From Tetraselmis striata (Eukaryota; Chlorophyta; Chlorodendrophyceae; Chlorodendrales; Chlorodendraceae), in contig VCJN01003203.1 in assembly GCA_006384855.1 (NCBI GenBank), positions 1 to 64,000 of the forward strand: DNA of 64,000 bases. The letters run 5' to 3'. Positions within the stretch are counted from its first letter, which is position 1, and every line of letters begins with the position of its first letter. The notes under the pieces are model-generated. The model saw nothing but the letters and a program-made list of their open reading frames with translations, did not search any database and was not told the origin of the DNA. The translations under genes and the position numbers were made by a program. Shown piece after piece: positions 1 to 64,000 of the stretch.

Positions 1-1293
1 GTCAGGTGTCAAACGTAGATGAAACTACGGCGATGAAACTTTACCAAATGTGCTTGTAGTTCACGTGCAAGCCCACTCTAAGGCTTATCATAAGAGTTCT
101 TATAGGTGCGTCAGCACCCGTTTGTGCTTGAAGACGTTTTCGTCCAGCGCTGGGCGCGGTAGGAAGGGCGCTGCGGGCGAGAGCCCGCCCTACCTGGGGT
201 CAGAGGTCAGGTGCGGACGAAGGAATCGTGGGGCTATGGGCGCCTTTTTATTGACAGCGGGTCACCCCAATTTGAGGTAGGCTTTGCTACGGGCTGTGCG
301 TCTGCGTTTGTTGATAACAAATCCCAATCCCAAGGGCATACGAATCGCAAGAGCGGGGCGGAAGGGCCGGGGGGGGGAGGGGTAACCGAACAAAAGCGGG
401 GGAGGGGGGGGGACCAGCGTGCGGAGCAGCAGGCGGTCAGCACGATGCAGACGCCGGCGAGGATGGCGAGCAGCTCCACCCAGGACGCCCCGCCCAGCTC
501 CGCCACCGGCGCCGCGCCCACAGCCCCACCCAAAACTGCGCGTAGAACCACAAACCCGTGCCCGCCACGGCGGCGCCCAGGGTGAGGCCGCTCTCCAGCG
601 CGCCGCAGCACCGGGTGTACTCCCAGTAGATGCGCCCTCTTGACGCCGCCGCTGGCCTGCAAGCGGGGGGGGGGGGGGGGGGGGGGGGCAGGGGGGCAGA
701 AGTTCGAGGCCAATAGCCAGGGTTGGGCATCACTCCGCGGGGGGTCATGTTGCCACAGACATGGGGGGGGGGGGGGGGGGAGTACCGAATGTGAGGTCCG
801 CTGCCGCCACAGCAGCGACATTCCTGTGCTACAGAGCGTAAGTGCCGCCTGCGTGCTGCTCGCTACCTGTGAGGCACGACGGTTTCTTTCCCGCGGGGGG
901 GGGGGGGGGGGGGGGGGGGCAAATCGATGTCTCTCCACGGGTGCTGGTGCGCTCACACGAGCAAACCTTGTGGGGGCGCACCCTGTGCTACATGACTCGA
1001 CGCTAGGCAAAGCGATCACGGATTCATTTCTGAACTACGAACAATTTACCGGCGTCCCGATATGTACTTATGTTATTGTATCGGTGCGCCAGCGCCAGCG
1101 TAACCCCACCCATGCGATGAAGCGCCACGCGCGCTCGAGCCAGGATCGCGATTCAGTCCGCGCTTTCATTGCATTACAGTGCCTCACTGTACAGAGCAGC
1201 AGGTCAGCCCTCATGGGGCGCCCCACATCCCCGCGGGTTGTGCTTCACTGAATCCCCCCCTCCCCGTGCCCCGCCCACGCTGCCTGGCGGCAG
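1..1293. other. Intron or spacer upstream of the first visible CASP exon
   Basis: I see no plus-strand exon here that would extend CASP upstream. The stretch holds three poly-G runs (665-688, 763-780, 895-919) and the possible minus-strand exon at 421-656. The missing N-terminal half of CASP must lie before the window or be lost. Confidence 0.5.
421..656 (-). CDS. Possible membrane-protein exon on the minus strand (partial)
   Basis: A plausible acceptor (cttgcag) ends just before 656 on the minus strand. The following sequence reads as a hydrophobic protein: one frame has EYTRCCGALESGLTLGAAVA followed by GTGLWFYAQFWVGLWA, and a second frame continues with SWVELLAILAGVCIVLTACC. The two parts are in different frames. 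Either a one- or two-base error or lesion lies near 530, or only one part is real. The base composition matches that of coding exons in this window. I do not recognise the family. If real, it is the 3-prime part of a gene that runs opposite to the CASP gene and sits inside or beside its upstream introns. Confidence 0.3.
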
Positions 1294-3306
1294 AGCACCC
1301 ACGCAGCGACGCAGAACCAGCTGTTTGCGGTCACGTCGCAGAGCGAGGAGGAGTCGGCGGGTGTGGACCGGCAGCTGGAGCTGGCGGCGGAGGAGATGGA
1401 GCGCGCGGAGTCGCGCTTCCTGCAGCTGCAGAGGGAGAAAGCGGCCATGGCGGCGCAGGTGCCCCCCCGTTGCTGGTGCGCGGATGCGAGGCTGCTGGTA
1501 GGGAGCGGATGTGGCGATGGGTCTTACCCTCCGGAAGCGAAACCCTGGAACCACTCAGAGATTGCTGGCAGCTCCGCACAGCGATGTTGCTGGGGCAGGG
1601 GTGGGGTGACGGCCTTGAGGGACTCCCGCCCTACAAACCCCATGGACTTTCAGAGTCACACATGAGCAGGGCCTGAAGTCGGGCGTGTGGGCTCTTTTGG
1701 GGAAGTCAGAACTTGTTGGAGCTTGCAAACTCCGCAAGTGGCAGTCGGCCAGTGACGATGAGCGCAAACAGTGCCGGGTCTGACTCGCACCATGATGTCC
1801 CCCCCCCCCCCCCCCCACACACACGCGCGTCTGCTCCGCCTTCTCCTTCGCAGCTCCAAAAGCTCAAGGAGCAGGGGCTGAGCGAGCCGGCAGACGCGGC
1901 GACGGCGCAGACGGAGTCCCTGCGGCGGGAGCTATCCGCGCAGCGGGAGCGCGCTTCTCACCTCCAGGCATGCCTCCCCCCCCTTCCTCCACCACCACCA
2001 TCACCACCACCACCACCATCTTGAACACCACCACCATTCCCAAACAAACGCACCCCTGGCGCGGGCAATGTCTGGCATACTCTGATGCCTGTCCGAATCT
2101 GCTCGATTCCGATGTCAAATGTTCACTTGCTTAAGCGCGCTATCACCACGTGCCAGTGCCGACGCAGTGGTGAGAATGGCGCTGCGCAGAAGACCCTGCC
2201 GTCTCTGTCAAATGTGCGCGATGGTGTGGCAGCGCTGCAGAGAGTCTTTGCAGACTGGTGCCGACGCACCGATGAGAACCCTTATTACAAGCCTCGAATT
2301 GGGCTTGCATTCAACCTACAAGCACATTATCCGCTATGGTTTGGCTACATAGTTTCGTCTACGTCCGACCCCTGGGACGCTGGGCCTGGTACTCATTCGC
2401 AGTGTTCCTGCTACCGCGGCTGCGGCAGAAGCTTGGATGCAGCCGCGATTTCAGATTTATATCACGGGCTCTTATAGGGGCGGGTGCGCCGGCACCCGCA
2501 CATCACGTCACGTCACGGCATCTACAAAGGGAGCCCCGGAATGCCCTTCTGGACTGAATGTCCTCGCTGAGTTGTCCTGATTCTCAACGCCGCCCCCATT
2601 CGCCCGCAGGCGGAGCTTGCCGCCAGCCACCGCGAGCTGGCGGACCTGCGCGCGGCGCACGAGTCGCGCGTGGGAGGGCTGCGCCGCGCGCTGGAGGCGC
2701 AGGAGGGGCGCAGCGCCGCGCTGGAGCAGGAGCTGGCCGGCCGGCCGAGCGCGGCGGAGTTGGACAAGCTGCGCCAGCAGGTGGGGCTGCCGGCAACGGT
2801 GAACGCTTGCCGGGACATGCTTGTGCAGGCGGTGGCGACAAAGGTCGCAACCCTTGAATGCCATGCGGTTGCCGACTCGCTTTTAAGAACCTGTTTTATA
2901 ATAAGCCTCATGCTGGCCTTGCATGCATCCTATAAGGACATTCGCCCTAGTTCCGATGTACTTTCGCCTACATTGGACCTCTGACAGACGCAGCAGCTTC
3001 CTCCTCACAGTGTTCTTATCTATACCGCGGCGGCACCCATGGGTGTACACACCTGTACCAAGTGGCACCAGCGAGGCTCTGACGGCTGTTGGGCGTGGCG
3101 GCACGCCAGGTGCGCGCGCTGCAGGCTGTGGGCTTCAGCCAAGTGGACGGGGAGGATGGCGACGACGCTGCGAGTACTTGCCCGCTCTTCCTGCGGCATT
3201 GTGGCCGCTGCTGTCCCAACAGGCCTGGGAAGGAGGAAAAGGGGGGGGGGGGGGGGGGGGTCAATCTGCTGATTTACTGCTGTACACAAAAAGCCGTGAT
3301 ATATAT

Positions 3307-3353
<47 letters not shown>

Positions 3354-6300
3354 GGATATCAGCACATATATCATACATGGGGAGATGGACATTGACCCCA
3401 TGCTCAACAAGCTGACAGTCGCCTGGAAGCATTCGACATGAAAGGGATTGGCTTCGTTGAGCTCATGGCCAGCGGAAGGGTAGCGATTTGCGGTGGGGGC
3501 CAGGGAGGAGACAGTGGGGGGGGGGGCCCATGTGACTGCCCTTGACCCCCCCCCCCCCCCCCCCTGCGCGCCACACTGTGCCGCTTCGCCCGCAGAGAAG
3601 CTGGGACCGCCGGGATCACTGGAGGCCATGCTGCTGGAGAAGAACCGGCGCCTGGAGCACGAGCTCACGGTGAGGCGGCATACTGAGCGCGTCAGACACT
3701 GCATGCCAACATCCAGTATATGCCAAGATAGGACCCATGGCGGGGTTGGGATCCCGTTGAAAATCGCTATCCGGCTACCATCCAGCCTACGTGTGTGTGT
3801 GTGTGTGTGTCTATATGTGTGCGTGTGTGTGTGTCTGTGTGTGTATTTTAATGTACTGCTTTACATGGTGTAATTGCTGTAGTTGTACAGTAAATGAGCC
3901 GGGCGAATACACCGTGCCATTAAATTAGGTTCGCTGGCCCAAACCATAATACATATTTAGGTTCATCACATCGATAATATGTTGCGTCGCATTCGTTGCG
4001 CATTCTCATGTAAGGTTTTATTACTCTCTTACGCCTTTCCCTTGTTTGTGCTGCGGTTCAATGCGCGCAATTGTCCGCAGCCCCATGGTGTATTGTACGT
4101 GTTTGATTGTGTATGCCTGCAAACATTCGCACGTGACACTACTACCCGTTAGTTGGGTGTTTTCGTCTTGTAAATGTTGCCGTCCTGGCGGCCAGGCAGT
4201 CATAATCCGTGATGTTACCCCAGCGGTGCCACTGCCTGCGCCTGCAATGCATGTGCCAGGTTTGTAGGTTCTAATAGGGTTTCTGCTACAATGCCTAAAT
4301 CCCCCGTGTTAAGGCTAAAATCCCCCGCAACCCTTTTATTAGTAAATCCGACAATCAGTAAGGTAAGAAAGAAACTGTTAATTGGCGTGTTCACCCCATC
4401 AAGCTAACACATAGTTTGGCTGCCGGCAGCGCTGCAAGCTGGCGAGCGCGGAGCTGCGGGGCGAGGTGGCCGCCAGTGTGGGCGCGGTGGCGGAGCTGCA
4501 GGCCGCGCTGGAGGAGAAGGCGGCGCTGGTGGAGCAATTGGAAGAGAGCGTGGCGTCCCTCAACCTGGCCAGCCGTGACGACAGTTCCGGCCCCAGCCGC
4601 AGCGCTTCGGGGCTCGGCGGGGCGGACGCGCCCGAGGAGGAGCAGACCATGGTGAGACACCCGCGAACGAGCGCCCGTCGCCGCGTACTGCATCGGTCGT
4701 GTCGAGCGACGGTTTTTTGAAAGAAAAACCGCAACAATCTTTCCGACCCCGTAAAACACCTTTTGAGAAATACGCGCCACATATAATGTCGGGAAGGGTT
4801 ATGCACTGTGATCCATAAAGCTTTGTCGACACTCGCGGTCGGGGTCGTCACCGACGGGCGGCGTCGCGACTATCACCGTGTGCGAGTATAACCGGCGAGG
4901 GTTATCACCGACGACCACCGGTTCATACGAGTGTCGAGTGGTGCGAGCTGCCGTACATAAGGATTGCGTTGCGATCAGGCGGTCCGGCTGGTGGCAAGTG
5001 CGGGCCTCAGGCCACCGGTCGACGGGCCTTCGGTGCCGGGATCTCTGTATTGCTCGATACTCAAATGCCGAATATCGCAGTGCAGTTGCAAAATGTCGTA
5101 GTTGCGATGCATGCTGAGCTGTGTATGTTGTCGATTGTCTCGCGCGTCGGCGACTCTCCTCGAATATTATAGCATTTGGTTTACAAATGTGTTTTTTTAC
5201 ATTTACAATCCGTTTTTTAAACAAACCGTTTTATCAGGGCACTCCACTTCTGCGTCGCCAAGTTGAGCAGGCCCATGGCTCCCAAAACATCTGGTTTTGG
5301 TACATGATTCATGATACCAATGACACTTTCAGTCGTACCTTCCCGGTGTAGTCCGTTTTCAATCAGCGTTGTTTCTCCGACGCACTGCAACTGGTGTTTT
5401 TCGCTGCCGGTGAATCTGCAATGCGTTAACAGCCGCAGCCCCCCAACGGCTTGTAGCGCATCACCACATTGTGTGGCGAGTAAGGATTAGTCGTAAGGCT
5501 AATCGCACGTCGCTTACTAGCAAACGATGATTGTGCAAAGCTGAACATGTAGTTTCACGGAATCGCCGGAGGACCGGCTCTCCGGTGCCATAGCGTTAAG
5601 TCGTCATTATGACAGGGGGGGGGGGGAGACAAGAGTATCAAGGTGTATCGCACGAAAAGGTATTCGCGGACGCTGGCCGCGGTCTTGATGCATGCGATGG
5701 CGGTTGTGCGCGCAGATTACGGTGGTGTGCCAACAGCGGGACCGCTTCCGCAAGCGCTGCCTGGAGATGGAGGAGGCGGTGGCGCGCAGCTCGCAGGAGG
5801 CGCTGTCCGCGCAGAACGACCTCAAGGCCGCGCGCGCCGACAACGTGGCGCTGGTGGAGCGCATGCGCTACCTGCAGGGCTACAAGGGCGGCGTCTCGCC
5901 TGGCACGGGGAGCCGGGTGAGAGCGGACTCGCTTGCTATAATGTTTTTTTTTTCGCCCCCAGAACATAGCATCGCCGGGAAACGGACGTCGTCAGCCGGC
6001 GCACCCTACTCTGCAGGCAGTGTTCGTACAAGTACACATACTTCGAGATCGCCGAAAACACCAGCGCCACCGTACAAACATTCGCCAGTGCTACACGGTC
6101 CCTGCTACCGCCCTGTACGAGGCTGGGAGGCTGATCCGGGCCGTTCTACGAGGGTCTCATTTCATCGCTAAGGAATATTTAGGGTTTTGTGTTTTAGACC
6201 TGGAATTGTAATTTATGGGTCATAAGTTATTTTTGCGACTTCGGCCCTCTAGAATTACGCACGGTCAGCTAGGGCTGGACTTTGTGTAGGGTTTACGAAA

Positions 6301-7043
6301 AGTTGGTCCAGCCAAAATGTACAGGTGGGGCCTCCTCTAGTTAAATCTCCCAGCGTGGAACCGCATGCCCTTGCAGAGGTCAAATGGAGAGGGTGTGAAC
6401 ACCCCCCCATCCCGCGAAACCGTATGTGTAACTGCGCCATAAATCCCGGTCCGCCGGCATGATACAAGCCGGAGCGGGAATAGCTTGATTTCAATTGTCA
6501 TTCGAGTCATTCGAGAGGTAGAGCCTAGCGGCTGGGCCCCCTGCAGACTTAGGGGTGTTGCCGAGTTGATTGCGCTGTGTGGTGTCGGCCGCCGGCGCCG
6601 CTTGCAGAGGCAGCAGGCGGGCGACGTGGAGAGCCGCTACGCCGCAGAGTACGAGGAGCAACTGAACCCGTTTGCCAAGTTCCAGGAGAAGCAGCGCGAC
6701 AACCAGCGCAAGCGCCTCAGCGTGGCGGACAAGGCGGTCCTCAGCGCCGGTTCGCTCATCCTCGGCAACAAGTAGGGCCGTGCCCACATGCCCCCCCCCC
6801 CCCCCCCCTAATATCCCTCCACGTCCCCACCGCTTGTTGGCTAACACGTGCTTGGTGACGGTCGCGCGCAGGTACGCGCGCCTGTTTGCCTTCGTCTACA
6901 CCATCCTCCTGCACTGCATGGTCTTCGCCGTGCTCTTCCGGATGTCGCACCACACGCATCACACCCACGTGAAGGCCGAGATGCTGGCCTCGAAGGACGC
7001 CTTCTTGCAATCCGCCCACAACGCCTCGAGTGCCTTTCCTTGA
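1294..7043 (+). CDS. CASP: Golgin CASP, C-terminal nine exons (5-prime partial)
   Basis: Exons: 1294 (or 1307)-1458, 1854-1967, 2610-2780, 3110-3173, 3596-3669, 4430-4651, 5716-5916, 6608-6771, 6872-7043. All junctions are phase-consistent and give about 448 codons before the TGA at 7041. CASP is a coiled-coil golgin anchored in the Golgi membrane by a C-terminal segment and involved in intra-Golgi transport. Matching features: QNQLF start of the conserved region, long Glu/Ala/Leu coiled coil, VRALQAVGFSQVD, LLEKNRRLEHELT, QRDRFRKR, NPFAKFQEKQR, SVADKAVLSAGSLILGNK, then one membrane span (YARLFAFVYTILLHCMVFAVLF) and a His-rich tail. These are hallmarks of the CASP C-terminus. Intron 2 has a GC donor (cag/gcatgc). 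The split NK/Y codon at 6771/6872 is restored exactly by splicing. The N-terminal coiled coil is not in the window. Confidence 0.93.
3239..3352. repeat. Poly-G run followed by (TA)n microsatellite in a CASP intron
   Basis: About 20 G residues near 3241-3260, then an alternating TA/CATA tract about 3299-3346. It lies between CASP exons 4 and 5. Confidence 0.9.
3790..3845. repeat. (GT)n microsatellite in a CASP intron
   Basis: Interrupted GT repeat between CASP exons 5 and 6. No other function is visible. Confidence 0.9.
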
Positions 7044-10000
7044 CATCATACGCCCTGGCCGGGTGGCACCTCTGCCAAACCATAGGCTCCGTATGTTTAC
7101 CCAGTGTTCGGCACAATGACACTGGAACTGCAATAGCAATGGCGGGCAGGGCCGACAGGCTAGTCGCTATATCTGCGCCGAATAACCTTTAATTTCTTTC
7201 ATTAATTTGCGCCTGCCCCATACCACCCTTATCTCAACAGCAGATGTAACAGCAACTGTTGCTGCTTCTACTTACGTACACAGCCGCGCCCTTTGCCATA
7301 TACAGCATTCCACAAAATTGTTTATTTTATTGTCAGGGCGGGCGGTGAATATCATATTGGGGCATCGGGCGCCTTCTAGTAGCTATACTCCATAAAGTAC
7401 TTCACTGGACGTCAATACGTCAAGAAGACACAATTATTTATATGGCTATCTACTCCCCGGCTGCACTACCGACCATTGCAAGGAACCCTGTGGAAGTAAA
7501 TAAAAAACAATTACAGGGTGACAATATACTGAAATGGGAACGTAGGCGGCGCACGGGTTCCGTTCGTCGTTTCCCCCGAACGCCGGTATACATATTTGCA
7601 CCTCATATTATATACATTTAGGAGACACGGCGAGGTGATGACAAGGGACGTTACTGGACGAAGGTTGGTGTTGATATTCTTCGATATATCCATTGTTAGT
7701 CTCGATCTCCAGGTAATGTACCTCCATATCCGTATCGTAATATCTGCGCTCTGATCCAGCCTTTTTAGCGACTATCCCGCCCCCCCCCAAAAACGGAATG
7801 AATATAATATACATATAATCATCATCAATGTCTGGCGCAGCAATAAAAATCAACGCATTATAGATTCATATAATATTGCAAATTATGATGAGTGTGTGGC
7901 AAGGAGTGCTTGCTGGGGCGCTGCAGCAGTCATCGTGTAGTAGCAGGCATAGATATGTGCTGGTGAATGACATGCACAACATCATGCTGTACATGCTGCA
8001 TATTCAATGTTTGATGGCGGCAGTATTCCGTGCTGAGTAGGCATGAGCACGGCCAGCAGGAGGGCACTGCTGCGCGTGACTGACAATGATGATGAATCGT
8101 CATTGTTGCTCATGTGGGGATGATGATGTATACTACTATGATACAGGTGATGATGGCCGGATTTATCCATCATCACACCACGAATGTCTCCCGGTCTCAG
8201 CAAAAATAATCGGCAAATGAATTTAAATAAATGCTGGCACATCATCAATGAGCATATACAGCAGGTACATCCCTGTCCGCTCGGTTGAGCGGTCGTCTCG
8301 TACGCGAGAAGTCATCCGGGTATCGATTACTGGCCGATGCATTTTCGGCAATATTGTCTCGGCGTGTCCTGGGTTTCCCCGGTTGATGCTTTAGCCCTTC
8401 GGGGCTCGAATGAGGCAATGGTCTACGGGCTATGCCAGACCTACGACTGCAGTTGGCGCAAGAGGTCAAGGGCTGGGGCGGCTTCGGCCGACGTCCCGGG
8501 GCGAACTTTACTTTACTTTTACTGATGTACACCTGCCCACAAAAGTCTTGCCCCCCAAAGTCATACAACACGCAGAAATTCAATATTGTGATAGTATATG
8601 GCAATATTACTACATGCCATTCGACCAACCGCAAGTATGCTCAATCGTGGCTGGGTGTATCGTCGCTAATCGGGAAATATTGCTTACTTTGGCGCAGAGA
8701 AGTCGCAGATAAAGTGGCAGACGCGCAACAGTGCCCCAATTTCAGCACTGTAAGCGGCGGTTTCGGAGCATATGAATAACGTGTTTTGCCAAGTAAAGGT
8801 ACATTTTTCTTCGAGATTCATCGACATAGTGGTGTCATGCGACCGCTCCCTGCTTTTTATTGAGTAAGAACGAGTCTCTACGCGAGAGGGTAGACGAATC
8901 CGAGCTCTGTCAATGTCGGGAATATTGTGCTGCAATCGCAGTTTTGGGAGGCGTGCCAAGGGGCATATCTGTGCGAAACGGTGTCGGATTGAGGCATACG
9001 AGGTCGCGTTGGAGAAGCCATAGCTAAAGCGCTATCAAAGAAGTCCGGGGGACTAATATTGACCGGATTTTTGCGCTCATTTTTGCGATTCTCTGACGTT
9101 TAAGAGGTATACGGGCCCAAAAACGTGTTTTCAGACGTAGGGGCCCAGTGTTGGGCCACGTCACGGGCACCTAGATGCAACCCATTGTGCCTCAGACTCG
9201 AGTCCATAAAGGCTCCAACGTGGACCAACAACTTTGCATTATGGCGTTTCCTCGTGTTTCTAGACAACCTTTTGCTGGTGATGCCTGAAAGTTTCGGCGA
9301 CTTGGCAATACTGAGTGTTTTGGCACGATGCCTATCTTTCATGCACACCTCCCGCGCTGCGTCATGGCAGTGGCGCATCAAAAGGGTTTTGATATGGGCT
9401 ACTCGCATGGTGAAGCTTGGGCCTTATAGCGCGTCGCGTGCTATGCTACCAACGGATTGCATTTCCAGTCCCTTTCGAACGCTGAGAAAAACGTAAGGAT
9501 AGTGGTGTATGCAAGGGTGTGATGCCACGCCATCATCCAACCGGCACAATACTTACACAATTTATTCATCATCTATTATATTTTCCGTGCGCGAAAGCTT
9601 GGGAGCATGCGCAGCCCCAAAAAGCTGAAACGCCTGCAATCGTTTTATGCTATTTTCTGGTCAAAACAACATTTACTCACTGTGAGCAGAAAAAGCGCAT
9701 CGCGTAAAACGATGTTTTAGCGCGACATTTTGGAGGCTGCCCTGCAACCAAGGTCATTTTTCAAGCTTAGCTTTAGTGTAGTTAGTGGAGTGTGTGTGGT
9801 TCTTACTGCATGCTAGCACGCAGCAATGCGCTCGCACGCGGATTCCTCCAGGGCTAAACTTTTTTGGGGGGGGGGGGGGGGGGTGTATATGTCGTACCGC
9901 CCGTAGGTCTACGCACGTTAGTGGCGTTACAACAATTTCTAATATATTTGATATATGGCGTTATCAAATATCATACACCAACGACGAATACATATACATG

Positions 10001-10439
10001 ATACTTATTATAATAAAACATATACATGACGCGGCGTTATAACACCGTTCCACACAAGTCTCGGGACGACTCTTTGGCACGCAATTCGACGCGTTGAGTA
10101 TAGCAGAGCAGACCCACCAGTTTATTAGTTATTAGGGTGAAAGATCGGGCAATTATATTTGAAAAGTAGAAAATGGGCTGCTAATTTTGCTTGAAATTCT
10201 GCTTGAAACAAATAAAACTCACAGATTCATCTTGATCGTATCGCGAGCACTAAGGACATTCTTTGATTGCGTATTGTCCATTTATTCAGGGAACTTATGA
10301 ACGTAAATTCTTTTAAAATATTTGATAGCAATACATGAATGCGGACCGGGGAACTACAATAAGTTACGTTGACAATTTCTACACGTATAACCCGTGGCCC
10401 GGTCGGCTAGTCATCGCCAGCGGCTAACCCGTACCGGTT
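7044..10439. other. Spacer without a recognisable gene
   Basis: AT-richer than the surrounding genes. Short open frames (for example 9100-9496 on both strands) show no family motif. A poly-G run lies about 9866-9882. The 3-prime UTR of CASP should lie at the left edge. Confidence 0.6.
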
Positions 10440-11228
10440 GCGCGACTAATAGAGCCCGCACCGAGGCGCTCAATGCTAGACATAGCTGCCCGCCAGCGCC
10501 GGGCGGATGCTGACTTTTTTTTTGCAGCGGCGCTGCGCGTGGGCACCGCGCGGGCACCGTTGCTATGGCGTTGGTGGAGGACGGAGAGCTCTCGCGAGCG
10601 GCGGGCCGGCTGTCTTCCAAGGGTATGGGCTACCTATCTGATTATGCTATCCTCCCCCAGCTGCGCAACATGAACCTGTCCCGTGGCCACACAGCAAATT
10701 TCCGCTATAATACGCGCGGACATTTTAATATATCGCGCGCGCGCGGGACACGAGAGTAAAAAGCCGCGTCAGCGAGACGCCCCGCCCAACCGCCTCACCC
10801 ATTGCAGGGCCATCCTGGCCCGGCCCACCGTGCGCACCACTTACCCGCAACAAGAACCCGCGCCGATCCGAGACGCCGTGTATGATATTCCAGTTGACGA
10901 GGCCGCGCCATGACGGTGGACATGTGCGTGCCGTACCGTGCGTGCCGTAGCGGCGGGGCCCTCAGGCATGCGCAACGAGTATCTCCGTCGCTTGGTAGAC
11001 GAATACGCCCCAGCGTCGGGGCATGCGGCGGTTCGCGCTATGTCGGAGGTGGCCTCAATGTACCTCCAAGGTCTCTTGCCCAGCTTGCTCAACGGGATCT
11101 TCGCCTCTGTCAGGCTTTTGTGGCCCCTGTCAAAAAGCTTGGCGCGGGCGGTGCCCCGAACGCTCGGCTTGTGGCAGTTGGGAAGGCGGAGCGGCGCGCG
11201 GCGGAGGGTGCGGGGCGGACAACATAAA
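10440..11228 (+). pseudogene. Non-LTR-type reverse transcriptase fragment, decayed
   Basis: Three plus-strand frames carry consecutive pieces that look like the region before and at the start of an algal retroelement reverse transcriptase. DGELSRAAGRLSSKGMGYLS (about 10574-10640) is followed by a linker and then AGPSGMRNEYLRRLVDEYAP (about 10950-11010), the finger region with the usual A-x-G-P-x-G motif. After a shift of frame comes APNARLVAVGKAERRA (about 11150-11200), the conserved segment that normally follows it. The catalytic YADD box and everything downstream are absent, and the frames are broken, so this is a dead fragment. It may belong to the same class as the RNase H remnant at 20.5 kb. 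Confidence 0.55.
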
Positions 11229-11523
11229 GGGGGTGTACGTATCGGTGCTTGTGCCGTCTCAGCTCGGCATCGCATCTTTGCAAGGGACTCCATGCTCACA
11301 CAACGGCGCACCCAGCGGGTGTCAAATCGGGAAAATAGCGACATATGGCGAGTATACTTTGCGGTACGTTGGTTAGTACTCTGGAATAGAGTATGGCGCC
11401 GATTCCCCGGTATATTCCGGTCGTGTCTTGTGTAATAGTGCGCTAAGGTGGCGGATTTGATGTCCTCCTGGACCTTCGACATATGTATGAATCAGATTCC
11501 ATCAATAAAGTTTATGTCCCAGC

Positions 11524-11850
11524 TAATATGACAGACCGTTTAGTCCAACTGATGAGAGATCGATTTCGTCCCACTGATGACATGCCATTTTGTCCCGCTG
11601 ATGACATACCTTATTCTCTCTGTTGAGAGCAACACGATTTCGTCCCGCTGAAGACAGACCTAATTCTTCCCGATGATGACAGACCTTTTTCGTCCCGCTA
11701 ATGACAGACCGATTTCCTCCCGCTGATGACAGAACGATTTCGTCCCGCTGATGACAGAACGATTTCGTCCCACTGATGACATAACGATTTCGTGCCGCTG
11801 ATGACATATGTATTTTGTCCCACTGATGACATACCTATTCCGGTTGAAAG
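11524..11850 (-). repeat. 24-bp minisatellite array, copy B, methyltransferase intron 1
   Basis: About 13-14 diverged units. On the minus strand the unit reads like gtcatcagcgggacgaaat (24-bp period). Same position, relative to the 61-bp exon at 12,266-12,326, as the 32.7-33.5 kb array of copy A. Confidence 0.85.
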
Positions 11851-12265
11851 ACCTTACGTACTGCGGTTTAATCATGTCATGTCCTCATCTAGTGCGCTAG
11901 ATCATGATGATGTATTAAAAAACTCCTCCTGACGGCCGATGTGCATAATACGTGAGTACCGCGGATACACGCTCCACCTGCCAACCCCCTCCCCCCCCCC
12001 CCACACACACACGCGCACACACCTCCCGACCACCACCAAAAAGCATCGGTGCTCCCCTCGCGGCGGCCTCCACGACATGTAATACTACCTAGCAGGACCG
12101 TGATGTACCGGTCGTCTCGTCCGGGTTTCTATTCCAGCGATTGTGTTGCCTAGATGACGGGCCTAGATTATACCGCTCCGGTAGGGAACCCTAACCGAAC
12201 TCGCCAGATGTGGCCGCATCACGCGTCGAGCATGCATGCAACCACTGTACGCGCGCGCAACTCAC

Positions 12266-12326
12266 CTGGGGTGGCGTCGTCCTTGTCTTCTCATCCCTTG
12301 GCAGGCTCGTTCTTCTTCGGCGCCAT
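12266..12326 (-). pseudogene. Copy B first exon of the methyltransferase-like gene, stop inside
   Basis: Reads [11 protein letters not shown] then a stop. In copy A the same 61-bp exon continues with Asp/Lys residues. The length, the ATG and the donor (cag/gtgagttgcgcgcgcg) are identical in both copies, which supports this as a genuine start exon. The rest of the gene is missing from copy B. Confidence 0.7.
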
Positions 12327-12986
12327 CCTGGCGGTAGATGTGTCGGCGCGATAGCTGAGCGGATTTCCGAGTCGGTAGCGGTGAGGGTGAGGTGGAAATG
12401 ACTTGCTTTTGGTCTTCGTCTGCTGCCGCCGCTCTAAACCCTGCTGGACCAACCGCGCGCGTGCGCGCACTACAGGGCACACACATCGTCGTCGTCATCA
12501 GGTTCATGTAATTTTGCACCGCGACGAATATATAGGGCAAACTACTGCGACTATAAATTGCGATTACTGGTACTCCCGTAGTGGATAATATATTCCCTAC
12601 TCGACAGTCATATCGGGACGAGAGTACAATAGCGTGGCAATAATATTCCTTTATATATTGGAATGATATATTCCTTGGATTGGATTATGGTGTACATACT
12701 ATTGCAGAATTATTCACGTACTGCGAAAGCAATACGAAACAACAAGAATACTACCACGGAACTATTTCGGAAATAAACTCATCCTTTGTACGGGATTACA
12801 TTTTTTGGCTTCCACTGAACAGGTATTTGATTCATCAAGTCGCTCAATTCTTTTGACCCATTGTTTGATATTATGCACACCAGTCAACCCGGATATTATG
12901 GCTCGTCCGAGAACGGTCATCCGCCGCCAGTTTACCTCACCACATACCCCAGTCCTCCACCGCCCCCACTCGCCCGACGCTGCAGC

Positions 12987-15900
12987 ATGGCGGCGGTCGA
13001 AAGCATAGCCTCTTCTCAAGGTTCCGGCGCGTCGGACACCACATTCACGGAACCGCTGTGCTGTACGTGCCGCATCGGGTACTCGTGTGATTGCGACGCG
13101 CGTGCCAGTGATCGTAAGGAGGCTTAGAAAAGAAAGTGCAAATGGCGGGGCAAGGACTCCGATGAGGTCGCCGATAGCGAGAATGGAAAGGGCTCGTTTC
13201 TGATCAGCAGACGCGCCTGACGGGACGCCATCCGCCTCATGCTCGCCAAGGAGGCAAGCGAGCGGTCGCCGTGCTGCTCGCGGAAGTGCGTGCCCAAGCT
13301 ATACACTCAGTGCGGAGAGGCTCTCGTTGATGCCGTGATGGACCGTGCGTGCGTTGACCGTATACTCTAGCAATCAGAGCCGCTCTTTTGACCGGCTCGC
13401 TCAGGTTCTCAGGGGTGGCTACGACTCGTCATCCGACAAGTTCGATTGAATATTTGACCACGCTGGTTACTTGCGCTCTTTCGATGAATCATCGAGGGCC
13501 CATCTACACGTGCGGCCGTGCATGGGAGGTCTTGCACCAGGTGTCGAAGCGCAAACGTCTCGTGATCTAGCTTTCGGTGGTGAGTAACGATCCCACGTAC
13601 CTCAGGCCGCGCTAGCAAAACGAGAGCAAACAGACCGGACCAAAGGAGCATATGCGCATGTTCCTCGAGACCTTATATTCTTTTCGGACGACCTCGGTCA
13701 TGTCGAGATCATGCCTTTCCACGACGGGAACAGCGAGGCCTTCAAGAAGCACATGCCTCCCTGGATGACCAAGATTTGCGTCTACTACTATTATAAGTCG
13801 TGGGCTGAGGACGACAACGCGTTTCTCCATGGTGAGGCCATTTTGTCCCGCTGATGACAAACCATTTTGTCCGACTGATGACGTGAAGATGTCGTACCAC
13901 TGATGACATACGGATTTCGACCCACTGATGACATAACGTTTTCGTCCGAATGATTACTAAAAAAACTATTTCTTCGTCCCGTTGATCATAGAACTTTTTG
14001 TCCCGCTGATGACAGATAGACCGATTTCGTCCCGCTGACGACATAACGATTTCGTCCCGCCAATGACAGAACTATTTCGACAGACAACTTTTAATCGAAC
14101 AACCGTCCCGCTTCTGCTAGAATTATTTCGTCCGTGTCGATTTGCCCGCTGGGAATCGATCTCTCCACTCATTTAATTGGATATTTATTGCTTTTGGCTT
14201 TATTGGTTTCGGCGTGCTATTCTAACCCGCTATCGATAGCCCTTTCACGATTTCGACAAACAATATCGCTAACAAACCCTCTTAACCTACCCATCGCTTT
14301 ATAGATTTGCCTACCGAGGGCGAAGTGAAGCTCGCGTCATTTTCCACTTTCCGCCGATTTAAGAAGAAAGAGTTCCCGAATGTCACCACACCAAAGGTGA
14401 AACGATACAGCAATTGCCCCATTTGTGCGGCGGGCAAAGCGCTCAGAGACCAAGCTCGCGAGATTTGCACTAACGACATGACGCCAGAGGAACGTCAAGT
14501 GTACCGTCAACATCAGCAGCTTGTGAGGCGTCGAGTCAGAGCCGAGCATAAGGTCCACCTCGAGAGAGTGCGCGAGGAACAAAGGGATCTGAACAATGCC
14601 GTCTCCCAGTCGCGCCTTGGCCATGGAAACTTATAATTCTTCGAAATTGATAGCATGGACTCCACGAAGAACTTGCTGCCTCACTGGATTCGCATCCCAA
14701 AGTCTTTGAAGCTCGATATGCTCCTCAAGTAGATCACCTGACATGTTTGAAGTACGACGGCTACCGCCCGGACGGCATCTACTACTACACTTACACCATC
14801 CCCCATGATTCATCCACGACTTGCACTTATATGAATCACGATCGCGAAGATTAGCTCGTTGTCCTCCGGACTGATTCGCCCTAGTTGTCTAGTGGCCGTG
14901 GACTGATGAAATCTGATCTGATCGCTTCGGCGATGTAGAAAATTCAGCAACTCCGTGGCAAAAAGATTCCTTACATCATATTCCAGATGGACAACACCGT
15001 CAGGGAGAACACGAATAGATACGTGGCGGCCCTTTGCAATTGGCTTATTGTGTCTATTGGCATGTGCGACGTCATTCACTTGGTCTTCCTGCTTGTCGGG
15101 TATACTCAAGAACGGGTTGACCAGATCTTCAGCCGCATCAATCTTGCGCTATCTCGTAGCTCCGCCTACATAGTCGAGGCTATATATTCTTGATTTGGGA
15201 GCGAAGGCATTCTCGCCCACTCCGGAGATTGCAGAGCTCGCAGATTGCAGAGATTGCAGATTCTCTCTCGACTTCTCCGAGTGGTCAAGGCCCCATTTCC
15301 AAGACCATATCTAGGACATCAGCAAGCCGCACAAATTCGAGTTCACGCGTGATGACGCCGCCACGTCCGGCGGCTCGTTGCGCACCGCCTTGTGGTCCGA
15401 CACTCCGCTTTCCGAGCCCGTGCAGATCTTGAAGAGCGCGCCAACTAGGACGCCCGAGATTCGTGCGGGCCGGCCCCTTTTGTACGCTCTCTGCGACAAA
15501 AAGAAGCCCGACGCGCTAAAGGTCCAGAGGTACTTGGATGACTTCAAGAAGGTCAGGTCGTATATCACGGACCTGGCGGTCCAGTGGCACTTCTCCCCAG
15601 CCGAGCGCGAGAGTTGAAATAACCTGCTTGACAACTTGGATGAGAAGGAGACTGGTCCTTCGGCAGCTTTGTCCGGGTTCTGGCCGCAACGGAAAGAGGA
15701 AGTTTATGACTTTTTGCGCGAGCACGGGCAGACCGCGCCCGCTGAGGCACGTAGTCACTCGATGGCTACCAACGCCGACCTCAACAATGCCGTAACCGCT
15801 CGCGTTGAAGTCGATGTTCGAGCTCAGGTGCTTCAAGATGACAGTGCCTTCAAGGGAGTTCACGCCGGCGCCAGTGAGAGTCGTCATGACAACACATCGC

Positions 15901-16626
15901 CCAGTGATGCAAAGGGCACGAACCTCGTTGTCATCAACGTCTCCGATGCGAGTCCAATTGTTTAGCATTTTTGTCCTTTACATGACAAAACAATTTGGTG
16001 CATCTGCCTTGCTTGTTACTTTGTCCTAGCTTGGACCAGAATGGTATGGCGTGTCGCTCGGGACTAAAATAAGCTCGCGGTCTTGGTCATCGTTAGGTGC
16101 ATGAGGAAGACAAGTGTCCCTGAAACTCTTGGTGATTGGGAGTCGAGATTCGTCATCGGCTTGTGAAGTCGCGCGAGACTACCGAAGACACGTTGACCGT
16201 GGGCCGTATACGAGCCCTTCCATGCCGATGCAAAGGGCAAACCCCTCATGCCCCTATGGTTGTACGCGCAGACAAAAGGAGGGAAGAAGCCAGTTGACAC
16301 AAGCTGGGAGAAGTGCCTGACGCCTTCCTTGGAAGCTTGTTGAAGCCGTCCCCCTATCGTACGCGAAGGCCATCCACGACGCGTCGGGAAGTCGAGAGGT
16401 GTTCAACGAGGGACGGCACCATGGTCAGAAAGAAGGGTACGGGTAAAAGCGTCCAAGTCGTGAAGACATATGCGCAAAACTGGGTGCAAATCAGCCAGCC
16501 ACGAAACAACTGCGTCCACGTCATGTCAACCACCCCAGCGCAACGCAAACAAACCCGGCGGAGTCGTCAAGTTTAACGTCAGCCACGAAGAAGGACTTGC
16601 TTGAGTTGGGGATGCTCAACGAATAA
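12987..16626 (+). pseudogene. Copy B transposase pseudogene (DUF7869-type)
   Basis: Aligns by eye with the copy A transposase from ATG (12,987) to the terminal stop (16,624-16,626). Several in-frame stops occur early (for example TAG about 13,126 and TGA about 13,218) and near 14,635 and 15,616. Intron 1 (13,832-14,304) has intact gtgagg and atag ends and holds the 24-bp repeats. The intron 2 donor is lost (gatta in place of ggtga). Conserved pieces: CPICAAGKALRDQAREI, MDNTVRENTNRYVAAL. Copy B keeps about 300 bp (about 15,650-15,960, including a frame with GFWPQRKEEVYDFLREHG) that copy A has lost, so it shows more of the ancestral C-terminal region. Confidence 0.75.
13840..14115 (-). repeat. 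24-bp minisatellite array in transposase intron 1, copy B
   Basis: About 11 diverged units, antisense to the transposase gene, inside the intron bounded by 13,832 and 14,304. Same intron as the array at 29,960-30,728 in copy A. Confidence 0.85.
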
Positions 16627-16671
16627 ACTATCAGCAACGTCTTGTGGCTAGCTAGCCGCTGGATGTAATAA

Positions 16672-16916
16672 TCATAATAAATATTGATTCATTGCCTCAT
16701 CTTGTCCCATTTTGGACAAAATGCTCCAAAACCAACATTGGATATGCGTCGCGCTGGCCTCATGCTGTTGAATGCTGCACTGCACCCAAGGTCTACAAAC
16801 CCAAGCTACATCACCAGTGAGTCTTAAGTACTGATAGTAAACCCGGGAACTAGGGTATAAACAAACCCTACGGTGCAAAATGAATTCCACGGTGCAAAAT
16901 AGGTTAAATTACTGTT
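16672..16916. repeat. Subterminal region and terminal inverted repeat, copy B
   Basis: Inverted match to 27,572-27,810 of copy A. It contains an imperfect ttgtcc/ggacaa palindrome, two direct ggtgcaaaat motifs (16,872-16,900) and the terminal sequence aaataggttaaattactgtt. Confidence 0.8.
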
Positions 16917-19900
16917 TAATGTGCCCTTCTACGCAAGCTCCCAGGCGCGAGGACCCCTTGGATAGGTCTCCACGTCGCGCGGACCCCGTTATCATTTTGG
17001 CTTTTCTTCTTGGATTATGGGTGACATGTGTTACAACATCCGCACATACATGTGGAGCAGTGGCGACAGCATTGTTGTCGAGGGGGCCTGCCCGCGCTTA
17101 GCCTACGGTGCGGGCGGTATAAGCATGCACCTATGGAATCGAAGCCACTTTATGTGTGCTACTTTCACCCAGCGAGGCGCGGCCAACGGCGCTTACCTTA
17201 TGACTTGGAAATTTGTGGGATAATTGGCCCCATATCACGATGACGGCATTATTGGCACACTCTCATGGAAATGCCATGCATTGCATCGGTAGCGTGCATG
17301 GATTGGGCTCAAGCTCGGTCTTCTTACAGCGCAGGCATACGTCCACCCACCACCGGCAGCGCGCGGGCATTTGCGACGGATGGTAGCTACGCCGCCAACA
17401 AGTTGCCCCCTATTCATCGCCCGTTTTTCTTTTGGTTTTAGCCATGTGCCAAACAATGACATTGCCGAAGAACAATTCTAAGGTGCGATAACCGGGAGAA
17501 ACGGCTGCCTCCTTGGCGTAAGAGGCTTGCATACACTTGATTACAAGGCTCCATGTCCCCCTTGCCCCCATGGCTTGGGCACCGAGGCGAGGATACTCGC
17601 GGACTACTATGTGCAAAGACTTATGTGGACTGGTATATTGAAAAACAATACAGCATGCGCCATAAACTGATATCTCAAATGCGAGAACTTTCACCGATGG
17701 TTTTATTGTAGTTCTTATGAACTTATAATATCGACTCCGCCTCCGCCGCTCATCGTTAAAGTCGCTAATATATCGTAGTCGCTACATTCAATATGGCTCC
17801 GCCCAGCCCGTATCGGGTGCAACCCCCCCCCCCCCCGCCCCCCCCCGCCCCCCCCCCCCCGCCCCCCCCCCCCCCTCCCCCCCCCCCCCCCCCCCCCCCG
17901 GCGAGTGCCCCTTGTGGGTGCCCCCGGGATTCGGTTAGATAACGGGGTTTTGATAAATTTCCGTAGTGCAGATTTATTGAACTTGCAGTCGTCGCCTGCG
18001 CCGCCTATATATAATACGGGCTGACCCGCGAGTACCACCGGTAAGGACATTTATCGGGTCGATGGTTCGCTACTCCCCATGCATTGTAACCAAACCCAAC
18101 TGAGATCAGGGGCCATGCATGTCACCCAAAAGGGAACGATGAACAACAGAGAAATGCTGGCAGCGCTTATTGGTTGCCGGTTAGAAATCGAAGGCAACCG
18201 GGGTGCGGGAATTCGACGGGAATTCGAGGTGCGGGCCGACCCGGTCTGTCAACAGATATGATCCAATATAATTCAAGAATATACACGGAAATATAGAAAA
18301 CAACATATGCCCTAACTCCTGACATCATTTTCAGACATAGATGGTGTTGCCCACGGATAATAGTTGTATTGCGATCGAAAGTATACCTGAGTTACACGGC
18401 GCACCCGCACAGTGTTTAAATTTTAAAATCGGCGATATAGCGCGCGAATAGTGTCTCATGTACCCGTACAAGGACCACCCCCGTCCCACCCCCGAATCGG
18501 CCACTAGCAGTGCACACGACGTGAACGAGAGCGAGCCTCTAGACCACCACACATGGGCCCTTATGGGCTAGGGGTGGGGTATGGGCCGAGTCGTTTGGAA
18601 TGTGGTGAGGCACGGGTGAAGAATCGTGCGTTTCATCCCGTGTCTCACCTCCTCCCGATAACCGTCGTATTTTCGCTAATTTTAAATATTATCACAGCTA
18701 CCCGTCGCTCCATCGGCTCCCGGTGCACCTATAAGCAGACAAATCCATCTATATCGGTCTCTATCACTCGCATATGGGTATAGTGGCCTTCGGCATGCGT
18801 AGGTAGATGGGTGGCGCGTCGATCACTCATCTACGGGTGGTGGTTGGCCGGCCCCCCATTCAGCCCGTTTATCTAATCTCGGTTCAAAAAATGGGGGAGA
18901 TGGGGCACCGCGCACCGACCACCTCATGGGCCACTCATGGGCTGTGCCACACCCCTGGAAGCGACGACCATGGGACGGTACATGTGCGGCGGGCTAAGTA
19001 GTTAGCTGCAGGTGGCAGGCGATGCCTATGTGGGAGGTAGGGGTCGAGAGCGCGGAAAATCCGGGTCGGTCGGGCCCATCGGGCCGGCATCGACTGAGAT
19101 TGACCGCAAACTGACGGCCAGCAGACGTCACATCTGCATATGGGCCTCTACTAGTGCTCATACGATCGATAAGCAGAGAGCTACCTCAGCCGCCCCACGG
19201 GAGGGGTTGAGGCCGGGGGTGTATTTCCGAAAACGCGGGTTCCAAGATCGGACGGCTTCTTGAATCGGGGGCAGATGGGGCACCGTCTCTGTAGCCCCCG
19301 ACCTCTAGCTTAAATTTTCTATAGCATCACTATGAGATAGGCTATGAACCTATCCTATTTCCAGGGCAGGTGGTGCCCGTTCGGCTCGGGCATGAGGCCG
19401 TTAACATCGCCCCCCTCCGTGAGCCGAACGGGCGCTGCCCGTCCGCGGTTGCGTCCGACATGTGGCCGTTTTCGCGCACTGCTACGTAGCGCACGAGCGA
19501 AATATACCGGGAAATAAGCGATAAACACGATACACTATTCTAGAGTACTAAACAACGAACCCCGAAATGTACATTTCGCTATATCTCCGATTAGGCACCC
19601 GTTGGGTGCGCCGTGTACCTGTCCTCCAGATGAAATGCGAATTGCAATAATTTCACTGCCAACGCGAGCAAGAGACGTGCAATGTCCTGCAAACTTGCTA
19701 TTGCGGCATCAGTCGCTCTTGTTACTCACAAAATGGAATAAAAAATCATCGCAAATACACAATGGTACCCGACGTTGCATTCGTTACTCTTCGCCCGAAA
19801 TTACATGCCCTTGCAAATACTGCATAATGCCCAATTTTCTAATCATTTTGTCCACTCTTGTGAGACATTGTCGCACGTTTGATAAGATCAATTTGGGAAT

Positions 19901-20479
19901 GGGTATTTACAGTCCAAGCAATCCTCAAATTTTGCGCACACGGAATCTTTGAGGCAGACAAGAATACATACGAGTAGCATCGGGGCTGCAGCCAACGGCC
20001 GGCGGGGGGGGGGGGGGGGGGGGGGTAAACATTCATGAGATTAGTCCCGATCGGTGCATGCCAGTGTGCAACATTGGGGCTGCGGCGGGGAAAGGGGCGA
20101 GAACAACAATAATCCAGGAGATTTGGCGGCCATCATGGTATATAGGGCATACATGATGGGGGGCATGAACAATCTTGTTCCATACTGTACATGGAAATGT
20201 CTTATTTTGCCGACTAATGAATCAGATTCAATACTTAGTTTATGCCACAGTTGGTCAGGTTGGGACGCGTCTCATCAGCATACACGGTAGGGCAGACAGC
20301 TTTCGTGCAAGTGGCTGGCAAAAGGGGGTTCGTGCTAGTGCGCGCGACGGCATAAAGACTTTTCTGGAGGATGCTTTGGAGTCCAGCGATTGCTCGTTGT
20401 CTGAGTTGGTGAACGATGTGTTAGAGTAATATTTTGTGTGCCTTGCGTCGTAAGGTGATTGGCCGGTACATCATACGTT
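16917..20479. other. Spacer without a recognisable gene
   Basis: Only short open frames without family motifs. The main landmark is the 77-bp cytosine tract at 17,823-17,899, broken by a few G and T. A poly-G run lies at 20,004-20,025. Confidence 0.6.
17823..17899. repeat. Poly-C tract, 77 bp
   Basis: Almost pure C on the plus strand, longest homopolymer-like tract of the window. The G-rich strand could form stacked quadruplexes. Confidence 0.95.
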
Positions 20480-21316
20480 TTATAAGATGGATACAACGTT
20501 GTCTGAGAGGATGTGTTCCGGCAGCTCGGATCCCAGTGCCACCGAGATGGTGGCCAATTCAGCTCTTGTGATGGTGCGGCGGATTTCGTATGCGTCCACT
20601 CTCACTACTGCGATGGGTTTATTGCCCGGCGTGTAAACCCCGGCGCCGATTCCCACCAACCTGCCGCGGTGGGCACAGGAGCCGTCGGTGTACATTAAGT
20701 GTTTCGGGTCCTGTCGTCATTCCAGGGGTTGTCTTTTTGGGATTGGTGTATTCAGTGGACTGAGTTCCGGCGCGTTGTGGGTGGTAGTTGCTATTCGCGG
20801 GGCGGTCATGGAAGCAAGGCGGTGACTTGGTGTTGGGACTTGTTGTCGGCACTCGTATGGGTTCCCACCCGCCTGTCCAGAAGCGCGTAGACATCCGCTG
20901 CGATAGTCTTGTATGTCTAGTCATGGCGGAAGAGAAAGTAGAGGTGCGCGACTTTGCCGGTCGAGGGTATGTGTGGCCGTGCCATCGGGCTTGTGAAGCA
21001 CTTGTCGGTGTTCGTCCATGACGATGAAATAGAACTCCCGCGTGGGCAGGGAGTCCCAATCTGGTTTGGTGGTGGCGAGTTTAACTTCTACTTGGTGTTT
21101 GTGGGGGTGCCACGCCGCTGGTTGAGCAGAGAGGGGGGGGGGGGTCCGGGGTTTCGAGTCGGGTCCGAATGCGATGACAATCGTTTTAATGTGCGCGGCC
21201 CGAACGCCGTGTCCATAATAGACTCGGCTAGTTGCCATGCCTGTTCGCATTGGACTTTGAACATTATGCGGGGTGGTGTCGTCATGATTATTGTTTTTCG
21301 GGCGCATTTGGCACAC
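20480..21316 (-). pseudogene. Retroelement RNase H remnant
   Basis: The minus frame 20,695-20,480 carries an RNase H-like core: YTDGSCAHRG (first Asp), then RRTITRAELATISVAL (Glu on the helix) and HILSDN (third Asp). This is the usual order in retroelement RNases H. Upstream on the same strand, broken frames contain REFYFIVMDEHRQVLHKPDG and similar scraps up to about 21,316. The domain ends abruptly after the third motif, and no reverse transcriptase is joined to it. The core motifs are clear, but assignment to a specific element type is not possible. Confidence 0.55.
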
Positions 21317-21569
21317 CTGTTGGCATTTGTGACTAGGACGTATATGGGGTGAACCACGTTATGGCACCATTTGACCGGGAAGTTCCAGACTATTCATGCG
21401 GCTGGGAGGCGGCAGTGGGTGCAGTAGTGCCGGCGGCCAGCGTTCTTCACTTCCTTTGGCGGGAGGCGGTTCAGTGAAATTTGAAATTGAAATTACTAAA
21501 TTACTACAACTACGTGCTAGTATACTGCTCTCCACCGCCCAAACTGAGTCGTTCGTAGGGCATGCCATC

Positions 21570-24300
21570 TCTTAACCATAGTAGAGAACACATAAAGTGT
21601 AATTACAGCTTAAGCTTCCGGCCATCCTCTTTCGTTCCAAGCCCCGCCTCCTTATTTCATCACGTGATCATTAGCTGTGCCATTTCTGGATATTAACTAC
21701 GGGCGGTCGCCAATACGAGCGACTATCGCTAATTGGCAATACGGAGATTACGAATGCAGTACTCGCCCCGCCCCCGAAAAGGTTTTTCTGTACACCGGTA
21801 GCCCACCGGCACCGCGCAATCTTTGGTCGTCGTGCTGCGTCTTGGCTCCACCTGCCGCCATCGCTGAAAATATCCTGCGGGTCGCAGCGTGGTGATCGCC
21901 CCACCGCATTGGATATGGCGGTCCGCCGCCCGCCGGCCTCAGCCGCGGTCCGCCGATGCTGCCTCCATCTCGCCCGCCAGAGCTCTTCCGGTAGGATCCC
22001 CAAGGGGATTGGGGAAGGGAACCCCCCCCTCCCCCCCCCCCCCCCCCCCCCCCCCCACACACACATACGCGTGTCGTCGCTCCGTGGTCGGCATGCCGGT
22101 CCTGCATGCCCGCGCGCCACTTGCCTCCGCTGCGCGCCTCGTCGTTGTAGTAGCCGCTCGTCTTGGGCCAGACGGAATAACTGGCCGACACCTGACTCAT
22201 CTAGATGCATGGCTGACTAGCCTCCCGGACTGTATCGTAAGTATACCGTAATGGCCCGTTATTGCGATTTTCCCAGGGAATGGGCGTGTAATCGCCGTAT
22301 CTACCGTGTAATCGCCACTTTTCTGCTAGGCTCGGTAGTCGCAATGACGTGCCCGGCTCGCCGGCGTGCCGTAATATATGCTACCATTAGCATGTTGTGC
22401 CATCCCCATAGTACATTGGACCCACATCACGCCTCGCGCGTGTACCCGTAATCGCTCCGGGTCTCGCTACACTACTGTACTTAAACGCCTCACAAGCTCC
22501 GTGACGACGCAACGGCCAACGGTACCGTAGGTCTCAAGCCGGCTTTGTTGCAGTCGCGCAGACTCGCGACCATGCATCGCAACAGCATGAACGCCATTGA
22601 CTAGCCCCTACCAACACCCGCCGCTGCGAGCCGCCGGCGCCTAGTAGTGGTGTGCCATGGGGCGTCGCAACTCCAAGCGCCGTATTCATGCGGGCAAGGA
22701 TGGCTGGACCGCTGCCGAGGGGATTCAAGAACATGTGACCAAGAGAATCCGCTGCTGCGCGGGTGGCGCCTATTTCACGAAGACTCTTATTCATCTACGA
22801 CAAGCACATATGGGCGTGCGCCAAGCAGCCGCCTCCGTCCACCGCCGCGCCTGTCGCAGCCGGTGGTGATGGCGCCCTTGCCGTAGCTCTTGCACCGTAC
22901 GGCCCTCACCCCTCTGCTCCGTCCGGACCCGCCGGTCATACGGAAATGCGGGGCGAGCCGGCGGGTGCATCGATACCGTCGCCGCCGCCATTGCCCCCGC
23001 CGCCCTCGTCTCCCCGAAACGAATAAGCCAGCCCGGCATCACCCAACGGCGGGGACGGGCGTTCGGTGTCGTCTGATGGTGCCGCAGCATTTGTCATATC
23101 TGCGTGTGCATGAAGAACGGGACAGCCAAGCCCTTCCGGGTCGACTAGGGTTACAGCTAGGGTTCCATACCCGGTTGAGACCACAGGCAGGGCACCTAAT
23201 TGGTTAGGGTTCCATACCCTGGTCATAGCCCTGAGCGAGGCGCAAGGAGACATACATACCCGAGATCACAGACCCGCCCAAGCACACCTCGGCGGGACTT
23301 CTAGGGGAACTCAGATGGTACCTCTAATCGGGACCTCTAATAGGGAGCCCTAAGGTAGACTACCTGCAGAAGACGAAGTACTGTACTGCTGCTGGTACAA
23401 GGCGCAAGACTCACTGTAGCCGCGGCCGAGTAGTAGTATAGGACTTAATGAGTACAATTAGACAAGGGCAGTGCGTAATGCGTCTGGCGCGCGGTGCGCG
23501 CACGGCGCGCATGCGAATAGCACTTTGCGTGACGTGCGGCCGCCTTGCCATGGCCGCGATCTCGTGCTTATAGAGGGCCTCCGCCTTATGGCGGTCCCTC
23601 TTCCCCCTTGTCTTGCCTGTGCGTGCCTGTGTGTACCTGTGTTTGCCTATGACAGGCATAAGCAAGAGCATGTGTACGGGACGGAGACGGTGTAAGAGAC
23701 GGAGATCGGCTTGAGGAACGAGGGCCAAAGGTAACCACGGTAGCATGCGTGCTTGTCGTACGGTCGCACGCGTGCTGCTCGTTGCATCGTGCGCGCGCGC
23801 TGGTGGTGGTGCTGGGTTGTCACCATTCGACGCGGTACCGACGTAAAGTACTGTAGGAACGGTTGATAGCCGCGATCAGCACTGCATAAAGTACTGCACG
23901 GCGTAACGGTGACCTGTGTTGAGAGGCTTTATTGCTACTGGCATTCACCCCCCTGAGTACGGGCAAAACCAGCAACGTTGGTCTGAACTAAAGCCATATA
24001 GGCGTCTGAGAGGTGCCTATAGTGACTTAGGTTCGCGTTCAATGATGGGCCGCCCATTGAGCTGGTGACAGCGCCCCACGCGGGAATGCGAGCATGCGAC
24101 GGCAATGGTGGCACGGCAGCAAGCATGGCAGCTCAAGAGATGAATGCCGAGCTTCATGTGGGCGCTGTCATAAGCAAGACGTTCGGGACGCGGGGGAGCT
24201 TTCTCGGGCAGCCCCCCCCCCCCCCCCCCCCCCCCCCCGGCCCCGTTGCCCTCCTGACGTCCCGTTACACCTTCCATAATTAGGCCCACCGCCGCCCAAT
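21570..24300. other. Spacer with short open frames and poly-C tracts
   Basis: Poly-C runs at 22,022-22,056 and 24,212-24,238. A few frames (22,657-23,026, plus) are Pro/Ala-rich and unrecognised. Isolated gttaggg-like words at 23,146-23,216 are not an array. Confidence 0.5.
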
Positions 24301-24329
24301 AGTAACCACCCGTCGTGGGTATCATCCTA

Positions 24330-24990
24330 CATCCATGTCGTCAAATGGAGATGGGATAACGAGGACGCTGACCCGGCGGGTAGGGAGCTGGTGATGAAGG
24401 TGATTTACGACGACGTCGACTCGGAAGAGGTAATCGAGTCGGAGATACAACCGCTATGCATGACGACTGAGCAGCTGAGCGATTTCACTCACATGTTGCC
24501 TCAAGGCGCCATTGACGCCCGACCGGCGGTGCGCCCCTTGCGCACCCACCGCCGGCGCTCTCGGGGGGTGCTTGCGCGTATTGTTACCCCATAGTTGGCG
24601 TAGGGGTGAGAGTATTGCACTGACAATGTGCAAACGATGATTTGTTGCGCTTCCTGATTACACGCGCGTTCGTTTAGATGCTTGCACGCATGTGCATTTG
24701 ACATGAGCTATGCGAACTTCTCGACGCCGACAACGACGCCGATAGAGACGCAGAAGACATTGTCGCGGGGGTTGTGGAAGGCAACCCCTCTGATGACAAC
24801 CGCAACGACAGCGACGGCGAAGGAGATGCTGGGCAGGCGCGAGGTTTGACTTCAGTGCCGTGCAACCAGGCATCGCAGCCGCCCCCGCCCACTGGGCGGC
24901 CTGCGCAGAGGCGTTGGATAAAAACTGTCAATGAATTGGCACACTGCAGCCTCAGCCGGCCTGGAAGCGCACACATGAAATGTTGGGGCT
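24330..24990 (+). CDS. Unrecognised coding fragments, possibly two exons
   Basis: Two plus-strand pieces have a protein-like composition. The first (about 24,330-24,594) reads VMKVIYDDVDSEEVIESEIQ and onward. The second (about 24,701-24,960) reads ELCELLDADNDADRDAEDIV and then a Gly/Asp-rich and Pro-rich stretch. Both are strongly acidic. I do not recognise a family, and the splice joining of the two is not established. They may be remains of a mobile element gene. Confidence 0.3.
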
Positions 24991-25190
24991 CGACCCCCAT
25001 GATATCAAGTGAACCCCCCCCCCCCCTCCGCGCCCCATGCCGCACCTCTACCCCCCATTTAGTCGCAATCATAACGCAGGTGATAGGTCAGAATGCCAAC
25101 GCCGCATGTTCCGGGTATATACGCAACTTCATCCTACTACTATGTGAACCGCCTACTGCGTACCTTGCTGCGCGTTGCTACCCTGTTGTG

Positions 25191-25279
25191 CGTTGGCGCC
25201 CCGGCCGCGGAGCCTTTGCGAGCATTGCTGCCCCGGCCGCGGCGCGTTGGCGCCCCGCTGCCCCGGCCGCGGCGCGATG
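25191..25279. repeat. Short GC-rich repeats related to the 58.3 kb minisatellite
   Basis: Three irregular copies of a ccccggccgcggcgc-type unit, similar in content to the 30-bp unit at 58,321-58,478. Confidence 0.6.
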
Positions 25280-25317
25280 CCATCCGCCATGTCGGCTTCC
25301 CAATTCTTGGCAGCCTC

Positions 25318-25805
25318 TCAGAGTCTGCGCACATTGGTCGCCGTGTCATGGGGATGGTTCATGTACAAATAGCGGGACATCGGGGCCGTAGCCGCGAGCG
25401 CCATTGCCGTGAACAACTTGAACTTGTCGAGGAAGGCTCCCCGCAGCTTTGGGTTCCCTAGTGGGTCCTTCTCGATGCACACTTTCAGGGCGCGGTACAG
25501 CTGAGCCCGCGCCGCAGCGAGCCATGTCCCGTCGACTTCGCTAAACAAGTCTCCATCAGAAACCCGGGTATCCTCCGGCGCGTCTAAGTTGAAGAACTTC
25601 CAGCCCCGTAGACCCTCTGCCTCAACGGTGAGGATGCCCGGCCATGTCTGTTGTCGAGAGAGGTATACATGCTGGTGTCGCTCATGCTGGTTGCAGCCCA
25701 CCCCGGCCCGAGATGGATGCACCCACTCTCCACCAATTGCCGGTCAAGGTAACGGGTGAACATCGCAGGGACGCCGTCGTACGTTGTGGGCAGCCGCTTG
25801 GTCAT
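25318..25805 (-). pseudogene. Unrecognised minus-strand coding remnant, frame-shifted
   Basis: One frame (25,805-about 25,650) reads KRLPTTYDGVPAMFTRYLDR and onward. The other (about 25,660-25,318) reads GILTVEAEGLRGWKFFNLDA and then LDKFKLFTAMALAATAPMSR. Both look like real protein and join only across a frame change near 25,650. No family recognised. Confidence 0.35.
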
Positions 25806-27567
25806 ACGGGGCGAGGCGAGGAACCGTGGATGGTGGGTAACGCTGGGTGCCGGCGGTGGGTGGGTGTTGATTTCGGTAGTTGGGCTTGGTTTCGGTAGCT
25901 GGAAGAAGCCGACAACTTTGTTGCACCGTGTGCCAACCGGCCCCTTGCGGCACTACAAGCCGTTGGCAGCCCCAACGAAGTCAGTCGGTTGTCTCAATGT
26001 TTGGGCTTGTGCAAACCGTCGAATTAAAAGCTCATTACGCCAGATTGCGCGACCCATTCCCCGTTAAGGGGTAGCTACGGACGAATTACGAGCACGTCTG
26101 TGTTAAATGATGACACATGTGTCCTTATTTAGACGCTAAATACGGTCGCCACACGGGATATGGCTAAGGGCTTAACACAAATACGCAGATATTACGCTAT
26201 GGATACGCAGCAAGCCGGGTACTCGTACTACTGCTACGACCTGCGCTATATAATAGTGGAGCGCGAGTCGTCACGGCGCGGCGCCGGACTTAGGAATTTT
26301 TAAGCAGTAGCTGCACCTACCTGACGCACATTCGCACACCCGCGAGATAGTACCGTAGCGGCAAGTCCCCCAGCACCATCCATAATGGCTACGCACGCCA
26401 GCAAGTTAATTCCACGCCCTCCCTACGGCAAAGCCGTGAGGACTAGAGGCATGAAAATACCACTCAGTGCTTTGTGCAACACTGGTCGCATCGTTGAGGA
26501 CATGCGGCATGCACTGTTCGGTGGCCAAGCGACCAACAGCCACACATCCGCGTTCTCCCAGAGCAACCCCAGGGCAAGGACGCTTTAGGCTATGCTCTCG
26601 CGGACATACTGAACAACTAAACTGAGCGGAAGTAGTACGACGAAGCCGGAAAGAAGCACATGCTTGATGCATGTTTTTAAATGTCCGATGATGGGCAGTC
26701 CCACCCATGAGACTGCCAGTCTGTTTTTATCAGCAGAGTGCCAGCATTGGCGATTTTAAACCGCCTTCGATTTAGATGGTGGAGACCTCACAGCCGCCGC
26801 CGCCGCCGCCGCGAAATCAAAACCACAAGCAAGAGGACTAGGTTTTGGGCGGTGGGCGTTGGGTGCGCAAGGCAGCGGCGCCAGGGCGCTTCGTTCGCGG
26901 AATGTACCCGACGCGTGCCCAGATCTTGAACCCAAAACCCGACCCCCCCCCCCCCTCCGCAGCATCTGACATGGGCACGGGCGTTAAGAACGCCTCTGTC
27001 GACGGTCCATGCCATACTCCCACGAGCCGGGGCCGGAGTCCACCCTGAGAGTAGGTACAGTGATTCGGCGGGTGGCTGACATGACTGCGTGGATAATGTG
27101 AAATTCACATGCGTTGACCGCCCCGTGTTGCGTTTTTGCTGGTGTTCTTGCAACTCAAGACAAGGCGGTGCTCTCCACCTTGCAGAGGTATGGCAGCAGA
27201 GCGACTTCGGGAGGTACAACCAAGCCGGCAATAAGTGCCCCCCTCCTAGCGTGATGTTCAAGGGCGAGGAGGAGGTCTGCGGGGTGACGCCGCACTCGGA
27301 AGCCGCAGGTGACTCGCGTTGGTTTTCGCACTTGTTCGATTACACAGCCACCGCCGCGACAAGCAATCAACTCGCATACTGACTTTCGCAATTGATGTGT
27401 CAGACACCCAGTCCCTAAGTTTGGCGGTAAGCTAGTCTTATCGAGTCTTCATCGCAACTATAGGATCGTGGCGCTGCCGCTGGCAGGCATCGCTGCGTCG
27501 CCAGAACTCCACCGTTTTGTGGGCATGTTGAAGCAACAACAGAAGAAGGCGGGCGGCATCATCAAGC

Positions 27568-27620
27568 ACAAAACAGTAATTTAACCTATTTTGCACCGTG
27601 GAATTCATTTTGCACCGTAG
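27568..27620. repeat. Left target duplication and terminal inverted repeat, copy A
   Basis: ACAA at 27,568-27,571 is followed by the terminal repeat from 27,572. Two direct copies of ttttgcaccgt lie at about 27,589 and 27,608. Confidence 0.75.
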
Positions 27621-27864
27621 GGTTTGTTTATACCCTAGTTCCCGGGTCTACTATCAGTACTTAAGACTCACTGGTGATGTAGCTTGGGTTTGTAGACCTT
27701 GGGTGCAGTGCAGCATTCATCAGCGTGCAGGCCAGCCGCGACGCATATCCAATGTTGGTTTTGGAGCATTTTGTCCAAAATGGGACAAGATGAGGCAATG
27801 AAATCAATATTTATTATGATTATTACATCCAGCGGCTAGCTAGCCACAAGACGTTGTTGATAGT

Positions 27865-30800
27865 TTATTCGTTGAGCATCCCCAACTCAAGCAAGTCCTT
27901 CTTCGTGGCTGCGTTAAACTTGACGACTCCGCCGGGTTTGCGTTGCGCTGGGGTGGTTGACATGACGTGGACGCAGTTGTTTCGTGGCTGGCTGATTTGC
28001 CACCCAGTTTGCGCATATGTCTTCACGACTTGGACGCTTTTACCGTACCACTTCTTTCTGACCATGGTGCCGTCCTCGTTGAACACCTCTCGACTTCCCG
28101 ACGCATCGTGGATGGCCTTCGCGTACGATAGGGGGACGGCTTCAACAAGCTTCCAAGGAAGCGTCAGGCACTTCTCCCAGCTTGTGTCAACTGGCTTCTT
28201 CCCTCCTTTTGTCTGCGCGTACAACCATAGGGGCATGAGGGGTTTGCCCTTTGCATCGGCATGGAAGGGCTCGTATACGGCCACGGTCAACGTGTCTTCG
28301 GTAGTCTCGCGCGACTTCACAAGCCCGATGACGAATCTCGACTCCCAATCACCAAAAGTTTCAGGACACTTGTCTTCCTCATGCACCTAACGATGACCAA
28401 GACCGCGAGCTAGGTTAGTCCCGAGCGAGACGCCACGCCATTTTTGTCCCAGTTGGGACAAAATAACAAGCAAGGTAGATGAACCAAATTGTTTTGTCCC
28501 GTAAAGGACTGCCGAGGAGAAAGCTGCCGAAGGAGCAGTTTGCATCTCATCCAAGTCGTCGAGCAGATTCTTCCAGCTCTCGCGCTCGAGTGGGGAGAAG
28601 TGCCACTGGACCGCTAGGTCCGTGATGTACGACCTGACCTTCTTGAAATCATCCAAGTACCTCTGGACCTTCACCGCGTCGGGCTTCTTTTTGTCGCAGA
28701 GAGCGTACAAAAGGGGCCGGCCCGCACGAATCTCGGGCGTCCCAGTTGGCGCGCTCTTCAAGATCTGCACGGGCTCAGAAAGCGGTGTGTTGGACCACAA
28801 GGCGGTGCGCAACGAGCCGCCAGACGCGGCGGCGTCGTCACGGGTGAACTCGAATTTGTGCGGCTTACTGATGTCCTGAATGTGGTCTTGGAAATGGGGC
28901 CTTAACCACTCAGAGAAGTCGAGGGAGAATGAGAGCTCAGCAATCTCCGGAGTGGGCGAGAATGCCTTCGCCACCAAGTCAAGAAAGGCCTCGATTGTGT
29001 AGGCGGAGCTGCGAGATAGCGCAAGACTGATGCGGCTGAAGGTCTGGTCAACCCGTTCGCGAGTGTGCCCGACAGGCAAGAAGACCAAATGAATAACGTC
29101 GCAGATGCCGATAGACACAAGCCAATTGCAGAGGGCCGCCACGTTCCTATTCTTGTTCTCCCTGACGGTGTTGTCCATCTGGATTCTGATGTACGGAATC
29201 TTTCTACCACGGTGTTGAATTTCCTGCATCGCAGACCAGATTTCATCAGTCCATGGCTACCGGACAACCACGGCGAACCTATCGGGAGGCTAACGAGCTC
29301 ACCTTCATGATCGTGATCCATATCAGAGTGCACGTCGTGGACGAATCGTGGGGGATGGTGTTGGTGTAGTAGTAGATGTCGTCCGGGCGGTATCTGTCGT
29401 ACTTCACACAGGTGAGGTGGTACTTGAGGAGCATGTCGGGCTTCACAGTCTTGGGGATGCGAACCCAGTGAGGCAGCAGGGTCTTCGCGGAGTCCATGCT
29501 ATCAATTTCGAAGAAGAAGAAGTTTCCATGGCCAAGGCGCGACTGGAAGACGGCGTTGTTCAGATCCCTTCGTTCCTGGCGCACTCTCTCGAGGTGTACC
29601 TTCTACTCAGCTCTGACCTGACGCCTCACCAGCTGCTGATGTTGACGGTGCACTTGACGTTCCTCTGGCGTCATGTCCTTTGTGCAAATCTCGCGAGCTT
29701 GGTCTCTGAGTGCTTTGCCCGCCGCGCATATGGGACAGTGGTTGAATCGCTTCACCTTCGGCGTGGTGACATCCGGGAAGTCTTCCTTCCAAGTCCGGCG
29801 GAAAGTGTCGAACGATGCGAGCTTCACTTCGCTCTCGGTAGCCAAATCTACAAAGGGGCAGGGGCATGATAGGTCGGTATACAAATAAGGTCTCATAATG
29901 CGAGACAGAAAAGTTCGGTCTAAAGTGGTCGAAATAATTATATCGGTAGTGGGTGAATAATTCCGTAATCAGCATGGCGAAACAATCTGTCATCAGTGTG
30001 ACGAAACGGTATGTCAGTAGTGGGACAAAACCGTCTCTCAGCAGTGGGACAAGACGTTCTCTCTGCAGTGGGACGATATCGGCTAATTATGTGGGACAAA
30101 TACTTTTGTGGTCGGTGGGACGAAACGGTATGCCATGAGCGGTGCGAAACGTTCTGTCATCAGTGGAACGAAATCGGTCCGGCGTCGGTGGGACTAAACG
30201 TTCTGGCGATAGCGGGACGAAACGGTTTGTAAAGAGGGACGAAACGGTTTGTCATCAGTGGGACGAAACGGTCTGTCATCGGTGGGACGAAACGGTTTGT
30301 CATCAGCGGGACAAAACGGTCTGTCATCAGCGGGACAAAACGGTTTGTTATCAGTGGGACGAAACGGTTTGTCATCAGTGGGACAAAACGGTCTGTAATT
30401 AGCGGGACAAAACGGTTTGTCATCAGTGGGATGAAACGGTTTGTCATCAGCGGGACAAAACGGTTTGTCATCAGCGGGACAAAACGGTTTGTCATCAGTG
30501 GGACGAAACGGTATGTTAGCAGTGGGACGAAACGGTTTGTCATCAGCGGGACAAAAACGGTATGTAATTAGCGGGACAAAACGGTCTGTCATCAGCGGGA
30601 CAAAACGGTCTGTCATCAGTGGGACGAAACGGTTTGTCCTCAGTGGGACGAAACGGTTTGTCATCAGCGGGACGAAACGGTCTGTCGTCAGCGGGACAAA
30701 ACGGTATGTCATCAGTGGGACAAAATGGGCCTCACCACGGAGAATGGCGTTGTCGTCCTCGGCCCACGACTTGTAGTAGTAGTAGACGCAAATCTTGGTC

Positions 30801-31561
30801 ATCCAGGGAGGTAGGTGCTTCTTGAAGGTCTCGCTGTTTCCGTCATGAAAAGGCATGATCTCGACGTGACCGAGGTCATCCGAGAAGAAGTGCTCGAGAA
30901 ACATGCGCACATGCTCCCTCGGTCCGGTTTGTCTGCTCTCGTATTGTTTGCGCTGCCTGATGTACGTGGGTTCGTTATCCACCACCGACCGCTGGATCAC
31001 GAGACGTCTGTGTTTCGAGACCCGATGCAAGGCCTCCCACGCACGCCCACACGTGTAGATGGGGCCCCGATGGTCGAAAGAGCGCAAGTAGCCACCGTGA
31101 TCAAACATGTAATCGAACTTGTCGGATGCCGACTCGTAGCCACCCCTGAGAACCTGAGCGAGCCGGTCAAAGGAGCGGTTCTGATTGCCAGAGTATACGG
31201 TCAACGCACGGTCCAACACGGCATCAACGAGGGCCTCTCCGCACTGTGTGTATAGCTTGTGCACGCACTTGCGCGAACAGCATGGCGACTGCTCGCTAGC
31301 CTCCTTGGCGAGCATGAGGCGGATACAATCGCGAGAGGTGCGCTTGCTGATCAGAGACGAGACCTTGCCATTATCGCTTTCGGCGACCTCATCGGAGCCC
31401 TTGCCCCACGTGTACTTCCTTTTCTCATGCTCCTTACGATCACTCGCACGCGCGTCGCAATCACACGAGTACTCGCTGCGGCACGAACACAGCGGTAATG
31501 TAACTGTAGTGTCCGACGCGCCGGATCCTGGAGAAGAGGCCATGCTTTCGACCGCCGCCAT
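27865..31561 (-). pseudogene. Copy A transposase, DUF7869-type, inactivated
   Basis: Exon 1 31,561-30,736, intron 1 with 24-bp repeats (30,735-29,848), exon 2 29,847-29,303, short intron (46 bp), exon 3 from 29,256, and a last exon ending at 27,865. N-terminal part: Cys-rich segments (CSCRSEYSCDCDA, CCSRKCVHKL) and YTCGRAWEALHRVSKHRRLV. Middle: PKVKRFNHCPICAAGKALRD, then EIDSMDSAKTLLPHW. Core: IQMDNTVRENKNRNVAAL and LPVGHTRERVDQTFSRIS. This order is typical of the DUF7869 group, which I infer to be an RNase H-fold transposase with acidic residues at IDSMD, QMDN and VDQ. Defects: TAG at 29,603-29,605 where copy B has His, and a deletion of about 300 bp near 28,510 relative to copy B. The last exon (VYEPFHADAKGKPLMPLWLY) is conserved in both copies. 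Confidence 0.75.
29960..30728 (+). repeat. 24-bp minisatellite array in transposase intron 1, copy A
   Basis: About 32 units of gtcatcagtgggacgaaacg plus four bases (24 bp), direction plus, antisense to the transposase. Intron ends lie at 30,735 (gtgagg) and 29,848 (tag). Confidence 0.95.
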
Positions 31562-32106
31562 GCAGCGCGGGGCGAGTGGGGGGGGGGGGGGGGGGGGGGT
31601 GAAGGACTGTGATCTGTGGTGAGGAAGAGTGACGGCCGATGACCGTTCTCGGACGGGCCGTTGACCGGGGTGTATAATATCCAGCTACGGGTCAAAATAA
31701 TTGATGACTCAAATACCGTATTATTTCGTGTTTCTTTCGTATGTCGGTGATAGTTCTATACTATTAAGTACACCCGAATCCAATCCAAGGAATATATCAT
31801 CCCATGAAGGAATATTATTGCCACGCCACTGTACTCTCGTACCGTTATGACTCTCGAGTAGGGAATATTTTATCTTCCAGTAATAGTAATATATAGTCGC
31901 AGTAGTTAGCCTTGTATATTCGTCGCGGTGCAAAATACATGAACCTGATGACGACGACGAGGTACACTATAGTGTGCGCACGCGCGCCGTTGGTCCAGCA
32001 GGGGTCAGAGCGGCGGCAGACAGAAACCACGTCATTTCCACCTCTCCCTCACCGCTTCCCACCAAGAAACCCGCTCATCTACCGCGTCAACCTACCTACC
32101 GCCAGA
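31562..32106. promoter_or_regulatory. Divergent promoter region of the transposon genes
   Basis: 545 bp between the two start codons, conserved in copy B (12,327-12,986), with a poly-G run at 31,578-31,599 just upstream of the transposase ATG. AT-rich words such as tatattcg and aatatatc occur in both copies. No promoter element can be fixed by eye. The role is inferred from position. Confidence 0.55.
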
Positions 32107-35100
32107 ATGGCGCCGAAGAAGAACGAGCCTGCCAAGGACAAGGAAGACAAGGACGATGCCACCCCAGGTGAGTTGCGCGCGCGTACAGTAGCTGCCTGCC
32201 TGCTCGACGCGTGATACGGCCAGATCTAGCGAGTTCGGTTAGGGTTCCCTGTAGAAGCGGTGTAATCTAGGACCACTCGAGGTGTAGGCAGACGAGTGGG
32301 AGCGTACAGTAGCCGCCTGCCTGCTCGACGCGTGATACGGCCAGATCTAGCGAGTTCGGTTAGGGTTCCCTGTAGAAGCGGTGTAATCTAGGACCGCTCG
32401 AGGTGTAGGCAGACGAGTGGGAATAAAACCCCAAACGAGACGAGCGGCATCAGGGTCTTGCATGGTAGTATTACGTCCCGTCGAGGCAGCTGCGGCAAGT
32501 TCAATAAGGATGCTAATTGGTGGTGGGAGGGGGTGGGGGTGAAGAGCGGCCATGTGGAACCTGTGCCTGTACTCCGCCGTAAGGAGTGGTTTAATATTAG
32601 TGTGAAGCGCAGTACTTAAAGACATTACATTATTAAACCGCAGTACATAATGTATTGAAAATAGGTTTGTCATCAGTGGGACGAAACGGTTTGTCATCAG
32701 CGGGACGAAACGGTTTGTCATCAGTGGGACGAAACGGTTTGCCATCAGTGGGACGAAACGGTCTGTCATCAGTGGGACGAAACGGTTTGTCATCAGTGGG
32801 ACGAAACGGTATGTCATCAGTGGGACGAAACGGTTTGTCATCAGTGGGACGAAACGGTTTGTCATCAGCGGGACGAAACGGTCTGTCATCAGTGGGACGA
32901 AACGGTTTGTCATCATTGGGACGAAATGGTTTGTCATCAGTGGGACAAAACGGTTTGTCATCAGTGGGACGTAACGGTTTGTCATCAGTGGGACGAAACG
33001 GTTTGTCATCAGTGGGACGAAACGGTTTGTCATCAGCGGGACAAAACGGTCTGTAATTAGCGGGACAAAACGGTTTGTCATCAGTGGGATGAAACGGTTT
33101 GTCATCAACGGGACAAAACGGTTTGTCATCAGTGGGACAAAACGGTCTGTCATCAGTGGGACGAAACGGTTTGTCATCAGTGGGACGAAACGGTTTGTCA
33201 TCAGTGGGACGAAACGGTTTGTCATCAGTGGGACGAAACGGTTTTTCATCAGCGGGACGAAACGGTTTGTCATCAGTGGGACGAAACGGTTTGTCATCAG
33301 TGGGACGAAACGTTCTGTCATCAGTGGGACGAAACGGTCTGTCATCAGTGGGACGAAACGGTTTGTCATCAGTGGGACGAAACGGTTTGTCATCATTGGG
33401 ACGAAACCTTCTGTCATCAGTGGGACGAAACGGTCTGTCATCAGTGGGACGAAACGTTCTCTCATCAGCGGGACGAAACGGTCTGACAGGATATGATATT
33501 TATAGGTCGAAGGTCCAAGCGGACATCAAAACCTACCGAGAAAGCAAAAGAATTCGATGCGCTCGGAGCGCTAGTAGGGAGAAAACACAAGGCGTCATCT
33601 TCTGTGCCCGAGCAGCCGGCGGCGAAGAAGAGCCGTGCAGCCTCAGCTTCTGCAGCTAGAGCGGGCGCTGAGGCATCAGGTAACCCCTGGAAACCGAGCC
33701 TTTTAGGAGGTAGGGTGCCGGCTTACGGCACGCACTCGCAAGGAGAAAGATCGGCCGCCTTGCTTTTGAGGGCCCGAATCAAGAGCGGCCAGGTCCTCAA
33801 ATGCTCAAATGCAGACAGCGCGAAGGCTAATCGATTACGAAAAGCTCATGCAAGCTTACTATCAATCAGGTCCTCGCCTCTCCAATCATATGATTTTTGT
33901 GAGTGCACTGTGTCATATTGACATTGTTTGAAATCATGTGTGTTGACAGGTTCGAAAGGACGCGCACAAGAGCCAGTAGCGACTAAAGCTTCAAAGGAAT
34001 CCAAGGGGAAAGAAAAGGTTTCAGAGACGATTGTGACTCCAGGTAATTGTGACTGAAAGTATCAATCCCTGCCTTTGTGAGTGCACTGTGTCATATTTAC
34101 ATTGTTTGAAATCATGTGTGTTGACAGGTTCGAAAGGACGCGCAAATGAGCCAGTAGCGACTCAAGCTTCAAAGGAATCCAAGGGAAAAGAAAAGGTTTC
34201 AGAGACGATTGTGACTCCAGGTAATTGTGACTGAAAGTATCAATCCCTGCCTTCTCACTCCCTTCGATTACTTTCTCGTCAATGAGTTATCTGACGTTCC
34301 AACATGTAAATTGGCGCAGGCATCCGCGTCGGAAGCAGCTGGTAAATCGGGAGCCCCAGGTAAGAAAAATCACGCTTGGCTTTGATGGTATATGGCGATA
34401 CCGTTCAATAGTTAATCGTGACGCCCACTGCAGGTGTGTTGAGTACTCTCTACTCATTCTTTACAGGTTCCCCGAATCAAGGCTCTTCTTTGTCTAAAGG
34501 CCCATCTCAAGTACCGGAAACAGAGCCTGAGCCTGAAATAGAGCACACTGAGCCGGAGCCCGAGCCCGAGCCGGAGCCTGAAACAGAGCCCAATGAGCCC
34601 GAGCCAGAGCCTCGGCATGAGCCTGAAACTGAGCCCACTCAGATGGAGCCCGAGCCGGAGCCCGAGCCGGAGCCCGAGCCCACTCGGATTGACCCGGAGC
34701 CAGAGGCCGAGCTCGAGACTCCAGCGCCGACTACCGGGCAAGCGTCCGGTTCTGGAGCCTCTGGTTCTCGAGCCCCTATTGCCGAGGCTCCGAGAAGGGT
34801 TCCTGAATTCCTCAGTATGTGCACGGATGAAGAGGTCTTCGGCACAGAGGAAGTTAGAACAGAGGCAACGGGCGGCAGAGAAGCGTAAGCAAGCTCTCGA
34901 CATCACCGGAACTCCCGGACCCGAGAGGAAGACAAAGCTTATGACAGTCGCCTCTTACGACGACTTCTTTGACGAGAGGGACGGATCCCAAGAACATGAC
35001 TCCTACAGCGACTTTACCTCAAGGAGCTGGACTATCCACTGGTTCAAGAACACAAGTGCTGAGGTACAGATCTATTTGTACATCGAATTGCACAAGGCGA

Positions 35101-38100
35101 GCCTGCTGACTGGCAAGGACTTTTTCGATGATCCGAAGGGGCCATTACTCGCGTGTATCGGAAAGATCAAGGACGTCGAGCTGGACTCGGCCGGAAACTA
35201 CGGGGTGAGTGAAGCTTGTATGATGTCTGAATTCGTGTCAATGTCGTGTTTCAATAAGTATTAATATTCTTATGCTTGTTACCGCAGATCTGTCTTGAAC
35301 CTTATCGCTTGACAGTGCACAAGGAGTTCAGGATCGATGTCAGCTTTGAGAGGTTGCTACTCCACGCGATCCAACCGCCACTCTGCTTCCAACCGCGGTT
35401 CCAGTCTTACTACGCATGGACTTTGGTCGAGCGCAATGTGCTGGCGCAGGCGCTGACAGGTTTCGCGTCTGGTGAGATTGACATCGATGACTTGGCCAAC
35501 ATTGACAAGGATTTTAAGAACGCGCTTCCATACGTCAACACGTTGGCCGTCCCGCCGGCCTTGAATGGCTTCCACAACACCGGTGCCGTCGACTGGATCT
35601 CTTACGGCCACCTCAGAGTCGAGATTGCTGATCCAGAGGTGAAGACATCTCACGGTGGCGACATCAACACGTTATACGCCGACAGAGTCAACCTCGTCGT
35701 CGACAAGGATACGGGGCTGCCTCACATTTTCAGCTTCATATCCGATAAGTTCGTCGCTCCGCCGCCGGAATTTGAATTCCGTTCCCCAAAGCTGCAAGAC
35801 TGCAATATGGTGGCGCAAAGCTACAAGGTAAAAGCCTATCGCGACCTGTTGTACCTATCCGGATCAGATATGTGTAGACAAATATAAATCAATACACAAT
35901 GCAACTTACTGACATCCATTTCTTGCATTTGTTATTCAGAGGAATCCTTCCCTATCCGCCGAGAATTTCTCAGTGTCCTTCCCAGTGGTCTACAAGAACC
36001 GCGCTTAACGTTCTCGCGAAAGAGTACGAGCCCCTCGCTCTGACCATGGCCAACTTCAAGGAGCTAGTCGCAGCATTCGAAGGCGGAAAGAACCCGAGGT
36101 TGGCGGATTCAAGTTCCTACAAGCCAGAGATCGACGTCATCATCGAGTTTCTTAGCGCCTACGGCGCGCTTCAAGCCAACATCGACGGCAGCCACAGACG
36201 GGAGGCGAAGCGCATGGTGAAAGAAAACTACCCGGAAATCTACAAAGCCAACAAAGGCATCCACCTCACGTCGGCTAAGATGTACATCGGCCTCTCGCCG
36301 GAAGTCTGCCGCTACATGTCTATGAAGCTCAACGAGGCGGGTCACACCGCCGTGGGAGACACGTCGATGCACAAACTCCTGGTGAGTGACCCATTCTCCC
36401 AAATTATTATTAAGCTGACCGTGGCAGCAAATAGGCGTAAAGTGTGACAAAAGTCGTTCTGTCGTTAGCGGGTTAAAAATATGTGACAGTGGGACGAAAC
36501 GGTCTGTCATCAGCGGGACGAAGCGGTATGTCATCAGTGGGACGAAACGTTCTGTCATCAGTGGGACGAAACGTTCTGTCATCAGTGGGACGAAACGGTT
36601 TGTCATCAGCGGGACGAAACGGTCTGTCATCAGTGGGACGAAACGGTCTGTCATCAGTGGGACGAAACGGTTTGTCATCAGTGGGACGCAACGGTCTGTC
36701 ATCAGCGGGACGAAACGGTATGTCATCAGTGGGACGAAACGGTCCGTCATCAGTGAGACAAAACGGTTTGTCATTAGTGGGACGAAACGTTCTGTCATCA
36801 GCGGGACGAAACGGTTTGTCATCGAGGTACAATCGTTCGGAATTTTGAAATCGGTGCAATTGTTTCTGCAGAACCTTCGCAGATGTTTCGAGAGCTGGTA
36901 TGCAGAACAGGATGCAAATCGCCCCGGCTTTAGGGCACTTCCGCAAATCAGGGTAGTGAAGGAGTTCAAGAAGTCTGAAGTTCTTCAAGTTGAACTTGAG
37001 AAGATCGGCATCAAAGATGAGAAGAGCAGCGAGTTCTCAAATTTGATTGACCTCTGCTCGCGCCCAGAACGGTGAGCTGCGTACATGATGAAAATTTATC
37101 GTGTTGTTAATGCTGCTAGATTCTGACAAATGATTTGCGCAGTGTTTTTGAGCCCCTTGAGCAGATTTCTGAAGCCTACCGGCATGTGGACCTCGGGGTT
37201 CGAGGATGGGACGAAGCCAGAACCAAACTCGGAGACCTATTTGTGTACTACCAGCAAGAACTCGATAGAGTCGAGCGTCTCAATTACGGCAGGCAACTCA
37301 CCCAGAAGGAAGTGAGGAAGGTTTACGAAGCAATTCGGAAGCCTATCAATACAATCCTCGATAACAAGAAGTACGGCTTCGGGAAAGACAGAGCTCACTT
37401 CCGAGTCGCCCTCATGGAGGTAAGTTGTGACCGACCCCAGTGTCTTAATCATATGGAATACTATCATTGATTCCTTTCCGTACTGAAGTTTGTTTTCGAC
37501 CCAGGATGTCGGCTTTGGACCCCATGCGCCCTGGCTAGACGAGCCGTCTCTTGCCAAGCAGAGCGACAGCGCGGATCTCCCTGTGGGCCAGATGTACCTG
37601 GTGGTTGGACTGCTCATCCAAGGCGAGCACAGTGTGACCCCGAGCCTCTACGAGCTGGTGGATGACATAAAGCATGCCGGCGACAATGGCCCCATGGCTG
37701 TTACGCACACCAACGCGGAGTGGCTCGCGATGATTGAGACCTGGAGGTTTCGCGATCTCTTGCGTCGAGCAAGCATCAAGCTCATGAATGCTATTGGCAC
37801 GGCAAAGGGACACGGACAGGAACTCCAACTGCTGACGCCGGACGAACCGGCCAGGAACTGGGGGAAATATCTCTCGGACCACATCATCGAAATGGATGTG
37901 GATGACGATGTGTCGGATGAGCAAGCGGCCGCTCGCCTTGACGCCATCACCAAGTTCCGAGCCAAGGTTGATGACCTCGGCCCAACAGGCTTCCCCAGAA
38001 AGTTCCAGGATTTGTTCAAAGGTGCTCATCGCTCCGGTCCGTTGATGGTCTTGCTGACCCCTCCTGCCAGATGGGGGGACATGAAATCCGCCGATTGTCT

Positions 38101-39657
38101 CACACCACTACCGGTTCGAGAGCATATCGCGGCCACCAACACCACCATCAGGAGTGAGGCGTATCGCATCAAGAATCAGATGCCGGACTTGGTCATCTCC
38201 TTCTTCACAGAGTTTGCTCTTCTGGCATGTGCGCCGGAGCTTATCGCGGTTTCCGCTCCGAATGTTTCTAATGAGCTGTGGATATCGATGAAGGTAACTA
38301 AGATCTTGTGCAACCACAAATGCTCTTCTGAATTTTCGTTGTGAGCTATTAACCCGAATCTGTTTTCTAATACGCACAGGCCGAGGAACTTCCGGTGATG
38401 CCCAAGGGACAAGGGGTCGACAAGGATGACAAGGTGTGGTTGAACACGGAGCTTTGCAAGACTTGCATTGTGGAGGGGAACTTCAAGGCTCCCGCGACAA
38501 AACAATTCGTCGCGGACGCCATGTCGGCAGTTCGTGCCAGAAAGGCAACAGTCTTCATTGCCGACGCGCTTTTCGGAGCTGGTTCGCACACATGGGACTC
38601 GAAGGATGCTGCGTGGGGTACGGACGACTTCAACGACGTGTTTGCTTTCGCCAGGCAAGACAACCCCCACAACCCCGGTGCGTAGATGACTGTGCTTTCA
38701 TTTATCTCATTCCCGATTTTCCCCCGCGCAGGCAGTTGAATATCCTGACTGGATCTTCTGACGTCCACACTGCTCTCGATGGGTGCCATTTCTTCATTCA
38801 CCTCTCGGACCAGCAACTTGGATCCGCAATCACAGCCGTTCAAAAACAAGCTGAGGACCTCATCTATCACGTCCTGACTTGGGCCAAGGATTGCGGGATG
38901 AAGATGGGCAGCTCTCTGCGTCACGACGCTGAGTACTACCTCTACGTCAGGAAGCCCCCGCCAAGCATCATAGCTGACAACATCCGTTTCGATGATCCCC
39001 GAAGGTGAGATTTGATCCGTGGAAAATAGCCGGCTTGTATTATTCTACTCGCTAAGCCGGTTGTGCCTTTCCAGATTCTCTACATCCATCATGTTGGGTC
39101 ACTTCAAAGACAGTTCGAAATTGAAGGACGAGAACAGACAGACGGTGAACAAGTACCAAAAGCCTATCGCTCTCTTCGCCAAGCACCTTAAGATGGCGGC
39201 AACAGACGGGACAACAATCGTCGACGTCACAGCCGGAACCGGGACAACCGCGGTGCGTGAGGGGTGCAACCCGGGTGAGTGTCTTAATGGGATCAGCATA
39301 AAAAATTAACGCCTTGTGCGGTTTGCCACGCCTTTCCAGGTCGCTGCGGCCTTTTCCGTGTGGTGGGACCATATGGATCATAGCTACTCGTTCACACACA
39401 GGAACTTGAAGACGATCCTCATTGACAACCAGAAGACGCAAATCGCTGGGATGAAGTCCAGGATGACCTCATGGTTCAAAGAGAAGCCATGGGACGAGAC
39501 TCAAAGACTGCGTCCAAATGACTTCGAGAAGTGGCCGGGTCTACCCCATCCAATGACCGTGTCAGAGGAGTTCGCAGAGCGTCTTGCGGCGGAGAAGAGG
39601 AGGCAAGAGGCGGCAGAGCGCCGAGGGGATTATGTGATCGAAGATGATGATATGTAG
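32107..39657 (+). CDS. Large transposon protein with C-terminal DNA aminomethyltransferase-like domain
   Basis: Modelled exons: 32107-32167, 33506-33679, 33950-34042, 34128-34220, 34339-34359, 34467-34814, 34879-35204, 35288-35827, 35986-36381 (or from 35940), 36872-37071, 37143-37419, 37505-38293, 38380-38654 (GC donor), 38732-39004, 39075-39252, 39340-39657. All phases agree, about 1,453 aa. N-terminus: Lys/Ser-rich, two copies of a 31-aa exon, then a Glu-Pro repeat linker. Residues about 260-1050 are unrecognised. C-terminus: [17 protein letters not shown] occupies the place of the catalytic D-P-P-Y/F motif. [15 protein letters not shown] comes next, followed by [13 protein letters not shown], and [12 protein letters not shown] is motif I. 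This catalytic-then-SAM order is that of beta-class N6-adenine/N4-cytosine methyltransferases. D-A-L-F instead of D-P-P-F may mean altered or lost activity. The junctions at 34,814/34,879 and before 35,986 are the least certain. Confidence 0.7.
32180..32425 (+). repeat. Tandem duplication of about 124 bp in methyltransferase intron 1
   Basis: The segment from gcgtacagtagctgcctgcc to gcagacgagtggga occurs twice in a row, nearly identical. Copy B has a single related copy (about 12,130-12,260, inverted). Confidence 0.85.
32655..33485 (+). repeat. 24-bp minisatellite array in methyltransferase intron 1
   Basis: About 34 units, highly regular. Fills most of the intron 32,168-33,505. Confidence 0.95.
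33950..34258 (+). repeat. Tandem duplication of an exon plus intron (178-bp unit)
   Basis: Exons 3 and 4 (93 bp each) and their flanking introns repeat with 178-bp spacing. The two 31-aa segments ([18 protein letters not shown] and its twin) differ at only a few positions. Both are phase 1 to phase 1, so the duplication keeps the frame. Confidence 0.9.
36444..36825 (+). repeat. 24-bp minisatellite array in a third intron of copy A
   Basis: About 15 units in the intron 36,382-36,871 of the methyltransferase-like gene, same direction as the two other arrays. Confidence 0.95.
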
Positions 39658-39686
39658 TACAATTCCGCAAAATTAGCCGCTCATAT

Positions 39687-39900
39687 GTTTTGTCCCGGCT
39701 TTGACAGAGTTTCAGCCCCGGACGGCACAAACTACTTGTAGCCATCACGGCCCCCGCACTTTTTTTGTCCCAGTTTGGACAGAGTTTCAGCCCCCGATGG
39801 CGCAAACTTCTTGTAACCATCCCGTTTCCTTCACTCTTTTGATTTGTCCCTGCTTGGACGGAATTGGTTTCCCCGACTTGGCACAAAATGAACCAACCGG
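39687..39900 (+). repeat. Subterminal tandem repeats with ttttgtcc palindromes, right end
   Basis: Two and a half units of about 78 bp after the stop of the methyltransferase-like gene. Each begins ttttgtccc(n)ggaca and contains gagtttcagccccngangg. Comparable ttttgtcc/ggacaaa palindromes lie at the other end (27,765-27,790) and at 28,440-28,465. Confidence 0.8.
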
Positions 39901-39977
39901 CATTCATATTAGCTTGCAATCCCACTGCTGCCCCCAAACCCTAATTTAGACCTAACCACAATGCACCGCGTGCCTCG

Positions 39978-40006
39978 GGGCAAAATAGGTTGCATTACTG
40001 TTACAA
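39978..40006. repeat. Right terminal inverted repeat and target duplication, copy A
   Basis: gcaaaataggttgcattact ends the repeat (with gtt to 40,002). Its complement matches the left end except for a few bases. ACAA follows at 40,003-40,006. Confidence 0.75.
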
Positions 40007-40430
40007 TAACACCAACGCGGTCAAGACCCCGGCCGCCACGCAAGCCTTCCCCGGCGACAACATCTACGAGGGCAGTAGCCCGGAGCCCCCAGCCGAGAAG
40101 GCCAACCAGCCCGCCAAGCCGGCGGCTGGAGTGCCGGCCCGGGGGCATGGCGGTGCTGGGGCCATGGCGGGCGGTGGGCCGTTGAGGTCGTCGCGGCGGG
40201 CCGGCCGCCAGAACGCGATGGCAATAGCCGCTGCCACCACCCGCGCGAGCAGCAAGCCCGCCGCCGTGGCGGTCCCGACCGAAGCCGGCTTATTCCGCTC
40301 GCCCACTACCGCGAGCCTCGCCACCTTTGCCGCGCGCCTCGCCGCCGCGCGCTATCGCGCTATCTCGCCATCGCGCTATTGCGGATTAGGCCAGAAGAAG
40401 CGAGATTGTCGGGCTTCTAGAGCCAGATGA

Positions 40431-40893
40431 AAAAATAGTCCGTAGCGGATATAGCGACGCGATGACGTGTGACATGCGGCTGATGGAGTTTATTACGAAT
40501 ATATATGTCACGGAATGATTCCCGACAAGTGGTATTATGCTTGTCAGATTCCGGGATAAATACAGGGTAAGACAAGCGAATTACGAGGTAGTCCGGGAGG
40601 CTAATGCGCTGGGACTTCATCAGGGCACTCCGGATCATGTCTCATGGCCCCTCATCATCAGCCGCTGCGATGCCCGGCCTCTCCGCCCACGAACGCCCGC
40701 CCCGCCTTGAAGTGGCGGGCTCCCGTCTCCTCGCGCTCCCCGCCCTCGCACCTTCAGTCTCATGGGGTGGCTGCTGAGGGTTTCCCGGGTGTTCCGAGCG
40801 GGATCGGCTGCATGGCGCCGCCGAACACTCCGATGTACTTGGCCGGGATTCGAGTGATTTACAATAAGTGGAACACATACGGACCGGAGCGCG

Positions 40894-40924
<31 letters not shown>

Positions 40925-42764
40925 CTACGCCAGAACTTGTGCAGGTCGGTCGCGGGCCGAACCGAGATACGAGGACACGATTTTATTTCAAACAGCCCTC
41001 GCGAGTAGACTACCCCCGTCCGAGTCGTACACACCCCTTCCCCACCCGTAGGCGGATCTCGGAGGGGCCGACGCGAGGCCGAACGAGGTCGTACACGAAT
41101 ATTTGTTTTAGCGGTCCCCTGTACAGGGGAACTGCCCGGCGGCGCCAGCAAGCGCCACATGGACTATGATTAATATTTGAAAAGCCCCCCTTAGGGCTCC
41201 CCGGTCGTCGCAGGATCCAAGGACCCACCATAACCGGCCACCCCGCTCAGCCCCCTGCCGCACCCAGCCGGGCACGGGTTTTAGGGGTCGTCACCATCGC
41301 CAACCGCCACATGGAGGTTGGGGTGGTGCCGCCGGGCATGCCGCACCCATGATCCTCCGCTCTTGGGGGGACGCTGCCTGACGGCGGGCGCCCGGTCTTG
41401 TGTGATGGTTGTTCATGAGGCTGGGACGATGAAGCCCATAAGCTTTTGAGCGTTTATCTCTACTGTAAGGGTAAGGATTTCTGGAACCCAATTGACAAGG
41501 TTTTGGTTGACTCCATCAAGTGCTCATGCCATGGAGGCGATGCGGGTCACGTCGTTGAGTGGTAGGGGGGTTGCATTTACTTCGAGAGGGTGCGGGCGGT
41601 ACCGGGCTGCGCGAGCATTGGCCGGGGCGCGTGGGGGGTGTAGGACCGATGGGGGCGAGTTATTGTGGACGGCTTGCGGTGTGCGGAAGGACAAACAACC
41701 ACGTGCTTTCAAAGGGAGGGGCGTGTTGTTGGGTATTGAAAGGGCCGATAGTGGCATAATAGCAAGCGGGGTCGCGCCTTTGGCCCATCTTGGGGCATGC
41801 GCGCTTGCCGGCGAGGTGGTTGTATTAGTTAACATCCTCTGCCGCCGCGCTCGTCAGCAACTCATCCGACGCAACTTGTATGGGGAGTTGGCGCATGTCC
41901 GGGGAGGAGGTCGGAGCGTGGCATGGGTACATTAGTAGGATGAGAGTTTGCGTTAGGGTGTGTAGTGCTTTCGGAAGAGAGGAACGGACTGCGGTTGGGG
42001 TGTGGGACTGTGCTGGGCGGGGGCAGCTATGATAATTATTCGTGACCGTTTTGATCCGGTAGTGGGGGGCTCCATCTCAGTCGGTGTTGGATCGTGAGGA
42101 CGTCCCCCAAGGTCTCGAGACCGACGGGCCGTAGCGGGGTCAACCTGCGCATTATGGCTGCTGTTTCTGGTTTGGCTTTCTACTTCTTGTATGCGGCGGT
42201 CCTTGCTGCGGGCGGTAGGTGTTCCGACATTTTCCCGTTTTTCCGTGATGCGGCCTTCGTGGCAAACAAGTAAAAAGCAGCGCATTTTTCTGTAGTCGCT
42301 AACTTCCCGTACTAGGTACAGCTACCGGTAAATCCAATGTCGCCCAAAGTAGGGATTATGCACTATTTTTATCATCCATTTATATTAACTTCGGTACTTT
42401 CAGCTAGCTCATGTAATTATTATTAACTTATAAATATATGTTTATTATTATTAACTTCGGTACTTTCTGCAGCAGCATCATGCTGCCAATCAAATGCATG
42501 GGCGGCATCACCTGTCGACATTCTGAAGCGTCGCTGGCGGGTGTGAGAGCCGCCTGCTCGCGCAAGGGCCGGCCAAGGTTGCGCGCCTGTTCGCCGTATC
42601 GAACGCTGTCACGCCTGTTCGCGCCCACCGCCCAGCGGCGTTAGTGCACCCGGGTGACGACACAGGCGAACGCCCTCCATCGCGTCGACGAAGGAGCCCG
42701 ACCCGCCGCACACAATCATTACGCTTGCAAGGTCTCTGCTGGGAAGCGGAGGTAGCCTGGCAAA
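40431..42764. other. Spacer, poly-G run, possible retroelement scraps
   Basis: Poly-G at 40,895-40,924. Frames at 41,490-42,285 are Pro/Arg-rich on the minus strand and unrecognised. No reliable gene until 42,765. Confidence 0.5.
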
Positions 42765-44103
42765 ATGATCGCCCAGGGGGCGTTCGCTGCGCTTCTGGCA
42801 GTGTCCCTGCTCGTGGGCGACCTGAGCAGCGCGTCAGCAGGTCGCGCGTTACGGCAGGATGCGGACTATGACTTCGAGGAGCTTCCGCCGTGGTACGGTG
42901 CCGACGCGAAGGTGAACATCAGCGACGGCTCCACGGGCAACACGGTCACGCAGACCTTCCAGTTCTTCGCGAACTTGCCACCGGCGCCGCCGCCGCCACC
43001 GTACCCCGGCTACCAGCCGCGCCCGCCGGTGGATCCGCGGGACCACAACCCCTCTTGCAGCGACGCCGGCGACAAAAACTTCGCATACTCGCTGACCGCG
43101 AATCAGCTGGACTCACGCCAAGACGATGGTGGCAAGTTCACAGTTTTCGTGCCTCCCAGCCACGAGGTACAGGCTGTGCTTCTCGTCTGGCTGCGCGCGG
43201 GGGTGAAGGACGGGTTCGCCAGCGTGCGCGGGCCCGGCTTGATCGCGGACGTGTCCGTCAACCGCCGCAACATCATGCACACCATCTGCGGCGACTGGAG
43301 CCACGCCAAGGACGGCTTTTACACCTACGAGTTCCTTGAACTCACCGACACCAAGGTATCCCCCCTCCCCAACCCCCCCCCCCCCCCCCCTCCCCCGCCC
43401 TTCCCTCCCCCGTAGATACAGAATGCCCCCCACCGAAGCTCGCCGAAAGCCCCCTCGATCTCACATCTACCTCCGCCGTTTCGCCCTTATTTTTCCTGCT
43501 TCGGTGACTCGCAAAGCGCCGTTTGTAAAGCGCCGTTTTCCGCGGGCACGCTGGCACGACAGTTTGTCCCGCCCGTTTATCGTTTTCCTGACACTCGCAA
43601 CCCCTGCTGCGTGTGCGTCGTCCCAGGCCCACCTGCTGTACTTCGTGCGCAAGTCGAAGGCTCCTGTCGAGCCGCTGAGGTTCGACCGGCCCGTCGATAT
43701 CAACATGGGGCTTAACAACAAGTTTCTGGACGTGGACAACGCCAACCTGGAGGTGCTTGTCGAGATGGAGGCCGACTGGGAGAAGCGTGTTATCTACATC
43801 GACGTCGAGAACATCATCACCGACCGCGAGACGCTCGACACCGCTCTCAGCGAGTATATCCAGGAAGGCCTAAATGTTATCGACGAGGAGGCCAATCTGT
43901 ACAGGAGCGTCGGCACCAACACCGCTGCACTCTCCTCCACCGCCCGCACCGGCGAGGTGCTGGACGCCGTCACCCGCACGAAACCTGAGACCGATCCGGC
44001 GGAGGACGACTACCTCGACTACGAGGACTATTTCGACCTCGCCTACGAGGACTCCCTCGCCGACCGCTTTGCAGATGCGGGCAATATCGAGGTCAACGTG
44101 TAG
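42765..44103 (+). CDS. Secreted protein with proline-rich linker, unknown function
   Basis: Two exons, 42,765-43,355 and 43,627-44,103, phase 0, 355 aa, stop TAG. A signal peptide is clear at the start (MIAQGAFAALLAVSLLVGDL followed by SSASAG). A short region with a possible N-glycosylation site (NIS) comes next, then a proline-rich linker (residues about 72-92, APPPPPYPGYQPRPPVDP). After it comes a folded-looking domain (FVPPSHEVQAVLLVWLRAGV, SVNRRNIMHTICGDWSHAKD). The second exon starts AHLLYFVRKSKAPVEPLRFD, contains a helical part and ends in a very acidic tail (DDYLDYEDYFDLAYED). The intron carries a poly-C stretch. Few cysteines, so it is unlike pherophorins, although the signal peptide plus Pro-linker layout is common in algal extracellular proteins. 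Family not recognised. Confidence 0.85.
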
Positions 44104-44392
44104 ACAATCACGCCCCGTAGCGGCGTCCGGGCAACCGGACAGCTATTACCCACGTGGTCCGACCCTTAGGTAGTAGCTGGGATGAATAAGCAACCATTTG
44201 TTTGGGACTCCATAGCGAATGAAAATTATTTTTTGCGATTTGAAGCCGACGTTGTCTATTGCCACTCGGCAAAATGAAGTGCTTTGCCATATGCCCCACC
44301 TGAGTCATCGCACTTGGTACTGTTGTACTGCGACTGTGTTTCATGTTTTTCTGCATAAGTGACACCAGGGCAACGGCACACACTTCCCCACA
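44104..44392. other. Convergent intergenic region
   Basis: Lies between the stop codons of the secreted-protein gene (plus) and the transporter gene (minus). It should hold both 3-prime UTRs. No clear signal. Confidence 0.5.
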
Positions 44393-46924
44393 TCAGCCTG
44401 CTGCGTTGCTACTCACTCCATGGTGCGTAGACTCAGGCAGCAACGGTTGCCTTGCCGCCTCCGCGCTCGCGAAAGCAACATCCTCCGTGAGCCACTCCTG
44501 CCGAACTTCCCCAAAGTCGCTGTTCGCCCTCTCCGCCGCCTCCATGGCAGGCTGCAGGCTGCTCACACTGGTGTGACTGCCAAACGGCAGCGACATGGTA
44601 CGCCCCGGACCGCTGCAAGCTGCAGAGAGCGTCCCCCGTCCTGTTTCCAACCCCAGCATGTGCCCGATGAGCGCCAGCGCTGCGCCCGACCCCGCCAGCG
44701 CGGTCAGGGTGAGCACCACCAGCCGTATGGAGCCATACTCCTAGAGAAGCACAGTGGGGGGTCAGGGCCTCCCGGCATGCTACATCGCATGCGCTGTCGG
44801 AGTGATTGGAGCCTAATGGTGCATGTCTGAGGTGCATAGACATGGCTTGCCTGCACAAGGATGGCCGTGAGGTACGGCGCTACCACGTTGCCAAGGTTGG
44901 CCATGATGCCGTTCAGTGCCACACACAGGCTTCGGCGAGTTGTAGGGAACACCTCCACCTAGGCGCCCAGTAGGCACAGCCTCAGCAAAATGAAATGAGG
45001 CCTCGCAATGGACTAGCAGAGGCACCTGCTGGATGATTTTAAGATGGCCGTGTACAGGTGGGTAGTCACCTGCCACACGTTGTTGACAGTCAGCGCGGCG
45101 GTGTACCACCACTGTGCCAGGAAGGCGACCCAAGTAAGTGCAGCGCCCCTGCCCGCGCTCTGCACCCACAGCAGCGGCGCCCATGTGGCGACTGCCAGCA
45201 CCTGCCACCGGAGGGCACACAGTCAGCGGGAGGGTTGTTGCCAACGGTGCCGATTATCAAACTGCAGCCAACGGGGCGCCCGGCATGCATGGGAGGACTT
45301 GGTGTGTCCACACACATGACCAGGTGCCCGCAACACAATAGCAGTTTGCGCATGCCCACCTACACGTGCGCAGGACCCCGACATCCCATGGCATCCATGG
45401 CAAGACCAACCTGCATCCAGCCCAGCGAGGAGAGACGCCCCAGGCGGTCGATGATGAGCAGCCCAATGAGTAGCCCCGGCAGCCCGCCTAGTGAGTCCAA
45501 CAGCAAGCCTCTGCATGAACAGGAGGCCGTGGCGGATGAGAAGGGGGTCTATAGGGCCACATGCACCCTTGCAAGGACTACTATAGGTTCACACACAGCA
45601 GTCAGGGAAAAAGTGAGCACCTATAAGCAGAGCTGGAGAGGTCAAGGTGGGCGCCCCGATGAGAGGAGGTGCAGTGAAGGTTGGTGTCGTGCACCGCAGC
45701 CGCCTGCTGCGGTAGCAGGTTGCCCGTGCTTTGGCTGACGGCTGCCACACCCGTGAGCATTAAGGACAGCGAAAGCGTGGCACACTGCGCCATTGTCTGT
45801 CCGCGCGCACTCAGCCCCTGTGGACCCGCCAAACTGCTATTGCCGCTACTGCTGTTGCTGCCGCTGCCGCCGCTGCTGGTCCCCTCCGTGCTACCCTCCT
45901 GTAGGCAGCGCGGCTGGCGGCTCTGTCCTGAGGCTAGCCTGGCGGCCCAGCGGTTGAGCGCGCCCATGCGCCGCACTAGAACAGCCGCCTCCGTCTGCCG
46001 CCCCTTGGCCGCCATCCACAGCGGCGACTCCGGCACCGCCACCAGTGACAGCACAGCACTCACAACCGCAGGCAGCGCCGCAGCACCTGCCAGTGCTCGC
46101 CACCCGTATGCTGCCAGCAGCCAACTGGCAGTGCCGATTGCGGCCACGCTGGCGGCCACCCAGCATAGTCCGATGGCCACACCCTGAGGCAACGCCACGG
46201 TCACAGCCAAGGCTACATCAGCGTGCACGCCCGGACCTGCTTCAGCAGTTCCGCACAGTTATCGCTGGCAGACCATTACAGGAAGGATGCAGAGAGAGGG
46301 AGCAGCCCACCAGCACGCCGCGCAGTCGACTGGGGAGGAGCTCCAGCAGCCACACGATCACAATGTTATCCACCGGTAGCGCAAAGCCGAACGCAAAACG
46401 CAGCGCTGCGAACCAGGTGAAGGTCGGCGCAAACACCGAAGCAGCGGCAGTGGCGGCCGTGGTGGCGCACAAGACGATAATGACTGGGCGCCGTCCCGCA
46501 ACATCAGAGGCTGCACCCCAGAGTGGCTCGCCCGCGCACTTGCCCTGTGTAAGCGGGAGGGGCGGGTCGGGGGGCTATGAGCTCAGTGGAGCTTTGGCTT
46601 GTTCCCCGTGGGCTTTGGTTCCCTGCCAGCTGCCAGCGTACCCCATTTGCAGCGGACCATGAGACCAGGGTTTCTCACCAAGAACACCAACGTAAAAAGG
46701 CTGGCGGCTTGGGCCGGCGACACGTGCCAGGCGCACTGCATGTCCAGCCCGATGAGAGACAGCAGGAACAGCTCTAGGCCCGAGGTGAATGTCACCGAAG
46801 CCGCTAGCGCCAGCGCTGCCGCCTGCGACAGGCCTAGCCCCTGATCAGACAGCTCCACCTCGAGCTGTAGCAGCGCCGCCGCACCCGTCGACTGAGCTCC
46901 GGGCGCCGCTCTGTTATCTTCCAT
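44393..46924 (-). CDS. Major facilitator superfamily transporter (SV2/SVOP or sugar-type)
   Basis: Seven exons: 46924-46679, 46544-46311, 46183-45621, 45510-45411, 45201-45070, 44958-44851, 44740-44393. All phases agree, 576 aa. MFS proteins move small organic solutes across membranes with 12 helices in two halves. Evidence: LSLIGLDMQCAWHVSPAQAA, the cytoplasmic loop ASDVAGRRPV (MFS D-x-x-G-R-R motif), LPSRLRGVL after the fourth helix, AVPESPLWMA (the PESP motif of the sugar/organic-ion branch) and LLIIDRLGRL, the second-half copy of the D-R-x-G-R loop. FPTTRRSLCVALNGIMANLG resembles the segment before helix 11. The large loop between halves has a Gly/Ser-rich insert. The intron after exon 6 starts with GC (cag/gcaagc). 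Start chosen at MEDNRAAP, 82 codons before the first donor. Substrate unknown. Confidence 0.9.
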
Positions 46925-47794
46925 CGGCGCCTCCGAGCCTGGCCTCCATTCGCCACCGAACGCCACGGTGGTGGTTCGTCGGTGTGCGGCAAGCCGCAAT
47001 ACGGCTCTACCACCGATGATATGTGTTGGTTACAGGCCAGGGAGAGCGTCTAGAGAAAGCACGGAAAGGCTCTGCCACCGATGACAGCGCCAAAGGGCAC
47101 CGCCAAAAGCACCGCACCGTAAGGATTACTAGTCACTAGCGATAAGTGGCGATCAGCGACCAGCGACAAGCCACAGCATATAGCGACTATCAATATTCGA
47201 CTTTTCGCTACGAGGTACCCTGTAGTAGGTCGCTACAGGTACGCAAGACTTCGGGTACACTTCGGGTAGTTCTTGCATGTAGACTTCGGGTACATGCATG
47301 CTCAATGCCGGCGGTATCTTTTTAATCTTGAGATAAAAAATCAAAAAGAAGATTTCTGATTTTTACTGTAAAATCAAAAAGAAGATTTCTGATTTTTACT
47401 TTATATCAGGGAAAATTGCAAACCAGGGTACGGGTACGATCTGACTTTATTTAAAGTCGGTTGCTCTCCCTGCTCCTGCGCGCGCGAAGCCGATGTAAGG
47501 AGCAATGACGCAGTTTGGACCGAAAACCTGGCATTCTGGCTCGTTTGGGCACAGGTTTTAACCGTTTCTGTTTGGATCACTTCAGGGGCCAAGTTTTGCT
47601 GTAGGGCTAGGCTGCCCTAGGTGGATTTGCGTTGATTCCAAATCGTGGCAGCTGGTGGCAGCGTGGGTGGTCAGAAAAGCCGAAATCTTTTTTTTCATAA
47701 TTTGGATCAGCCGCGCGCGGCGCCCGATGTGCCAACACGCTCACCCACCCTCTGCCCTTACGCCGCCCAAGCGGCGTCACACACCCGCTGCTGG
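46925..47794. other. Spacer with short direct repeats
   Basis: Contains acttcgggta repeats (47,250-47,295) and a tandem pair of an aaaatcaaaaagaagatttc-type unit (47,336-47,400). No gene seen. Confidence 0.5.
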
Positions 47795-48094
47795 CTACGG
47801 CGCACCCCCAAAATCCTGAATATGGCCAGCGTAAGCCGCTAACCACGTCAGGGCGCGGGGATATAGTGCCATGGGAAGAGTTACGGGGTCAGCAGCTGGG
47901 GTCACGACTGGTGGCGCCTGGGACGATGCAGGTGCGGACTCGGCCCGTTGAGCTGCACGCTCGTTGGCAGTGGCTGCCGACGCTTGTGCTGCCTCGGCGC
48001 TGAGCCTCGCTGCGTCTGCGTGCCGCCGGCAGTCTGCCAGTGCGTCCTTAGCCTGCTCGGTGGCGACAGCGGTGGATCCAAGTAGTCGAGCCAT
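47795..48094 (-). CDS. Gag-like start of a retroelement, short
   Basis: A 99-aa minus-strand frame begins MARLLGSTAVATEQAKDALA and is Ala-rich and helical, with ANERAAQRAES. It ends soon after GHIQDFGGAP. The style fits the N-terminus of a retrotransposon gag protein, and it lies upstream of a Copia pol remnant on the same strand only if the order was rearranged. Weak assignment. Confidence 0.3.
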   Translation of the reverse strand: MARLLGSTAVATEQAKDALADCRRHADAARLSAEAAQASAATANERAAQRAESAPASSQAPPVVTPAADPVTLPMALYPRALTWLAAYAGHIQDFGGAP

Positions 48095-48884
48095 GGTTGG
48101 CAGTGCGGCTGGTCCGGAGTTTTAAAAAACGACCGTGGGCGACGGGATCAACCGATCTGCGTACGGTGCCGACGACCAGCGATAGCACTCGAGCTCCGCC
48201 ACCGACCGGCACCTCAGAGCAACGACTTGGCCCTCCTGTGGGCTGCCTGCGAGCTTGGACTAGGTTCTGTGCCTAGTTGGCGCGACAATTGGGCTGTGAG
48301 TGGCTCGGCTGTTGACTTTGAGAAGCGCTGTCGGCTTCATTTTTTAAAAATCGCATTGACCGACCTACATTCGCTGCCCCGGCTCTGACCCTCCCCGGGC
48401 ACCATATCATCCGGTCCGGGCTCTACGGACAGCCAAAGAGCTATACTTTCCGCTCGTAGTACCCCATGACGTCCTAGATCTGCGTGATCAAAGAAATAGC
48501 AGGTTATGTGGATTTTCGGTCCAAGTCGTATCTGATCCAAATTAGTCGCATTCCTCCTTACATGTACGGCACTTTGCCTGCCGCCTGTCAGGAGATCATG
48601 TTCGGGTTACAACCCCAGATCTCGACCTCACTAAATGCCCTCCTAGGTAATCTCATTAGCACTGCTGACTAGATTACCGGACACGCTTGAGAGCGCCGGC
48701 GTGATATGACGCACGTGCATTGTAAGACTTGGCTGCCAAATTAAGCTAAAAGTGGCGTAATAACCCCCACTGGTCAAAGCGTGACATAGCGTACAATAAA
48801 CATCAACATGAACATACCGACACGCGTCCGCACGAACGCGCATATCATATTCCCACATACATACGCACACACATATGCATAAAA

Positions 48885-48973
<89 letters not shown>

Positions 48974-49587
48974 CACACATGCACGCCTATCACGGTCATC
49001 TCCCGAAAAAGGATCCAGATCGGGCCATCATATATATCCAGTTTCCATCACACCCGCGCATCGCGACAAATGGTCAACAAGCGCCACCCAAGGGCGACTT
49101 TACCTGGCACTAGCAAGGTTATGCGTGAAGATACAAAGCACCGTGTCAAGGTGTTTCTCACACATCGGGACTCGGGAGCCATGGCAAAAAAATGTCAAAT
49201 TGTAGAGCGCGGGATTTGACGTCGGCTGTTCTGTGTGCGTGAGTGCAGAGGCGGAGGGTGAGGCGACGAGTTGCTGGAAATAAAGAAGTGATTACAAGCA
49301 TTCAAGCTCTCCGCGATATGCGTGTCCCGGGCTCCGAGCTCCCCTACCGCGTGCTCTGACCTCCCAGCGCGGAGCTCAGGCGCGCGCAGCGCGCTAATGA
49401 GGCTCATATGCGCGATGAGCGCATATATATCCAGAATGGCTAGCATATCCAAGCGATGTCATCAATGGTACTACTATAGCTGCATTGCTAATCTACCATC
49501 AACACCCCCCCCCCCCCCGCAATGCTGCAATAGGAGAGAATGAAATATTGTTGCAATGTAAGATAGCTCTAGGAATTTGACGTCGTC
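48095..49587. other. Spacer with a long CA microsatellite
   Basis: No gene. The (CA)n run occupies 48,887-48,971. Confidence 0.6.
48887..48971. repeat. (CA)n microsatellite
   Basis: About 42 dinucleotide units. Confidence 0.97.
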
Positions 49588-51998
49588 TCATTTCCTATTC
49601 CTCCCCATGGCAGTCCTTGCGTGTTTTGCGAGTGCCGGAGCCGGGAGCGGTTTTGTCAGCATGTCAGCCACATTGTTGTCGGTGGGCACGTACTTCAGTT
49701 GCTCGTTGCCCGCCTGCCCGTGGTCCTTGAGGAAGTGGTACTTGACGTCAATGTGTTTGGTTCTGTCGCTGATGATGTTGTTGTTGGCGAAGCTAATTGC
49801 CGACTGATTGTCCTCCAACATCAGCAAGGGCTCCTCTGTGTGGCGGCCCAGCAGTTCGTCAACCTACAACCGCAAGTGAATGCCGTCTTTGAGGGCCATG
49901 CAGAGAGCCATGTATTCTGCCTCGCAGGTGGATAACGCGATGCATGGCTGCAGAGCGGTTTTCCAGTTGCATGCCCCATATATAGTCACCCAGAGAATAT
50001 ACAAAGCCGGACCGGTTTCTGCGTTGGACTGGGTCGTCATTTGCGTAGTCAGCATCAACATGCCCAATCAGCCGGAGGCTGTCATCGGAGGCTGCGCCCG
50101 ACGTGAGCTTACTTACGGTCCATGGTACCTTTCTGGTACCGGAGTACCCGTTTGAGGGCCGTCATGTGCATCTGGGTTGGCGCCGCATGCACGCTGCCCA
50201 GTATGCTGAGTGCCGTGTTGATGTCTGGCCGCGTGCATGAGGCTACGTATTATAGCGATCCGAACATCTGTTTGTATAAGGCTTTGTCTGGTGCGTCCAA
50301 TGCTGGGGAGGGCAGAGCTGATGGTGGCAGATGGTTGGTGTAGTTTTTGTCCATGGGAACGGCGGATGCATTGCACGCCGTCATGCTAAATCTGTCCAGA
50401 ATCTGAGCGATGTAGGTTGTCTGCGACAGTGTGATTTTGCCAAAGTCTCTTTCGTAATCCACTCGCATGTCCAGTATCCATAGTTGTGGTTGCTGTTTGA
50501 TCTTGAACTTGCCGTTGTTTGATGTGGGGAACAAACGCATCCAGCCACGCCTCAGAGCTGCCAGCCAGGGGCATGTCATCCACATATAGGCGCATGATGC
50601 CATACACGTTGTTTGCGATATATATGAAGCAGCACGGATCGGCCTTAGATTGTATCCAGCCATTATCCGGCAGAGATTGGGCAATCATTCCAGTGTTTGC
50701 CCGATTGGCGAAGACCGTACATGCATTTGTCCAGCTAACATACTCTGCCTGTGCCGTCGTTAAAACCATCCGGCTGACGCATGTACTGCAGGGATTTTCG
50801 CAATGAGGTAGGCTGTCACCACGTCCAACTGTCTGAGAAAGAGGCGCTGGGCAGCCACAATGACGAAAAACACGCGAAGGCTGGATATTCTGATCACCGG
50901 TGAGAACACCTCCGCAAAATCATGCCCCGCATGATGTCGATTGCCGCATGCCACCAGGCCGGCCTTGTATTTTTCCAGTTCCCCAATTATGTCAGCTTTG
51001 GCATTGAATACCCACATGCATGGGATAACATTTGCCCCTTCCGGCCATGGAACCAACTGCCATGTGCAGTTAGCGGTAAGCTGGTCATATTCCACTTGGA
51101 GCCATTCCATCCTTCAGCATGCTGTGGGTCAGCAAGTGCCTGCTTGAGGGTTTTAGGTATTTTAATGTCCTTATTACCACATAGAATTGCGACTAGTGTA
51201 TCAGCGGAGTGACCGATGATGCATCCCTCAGCTTCTGAAGATGGGTCCAGTAGGGTGGAATTCTGTGCAGCCTGGGCCATCATGGTCAAGGGATCGCGAT
51301 CATGGGGCTGGCCTTGCATGCCGATGTCCTGCGTAATTAGCGCAGCGGGTGATATACCCGGTGGCTTGCCCACCATGTCTGGCAGCCTGTCATATGCTTG
51401 CATGTCGCAGCAGAATGATGCTTGTCTGAGCCATGCATGCTATTAGGCGATCCGGGGGTTTGCGGCATCGTGAACTTCTAATGATTTCCACTGCGTCTGC
51501 GGCAGGTGACATGATGGCATGATCTGAGATGCCGTCATGATGAATGTCGTGCAGGTCATCATCCTGCCCGGTGGGCGCTGTGTCACGTGTGGTGGGCCCC
51601 TCATCTGGCGGATCCTCCACAATGATGGCGGACCGCATTGATGGGTCCCTCACAAAGCCAAATAGGGCTTCGTTAAATGCGACATGCACGGTGACAGTGA
51701 GTCTGCCCGTTGCCGGGTTATAAATTCTGTAGCCCGGTGACATATCAGCGTAGCCTACCATGACGCCCTTGAATGCTTTGCAGCCTAGTTTGCGCCTGCC
51801 CCCCTCCGGCAGTTTGACATATGCTTGGCAGCCGTATACTTTGCATCTTGAGAGGTCAGGGACAATGGCGCTCTTGGTCAACATGGTGATGGGAACTCCA
51901 CCTGCGGGGCCATTGGCAGGTGAGTACCGCCGGCATTTGAGCCAGTTCACACCGGTTCGCGTAGGTACTCGTTTCTGAAGACCGTAAACGGGTCTCAA
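49588..51998 (-). pseudogene. Copia-type retrotransposon pol remnant
   Basis: Order along the minus strand: integrase C-terminal part (about 51,950-51,400; SRCKVYGCQAYVKLP, then GVMVGYADMSPGYRIYNPAT), reverse transcriptase (51,110-50,386; FNAKADIIGELEKYKAGLVA, DFAEVFSPVIR, RLYVDDMPLAG with the Copia YVDD box), and RNase H (50,067-49,588; ALSTCEAEYMAL, DNQSAISFANN, HIDVKYHFLKD, VADMLTKPLP). This is the Ty1/Copia order. The coding parts lie in several frames with stops, for example between 50,760 and 50,386 and again near 49,850. The catalytic integrase core, protease and gag are missing at the left boundary near 51,990. No long terminal repeats were found. Clearly dead. Confidence 0.88.
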
Positions 51999-53104
51999 AT
52001 CCGAGATGTGTAGCTGGCAACGCTTTTTGACTACGTGGCACGCGCTACGTGCGTAATATTAGCACGTGACCGCTCGCGCTCCTCCCTCATCATCCCGCCG
52101 CCAGCCCCATCCCTGCCCGCGACACACAAGACGAGGCACCTGAACGCCACCATATGCCTACGTTAGCGCGCTGCTATCGCGGTATGCGCGTGATGGTGCC
52201 GGCCGGTGTGTTCGATTGGCATCGGTGGGGCGGGATGGGTTGGCGAGATGGGTGGTCACGTGGGCTCTGAGTTTTCATCAAATGACGTTATATTTGACTG
52301 TATCGACCGGATACTAATCACTATTCGCACTCGTTTCGGTAGTTGCATCTCAGGATTGTGACCCCGCTATACACAGCTTAAACCCCGGGAGGATTTCATT
52401 TAGCGAGTACCCGGGGAACCGGTGTGTTAGCGGTATGGATGGCGGTGGTCTACATGCGACTGGGCACCGACATTTCATGCATCATGGCGCATGCTGCTGA
52501 CACTGTGAGATTCAGATGTGACATACAGGTGACGAAGCACTACACAAGCGACTATTATTTATCCGTGAAGGCTGCTGCTTGTGGCGGCACGTCCATCCAG
52601 TTACGTGCGAGTACATCCGGCGTTATTGCCGGCGGGCGATAAATCCTTTTTGTCATCATTCTGGTAGTCGTACCAGCCATGTACCTTCACCAGCCCGGTG
52701 AAGCGTACATGGCACTGACGTACAAGGTACAAGGTTGTCCGTGTAGTACCGGGTAGTACGCGATATATTTATTACGCCGGTACCGGGTATCTAGTACCCG
52801 GTACCCGGTACCCGGGCACGATGACGAGTGGATAACTACGACTATTAGTACATGGGAGCGCAAATCTCAGCCGTAGTATTCGGTAACACTGGGGAATTTT
52901 GTGTACATTATAGCTAGTACTGCTGAACGGGCCTGCCAGCCGTCCGATCAAAGGTCATCAGATGGGCGGTTTGGCTGCCATGTTTTGCCAAAGAGTGCTC
53001 ACGTTACATAAATATTCGCGAGGGGGAGGGCGGGGGCAGGCAGCGGTTTGCCGAAGAATGATTGAATTACAATATTCGCGACAGCTGCCATCGGGGAATG
53101 TGGC

Positions 53105-53145
<41 letters not shown>

Positions 53146-53158
53146 AAGGGGGCGGGGG
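51999..53158. other. Spacer, poly-G run
   Basis: Palindromic ggtacccggtacc words at 52,780-52,815 and the poly-G run 53,107-53,144. No gene. Confidence 0.55.
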
Positions 53159-54304
53159 CTACTGCTTGTTCTTGTTCTTGCGTGCCCGGGGGACCCTCCG
53201 CTTCGACGATCTCGCTGCCTCCGCCTCCGCCTCCGCCTCCGCCTCCGCCTCCGCCTGCGCCTCCGACTCCGCCTCCGACTCCGCGACCGTCAGTTTCTTA
53301 CCTCGGCGTTTCTTCACTGGCCTCTTCCGCTTCTTGTCATCCGTCAGTGTCTTCACCACCCCGGGAGGCTGTGCCGTCGACGACGCCGCCATGAGCTTCC
53401 TTGAAAGCAATTCAAAAGATCCGATCATGTCACATACACGCGGGCAACCGCATATATAGCCATACAGCCGGTACACGGGCAGCCGAGTACTGGTATTCCG
53501 CGCTATACTAGTATCGATACCGGGCAGCCGAGTATCGGTACGAGTATAGCTAACATTCCATCCTGTCCCATCCATGGACGACTGATTCGATTCTCCGGGT
53601 GATAGGGGGTTTCGAACCAGTGACCTCCTGGATCGCAGCCAAGGCTCCGAAACCAGTGAAAGCAATTCAAAAGATCCGATCATGTCACATACACGCGGGC
53701 AACCGCATATATAGCCATACAGCCGGTACACGGGCAGCCGAGTACTGGTATTCCGCGCTATACTAGTATCGATACCGGGCAGCCGAGTATCGGTACGAGT
53801 ATAGCTAACATTCCTTACCTTCGCGTCGGGACGCCCCCTTTGCCCAGACACCCACAACAAGCCACAATCGTTTCGCCTTTAAGCGGCTGAGGATGCGGCC
53901 TCCTCGGCCACCACGAGTTGCGCCGCTGGCACTGTGGAAGCCTTGGCGTTGAGGTGGGCTTTACGGCGCTCCCGGACGAACATGCGCGCGGCACAAGTTA
54001 GCCACGAGTGGGTGCGTGCTAATGCGGAGGATGGAGTGTTTTGTTGCGCGCCCACCTTGTCACGCGTTTCCTCATGTCTTTCTCGTCCTCCTCGATGCCG
54101 GCGGCGCGGACACGCGAGACAACTAGGCTCGCCGCCCACTTTTGCCCGGGGGGGCGAGGTCGGCCATGGCGCTGTGAGCGGTGAAGGGGGGGGGGGGGGG
54201 GCGGCCGAGGTGGAGAAACTAACACCCAGTCGACGACCGCCTTCCGCAGCAGTCAACGACACATCGGAGGCGAGGAGCAGCGCGCCACTACTATTTATAT
54301 GCAC
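53159..54304 (-). CDS. Unrecognised basic protein fragments
   Basis: The 53,159-53,400 part, read on the minus strand, ends a protein with KKRKRPVKKRRGKKLTV, an Ala/Glu repeat (AEAEAEAEAEAE) and a Lys-rich terminus. A second frame at 54,304-53,879 has SWLTCAARMFVRERRKAHLN and an Ala-rich end. Between them lie two 157-bp direct repeats, probably non-coding. Whether these are exons of one gene cannot be decided. Confidence 0.3.
53403..53814. repeat. 157-bp direct repeats around a tRNA-like segment
   Basis: 53,403-53,559 and 53,658-53,814 are practically identical. The spacer, read on the minus strand, contains ggtcactggttcgaaacccc, similar to a tRNA B box, but the stems do not form well. Confidence 0.85.
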
Positions 54305-54605
54305 GTATTGTCAAGAGCTAGTCGGTGCGGCATTGTGTCGGTGTAATTTCGCAATGTTTATTGTTGAAGTAGCACGGCGTAATGGATACGGCGAGTGAAT
54401 CCGGGATAATGTGTGCGTCGAATGTGCGCGCGCAGCGTTGTGCGGCGGTGTGCGGCGGTGTGCGGCGGTGTGCGGCGGTGTGCACCGATGTTAATATAGT
54501 GTGAATATAATATCGGCCGTAGACGATCAGGTCTGGCAGCACCGCCCGTGCTTGTAAATAAGCGACAATGGGTCTAGTCTCCCGCTAGTCTGTGCACCGC
54601 AAGTG

Positions 54606-55760
54606 CACTCCGCAAGCCTCGCCTCCATCCGCGTCGGAACCGGTAGTAAGTGTTGTTGTGTGCGCACATCGTGACAACATTACACGGTGGCAATTGCAAT
54701 TAGCGGTGGATAATGTGAAGGCGTTTTCGAAATCGACAGAGAATGTGGCGGTGCTGGCGGAATGCATTGGCGGTGCACATAATAGCGTGTTGCTGGGGTT
54801 TTGGCTGCATCGGACGCCGTATTCCCACCCATCCGGCACGGAATGTCCGGTTTTCACACATTTGTGTGTTAATAAAGCAGTGTGAATATTACGCGTCTTT
54901 TACGCCGGGTGGATGGGCATCCGGCGTCCGATGCACCCCAATTATTTGCAGCACGCTACTCTACGCACCCCCAACGCACTCCGCAAGCCTCGCCTCCATC
55001 CGCGTCGGAACCGGTAGTAAGTGTTGTTGTGTGCGCACATCGTGACAACATTACACGGTGGCAATTGCAATTAGCGGTGGATAATGTGAAGGCGTTTTCG
55101 AAATCGACAGAGAATGTGGCGGTGCTGGCGGAGTGCATTGGCGGTGCACAGAATAGCGTGTTGCTGGGGTTTTGGCTGCATCGGACGCCGTATTCCCACC
55201 CATCCGGCACGGAATGTCCGGTTTCACACATTTGTGTGTTAATAAAGCAGTGTGAATATTACGTAGGCGTCTTTTACGCCGGGTGGGTGGGCATCCGGCG
55301 TCCGATGCACCCCAATTATTTGCAGCACGCTACTCTACGCACCCCCAACGCACTCCGCAAGCCTCGCCTCCATCCGCGTCGGAACCGGTAGTAAGTGTTG
55401 TTGTGTGCGCACATCGTGACAACATTACACGGTGGCAATTGCAATTAGCGGTGGATAATGTGAAGGCGTTTTCGAAATCGACAGAGAATGAGGCGGTGCT
55501 GGCGGAGTGCATTGGCGGTGCACATAATAGCGTGTTGCTGGGGTTTTGGCTGCATCGGACGCCGTATTCCCACCCATCCGGCACGGAATGTCCGGTTTTC
55601 ACACATTTGCGTGTGAATATATATAGTGTGAATATTACGTAGGCGTCTTTTACGCTGGGTGGATGGGCATCCGGCGTCCGATGCACCCCGAATCTCACCA
55701 ACACGCTACTCTACGCACCCCCAACGCACTCCGCCAGCCCCGCCTCTTTCCGCGCAGGTC
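54606..55760 (+). repeat. Tandem array, unit about 371-376 bp, three copies and a part
   Basis: Copies begin at 54,606, 54,977 and 55,351. A partial fourth begins at 55,727. Units differ by few bases. Each carries the same open frame (SVVVCAHRDNITRWQLQLAV and onward, about 90 aa) and an imperfect 31-bp inverted pair (for example 54,807-54,837 with 54,904-54,934) around an AATAAA-like word. No family recognised. Confidence 0.92.
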
Positions 55761-55842
55761 CTACGTTCCATTGTATGTATATACATACGTACATGTACTG
55801 CTCCGAAACCAGCCCAAACTTAATGAGTGCACAAGTGTAAAT

Positions 55843-55993
55843 GGGGGGGGGGGGGGGGGGGGGGGGGGGATGTGGCGGCGGGGCATCCACTCACACATAC
55901 CCCGGCGATGCATGACAAATATTACATGCCGTGGCGGGTCGGCGGGCCGACCCGGCGGGCCGACCCGGCGGGGGGGGGGGGGGGGGGGGGGGG
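55843..55993. repeat. Two poly-G tracts and a cgacccggcgggc repeat
   Basis: Poly-G 55,843-55,869 and about 55,970-55,993, with short tandem cgggccgacccgg units between. Confidence 0.95.
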
Positions 55994-56460
55994 CGTCTAT
56001 TCAACTACACGTGCGACAGTGTCGTTTCGTGGAGCAGTATATGTGCCCGGCCTCATTTATACCGCCCCCTACCTGCGCTGCATGGTCTACCCCTACGAAT
56101 TACTTAGCACAAACCGCCATTACTTAATAGGAACCTAGCACAGCCAGGCTTATATGCCCGCTTTCCCGATCAACTTCTACGCACTTTCCGTCCCTCAACC
56201 GCCGGACATGGGGGTTAAGCCGCCAGCCTCGGCAGTTGCTTAGCCAGACTTGGCATCCCGTACCGTGTCCATGGCTTCGCAGCTCTGCCGCTGGCACACG
56301 CCGAGTCCGGCGCTTGCTGCCGCGGGGTTGCGCACGCATGCACGCACGGTAATACGCCGCCGACGCCGCCACGCTTACTTCCACCACCTTCGCCAGCCGC
56401 AGCTTCGCACGCCTTTCCGCCGACATACGAAACGCACGAATCCCCCCCCGTCCCCGCGTC

Positions 56461-57356
56461 ATGTATATTATATTCGAGGCGACTATGCGGGGCGCAGCAC
56501 ACGCCGCGGCGTGGGTCGGCGGAGCGACAGGCGGCGGGAGCCCTAATGGCCGGGCAGTATCCACACCCACACAGGCACCGCCGCTCACCTCCGACGCGGA
56601 TGAACCGCCTCCCAAAGGAAACATGCCGGTTGGTGGTAAGCCCAGCAGGCGTGTGTGGGGTGCCGGCGCCGGTACTGGTGCGACGGAGCTGTCGCGTCAG
56701 GAACCGCACCGCATGTGGAGCAACACATGGCGGTGCCGGCCCCACCTATGTCTAGGGCCACCTCCTCACAACACCCCGCCACGACGGCGTCGGCCACCGC
56801 CGACGGCGCCGTTGCGGGGGGGGACGCCCTGCCAGGCGACGATGATGCGCCTGGTGCGCCGCGTCAGGAGGCGGAGGAGGCCGTGGTCGAGGCGACTGAT
56901 CGGGCTGAGGGGGTTGTCGAGGCGAGCGAGGCTGCGCTCGCGCCACCCGCCCCGCAGCCACCTGCGGGACATGCCGACTTGCTCGTCGCCATGTTGACCG
57001 GAGCACTACGAGCAGTGGCGGGAGGCGGCCACATGCACTATCATGTGCGTGTCCTGGCCGGACGCCCGTCATGCGTGGACTCCGGCCAACGGACGGACTG
57101 GGAGTGTTGCTGCGACGGCACCCCGGCTTTGTGCGGCCCCAAGTACCCATGCATGGCGACCCATCAGCGGGCAGTCCCCTGCCCGACCACGGCCACGAAG
57201 AGGGCGGAGTTCCGCCATGTCAGGGACGCGTTCCACGACGCGACTCGCGCCGCCGTGTGTGAGGCTTCCGAGAAGGCACGCGCGGCTGGTAGGGTGCGCA
57301 GGGTGAGGCGGCGGACGGCCCAGGAGCTGAAGGAGAGCGAGACATGCCGTCAGTGA
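56461..57356 (+). CDS. Unrecognised ORF, Ala/Glu-rich with Cys cluster
   Basis: A plus-strand frame open from before 56,655 to 57,356. The central part is acidic and Ala-rich (PRQEAEEAVVEATDRAEGVV). The C-terminal part holds a Cys cluster (DWECCCDGTPALCGPKYPC) and a basic end (RVRRVRRRTAQELKE). A possible donor gtaagc lies near 56,636. The start is not fixed. Could be a mobile-element gag-like product, but no motif proves it. Confidence 0.35.
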
Positions 57357-57400
57357 GGTCGGGCGCAATGTCATTGGGTGGGGCACACGGACGTGTAACA

Positions 57401-57533
57401 CTTGCACTTTGCGCGTACTGCTGGGTTACATCCAGGCTGCGTCACACTATGCAACCGGAAAGGCTGCGTTGCTACTGCAAACAATGCGACGCCTCACTCT
57501 GTAGCAACCGCTGCCGCGCCTATCCCACAGCCG

Positions 57534-57564
<31 letters not shown>

Positions 57565-57711
57565 GCGCGGGATCCCCGCCATCAGCAGCTTGCACTTGCA
57601 CTTTGCGCGTACTGCTGGGTTACATCCAGGCGGCGTCACACCGGAAAGGTTGCGTTGCTACCGCAAACGATGCTACGCCTCACTCGGTAGCAACCGCTGC
57701 CCCGCCCATCC
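57401..57711 (+). repeat. Direct repeat of about 120 bp flanking a poly-C run
   Basis: cttgcactttgcgcgtactg and about 100 following bases occur at 57,401 and again at 57,595. The poly-C tract 57,537-57,564 lies between. Confidence 0.85.
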
Positions 57712-58320
57712 CACTCGGGATGCTGAGAGCAGCTAAAGGGCACCGGGGGCGGGGCAAGAGGGAGCAGGGCCAATGATTGTGGAAGAGCGGGGACCCGCTT
57801 GCATGCCATCGTATAATATCTTGCACAATATCTGTTGCTGCACTCATATCTCACATCACTAGCTTAGCTATAGTGATTCCCCCCCCCCCCCCCCCCCCCC
57901 CGCACCGCGTACGCACAAGCCTGGGTATACGCATCAATTGCCCGCCGGGATGAGAAACTGGTATTGGTAGTGTGTCTGTGGGGTGGAGGGGGGGGGGGCA
58001 AAAGAGCTGCCAATTGCTGCCAAGCTGGTGCGTTACATTGGGGCAGGCGCTGGGCAGACAATTGGGGCTCGCTTCAGAGCATTGTCTAGTGCCTATGCGG
58101 CTGCGCCGCCTCCGCCGCATGCAGACTCTGCGGGCTCACCAGCACCGCCACCTCAGTCATGCGGCCCTGCATCCCGCAGCCCGCTGCCGTCAGCCAGATC
58201 AGAGGTATCCAGAAGCCAGTGCTGGGGTTGTTGCGGCATGACCGCATAGTTTTCAGCGGCTGCCGTCCACAGCTTGTAATGCATCCCTTTCCGCCGATTC
58301 CGCTGTATGCGCTGTCTTGG
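57712..58320. other. Spacer, poly-C run
   Basis: Poly-C 57,879-57,901, otherwise nothing recognisable. Confidence 0.5.
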
Positions 58321-58478
58321 CGCCGCGCTGCCCCGGCCGCCGCGCCTTGGCGCCGCGCTGCCCCGGCCGCCGCGCCTTGGCGCCGCGCTGCCCCGGCCGC
58401 CGCGCCTTGGCGCCGCGCTGCCCCGGCCGCCGCGCCTTGGCGCCGCGCTGCCCCGGCCGCCGCGCCTTGGCGCCGCGC
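58318..58478 (+). repeat. 30-bp GC-rich minisatellite, five identical units
   Basis: Unit cgccgcgctgccccggccgc plus cgcgccttgg repeats without a mismatch at 58,321-58,470, then a partial unit. Confidence 0.97.
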
Positions 58479-58489
58479 GGGGTATCGAG

Positions 58490-59953
58490 TCCTCCCCTCC
58501 CTAGTGAGCGCGTCCACCTGCGCCTTGCGCTCGGGGCCGTCCTTGTCCGTCACCACATTCTGCAACCCCCACCGCGTGACGAACCACGCAGCTCCTTGCA
58601 TGCGCTTGTACATGTGCCCAAGCACCGCCTGGGGACGCGAAGCTCCTTCTCGGTCATGATCGCCTTCACCCGGGCCTCCTCGAGCAGCGGACCGGCGTTA
58701 AGAATGGAAAACGTTTCCATGTGGTGCAAGCAGTCCTCCATGACCCAGCCGGACTGCACCGTCACCTTGCCTGACCCTGCAGTCATGGAGGGGAATGCCG
58801 TCACGCCCACGCCCACGCCCACGCCCACGCCCGGGGGGGGGGGGGGGGGTTACCTTTCGATTCTTGGACACTGCAAACGAAGGGCGCAACCCGCGTTCAA
58901 AGTTGCTGGGTATCGGGACTAAAGCCTGGCGCCGGTCTTCCTGCTTCATAGCTCGGAATCCAATGTGGCCCTGCACGGTGACAAATTTCCTCCAGAGGTC
59001 CCTTCCCAAGCCAAAAAAAAACAGGTGGAACGGCGCGAGGGGGAAGAGGTTGATCATGCTGACATAGCCCAGGACCACATGCACATGGCACACGCCATGG
59101 CAGCTAGTGTTGTGCTTGGCCTCCGCCAGCCGGGTTGTGTTGAACGCACGCCGGGCAAGGTGCGTGATTCACTGGACAAGTCATCGCCTTGATGGACGGT
59201 TACCAAGCGAGCCTCCCCGTCCGCATCCACAGGGGGGTGCTCCTGGGCAGCCGCCATAGCCTCCACAACCTGCCACGCCGACCGGGCGGGTGCGTGTGAT
59301 TCCATACAACCGCAGTTGAGTGGTGCCACCAGCACGCAGGCCGGGCCCACTCACCTCTGAACGCAGAAGGTCCACAATGTCACCGTCCTCGAAAACAGCG
59401 CGCCACTGGGTCGCCCCGCCGTAGTCCTCCAACACCCACTCGGTAACGAGGCCGGTTATCACGCCGTAGTGCCATACTCCCCGGAACTTCTTGGCGAAGA
59501 CCTTCATGTAGAAGTCGCCGGGATCGCCTTTCCATATCACGCCCTCATCGCGGGTTCGACGCCCGCCGGCGGCCACGCAGGCGCGTCGATGTCCATACCG
59601 TCTTCGCCAACGGGGTCCTCCCCCACGCCCATCACATCGTCCACCTTCGAGCCGCCGTCGTCCGAGACCGGCGCCGGCGGGCCGTTTCCGACGGCTGCAG
59701 CTACTCCTGCTGCCGCGCTTGTTGCTGCTGTTGCTGCTGCTGCTGCTGCCGCCCCTGCTGCTGCTGCTTGTGATAAGGCGGCCTTGCGGCGCAACTTAGC
59801 CGCACGCTTCAACGAGTGGCTACAGTTCGGGTATTTCCGGAAGTGCCGCTCTCGCGCCGTCCTTTCACTACTACCCGTCACGATACCGTGGCAGTGCTTG
59901 CATGTGTACACGCCATCCTTCGACACACTCGCTATCCATCCCTTTGCCGGCAT
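58490..59953 (-). pseudogene. Possible BED-finger gene, probably decayed transposase
   Basis: Starts with MPAKGWIASVSKDGVYTCKH. The Cys-x2-Cys (CKHC) followed by RERHFRKYPNC fits a BED-type zinc finger, common in hAT-like transposases. After an Ala repeat and an acidic linker, the frame changes near 59,550. The next part has KKFRGVWHYGVITG and WRAVFEDGDIVDLLRSE, which resembles a Tudor/agenet-like module. It ends at a good donor (gag/gtgagt, about 59,357) and continues after an acceptor near 59,277. Further pieces follow in other frames: HLFFFGLGRDLWRKFV (about 59,000) and MEDCLHHMETFSILNAG (about 58,740). Breaks in frame suggest decay. Assignment is tentative. Confidence 0.35.
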
Positions 59954-62900
59954 GCCTGCTGCCGCGCGCGGGGGGCGGGGGGGGGGGGGGGGGTTGAGAG
60001 TTGGGGTGGATGTAACCCACCACCGGCAGGCAACACAGATGCGAGTGCGCGGCTGTCCGCGCTTGATTCAACGGTGAGCGGCGGTGACCGTGAGGCGACC
60101 CCGTACTTCATGCGTACTTCGTGCTGGGGCGTTACACAATCATCAGCAGTTAGGGCGGCTGCATTAAAACGCGCACCTACGAACACCACCTACCGCCTAC
60201 CACCTACCGTACCACCTACATCCGCCCACACCTCCGCACGTCGTGCCGCACATCGCGGCACACCGCGGGGTCAGCGGTCAGCGATGTGCGGTCAGCGATG
60301 TGCGGCGATGTGCAATGAGTGCGTACATCCGCCTGTACTTAGCCCGGGTGCTCCGCGTCGGCGGGCGACACGCGAGCCCGCGTGCGCATATCAATTTGAT
60401 GAAATTATGGAAACGAGAAATTCATATAGTACTTTACAGGTCGCGCGCGATATATAGTCGTCGCTACTGGGTATGAAATCCACGTCCCTCGTCCGTCCCG
60501 TATCGTCCCCGTATGTCGTCGTTCGTCACCAGTAGGGCACATTTACGTCACATCTGAATCTCACAGTGTTTGTGCTTCATACAACGGCAATAGATCATCA
60601 CATGCCGGGGCGACTTCTCCGCCGGCCGCTTGGCGAGAACGCCCATCTACGACACCGCGCTCGTGGATCCTATGAGCGGCCGCTGCGACGACCCTTGCGC
60701 CTACTGCGCAGATCTTCATAGCCATCCGATGCAACGGCGACAAGGCCAGCAAGTGCGGCAGCTGGGCGTGCAAGAACAGGCAACCACCGCGCCGCGCCCA
60801 ACGGCTGCTACTCCCGTTGCATCATCGGCGAGCGCAGTGGCGACCGCGAGGAGGACGAGTGCATCACCCGGATCAGCAGCCCGCCTACGAGCAGCCTGTG
60901 TATGAGCTGCCTGAGCTCCTTCCGACTGCGTTGGCTATCTGCCCTTTGGCATGGAGGCGTGCGTGCGCGATTGGGCTAGCGTCTGCGAGGCAGCGCTACT
61001 ACTGGGTGGCGGCAGCTCAGCTGTGAGCAGCCCGCCATGTGCTCCCCCGACTGCGTTGGCTACCAACAGCTCGACTGCGCTCAACAGCCCCGCCGCTCGC
61101 GGAGAGGCTGCCAGAAGCATCTTGCGCAGCGCACTGCCCGGCGTCGCCCAGGGCACGAAGTTGACGCCCTTGCGGCCTCATCGCCGGCCAGCTCCGGCTC
61201 ATCAGCTCCACAACGGGGCAACAGTGTAGCATGGAGTGCAATGCACGCGGAAGCGCGTCGCCTGGAAGCTATCAAGGATGCATAGGGTAGTCGCTATTGA
61301 TTATTGCTACTATGCAGTATTGTATTAGCGCCAGATTCCGACTTTGTTCCAATTGCACACAGCGGTCAAACGGAGATGACCCCCGTCACAATTGAGGAGG
61401 GCTATTGGAATCTGCCCGATACCCTAGCACCGGCCGGGCACATGTCCCGCGCGCCTTCGCGTGTGTGCCTGTCTCCCGGCCCGCCGGGCGCTCATCTTTC
61501 ACTCTCTTCCTGTCCACAGTCCCTGCAGCTCGAGGCCGGCTCGCTGCTCCCACTGTAAGATGCTCCGAGCACTTCCACTCACCATCACCTCCGCGGTTGA
61601 GCCGTTTAGACCGAACCAGCAACGACATAAAACGTCGGTGTCTAGCTCGCACTACTGCTCCTCCGCGGCAGTGACAGCACGGGCGGGTCCAAGGCTACCA
61701 AAGTGCCACCCGTGCACAAGCCCCGCCCCCATCTCCATCCGGGGGTGGAGGCGGACGGAGGGCTCGCGATTCAGAGGGCCGAGGACGGTCGCCGGGTCCA
61801 CTCACGCAGCAGGTGGGGAGAATTGAGTCCTTCGTTGATGTTCAGTAGCCGTCCTCGTCACTTGTGAATTGTATTGCTCCGACACGGCCGCTTTCGGCTA
61901 GCTCTAGCAAGTCGGGGCGCACTGCGGCTCCCCCGCGACATGTCGGCTGTCCCGCGACGCGCTGCCCGGAGCCACATCCATGTGCCCAGTCTCCATCGAC
62001 ACCACCTTAACACGAGCCGTCAATTGGGCCAACGACGATGTGAGCTCAAGCAGGAATGTAGACTAGGCTTGCATGTCTGCTTTCAGTGACTCGAGCGTCG
62101 GGTGGGCCCGGCGACGGGGTCTTCTCCATCTGGCACGGTGACGCACGGACGTACTGATGAGAATTACACCTACACTACGGATGGTGTTAGCCATGCATGT
62201 GTAGTCTTGAAACAACATGTGACCTTGCCCGCAACGGGTCGCTGTGAGTAACACAGCTACACTAGAAGGTGGCAGGTTCAGCTGTGACCTCTGCTTTTAT
62301 GTCTACTCGTGCTGCACACGAACGGGCGCAGCGACGGGTGAACTAGTAACCCTTACCACTCAGAAACACATGAAGCAGCCGGAAAACCGGTCAGGAAGCC
62401 AGGAAACTTATTCAGCATAAACTAGCTGCTTAGATCAAACCAGGAATAAATAATCGCGACCACGGTAATACTACGAACAACGACGCGCGAAAAACAAACA
62501 TGTGTAGTAAAGTATTGCGCACAACACAGGTAACGAGGTGACAGACGACGACGACTACGGCGCTGCTGATGATCTTTCAGTAGATAGTGACTTTTTTCCT
62601 CGTACAACAAGGCGGACAGAATCGAGAATCCAAACTGTCAATCTGACGCCACAAGCAGGCGCCACGCTATCCATCAGTGACGCACAGCTGGGTCAGCTGC
62701 CCTTCGTCGCGAGTTGCGCGTTTCTGGTGCCAAAACAGGCCAATCTACAGCCCTACGGCGACTCGACCGGCAAGCGACACCTGCGGCCCCCACTCCAGCA
62801 CCAACCTCACACGCCTACTCTAGCGCCCACTCCCGAGTGGAGTCCTCATCCGACACCAGCCCGGTCTCGGCCTGCACGCACGCTCACTGCCTTAGCTAAC

Positions 62901-63242
62901 TCCTGGAACTCGCGTCGAAGTGAGTGCCGCCTGCCCCCGCGCGGCCAACACATCGCGCCTATCTTGTGCGCGTCGTCGGCTTATTTTTTATTGTTTCCTT
63001 CTTCCTATTTTGGTATGCTCATCGTTTCCGTCAGCGCAGTGCGATGCCATCGCGGGCCGGATCTGCCTGCGCAGCCTGGCTCGGCACGCGAGGCGCGCCT
63101 GGGCTAAGGAAGCGCCGCCCTACCTGCCGTACACCGCAGGCGCACCTCCCTCGCGTGTTTTGCTCCTCCCGCGAGGCAGTCCGGACAGTCCGGACAGTCC
63201 GGGGCCGGCGAGGCGTCTGAGCGTGCAGGCGCGCGCTTCGGT
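59954..63242. other. Spacer upstream of NF-YC, only weak coding signals
   Basis: Poly-G 59,968-59,992, short direct repeats (caccta, cagcgatgtgcggt) at 60,180-60,315. Frames at 60,630-61,250 and 62,538-62,925 (the latter acidic at its start, TDDDDYGAADDLSVDSDFF) are possible exons of unknown genes. Three gtccggaca units at 63,178-63,206 lie just before the NF-YC start. Confidence 0.4.
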
Positions 63243-63743
63243 ATGGCGGATCCCAACGGAATGGTCCCCGGCGGGGTCCCCGGCCAGGTGCACTACCAGC
63301 AGGGCGCCATGCAGGTGGGTGGCACGGTCCCGCACCCCCTGCCCATCCCTCCCAAACCGGAGGCCACGCGGCACCGCGCGGAGGGGGGCGCCGCGGGTTC
63401 AAATCGAGTGGATAAATGTAGTTTTCTGTTGCTTCTTTGCCCTATTTGTTTATATCTGGGCGGATACACATCTGAATGCCAGTGGTGGATTGGAACCGGA
63501 GGTTAATGGTACATGCCGGCGGCGCAGATGCAGCCCGGGCTGGCGGCGGCGTACGGGCAGCAGCCGCAGTATGCCGCCGCGACGGCGGCGGCCGCGCCCC
63601 CCCAGGCATCGTACCAGCAGCAGCAGCAGCAGCAGCAGCAGCTGCGCAGCTTCTGGGTGGGCCAGATGAACGAGATCGAGAACGTCAGCACCGACCCTGC
63701 GGAGTTCAAGAACCACCAGCTCCCCCTCGCGCGCATCAAGAAG
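63243..63743 (+). CDS. NF-YC: NF-YC transcription factor subunit, first two exons (3-prime partial)
   Basis: Exon 1 63,243-63,314 (MADPNGMVPGGVPGQVHYQQ and four more residues), exon 2 63,528-63,743, phase 0. NF-YC is the histone-fold subunit that pairs with NF-YB and, with NF-YA, binds CCAAT boxes in promoters. Exon 2 has a Gln/Ala-rich start, a run of nine Gln (CAG repeat, about 63,616-63,642), then LRSFWVGQMNEIENV and FKNHQLPLARIKK, which is the conserved entry into the histone fold. A donor gtgcag follows the second Lys, and the helix alpha-1 to alpha-C part must lie after the window. The acceptor at 63,527 is the only nearby site that keeps the frame. Confidence 0.9.
63616..63642 (+). repeat. 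CAG repeat coding for polyglutamine
   Basis: Nine CAG codons in the N-terminal Gln-rich part of NF-YC. Confidence 0.9.
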
Positions 63744-64000
63744 GTGCAGTGCCCCCTCCCTCCCTGACACCCGCCGCATCAGCCCTCCCTACCCACCCTC
63801 CCTCGCCGCAGCCAGGGCTGTGCACAAGTGCCAAACTGGTGCGTCCGGCACAGCACGAGTGCCTTTGCAATGATACAAGGCGAGCCGCTAACCCTTCCTA
63901 CACGACGCATGAGCGTCATCGTGGCAGACTTGTGCCACAATTTACGCCGCAGGTGCTTATGCTTATGCTATAAAACGCACAACTTGGGATGCGCAATTCC

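Follow-up and report, generated by a model that had tools for sequence, protein, structure and literature searches.

A 12.4-kb DNA transposon of Tetraselmis striata with a DUF7869 gene and a divergent methyltransferase-like gene

Described systems and the Tetraselmis element

Several transposons with accessory genes have been described. The Ectocarpus transposon Sola1-1_Ec32 carries a ParB-like plus N4/N6-methyltransferase gene on the opposite strand; its authors propose marking by an active methyltransferase, and green and red algal cases of such transposons are cited there as well (PMC12477816). Virus-integrated Mariners carry a methyltransferase gene (PMC3627910), fungal TET/JBP DNA transposons an accessory gene for a DNA-modification enzyme (Kojima 2025, PMC12730594), and DNA methyltransferases are encoded by DNMT-bearing retrotransposons and, as Dam-like genes, by DIRS elements (PMC5890265). 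VANC of the Arabidopsis MuDR elements VANDAL21 and VANDAL6 is a transposon-borne non-transposase protein with variable regions (PMC5735166, PMC10398659). Its targets are tandem repeats in VANDAL21 introns, and it is variable while the transposase is more conserved (PMC5735166).

Here we describe a 12,431-bp DNA transposon at positions 27572-40002 of the window, the whole 64,000-nucleotide stretch of Tetraselmis striata DNA that was analysed. Like Sola1-1_Ec32, it is an algal DNA transposon with an accessory gene of more than 1,000 aa (gene 2) that has an N4/N6-type methyltransferase domain and lies on the strand opposite to the transposase, so that opposite-strand coding, a trait of the ParB-like plus N4/N6 accessory class, holds for gene 2. 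Different from Sola1-1_Ec32, it measures 12.4 kb rather than 21.5 kb, its gene 1 belongs to DUF7869 (a contrast by domain label alone), no ParB domain was detected, motif IV reads DALF, and its introns hold motif arrays. It shares with the VANDAL elements the variable accessory protein and the tandem repeats in introns or non-coding parts, whose copy number varies and which diverge together; VANC, however, has DUF1985 and DUF287, whereas the Tetraselmis element lacks a 5mC footprint, and motif binding and anti-silencing by its protein are hypothetical. The TET/JBP elements differ in encoding a dioxygenase, in belonging to fungi, and in having other transposase superfamilies; the cases of PMC5890265 are retrotransposons with C5 or Dam-like enzymes; and the Mariners have a Mariner transposase, viral genomes as hosts, a separate endonuclease gene, and other methyltransferase families. 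The earlier note on this DNA knew of no described element with this pair. Since methyltransferase-bearing DNA transposons are in print (PMC12477816, PMC3627910), the novelty is smaller, and an algal DNA transposon with a methyltransferase gene is not wholly new; an N4/N6 methyltransferase gene in an algal transposon has received brief mention in the literature (PMC12477816, in the portions available).

Ends, copies, and gene order

The element and its ends are as follows.
27572..40002, unstranded: whole DNA transposon, defective copy, 12,431 bp
27568..27571, unstranded: left ACAA target-site duplication, 4 bp
40003..40006, unstranded: right ACAA target-site duplication, 4 bp
27572..27601, + strand: left terminal inverted repeat, 30 nt
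39973..40002, - strand: right terminal inverted repeat, 30 nt

Two structural hallmarks of DDE/D-type cut-and-paste transposition are present, namely terminal inverted repeats (30 nt, 87% complementary) and a target duplication of fixed length. Eleven copies were examined, comprising the window copy and ten others picked for having both ends on one contig; the 4-bp duplication is perfect in eight and not perfect in C1441, C914, and C226. When flanks were joined without the element, the alignment spanned the junction in all 40 scored places (506 candidates; the best, C785, at 91%), so related empty sites exist. The arms, the duplications, and the joined flanks bear out the 12,431-bp unit with inverted ends and ACAA repeats of the earlier note, and are best explained by a cut-and-paste DNA transposon of about 12.4 kb that was amplified recently in Tetraselmis striata. 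The 4-bp duplication would presumably fit the Sola superfamily.

Genome-wide marker counts are near 1:1:1, with 232 places for the transposase, 253 for methyltransferase motif I, and 258 for the right end (its last 36 bases, up to 3 mismatches), while reversed control markers gave 0 matches genome-wide. Among the matches listed, 64 of 146 methyltransferase rows have an opposite-strand DUF7869 match 5-16 kb away, the same pairing appears in 63 of 150 rows from the DUF7869 side, and two pairs are arranged otherwise. With exact markers, again among the matches listed, a methyltransferase marker lies 4-18 kb on from 61 of 100 transposase sites, none lies within 30 kb of 37 of these 100, and three pairs have other arrangements; of 55 exact right ends, 21 lack an exact motif-I marker immediately internal to them. 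An older copy, C2671, whose DNA is about 80% identical, carries the two genes in the same arrangement. These data support that both genes, where both are seen, are almost always in one divergent order. The view that they form one element rather than a chance neighbourhood is thus upheld by some 230-260 places per part, the near 1:1 gene numbers, and the fixed divergent order, and the further copies that had been called for were found. Copies lacking the second gene do occur, as deleted or truncated derivatives. One is the 7.3-kb copy C70, which has no methyltransferase exons. The other is the second copy in the window (approximately 11.45-16.92 kb, minus strand), which is older and retains no more than the left end, the gene 2 start, and a decayed transposase; of the earlier description of this copy, the left end and gene 2 start remain, but its transposase is decayed and the copy truncated.

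In three protein searches, every match was a Tetraselmis striata protein, bar one ENA protein with DUF7869 at 29%; as the word filter of these searches would miss distant relatives, absence elsewhere is not established. No relatives of either protein were found in viral contigs by a search sensitive to close relatives only, the methyltransferase domain had no tblastn match in phages, and no PDB sequence match was found for the proteins.

The two genes

Gene 1 has four exons.
30736..31561, - strand: exon 1 (DUF7869, presumed transposase)
29303..29847, - strand: exon 2, with in-frame TAG at codon 357
28516..29256, - strand: exon 3, holding most of DUF7869
27865..28386, - strand: exon 4

The spliced gene 1 protein of copy C1441 matches Pfam DUF7869 with an E value of 3.1e-40, in agreement with the DUF7869-type transposase-like gene recognised earlier, and gene 1 is presumably the transposase. 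Possible residues of an RNase H-like catalytic core, Asp388, Asp468, and Asp510 of gene 1 model P0021 (D388, D468, D510), are invariant in a 9-row alignment including one 26% identical ENA protein; in a 15-row alignment including partial models, D388 is nearly invariant, and D468 and D510 fall outside the conserved lists. No mention of DUF7869 was found in the literature searched.

Gene 2, divergent from gene 1 as previously described, is modelled with 15 exons instead of the 16 counted before and encodes a protein of about 1,495 aa.
32107..32167, + strand: exon 1
33506..33679, + strand: exon 2
33950..34042, + strand: exon 3, member of a tandemly duplicated pair
34128..34220, + strand: exon 4, duplicate of exon 3
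34336..34359, + strand: exon 5
34467..35204, + strand: exon 6, with Glu-Pro repeats
35288..35827, + strand: exon 7
35940..36381, + strand: exon 8, hypervariable near 35990-36020, where the window copy is out of frame
36872..37071, + strand: exon 9
37143..37419, + strand: exon 10
37505..38293, + strand: exon 11
38380..38679, + strand: exon 12, start of methyltransferase-like domain, modelled GC donor
38563..38574, + strand: motif IV position, Asp-Ala-Leu-Phe (DALF) where DPPY is expected
38736..39004, + strand: exon 13
39075..39252, + strand: exon 14, motif X and motif I (TAGTGTTA)
39340..39657, + strand: exon 15 and stop

Residues 1258-1393 of the spliced C1441 protein match Pfam N6_N4_Mtase (PF01555) with an E value of 3.7e-6 and 27.5 bits, just above the cut-off of 26.7 bits, so the absence of any methyltransferase profile match, against which the earlier note had set its proposal, did not occur. 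Two further libraries gave methyltransferase matches (PHROG_67, E 5.3e-9; PADLOC MTase_II, E 8.3e-9), and the best NCBIfam match, to CcrM, is weak (19.1 bits; cut-off 830). Profile-profile comparison with beta-class enzymes by hhalign gave an E value of 1.7e-6 and a score of 49, whereas none of 30 shuffles of one sequence scored above 21.9; a plain local run covered motifs X-I only (E 5.8e-6). Gene 2 has the motif order IV, V-VII, X, I and the QKP.AL and TAGTGTTA stretches in common with CcrM, RsrI, MboIIA, and YhdJ, but these are stand-alone proteins of about 260-370 aa with DPPY in place of DALF. The FxGxG-like motif I, predicted to bind SAM, is present, as a 14-residue stretch aligns with LDPFAGSFTTGAVA. 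The Pfam, PHROG, PADLOC, and hhalign matches support the beta-class aminomethyltransferase layout read earlier at the C-terminus, which is a real relative of these enzymes.

The catalytic motif IV, (D/N/S)PP(Y/F/W), is absent from gene 2. All 14 copies inspected in their DNA (11 young ones and the older C2671, C345, and C1202) and all 18 JGI gene-2 models have DALF. A search for the motif IV site found 237 genome places with up to 3 mismatches, of which the best 100 are exact matches and hence carry DALF by construction. In the profile-profile alignment, ADALFGAG falls under ADPPYNIG, and an unconstrained multiple alignment agrees on the position of DALF. Ordinary methylation is therefore doubtful, although the SAM motif is intact. 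TPPARW (residues 1063-1068) was weighed as an alternative motif IV; since both alignments set DALF at the motif IV position, this assignment was rejected. The TPPARW stretch is DPPARW in one annotated model and APPARW in a second, and it reads TPPNRW in the older copy.

A ParB domain had no Pfam match in gene 2 up to an E value of 10. Against a five-sequence YbdM/Noc ParB profile, hhalign scored 16.9 and 17.3, with 60 shuffles reaching up to 18.7, and a single-sequence comparison scored 18.7 versus 18.0 in 20 shuffles (E 0.09). A short stretch at residue 653 and another at about 926-958 look slightly like a ParB box, and neither passed a test. Model P0063 joins the two domains in a single protein and probably represents a deleted or mis-spliced copy.

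Both genes of the window copy are damaged by frame, stop, and deletion, which the earlier note had missed. Among the 11 copies compared, the TAG at gene 1 codon 357 and a 4-bp insertion at 34852 in gene 2 exon 6 occur in the window copy only, and 288-290 bp near 28509-28515, at gene 1 exon 3, missing here, are kept in all ten others. Both genes are open in four of the ten other copies read, and gene 2 is frame-broken in 7 of 11 (six of the ten plus the window copy). Both genes show signs of selection for function: dN/dS is 0.09-0.45 for gene 1 (15 pairs, six open copies) and 0.43-0.62 for gene 2 (six pairs, four open copies), low values being favoured by the use of open copies only. Divergence between copies per 100 aa, taken by segment, is 3-13 for gene 2 versus 0-1.6 for gene 1.

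Intronic arrays and the role of gene 2

Three introns of the window copy contain arrays.
29989..30731, + strand: array 1, 29 units of 24 bp (core GGGACRAAACGG), gene 1 intron 1
32669..33484, + strand: array 2, 34 units of 24 bp (core GGGACRAAACGG), gene 2 intron 1
36482..36817, + strand: array 3, 14 units of 24 bp (core GGGACRAAACGG), gene 2 intron 8

The 11 copies hold 720 array units with a 24-bp period in these three fixed introns, at 6-36 units per array; C1460 lacks the third array. The older copy C2671 has arrays in all three introns, mostly with 25/26-bp spacing, and the intermediate copies C1202 and C345 still mostly have 24-bp spacing; the unit shift from 24 to 25/26 bp is based on a single older copy together with a decayed copy. 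In each of the 11 copies, GGGACRAAA sites lie 0.87-0.92 kb from the left end, and at least one lies no more than 0.32 kb from the right end. The 24-bp arrays may be candidate landing pads of the gene 2 protein, or the units could be neutral minisatellites that owe their spread to slippage or conversion.

Our tentative reading, to which we give a probability of roughly 0.45, is that of a young transposon whose gene 2 encodes an element-borne accessory protein. The protein would dock on the repeated units, and perhaps on related sites nearer the ends, and would alter the chromatin on the element's DNA, or the modification of that DNA, which would keep the element expressed and mobile. The fixed pairing, the dN/dS values, the older copy with both genes, the arrays in fixed introns, and the greater variability of gene 2 favour this reading; the frame breaks of gene 2 in 7 of 11 copies and the chance that the units are neutral weigh against it. 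With DALF in place of the catalytic DPPY and the SAM motif kept, it might act, though this is less sure, as a SAM-binding, DNA-binding pseudo-methyltransferase or by unusual chemistry, and not as a standard 6mA/4mC enzyme. If it is a pseudoenzyme, the idea that such genes serve DNA methylation will have to be revised for this lineage. The family offers intact copies as well as broken ones, an older relative, and candidate binding-site arrays, at some 230-260 places per part, in a culturable alga; copies and arrays make it directly testable whether a transposon modifies or reads its own DNA.

It is possible, if somewhat unlikely, that gene 2 instead encodes an active N6-adenine/N4-cytosine DNA methyltransferase and marks the DNA of the element itself, with self-marking, protection, or altered silencing as the outcome. 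The earlier note had leaned this way, and the same type is proposed for Sola1-1_Ec32 (PMC12477816). The Pfam match above cut-off, the PHROG_67 and PADLOC matches, the AGTGTT of motif I, and the retained Asp and aromatic residue of motif IV are in line with such an enzyme, but DALF in all 14 copies and 18 JGI models checked and the weak NCBIfam match argue against it. The methyltransferase relative is real, and the methylation reading is weakened by DALF and may be wrong.

An independently evolved, VANC-like self-recognition is an unlikely variant of the accessory reading. A pseudo-methyltransferase with its SAM site kept and its catalytic site lost would read the 24-bp arrays in the element's introns, and unit and protein would change together between subfamilies (24 versus 25/26 bp), so that each subfamily would act on its own copies only. 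The mutation spectrum counts against the accessory reading as a whole. Over the 11 copies, C to T changes per site amount to 0.019 at CpG and 0.028 elsewhere, with no CpG excess, and G to A changes to 0.034 both at CpG and elsewhere; CpG observed/expected is 0.99 in the element and 0.98 in the flanks. Hence the copies bear no mark of 5mC silencing, against which VANC acts, and a strong 5mC-silencing story was dropped as unsupported by mutation spectrum and CpG ratio.

Gene 2 could also serve as a transposition cofactor. As a further DNA-binding component of the transpososome, beside the transposase, it would use its methyltransferase fold for DNA binding only and would dock on arrays and end sites. 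The fixed-order pairing with the transposase, the GGGACRAAA sites near both ends, and the degenerate motif IV are compatible with this improbable role; the arrays, however, sit in introns and not only near the ends, and C70 lacks the methyltransferase exons, though it may have been mobilised in trans or have lost them after insertion. That gene 2 was captured and rides along without serving the element, as its frame breaks might suggest, is very unlikely and already disfavoured by the dN/dS below 1 between open copies, the marker numbers near 1:1, and its retention in the older copy.

Element structure, insertion site and genome-wide copies

The unit that the earlier note read from sequence alone as a DNA transposon was well read and is real: it has inverted ends, 4-bp duplications and two divergent genes, and it occurs in multiple copies.

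27572–40002: whole element, with 30-nt inverted arms (87% complementary) and ACAA at either flank

The window copy was compared with ten others chosen for having both ends on one contig (10.6–12.6 kb), which are named here by their contigs. The 4-bp duplication is perfect in eight of the 11 young copies (ACAA, ACAG, GAAC, GCAA, GAAG, GTAC, TGGC, and ACAT), and no perfect duplication was found at C1441, C914, and C226. When the flanks were joined without the element, the alignment spanned the junction at all 40 scored genome places, with a best value of 91%. Hence, the element was inserted in repeated sequence, the empty form of which is still in the genome. The insertion target (window 27400–27571 plus 40007–40180) has at least 40 related places, and its short left-flank frame has no match in Pfam.

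Gene 1, the presumed transposase gene on the minus strand, was modelled with four exons encoding 967 residues. It is open in six of the ten other copies (C1441, C2428, C154, C1302, C1955, and C363) and has frame breaks in C1460, C226, and C464, while C914 lacks the 5′ part of its exon 1 together with exon 1 of gene 2. Gene 2, on the plus strand, has 15 modelled exons encoding about 1,495 residues and is open in C1441, C154, C1955, and C363 (four of ten). In the window copy, gene 1 is interrupted by a stop at codon 357 and misses 288–290 bp, and the gene 2 frame is broken in exons 6 and 8. The dN/dS ratio is 0.09–0.45 for gene 1 (15 pairs) and 0.43–0.62 for gene 2 (six pairs), both calculated from open copies only, a choice that biases toward low values. 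The modelled gene 2 intron following exon 12 requires a GC donor, and the JGI models differ at that point; the PPARW of residues ~1050–1083 is absent from 13 of 18 JGI models. A 178-bp stretch is tandemly duplicated at window 33896–34251, which doubles one gene 2 exon (exons 3 and 4), and C914 has one such unit fewer. At window 35990–36020 in exon 8, about ten residues vary in both letters and length between conserved sides, possibly as a contact site or a slippage hot spot.

Among predicted Tetraselmis striata proteins (JGI Tetstr1, EukProt), gene 1 finds a 98% match across the full queried region, and gene 2 finds up to 97% identity over 53% of the queried region. Several matching JGI proteins carry adjacent gene numbers (for example, TSEL_018301/018302, 021040/021041, 006719/006720, and 035424/035425). 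One protein, P0063 (TSEL_005106), is annotated as a single chain with both DUF7869 and N6_N4_Mtase, and probably represents a deleted element or a mis-joined model. With up to three mismatches, the genome contains 232 places matching the transposase site, 237 matching methyltransferase motif IV, 253 matching motif I, and 258 matching the right end, and the 23 left-end bases match 199 places with zero mismatches; these are matching places, not demonstrated full copies. Reversed-pattern controls gave zero for all five markers.

The two genes tend to stay together. Among the matches listed, 64 of 146 methyltransferase rows have a DUF7869 match on the opposite strand 5–16 kb off, and the same holds in reverse for 63 of 150 DUF7869 rows, with two pairs in total in other arrangements. 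These figures are underestimates, since the full-length copies C464 and C1302 appear unpaired there. An exact methyltransferase marker follows 4–18 kb beyond 61 of the 100 exact transposase sites listed (other arrangements, three pairs), and 37 of the 100 lack one within 30 kb; an exact motif-I marker lies 0.5–1 kb inside 34 of 55 exact right ends. The unpaired remainder may include markers that have diverged, markers cut off at contig ends, and real deletions. One real deletion is a 7.3-kb derivative (C70:47941–55284), which retains both ends and the transposase marker while gene 2 exons 10–15 are absent in the part read, and it is likely non-autonomous for gene 2.

Gene products and the catalytic motif

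The gene 1 protein matches DUF7869 with an E value of 3.1e-40. D388, D468, and D510 of protein P0021 are invariant in a nine-row alignment including an ENA protein (26% identical) and would fit a DDD/E core; in a 15-row alignment with partial models, only D388 remains near-invariant.

The gene 2 protein matches N6_N4_Mtase (E 3.7e-6, slightly above the curated cut-off), PHROG_67 (E 5.3e-9), and PADLOC MTase_II (E 8.3e-9), and the CcrM model at E 5e-4, far below that model's cut-off. A profile alignment to seven enzymes of bacteria and phages gave an E value of 1.7e-6 and a score of 49, against a maximum of 21.9 in 30 shuffles. This alignment and an unconstrained multiple alignment agree on the placement of motif IV, the IVW stretch, and motifs X and I, and gene 2 thus has the beta-class order, IV to I; a plain local alignment recovered motifs X–I only. 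The SAM motif is intact, and the catalytic DPPY is replaced by DALF. DALF is present in all 11 young copies, in the three older copies C2671, C345, and C1202, and in 18 of 18 JGI models; the 100 places listed among the 237 motif IV matches are exact, and are DALF by construction. Conservation this wide speaks against decay of individual copies as the source of DALF, and the missing pair of prolines makes ordinary amino-methyl transfer less likely. Of the proposal that a methyltransferase marks DNA, the relation to amino-methyltransferases stands, and the marking role appears somewhat disfavoured.

Among substitutions in the 11 copies compared, no CpG excess was found. The CpG observed/expected ratio stands at 0.99 for the element against 0.98 for its flanks; hence, these copies carry no 5mC footprint. 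Across window 17000–60000 the ratio is likewise near 1, with no sign of CpG methylation decay. If the element escapes silencing, the mark concerned is probably other than 5mC, or the copies are too young.

Intronic arrays and relation to described elements

One unit, GTCATCAGYGGGACRAAACGGTYT, is arrayed in three introns, namely gene 1 intron 1 and gene 2 introns 1 and 8, always in the same orientation relative to the element. The 11 copies contain 720 units, with 6 to 36 per array and a period of 24 bp; C1460 misses the third array. C2671 has mostly 25- and 26-bp units, GGGACGAAAWCGGTCTGTCATCAGY, in the same three introns. Spacing is mostly 24 in the less diverged C1202 and C345, and mostly 25 or 50 bp in the decayed second window copy (11450–16920). 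Every one of the 11 copies also has GGGACRAAA sites 0.87–0.92 kb inside the left end. Near the right end, nine copies have them at distances of 0.24 and 0.31 kb and the other two have one each, with a further site at 25 bp in C1460. That separate introns share one array unit, and that its spacing is altered in an older relative, is the pattern expected from a partner that reads the sequence. The pattern could also have arisen by gene conversion among the arrays.

Among described systems, VANC of Arabidopsis VANDAL elements comes closest. According to PMC5735166 and PMC10398659, VANC is encoded by the element and has highly variable regions, the VANDAL transposase being more conserved. The motifs that it reads are repeated in tandem within introns and upstream regions, differ in number between copies, and diverge together. 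In layout, the Tetraselmis family matches algal transposons carrying a ParB-like plus N4/N6 methyltransferase gene, such as Ectocarpus Sola1-1_Ec32 (PMC12477816), which reduces the gene pair, earlier taken as undescribed, to a variant of a recently noted kind. Different from that class, gene 2 has no detected ParB domain, gene 1 is a DUF7869 gene that may or may not be related to Sola, and the family has a degenerate catalytic motif and intronic arrays. Neither of the last two was found described for the Ectocarpus Sola1 type in the accessible part of PMC12477816. New here are the conservation of DALF and the arrays in three introns.

The two genes diverge to different extents. Among young open copies, gene 2 has 3 to 13 differences per 100 residues by segment (four copies), and gene 1 has 0 to 1.6 (six copies). 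C2671, with about 80% identical DNA, has both genes in the same divergent order. Its tblastn identity to the young proteins is 80–89% for gene 1, and for gene 2 51–54% over residues 226–395, 394–719, and 751–885 and 65–88% from residue 879 onward; these values are rough since some segments cross introns or frame breaks. The second window copy, on the minus strand at 11450–16920, is older and truncated, and retains the left end, a decayed transposase, the start of gene 2, and remnants of two arrays.
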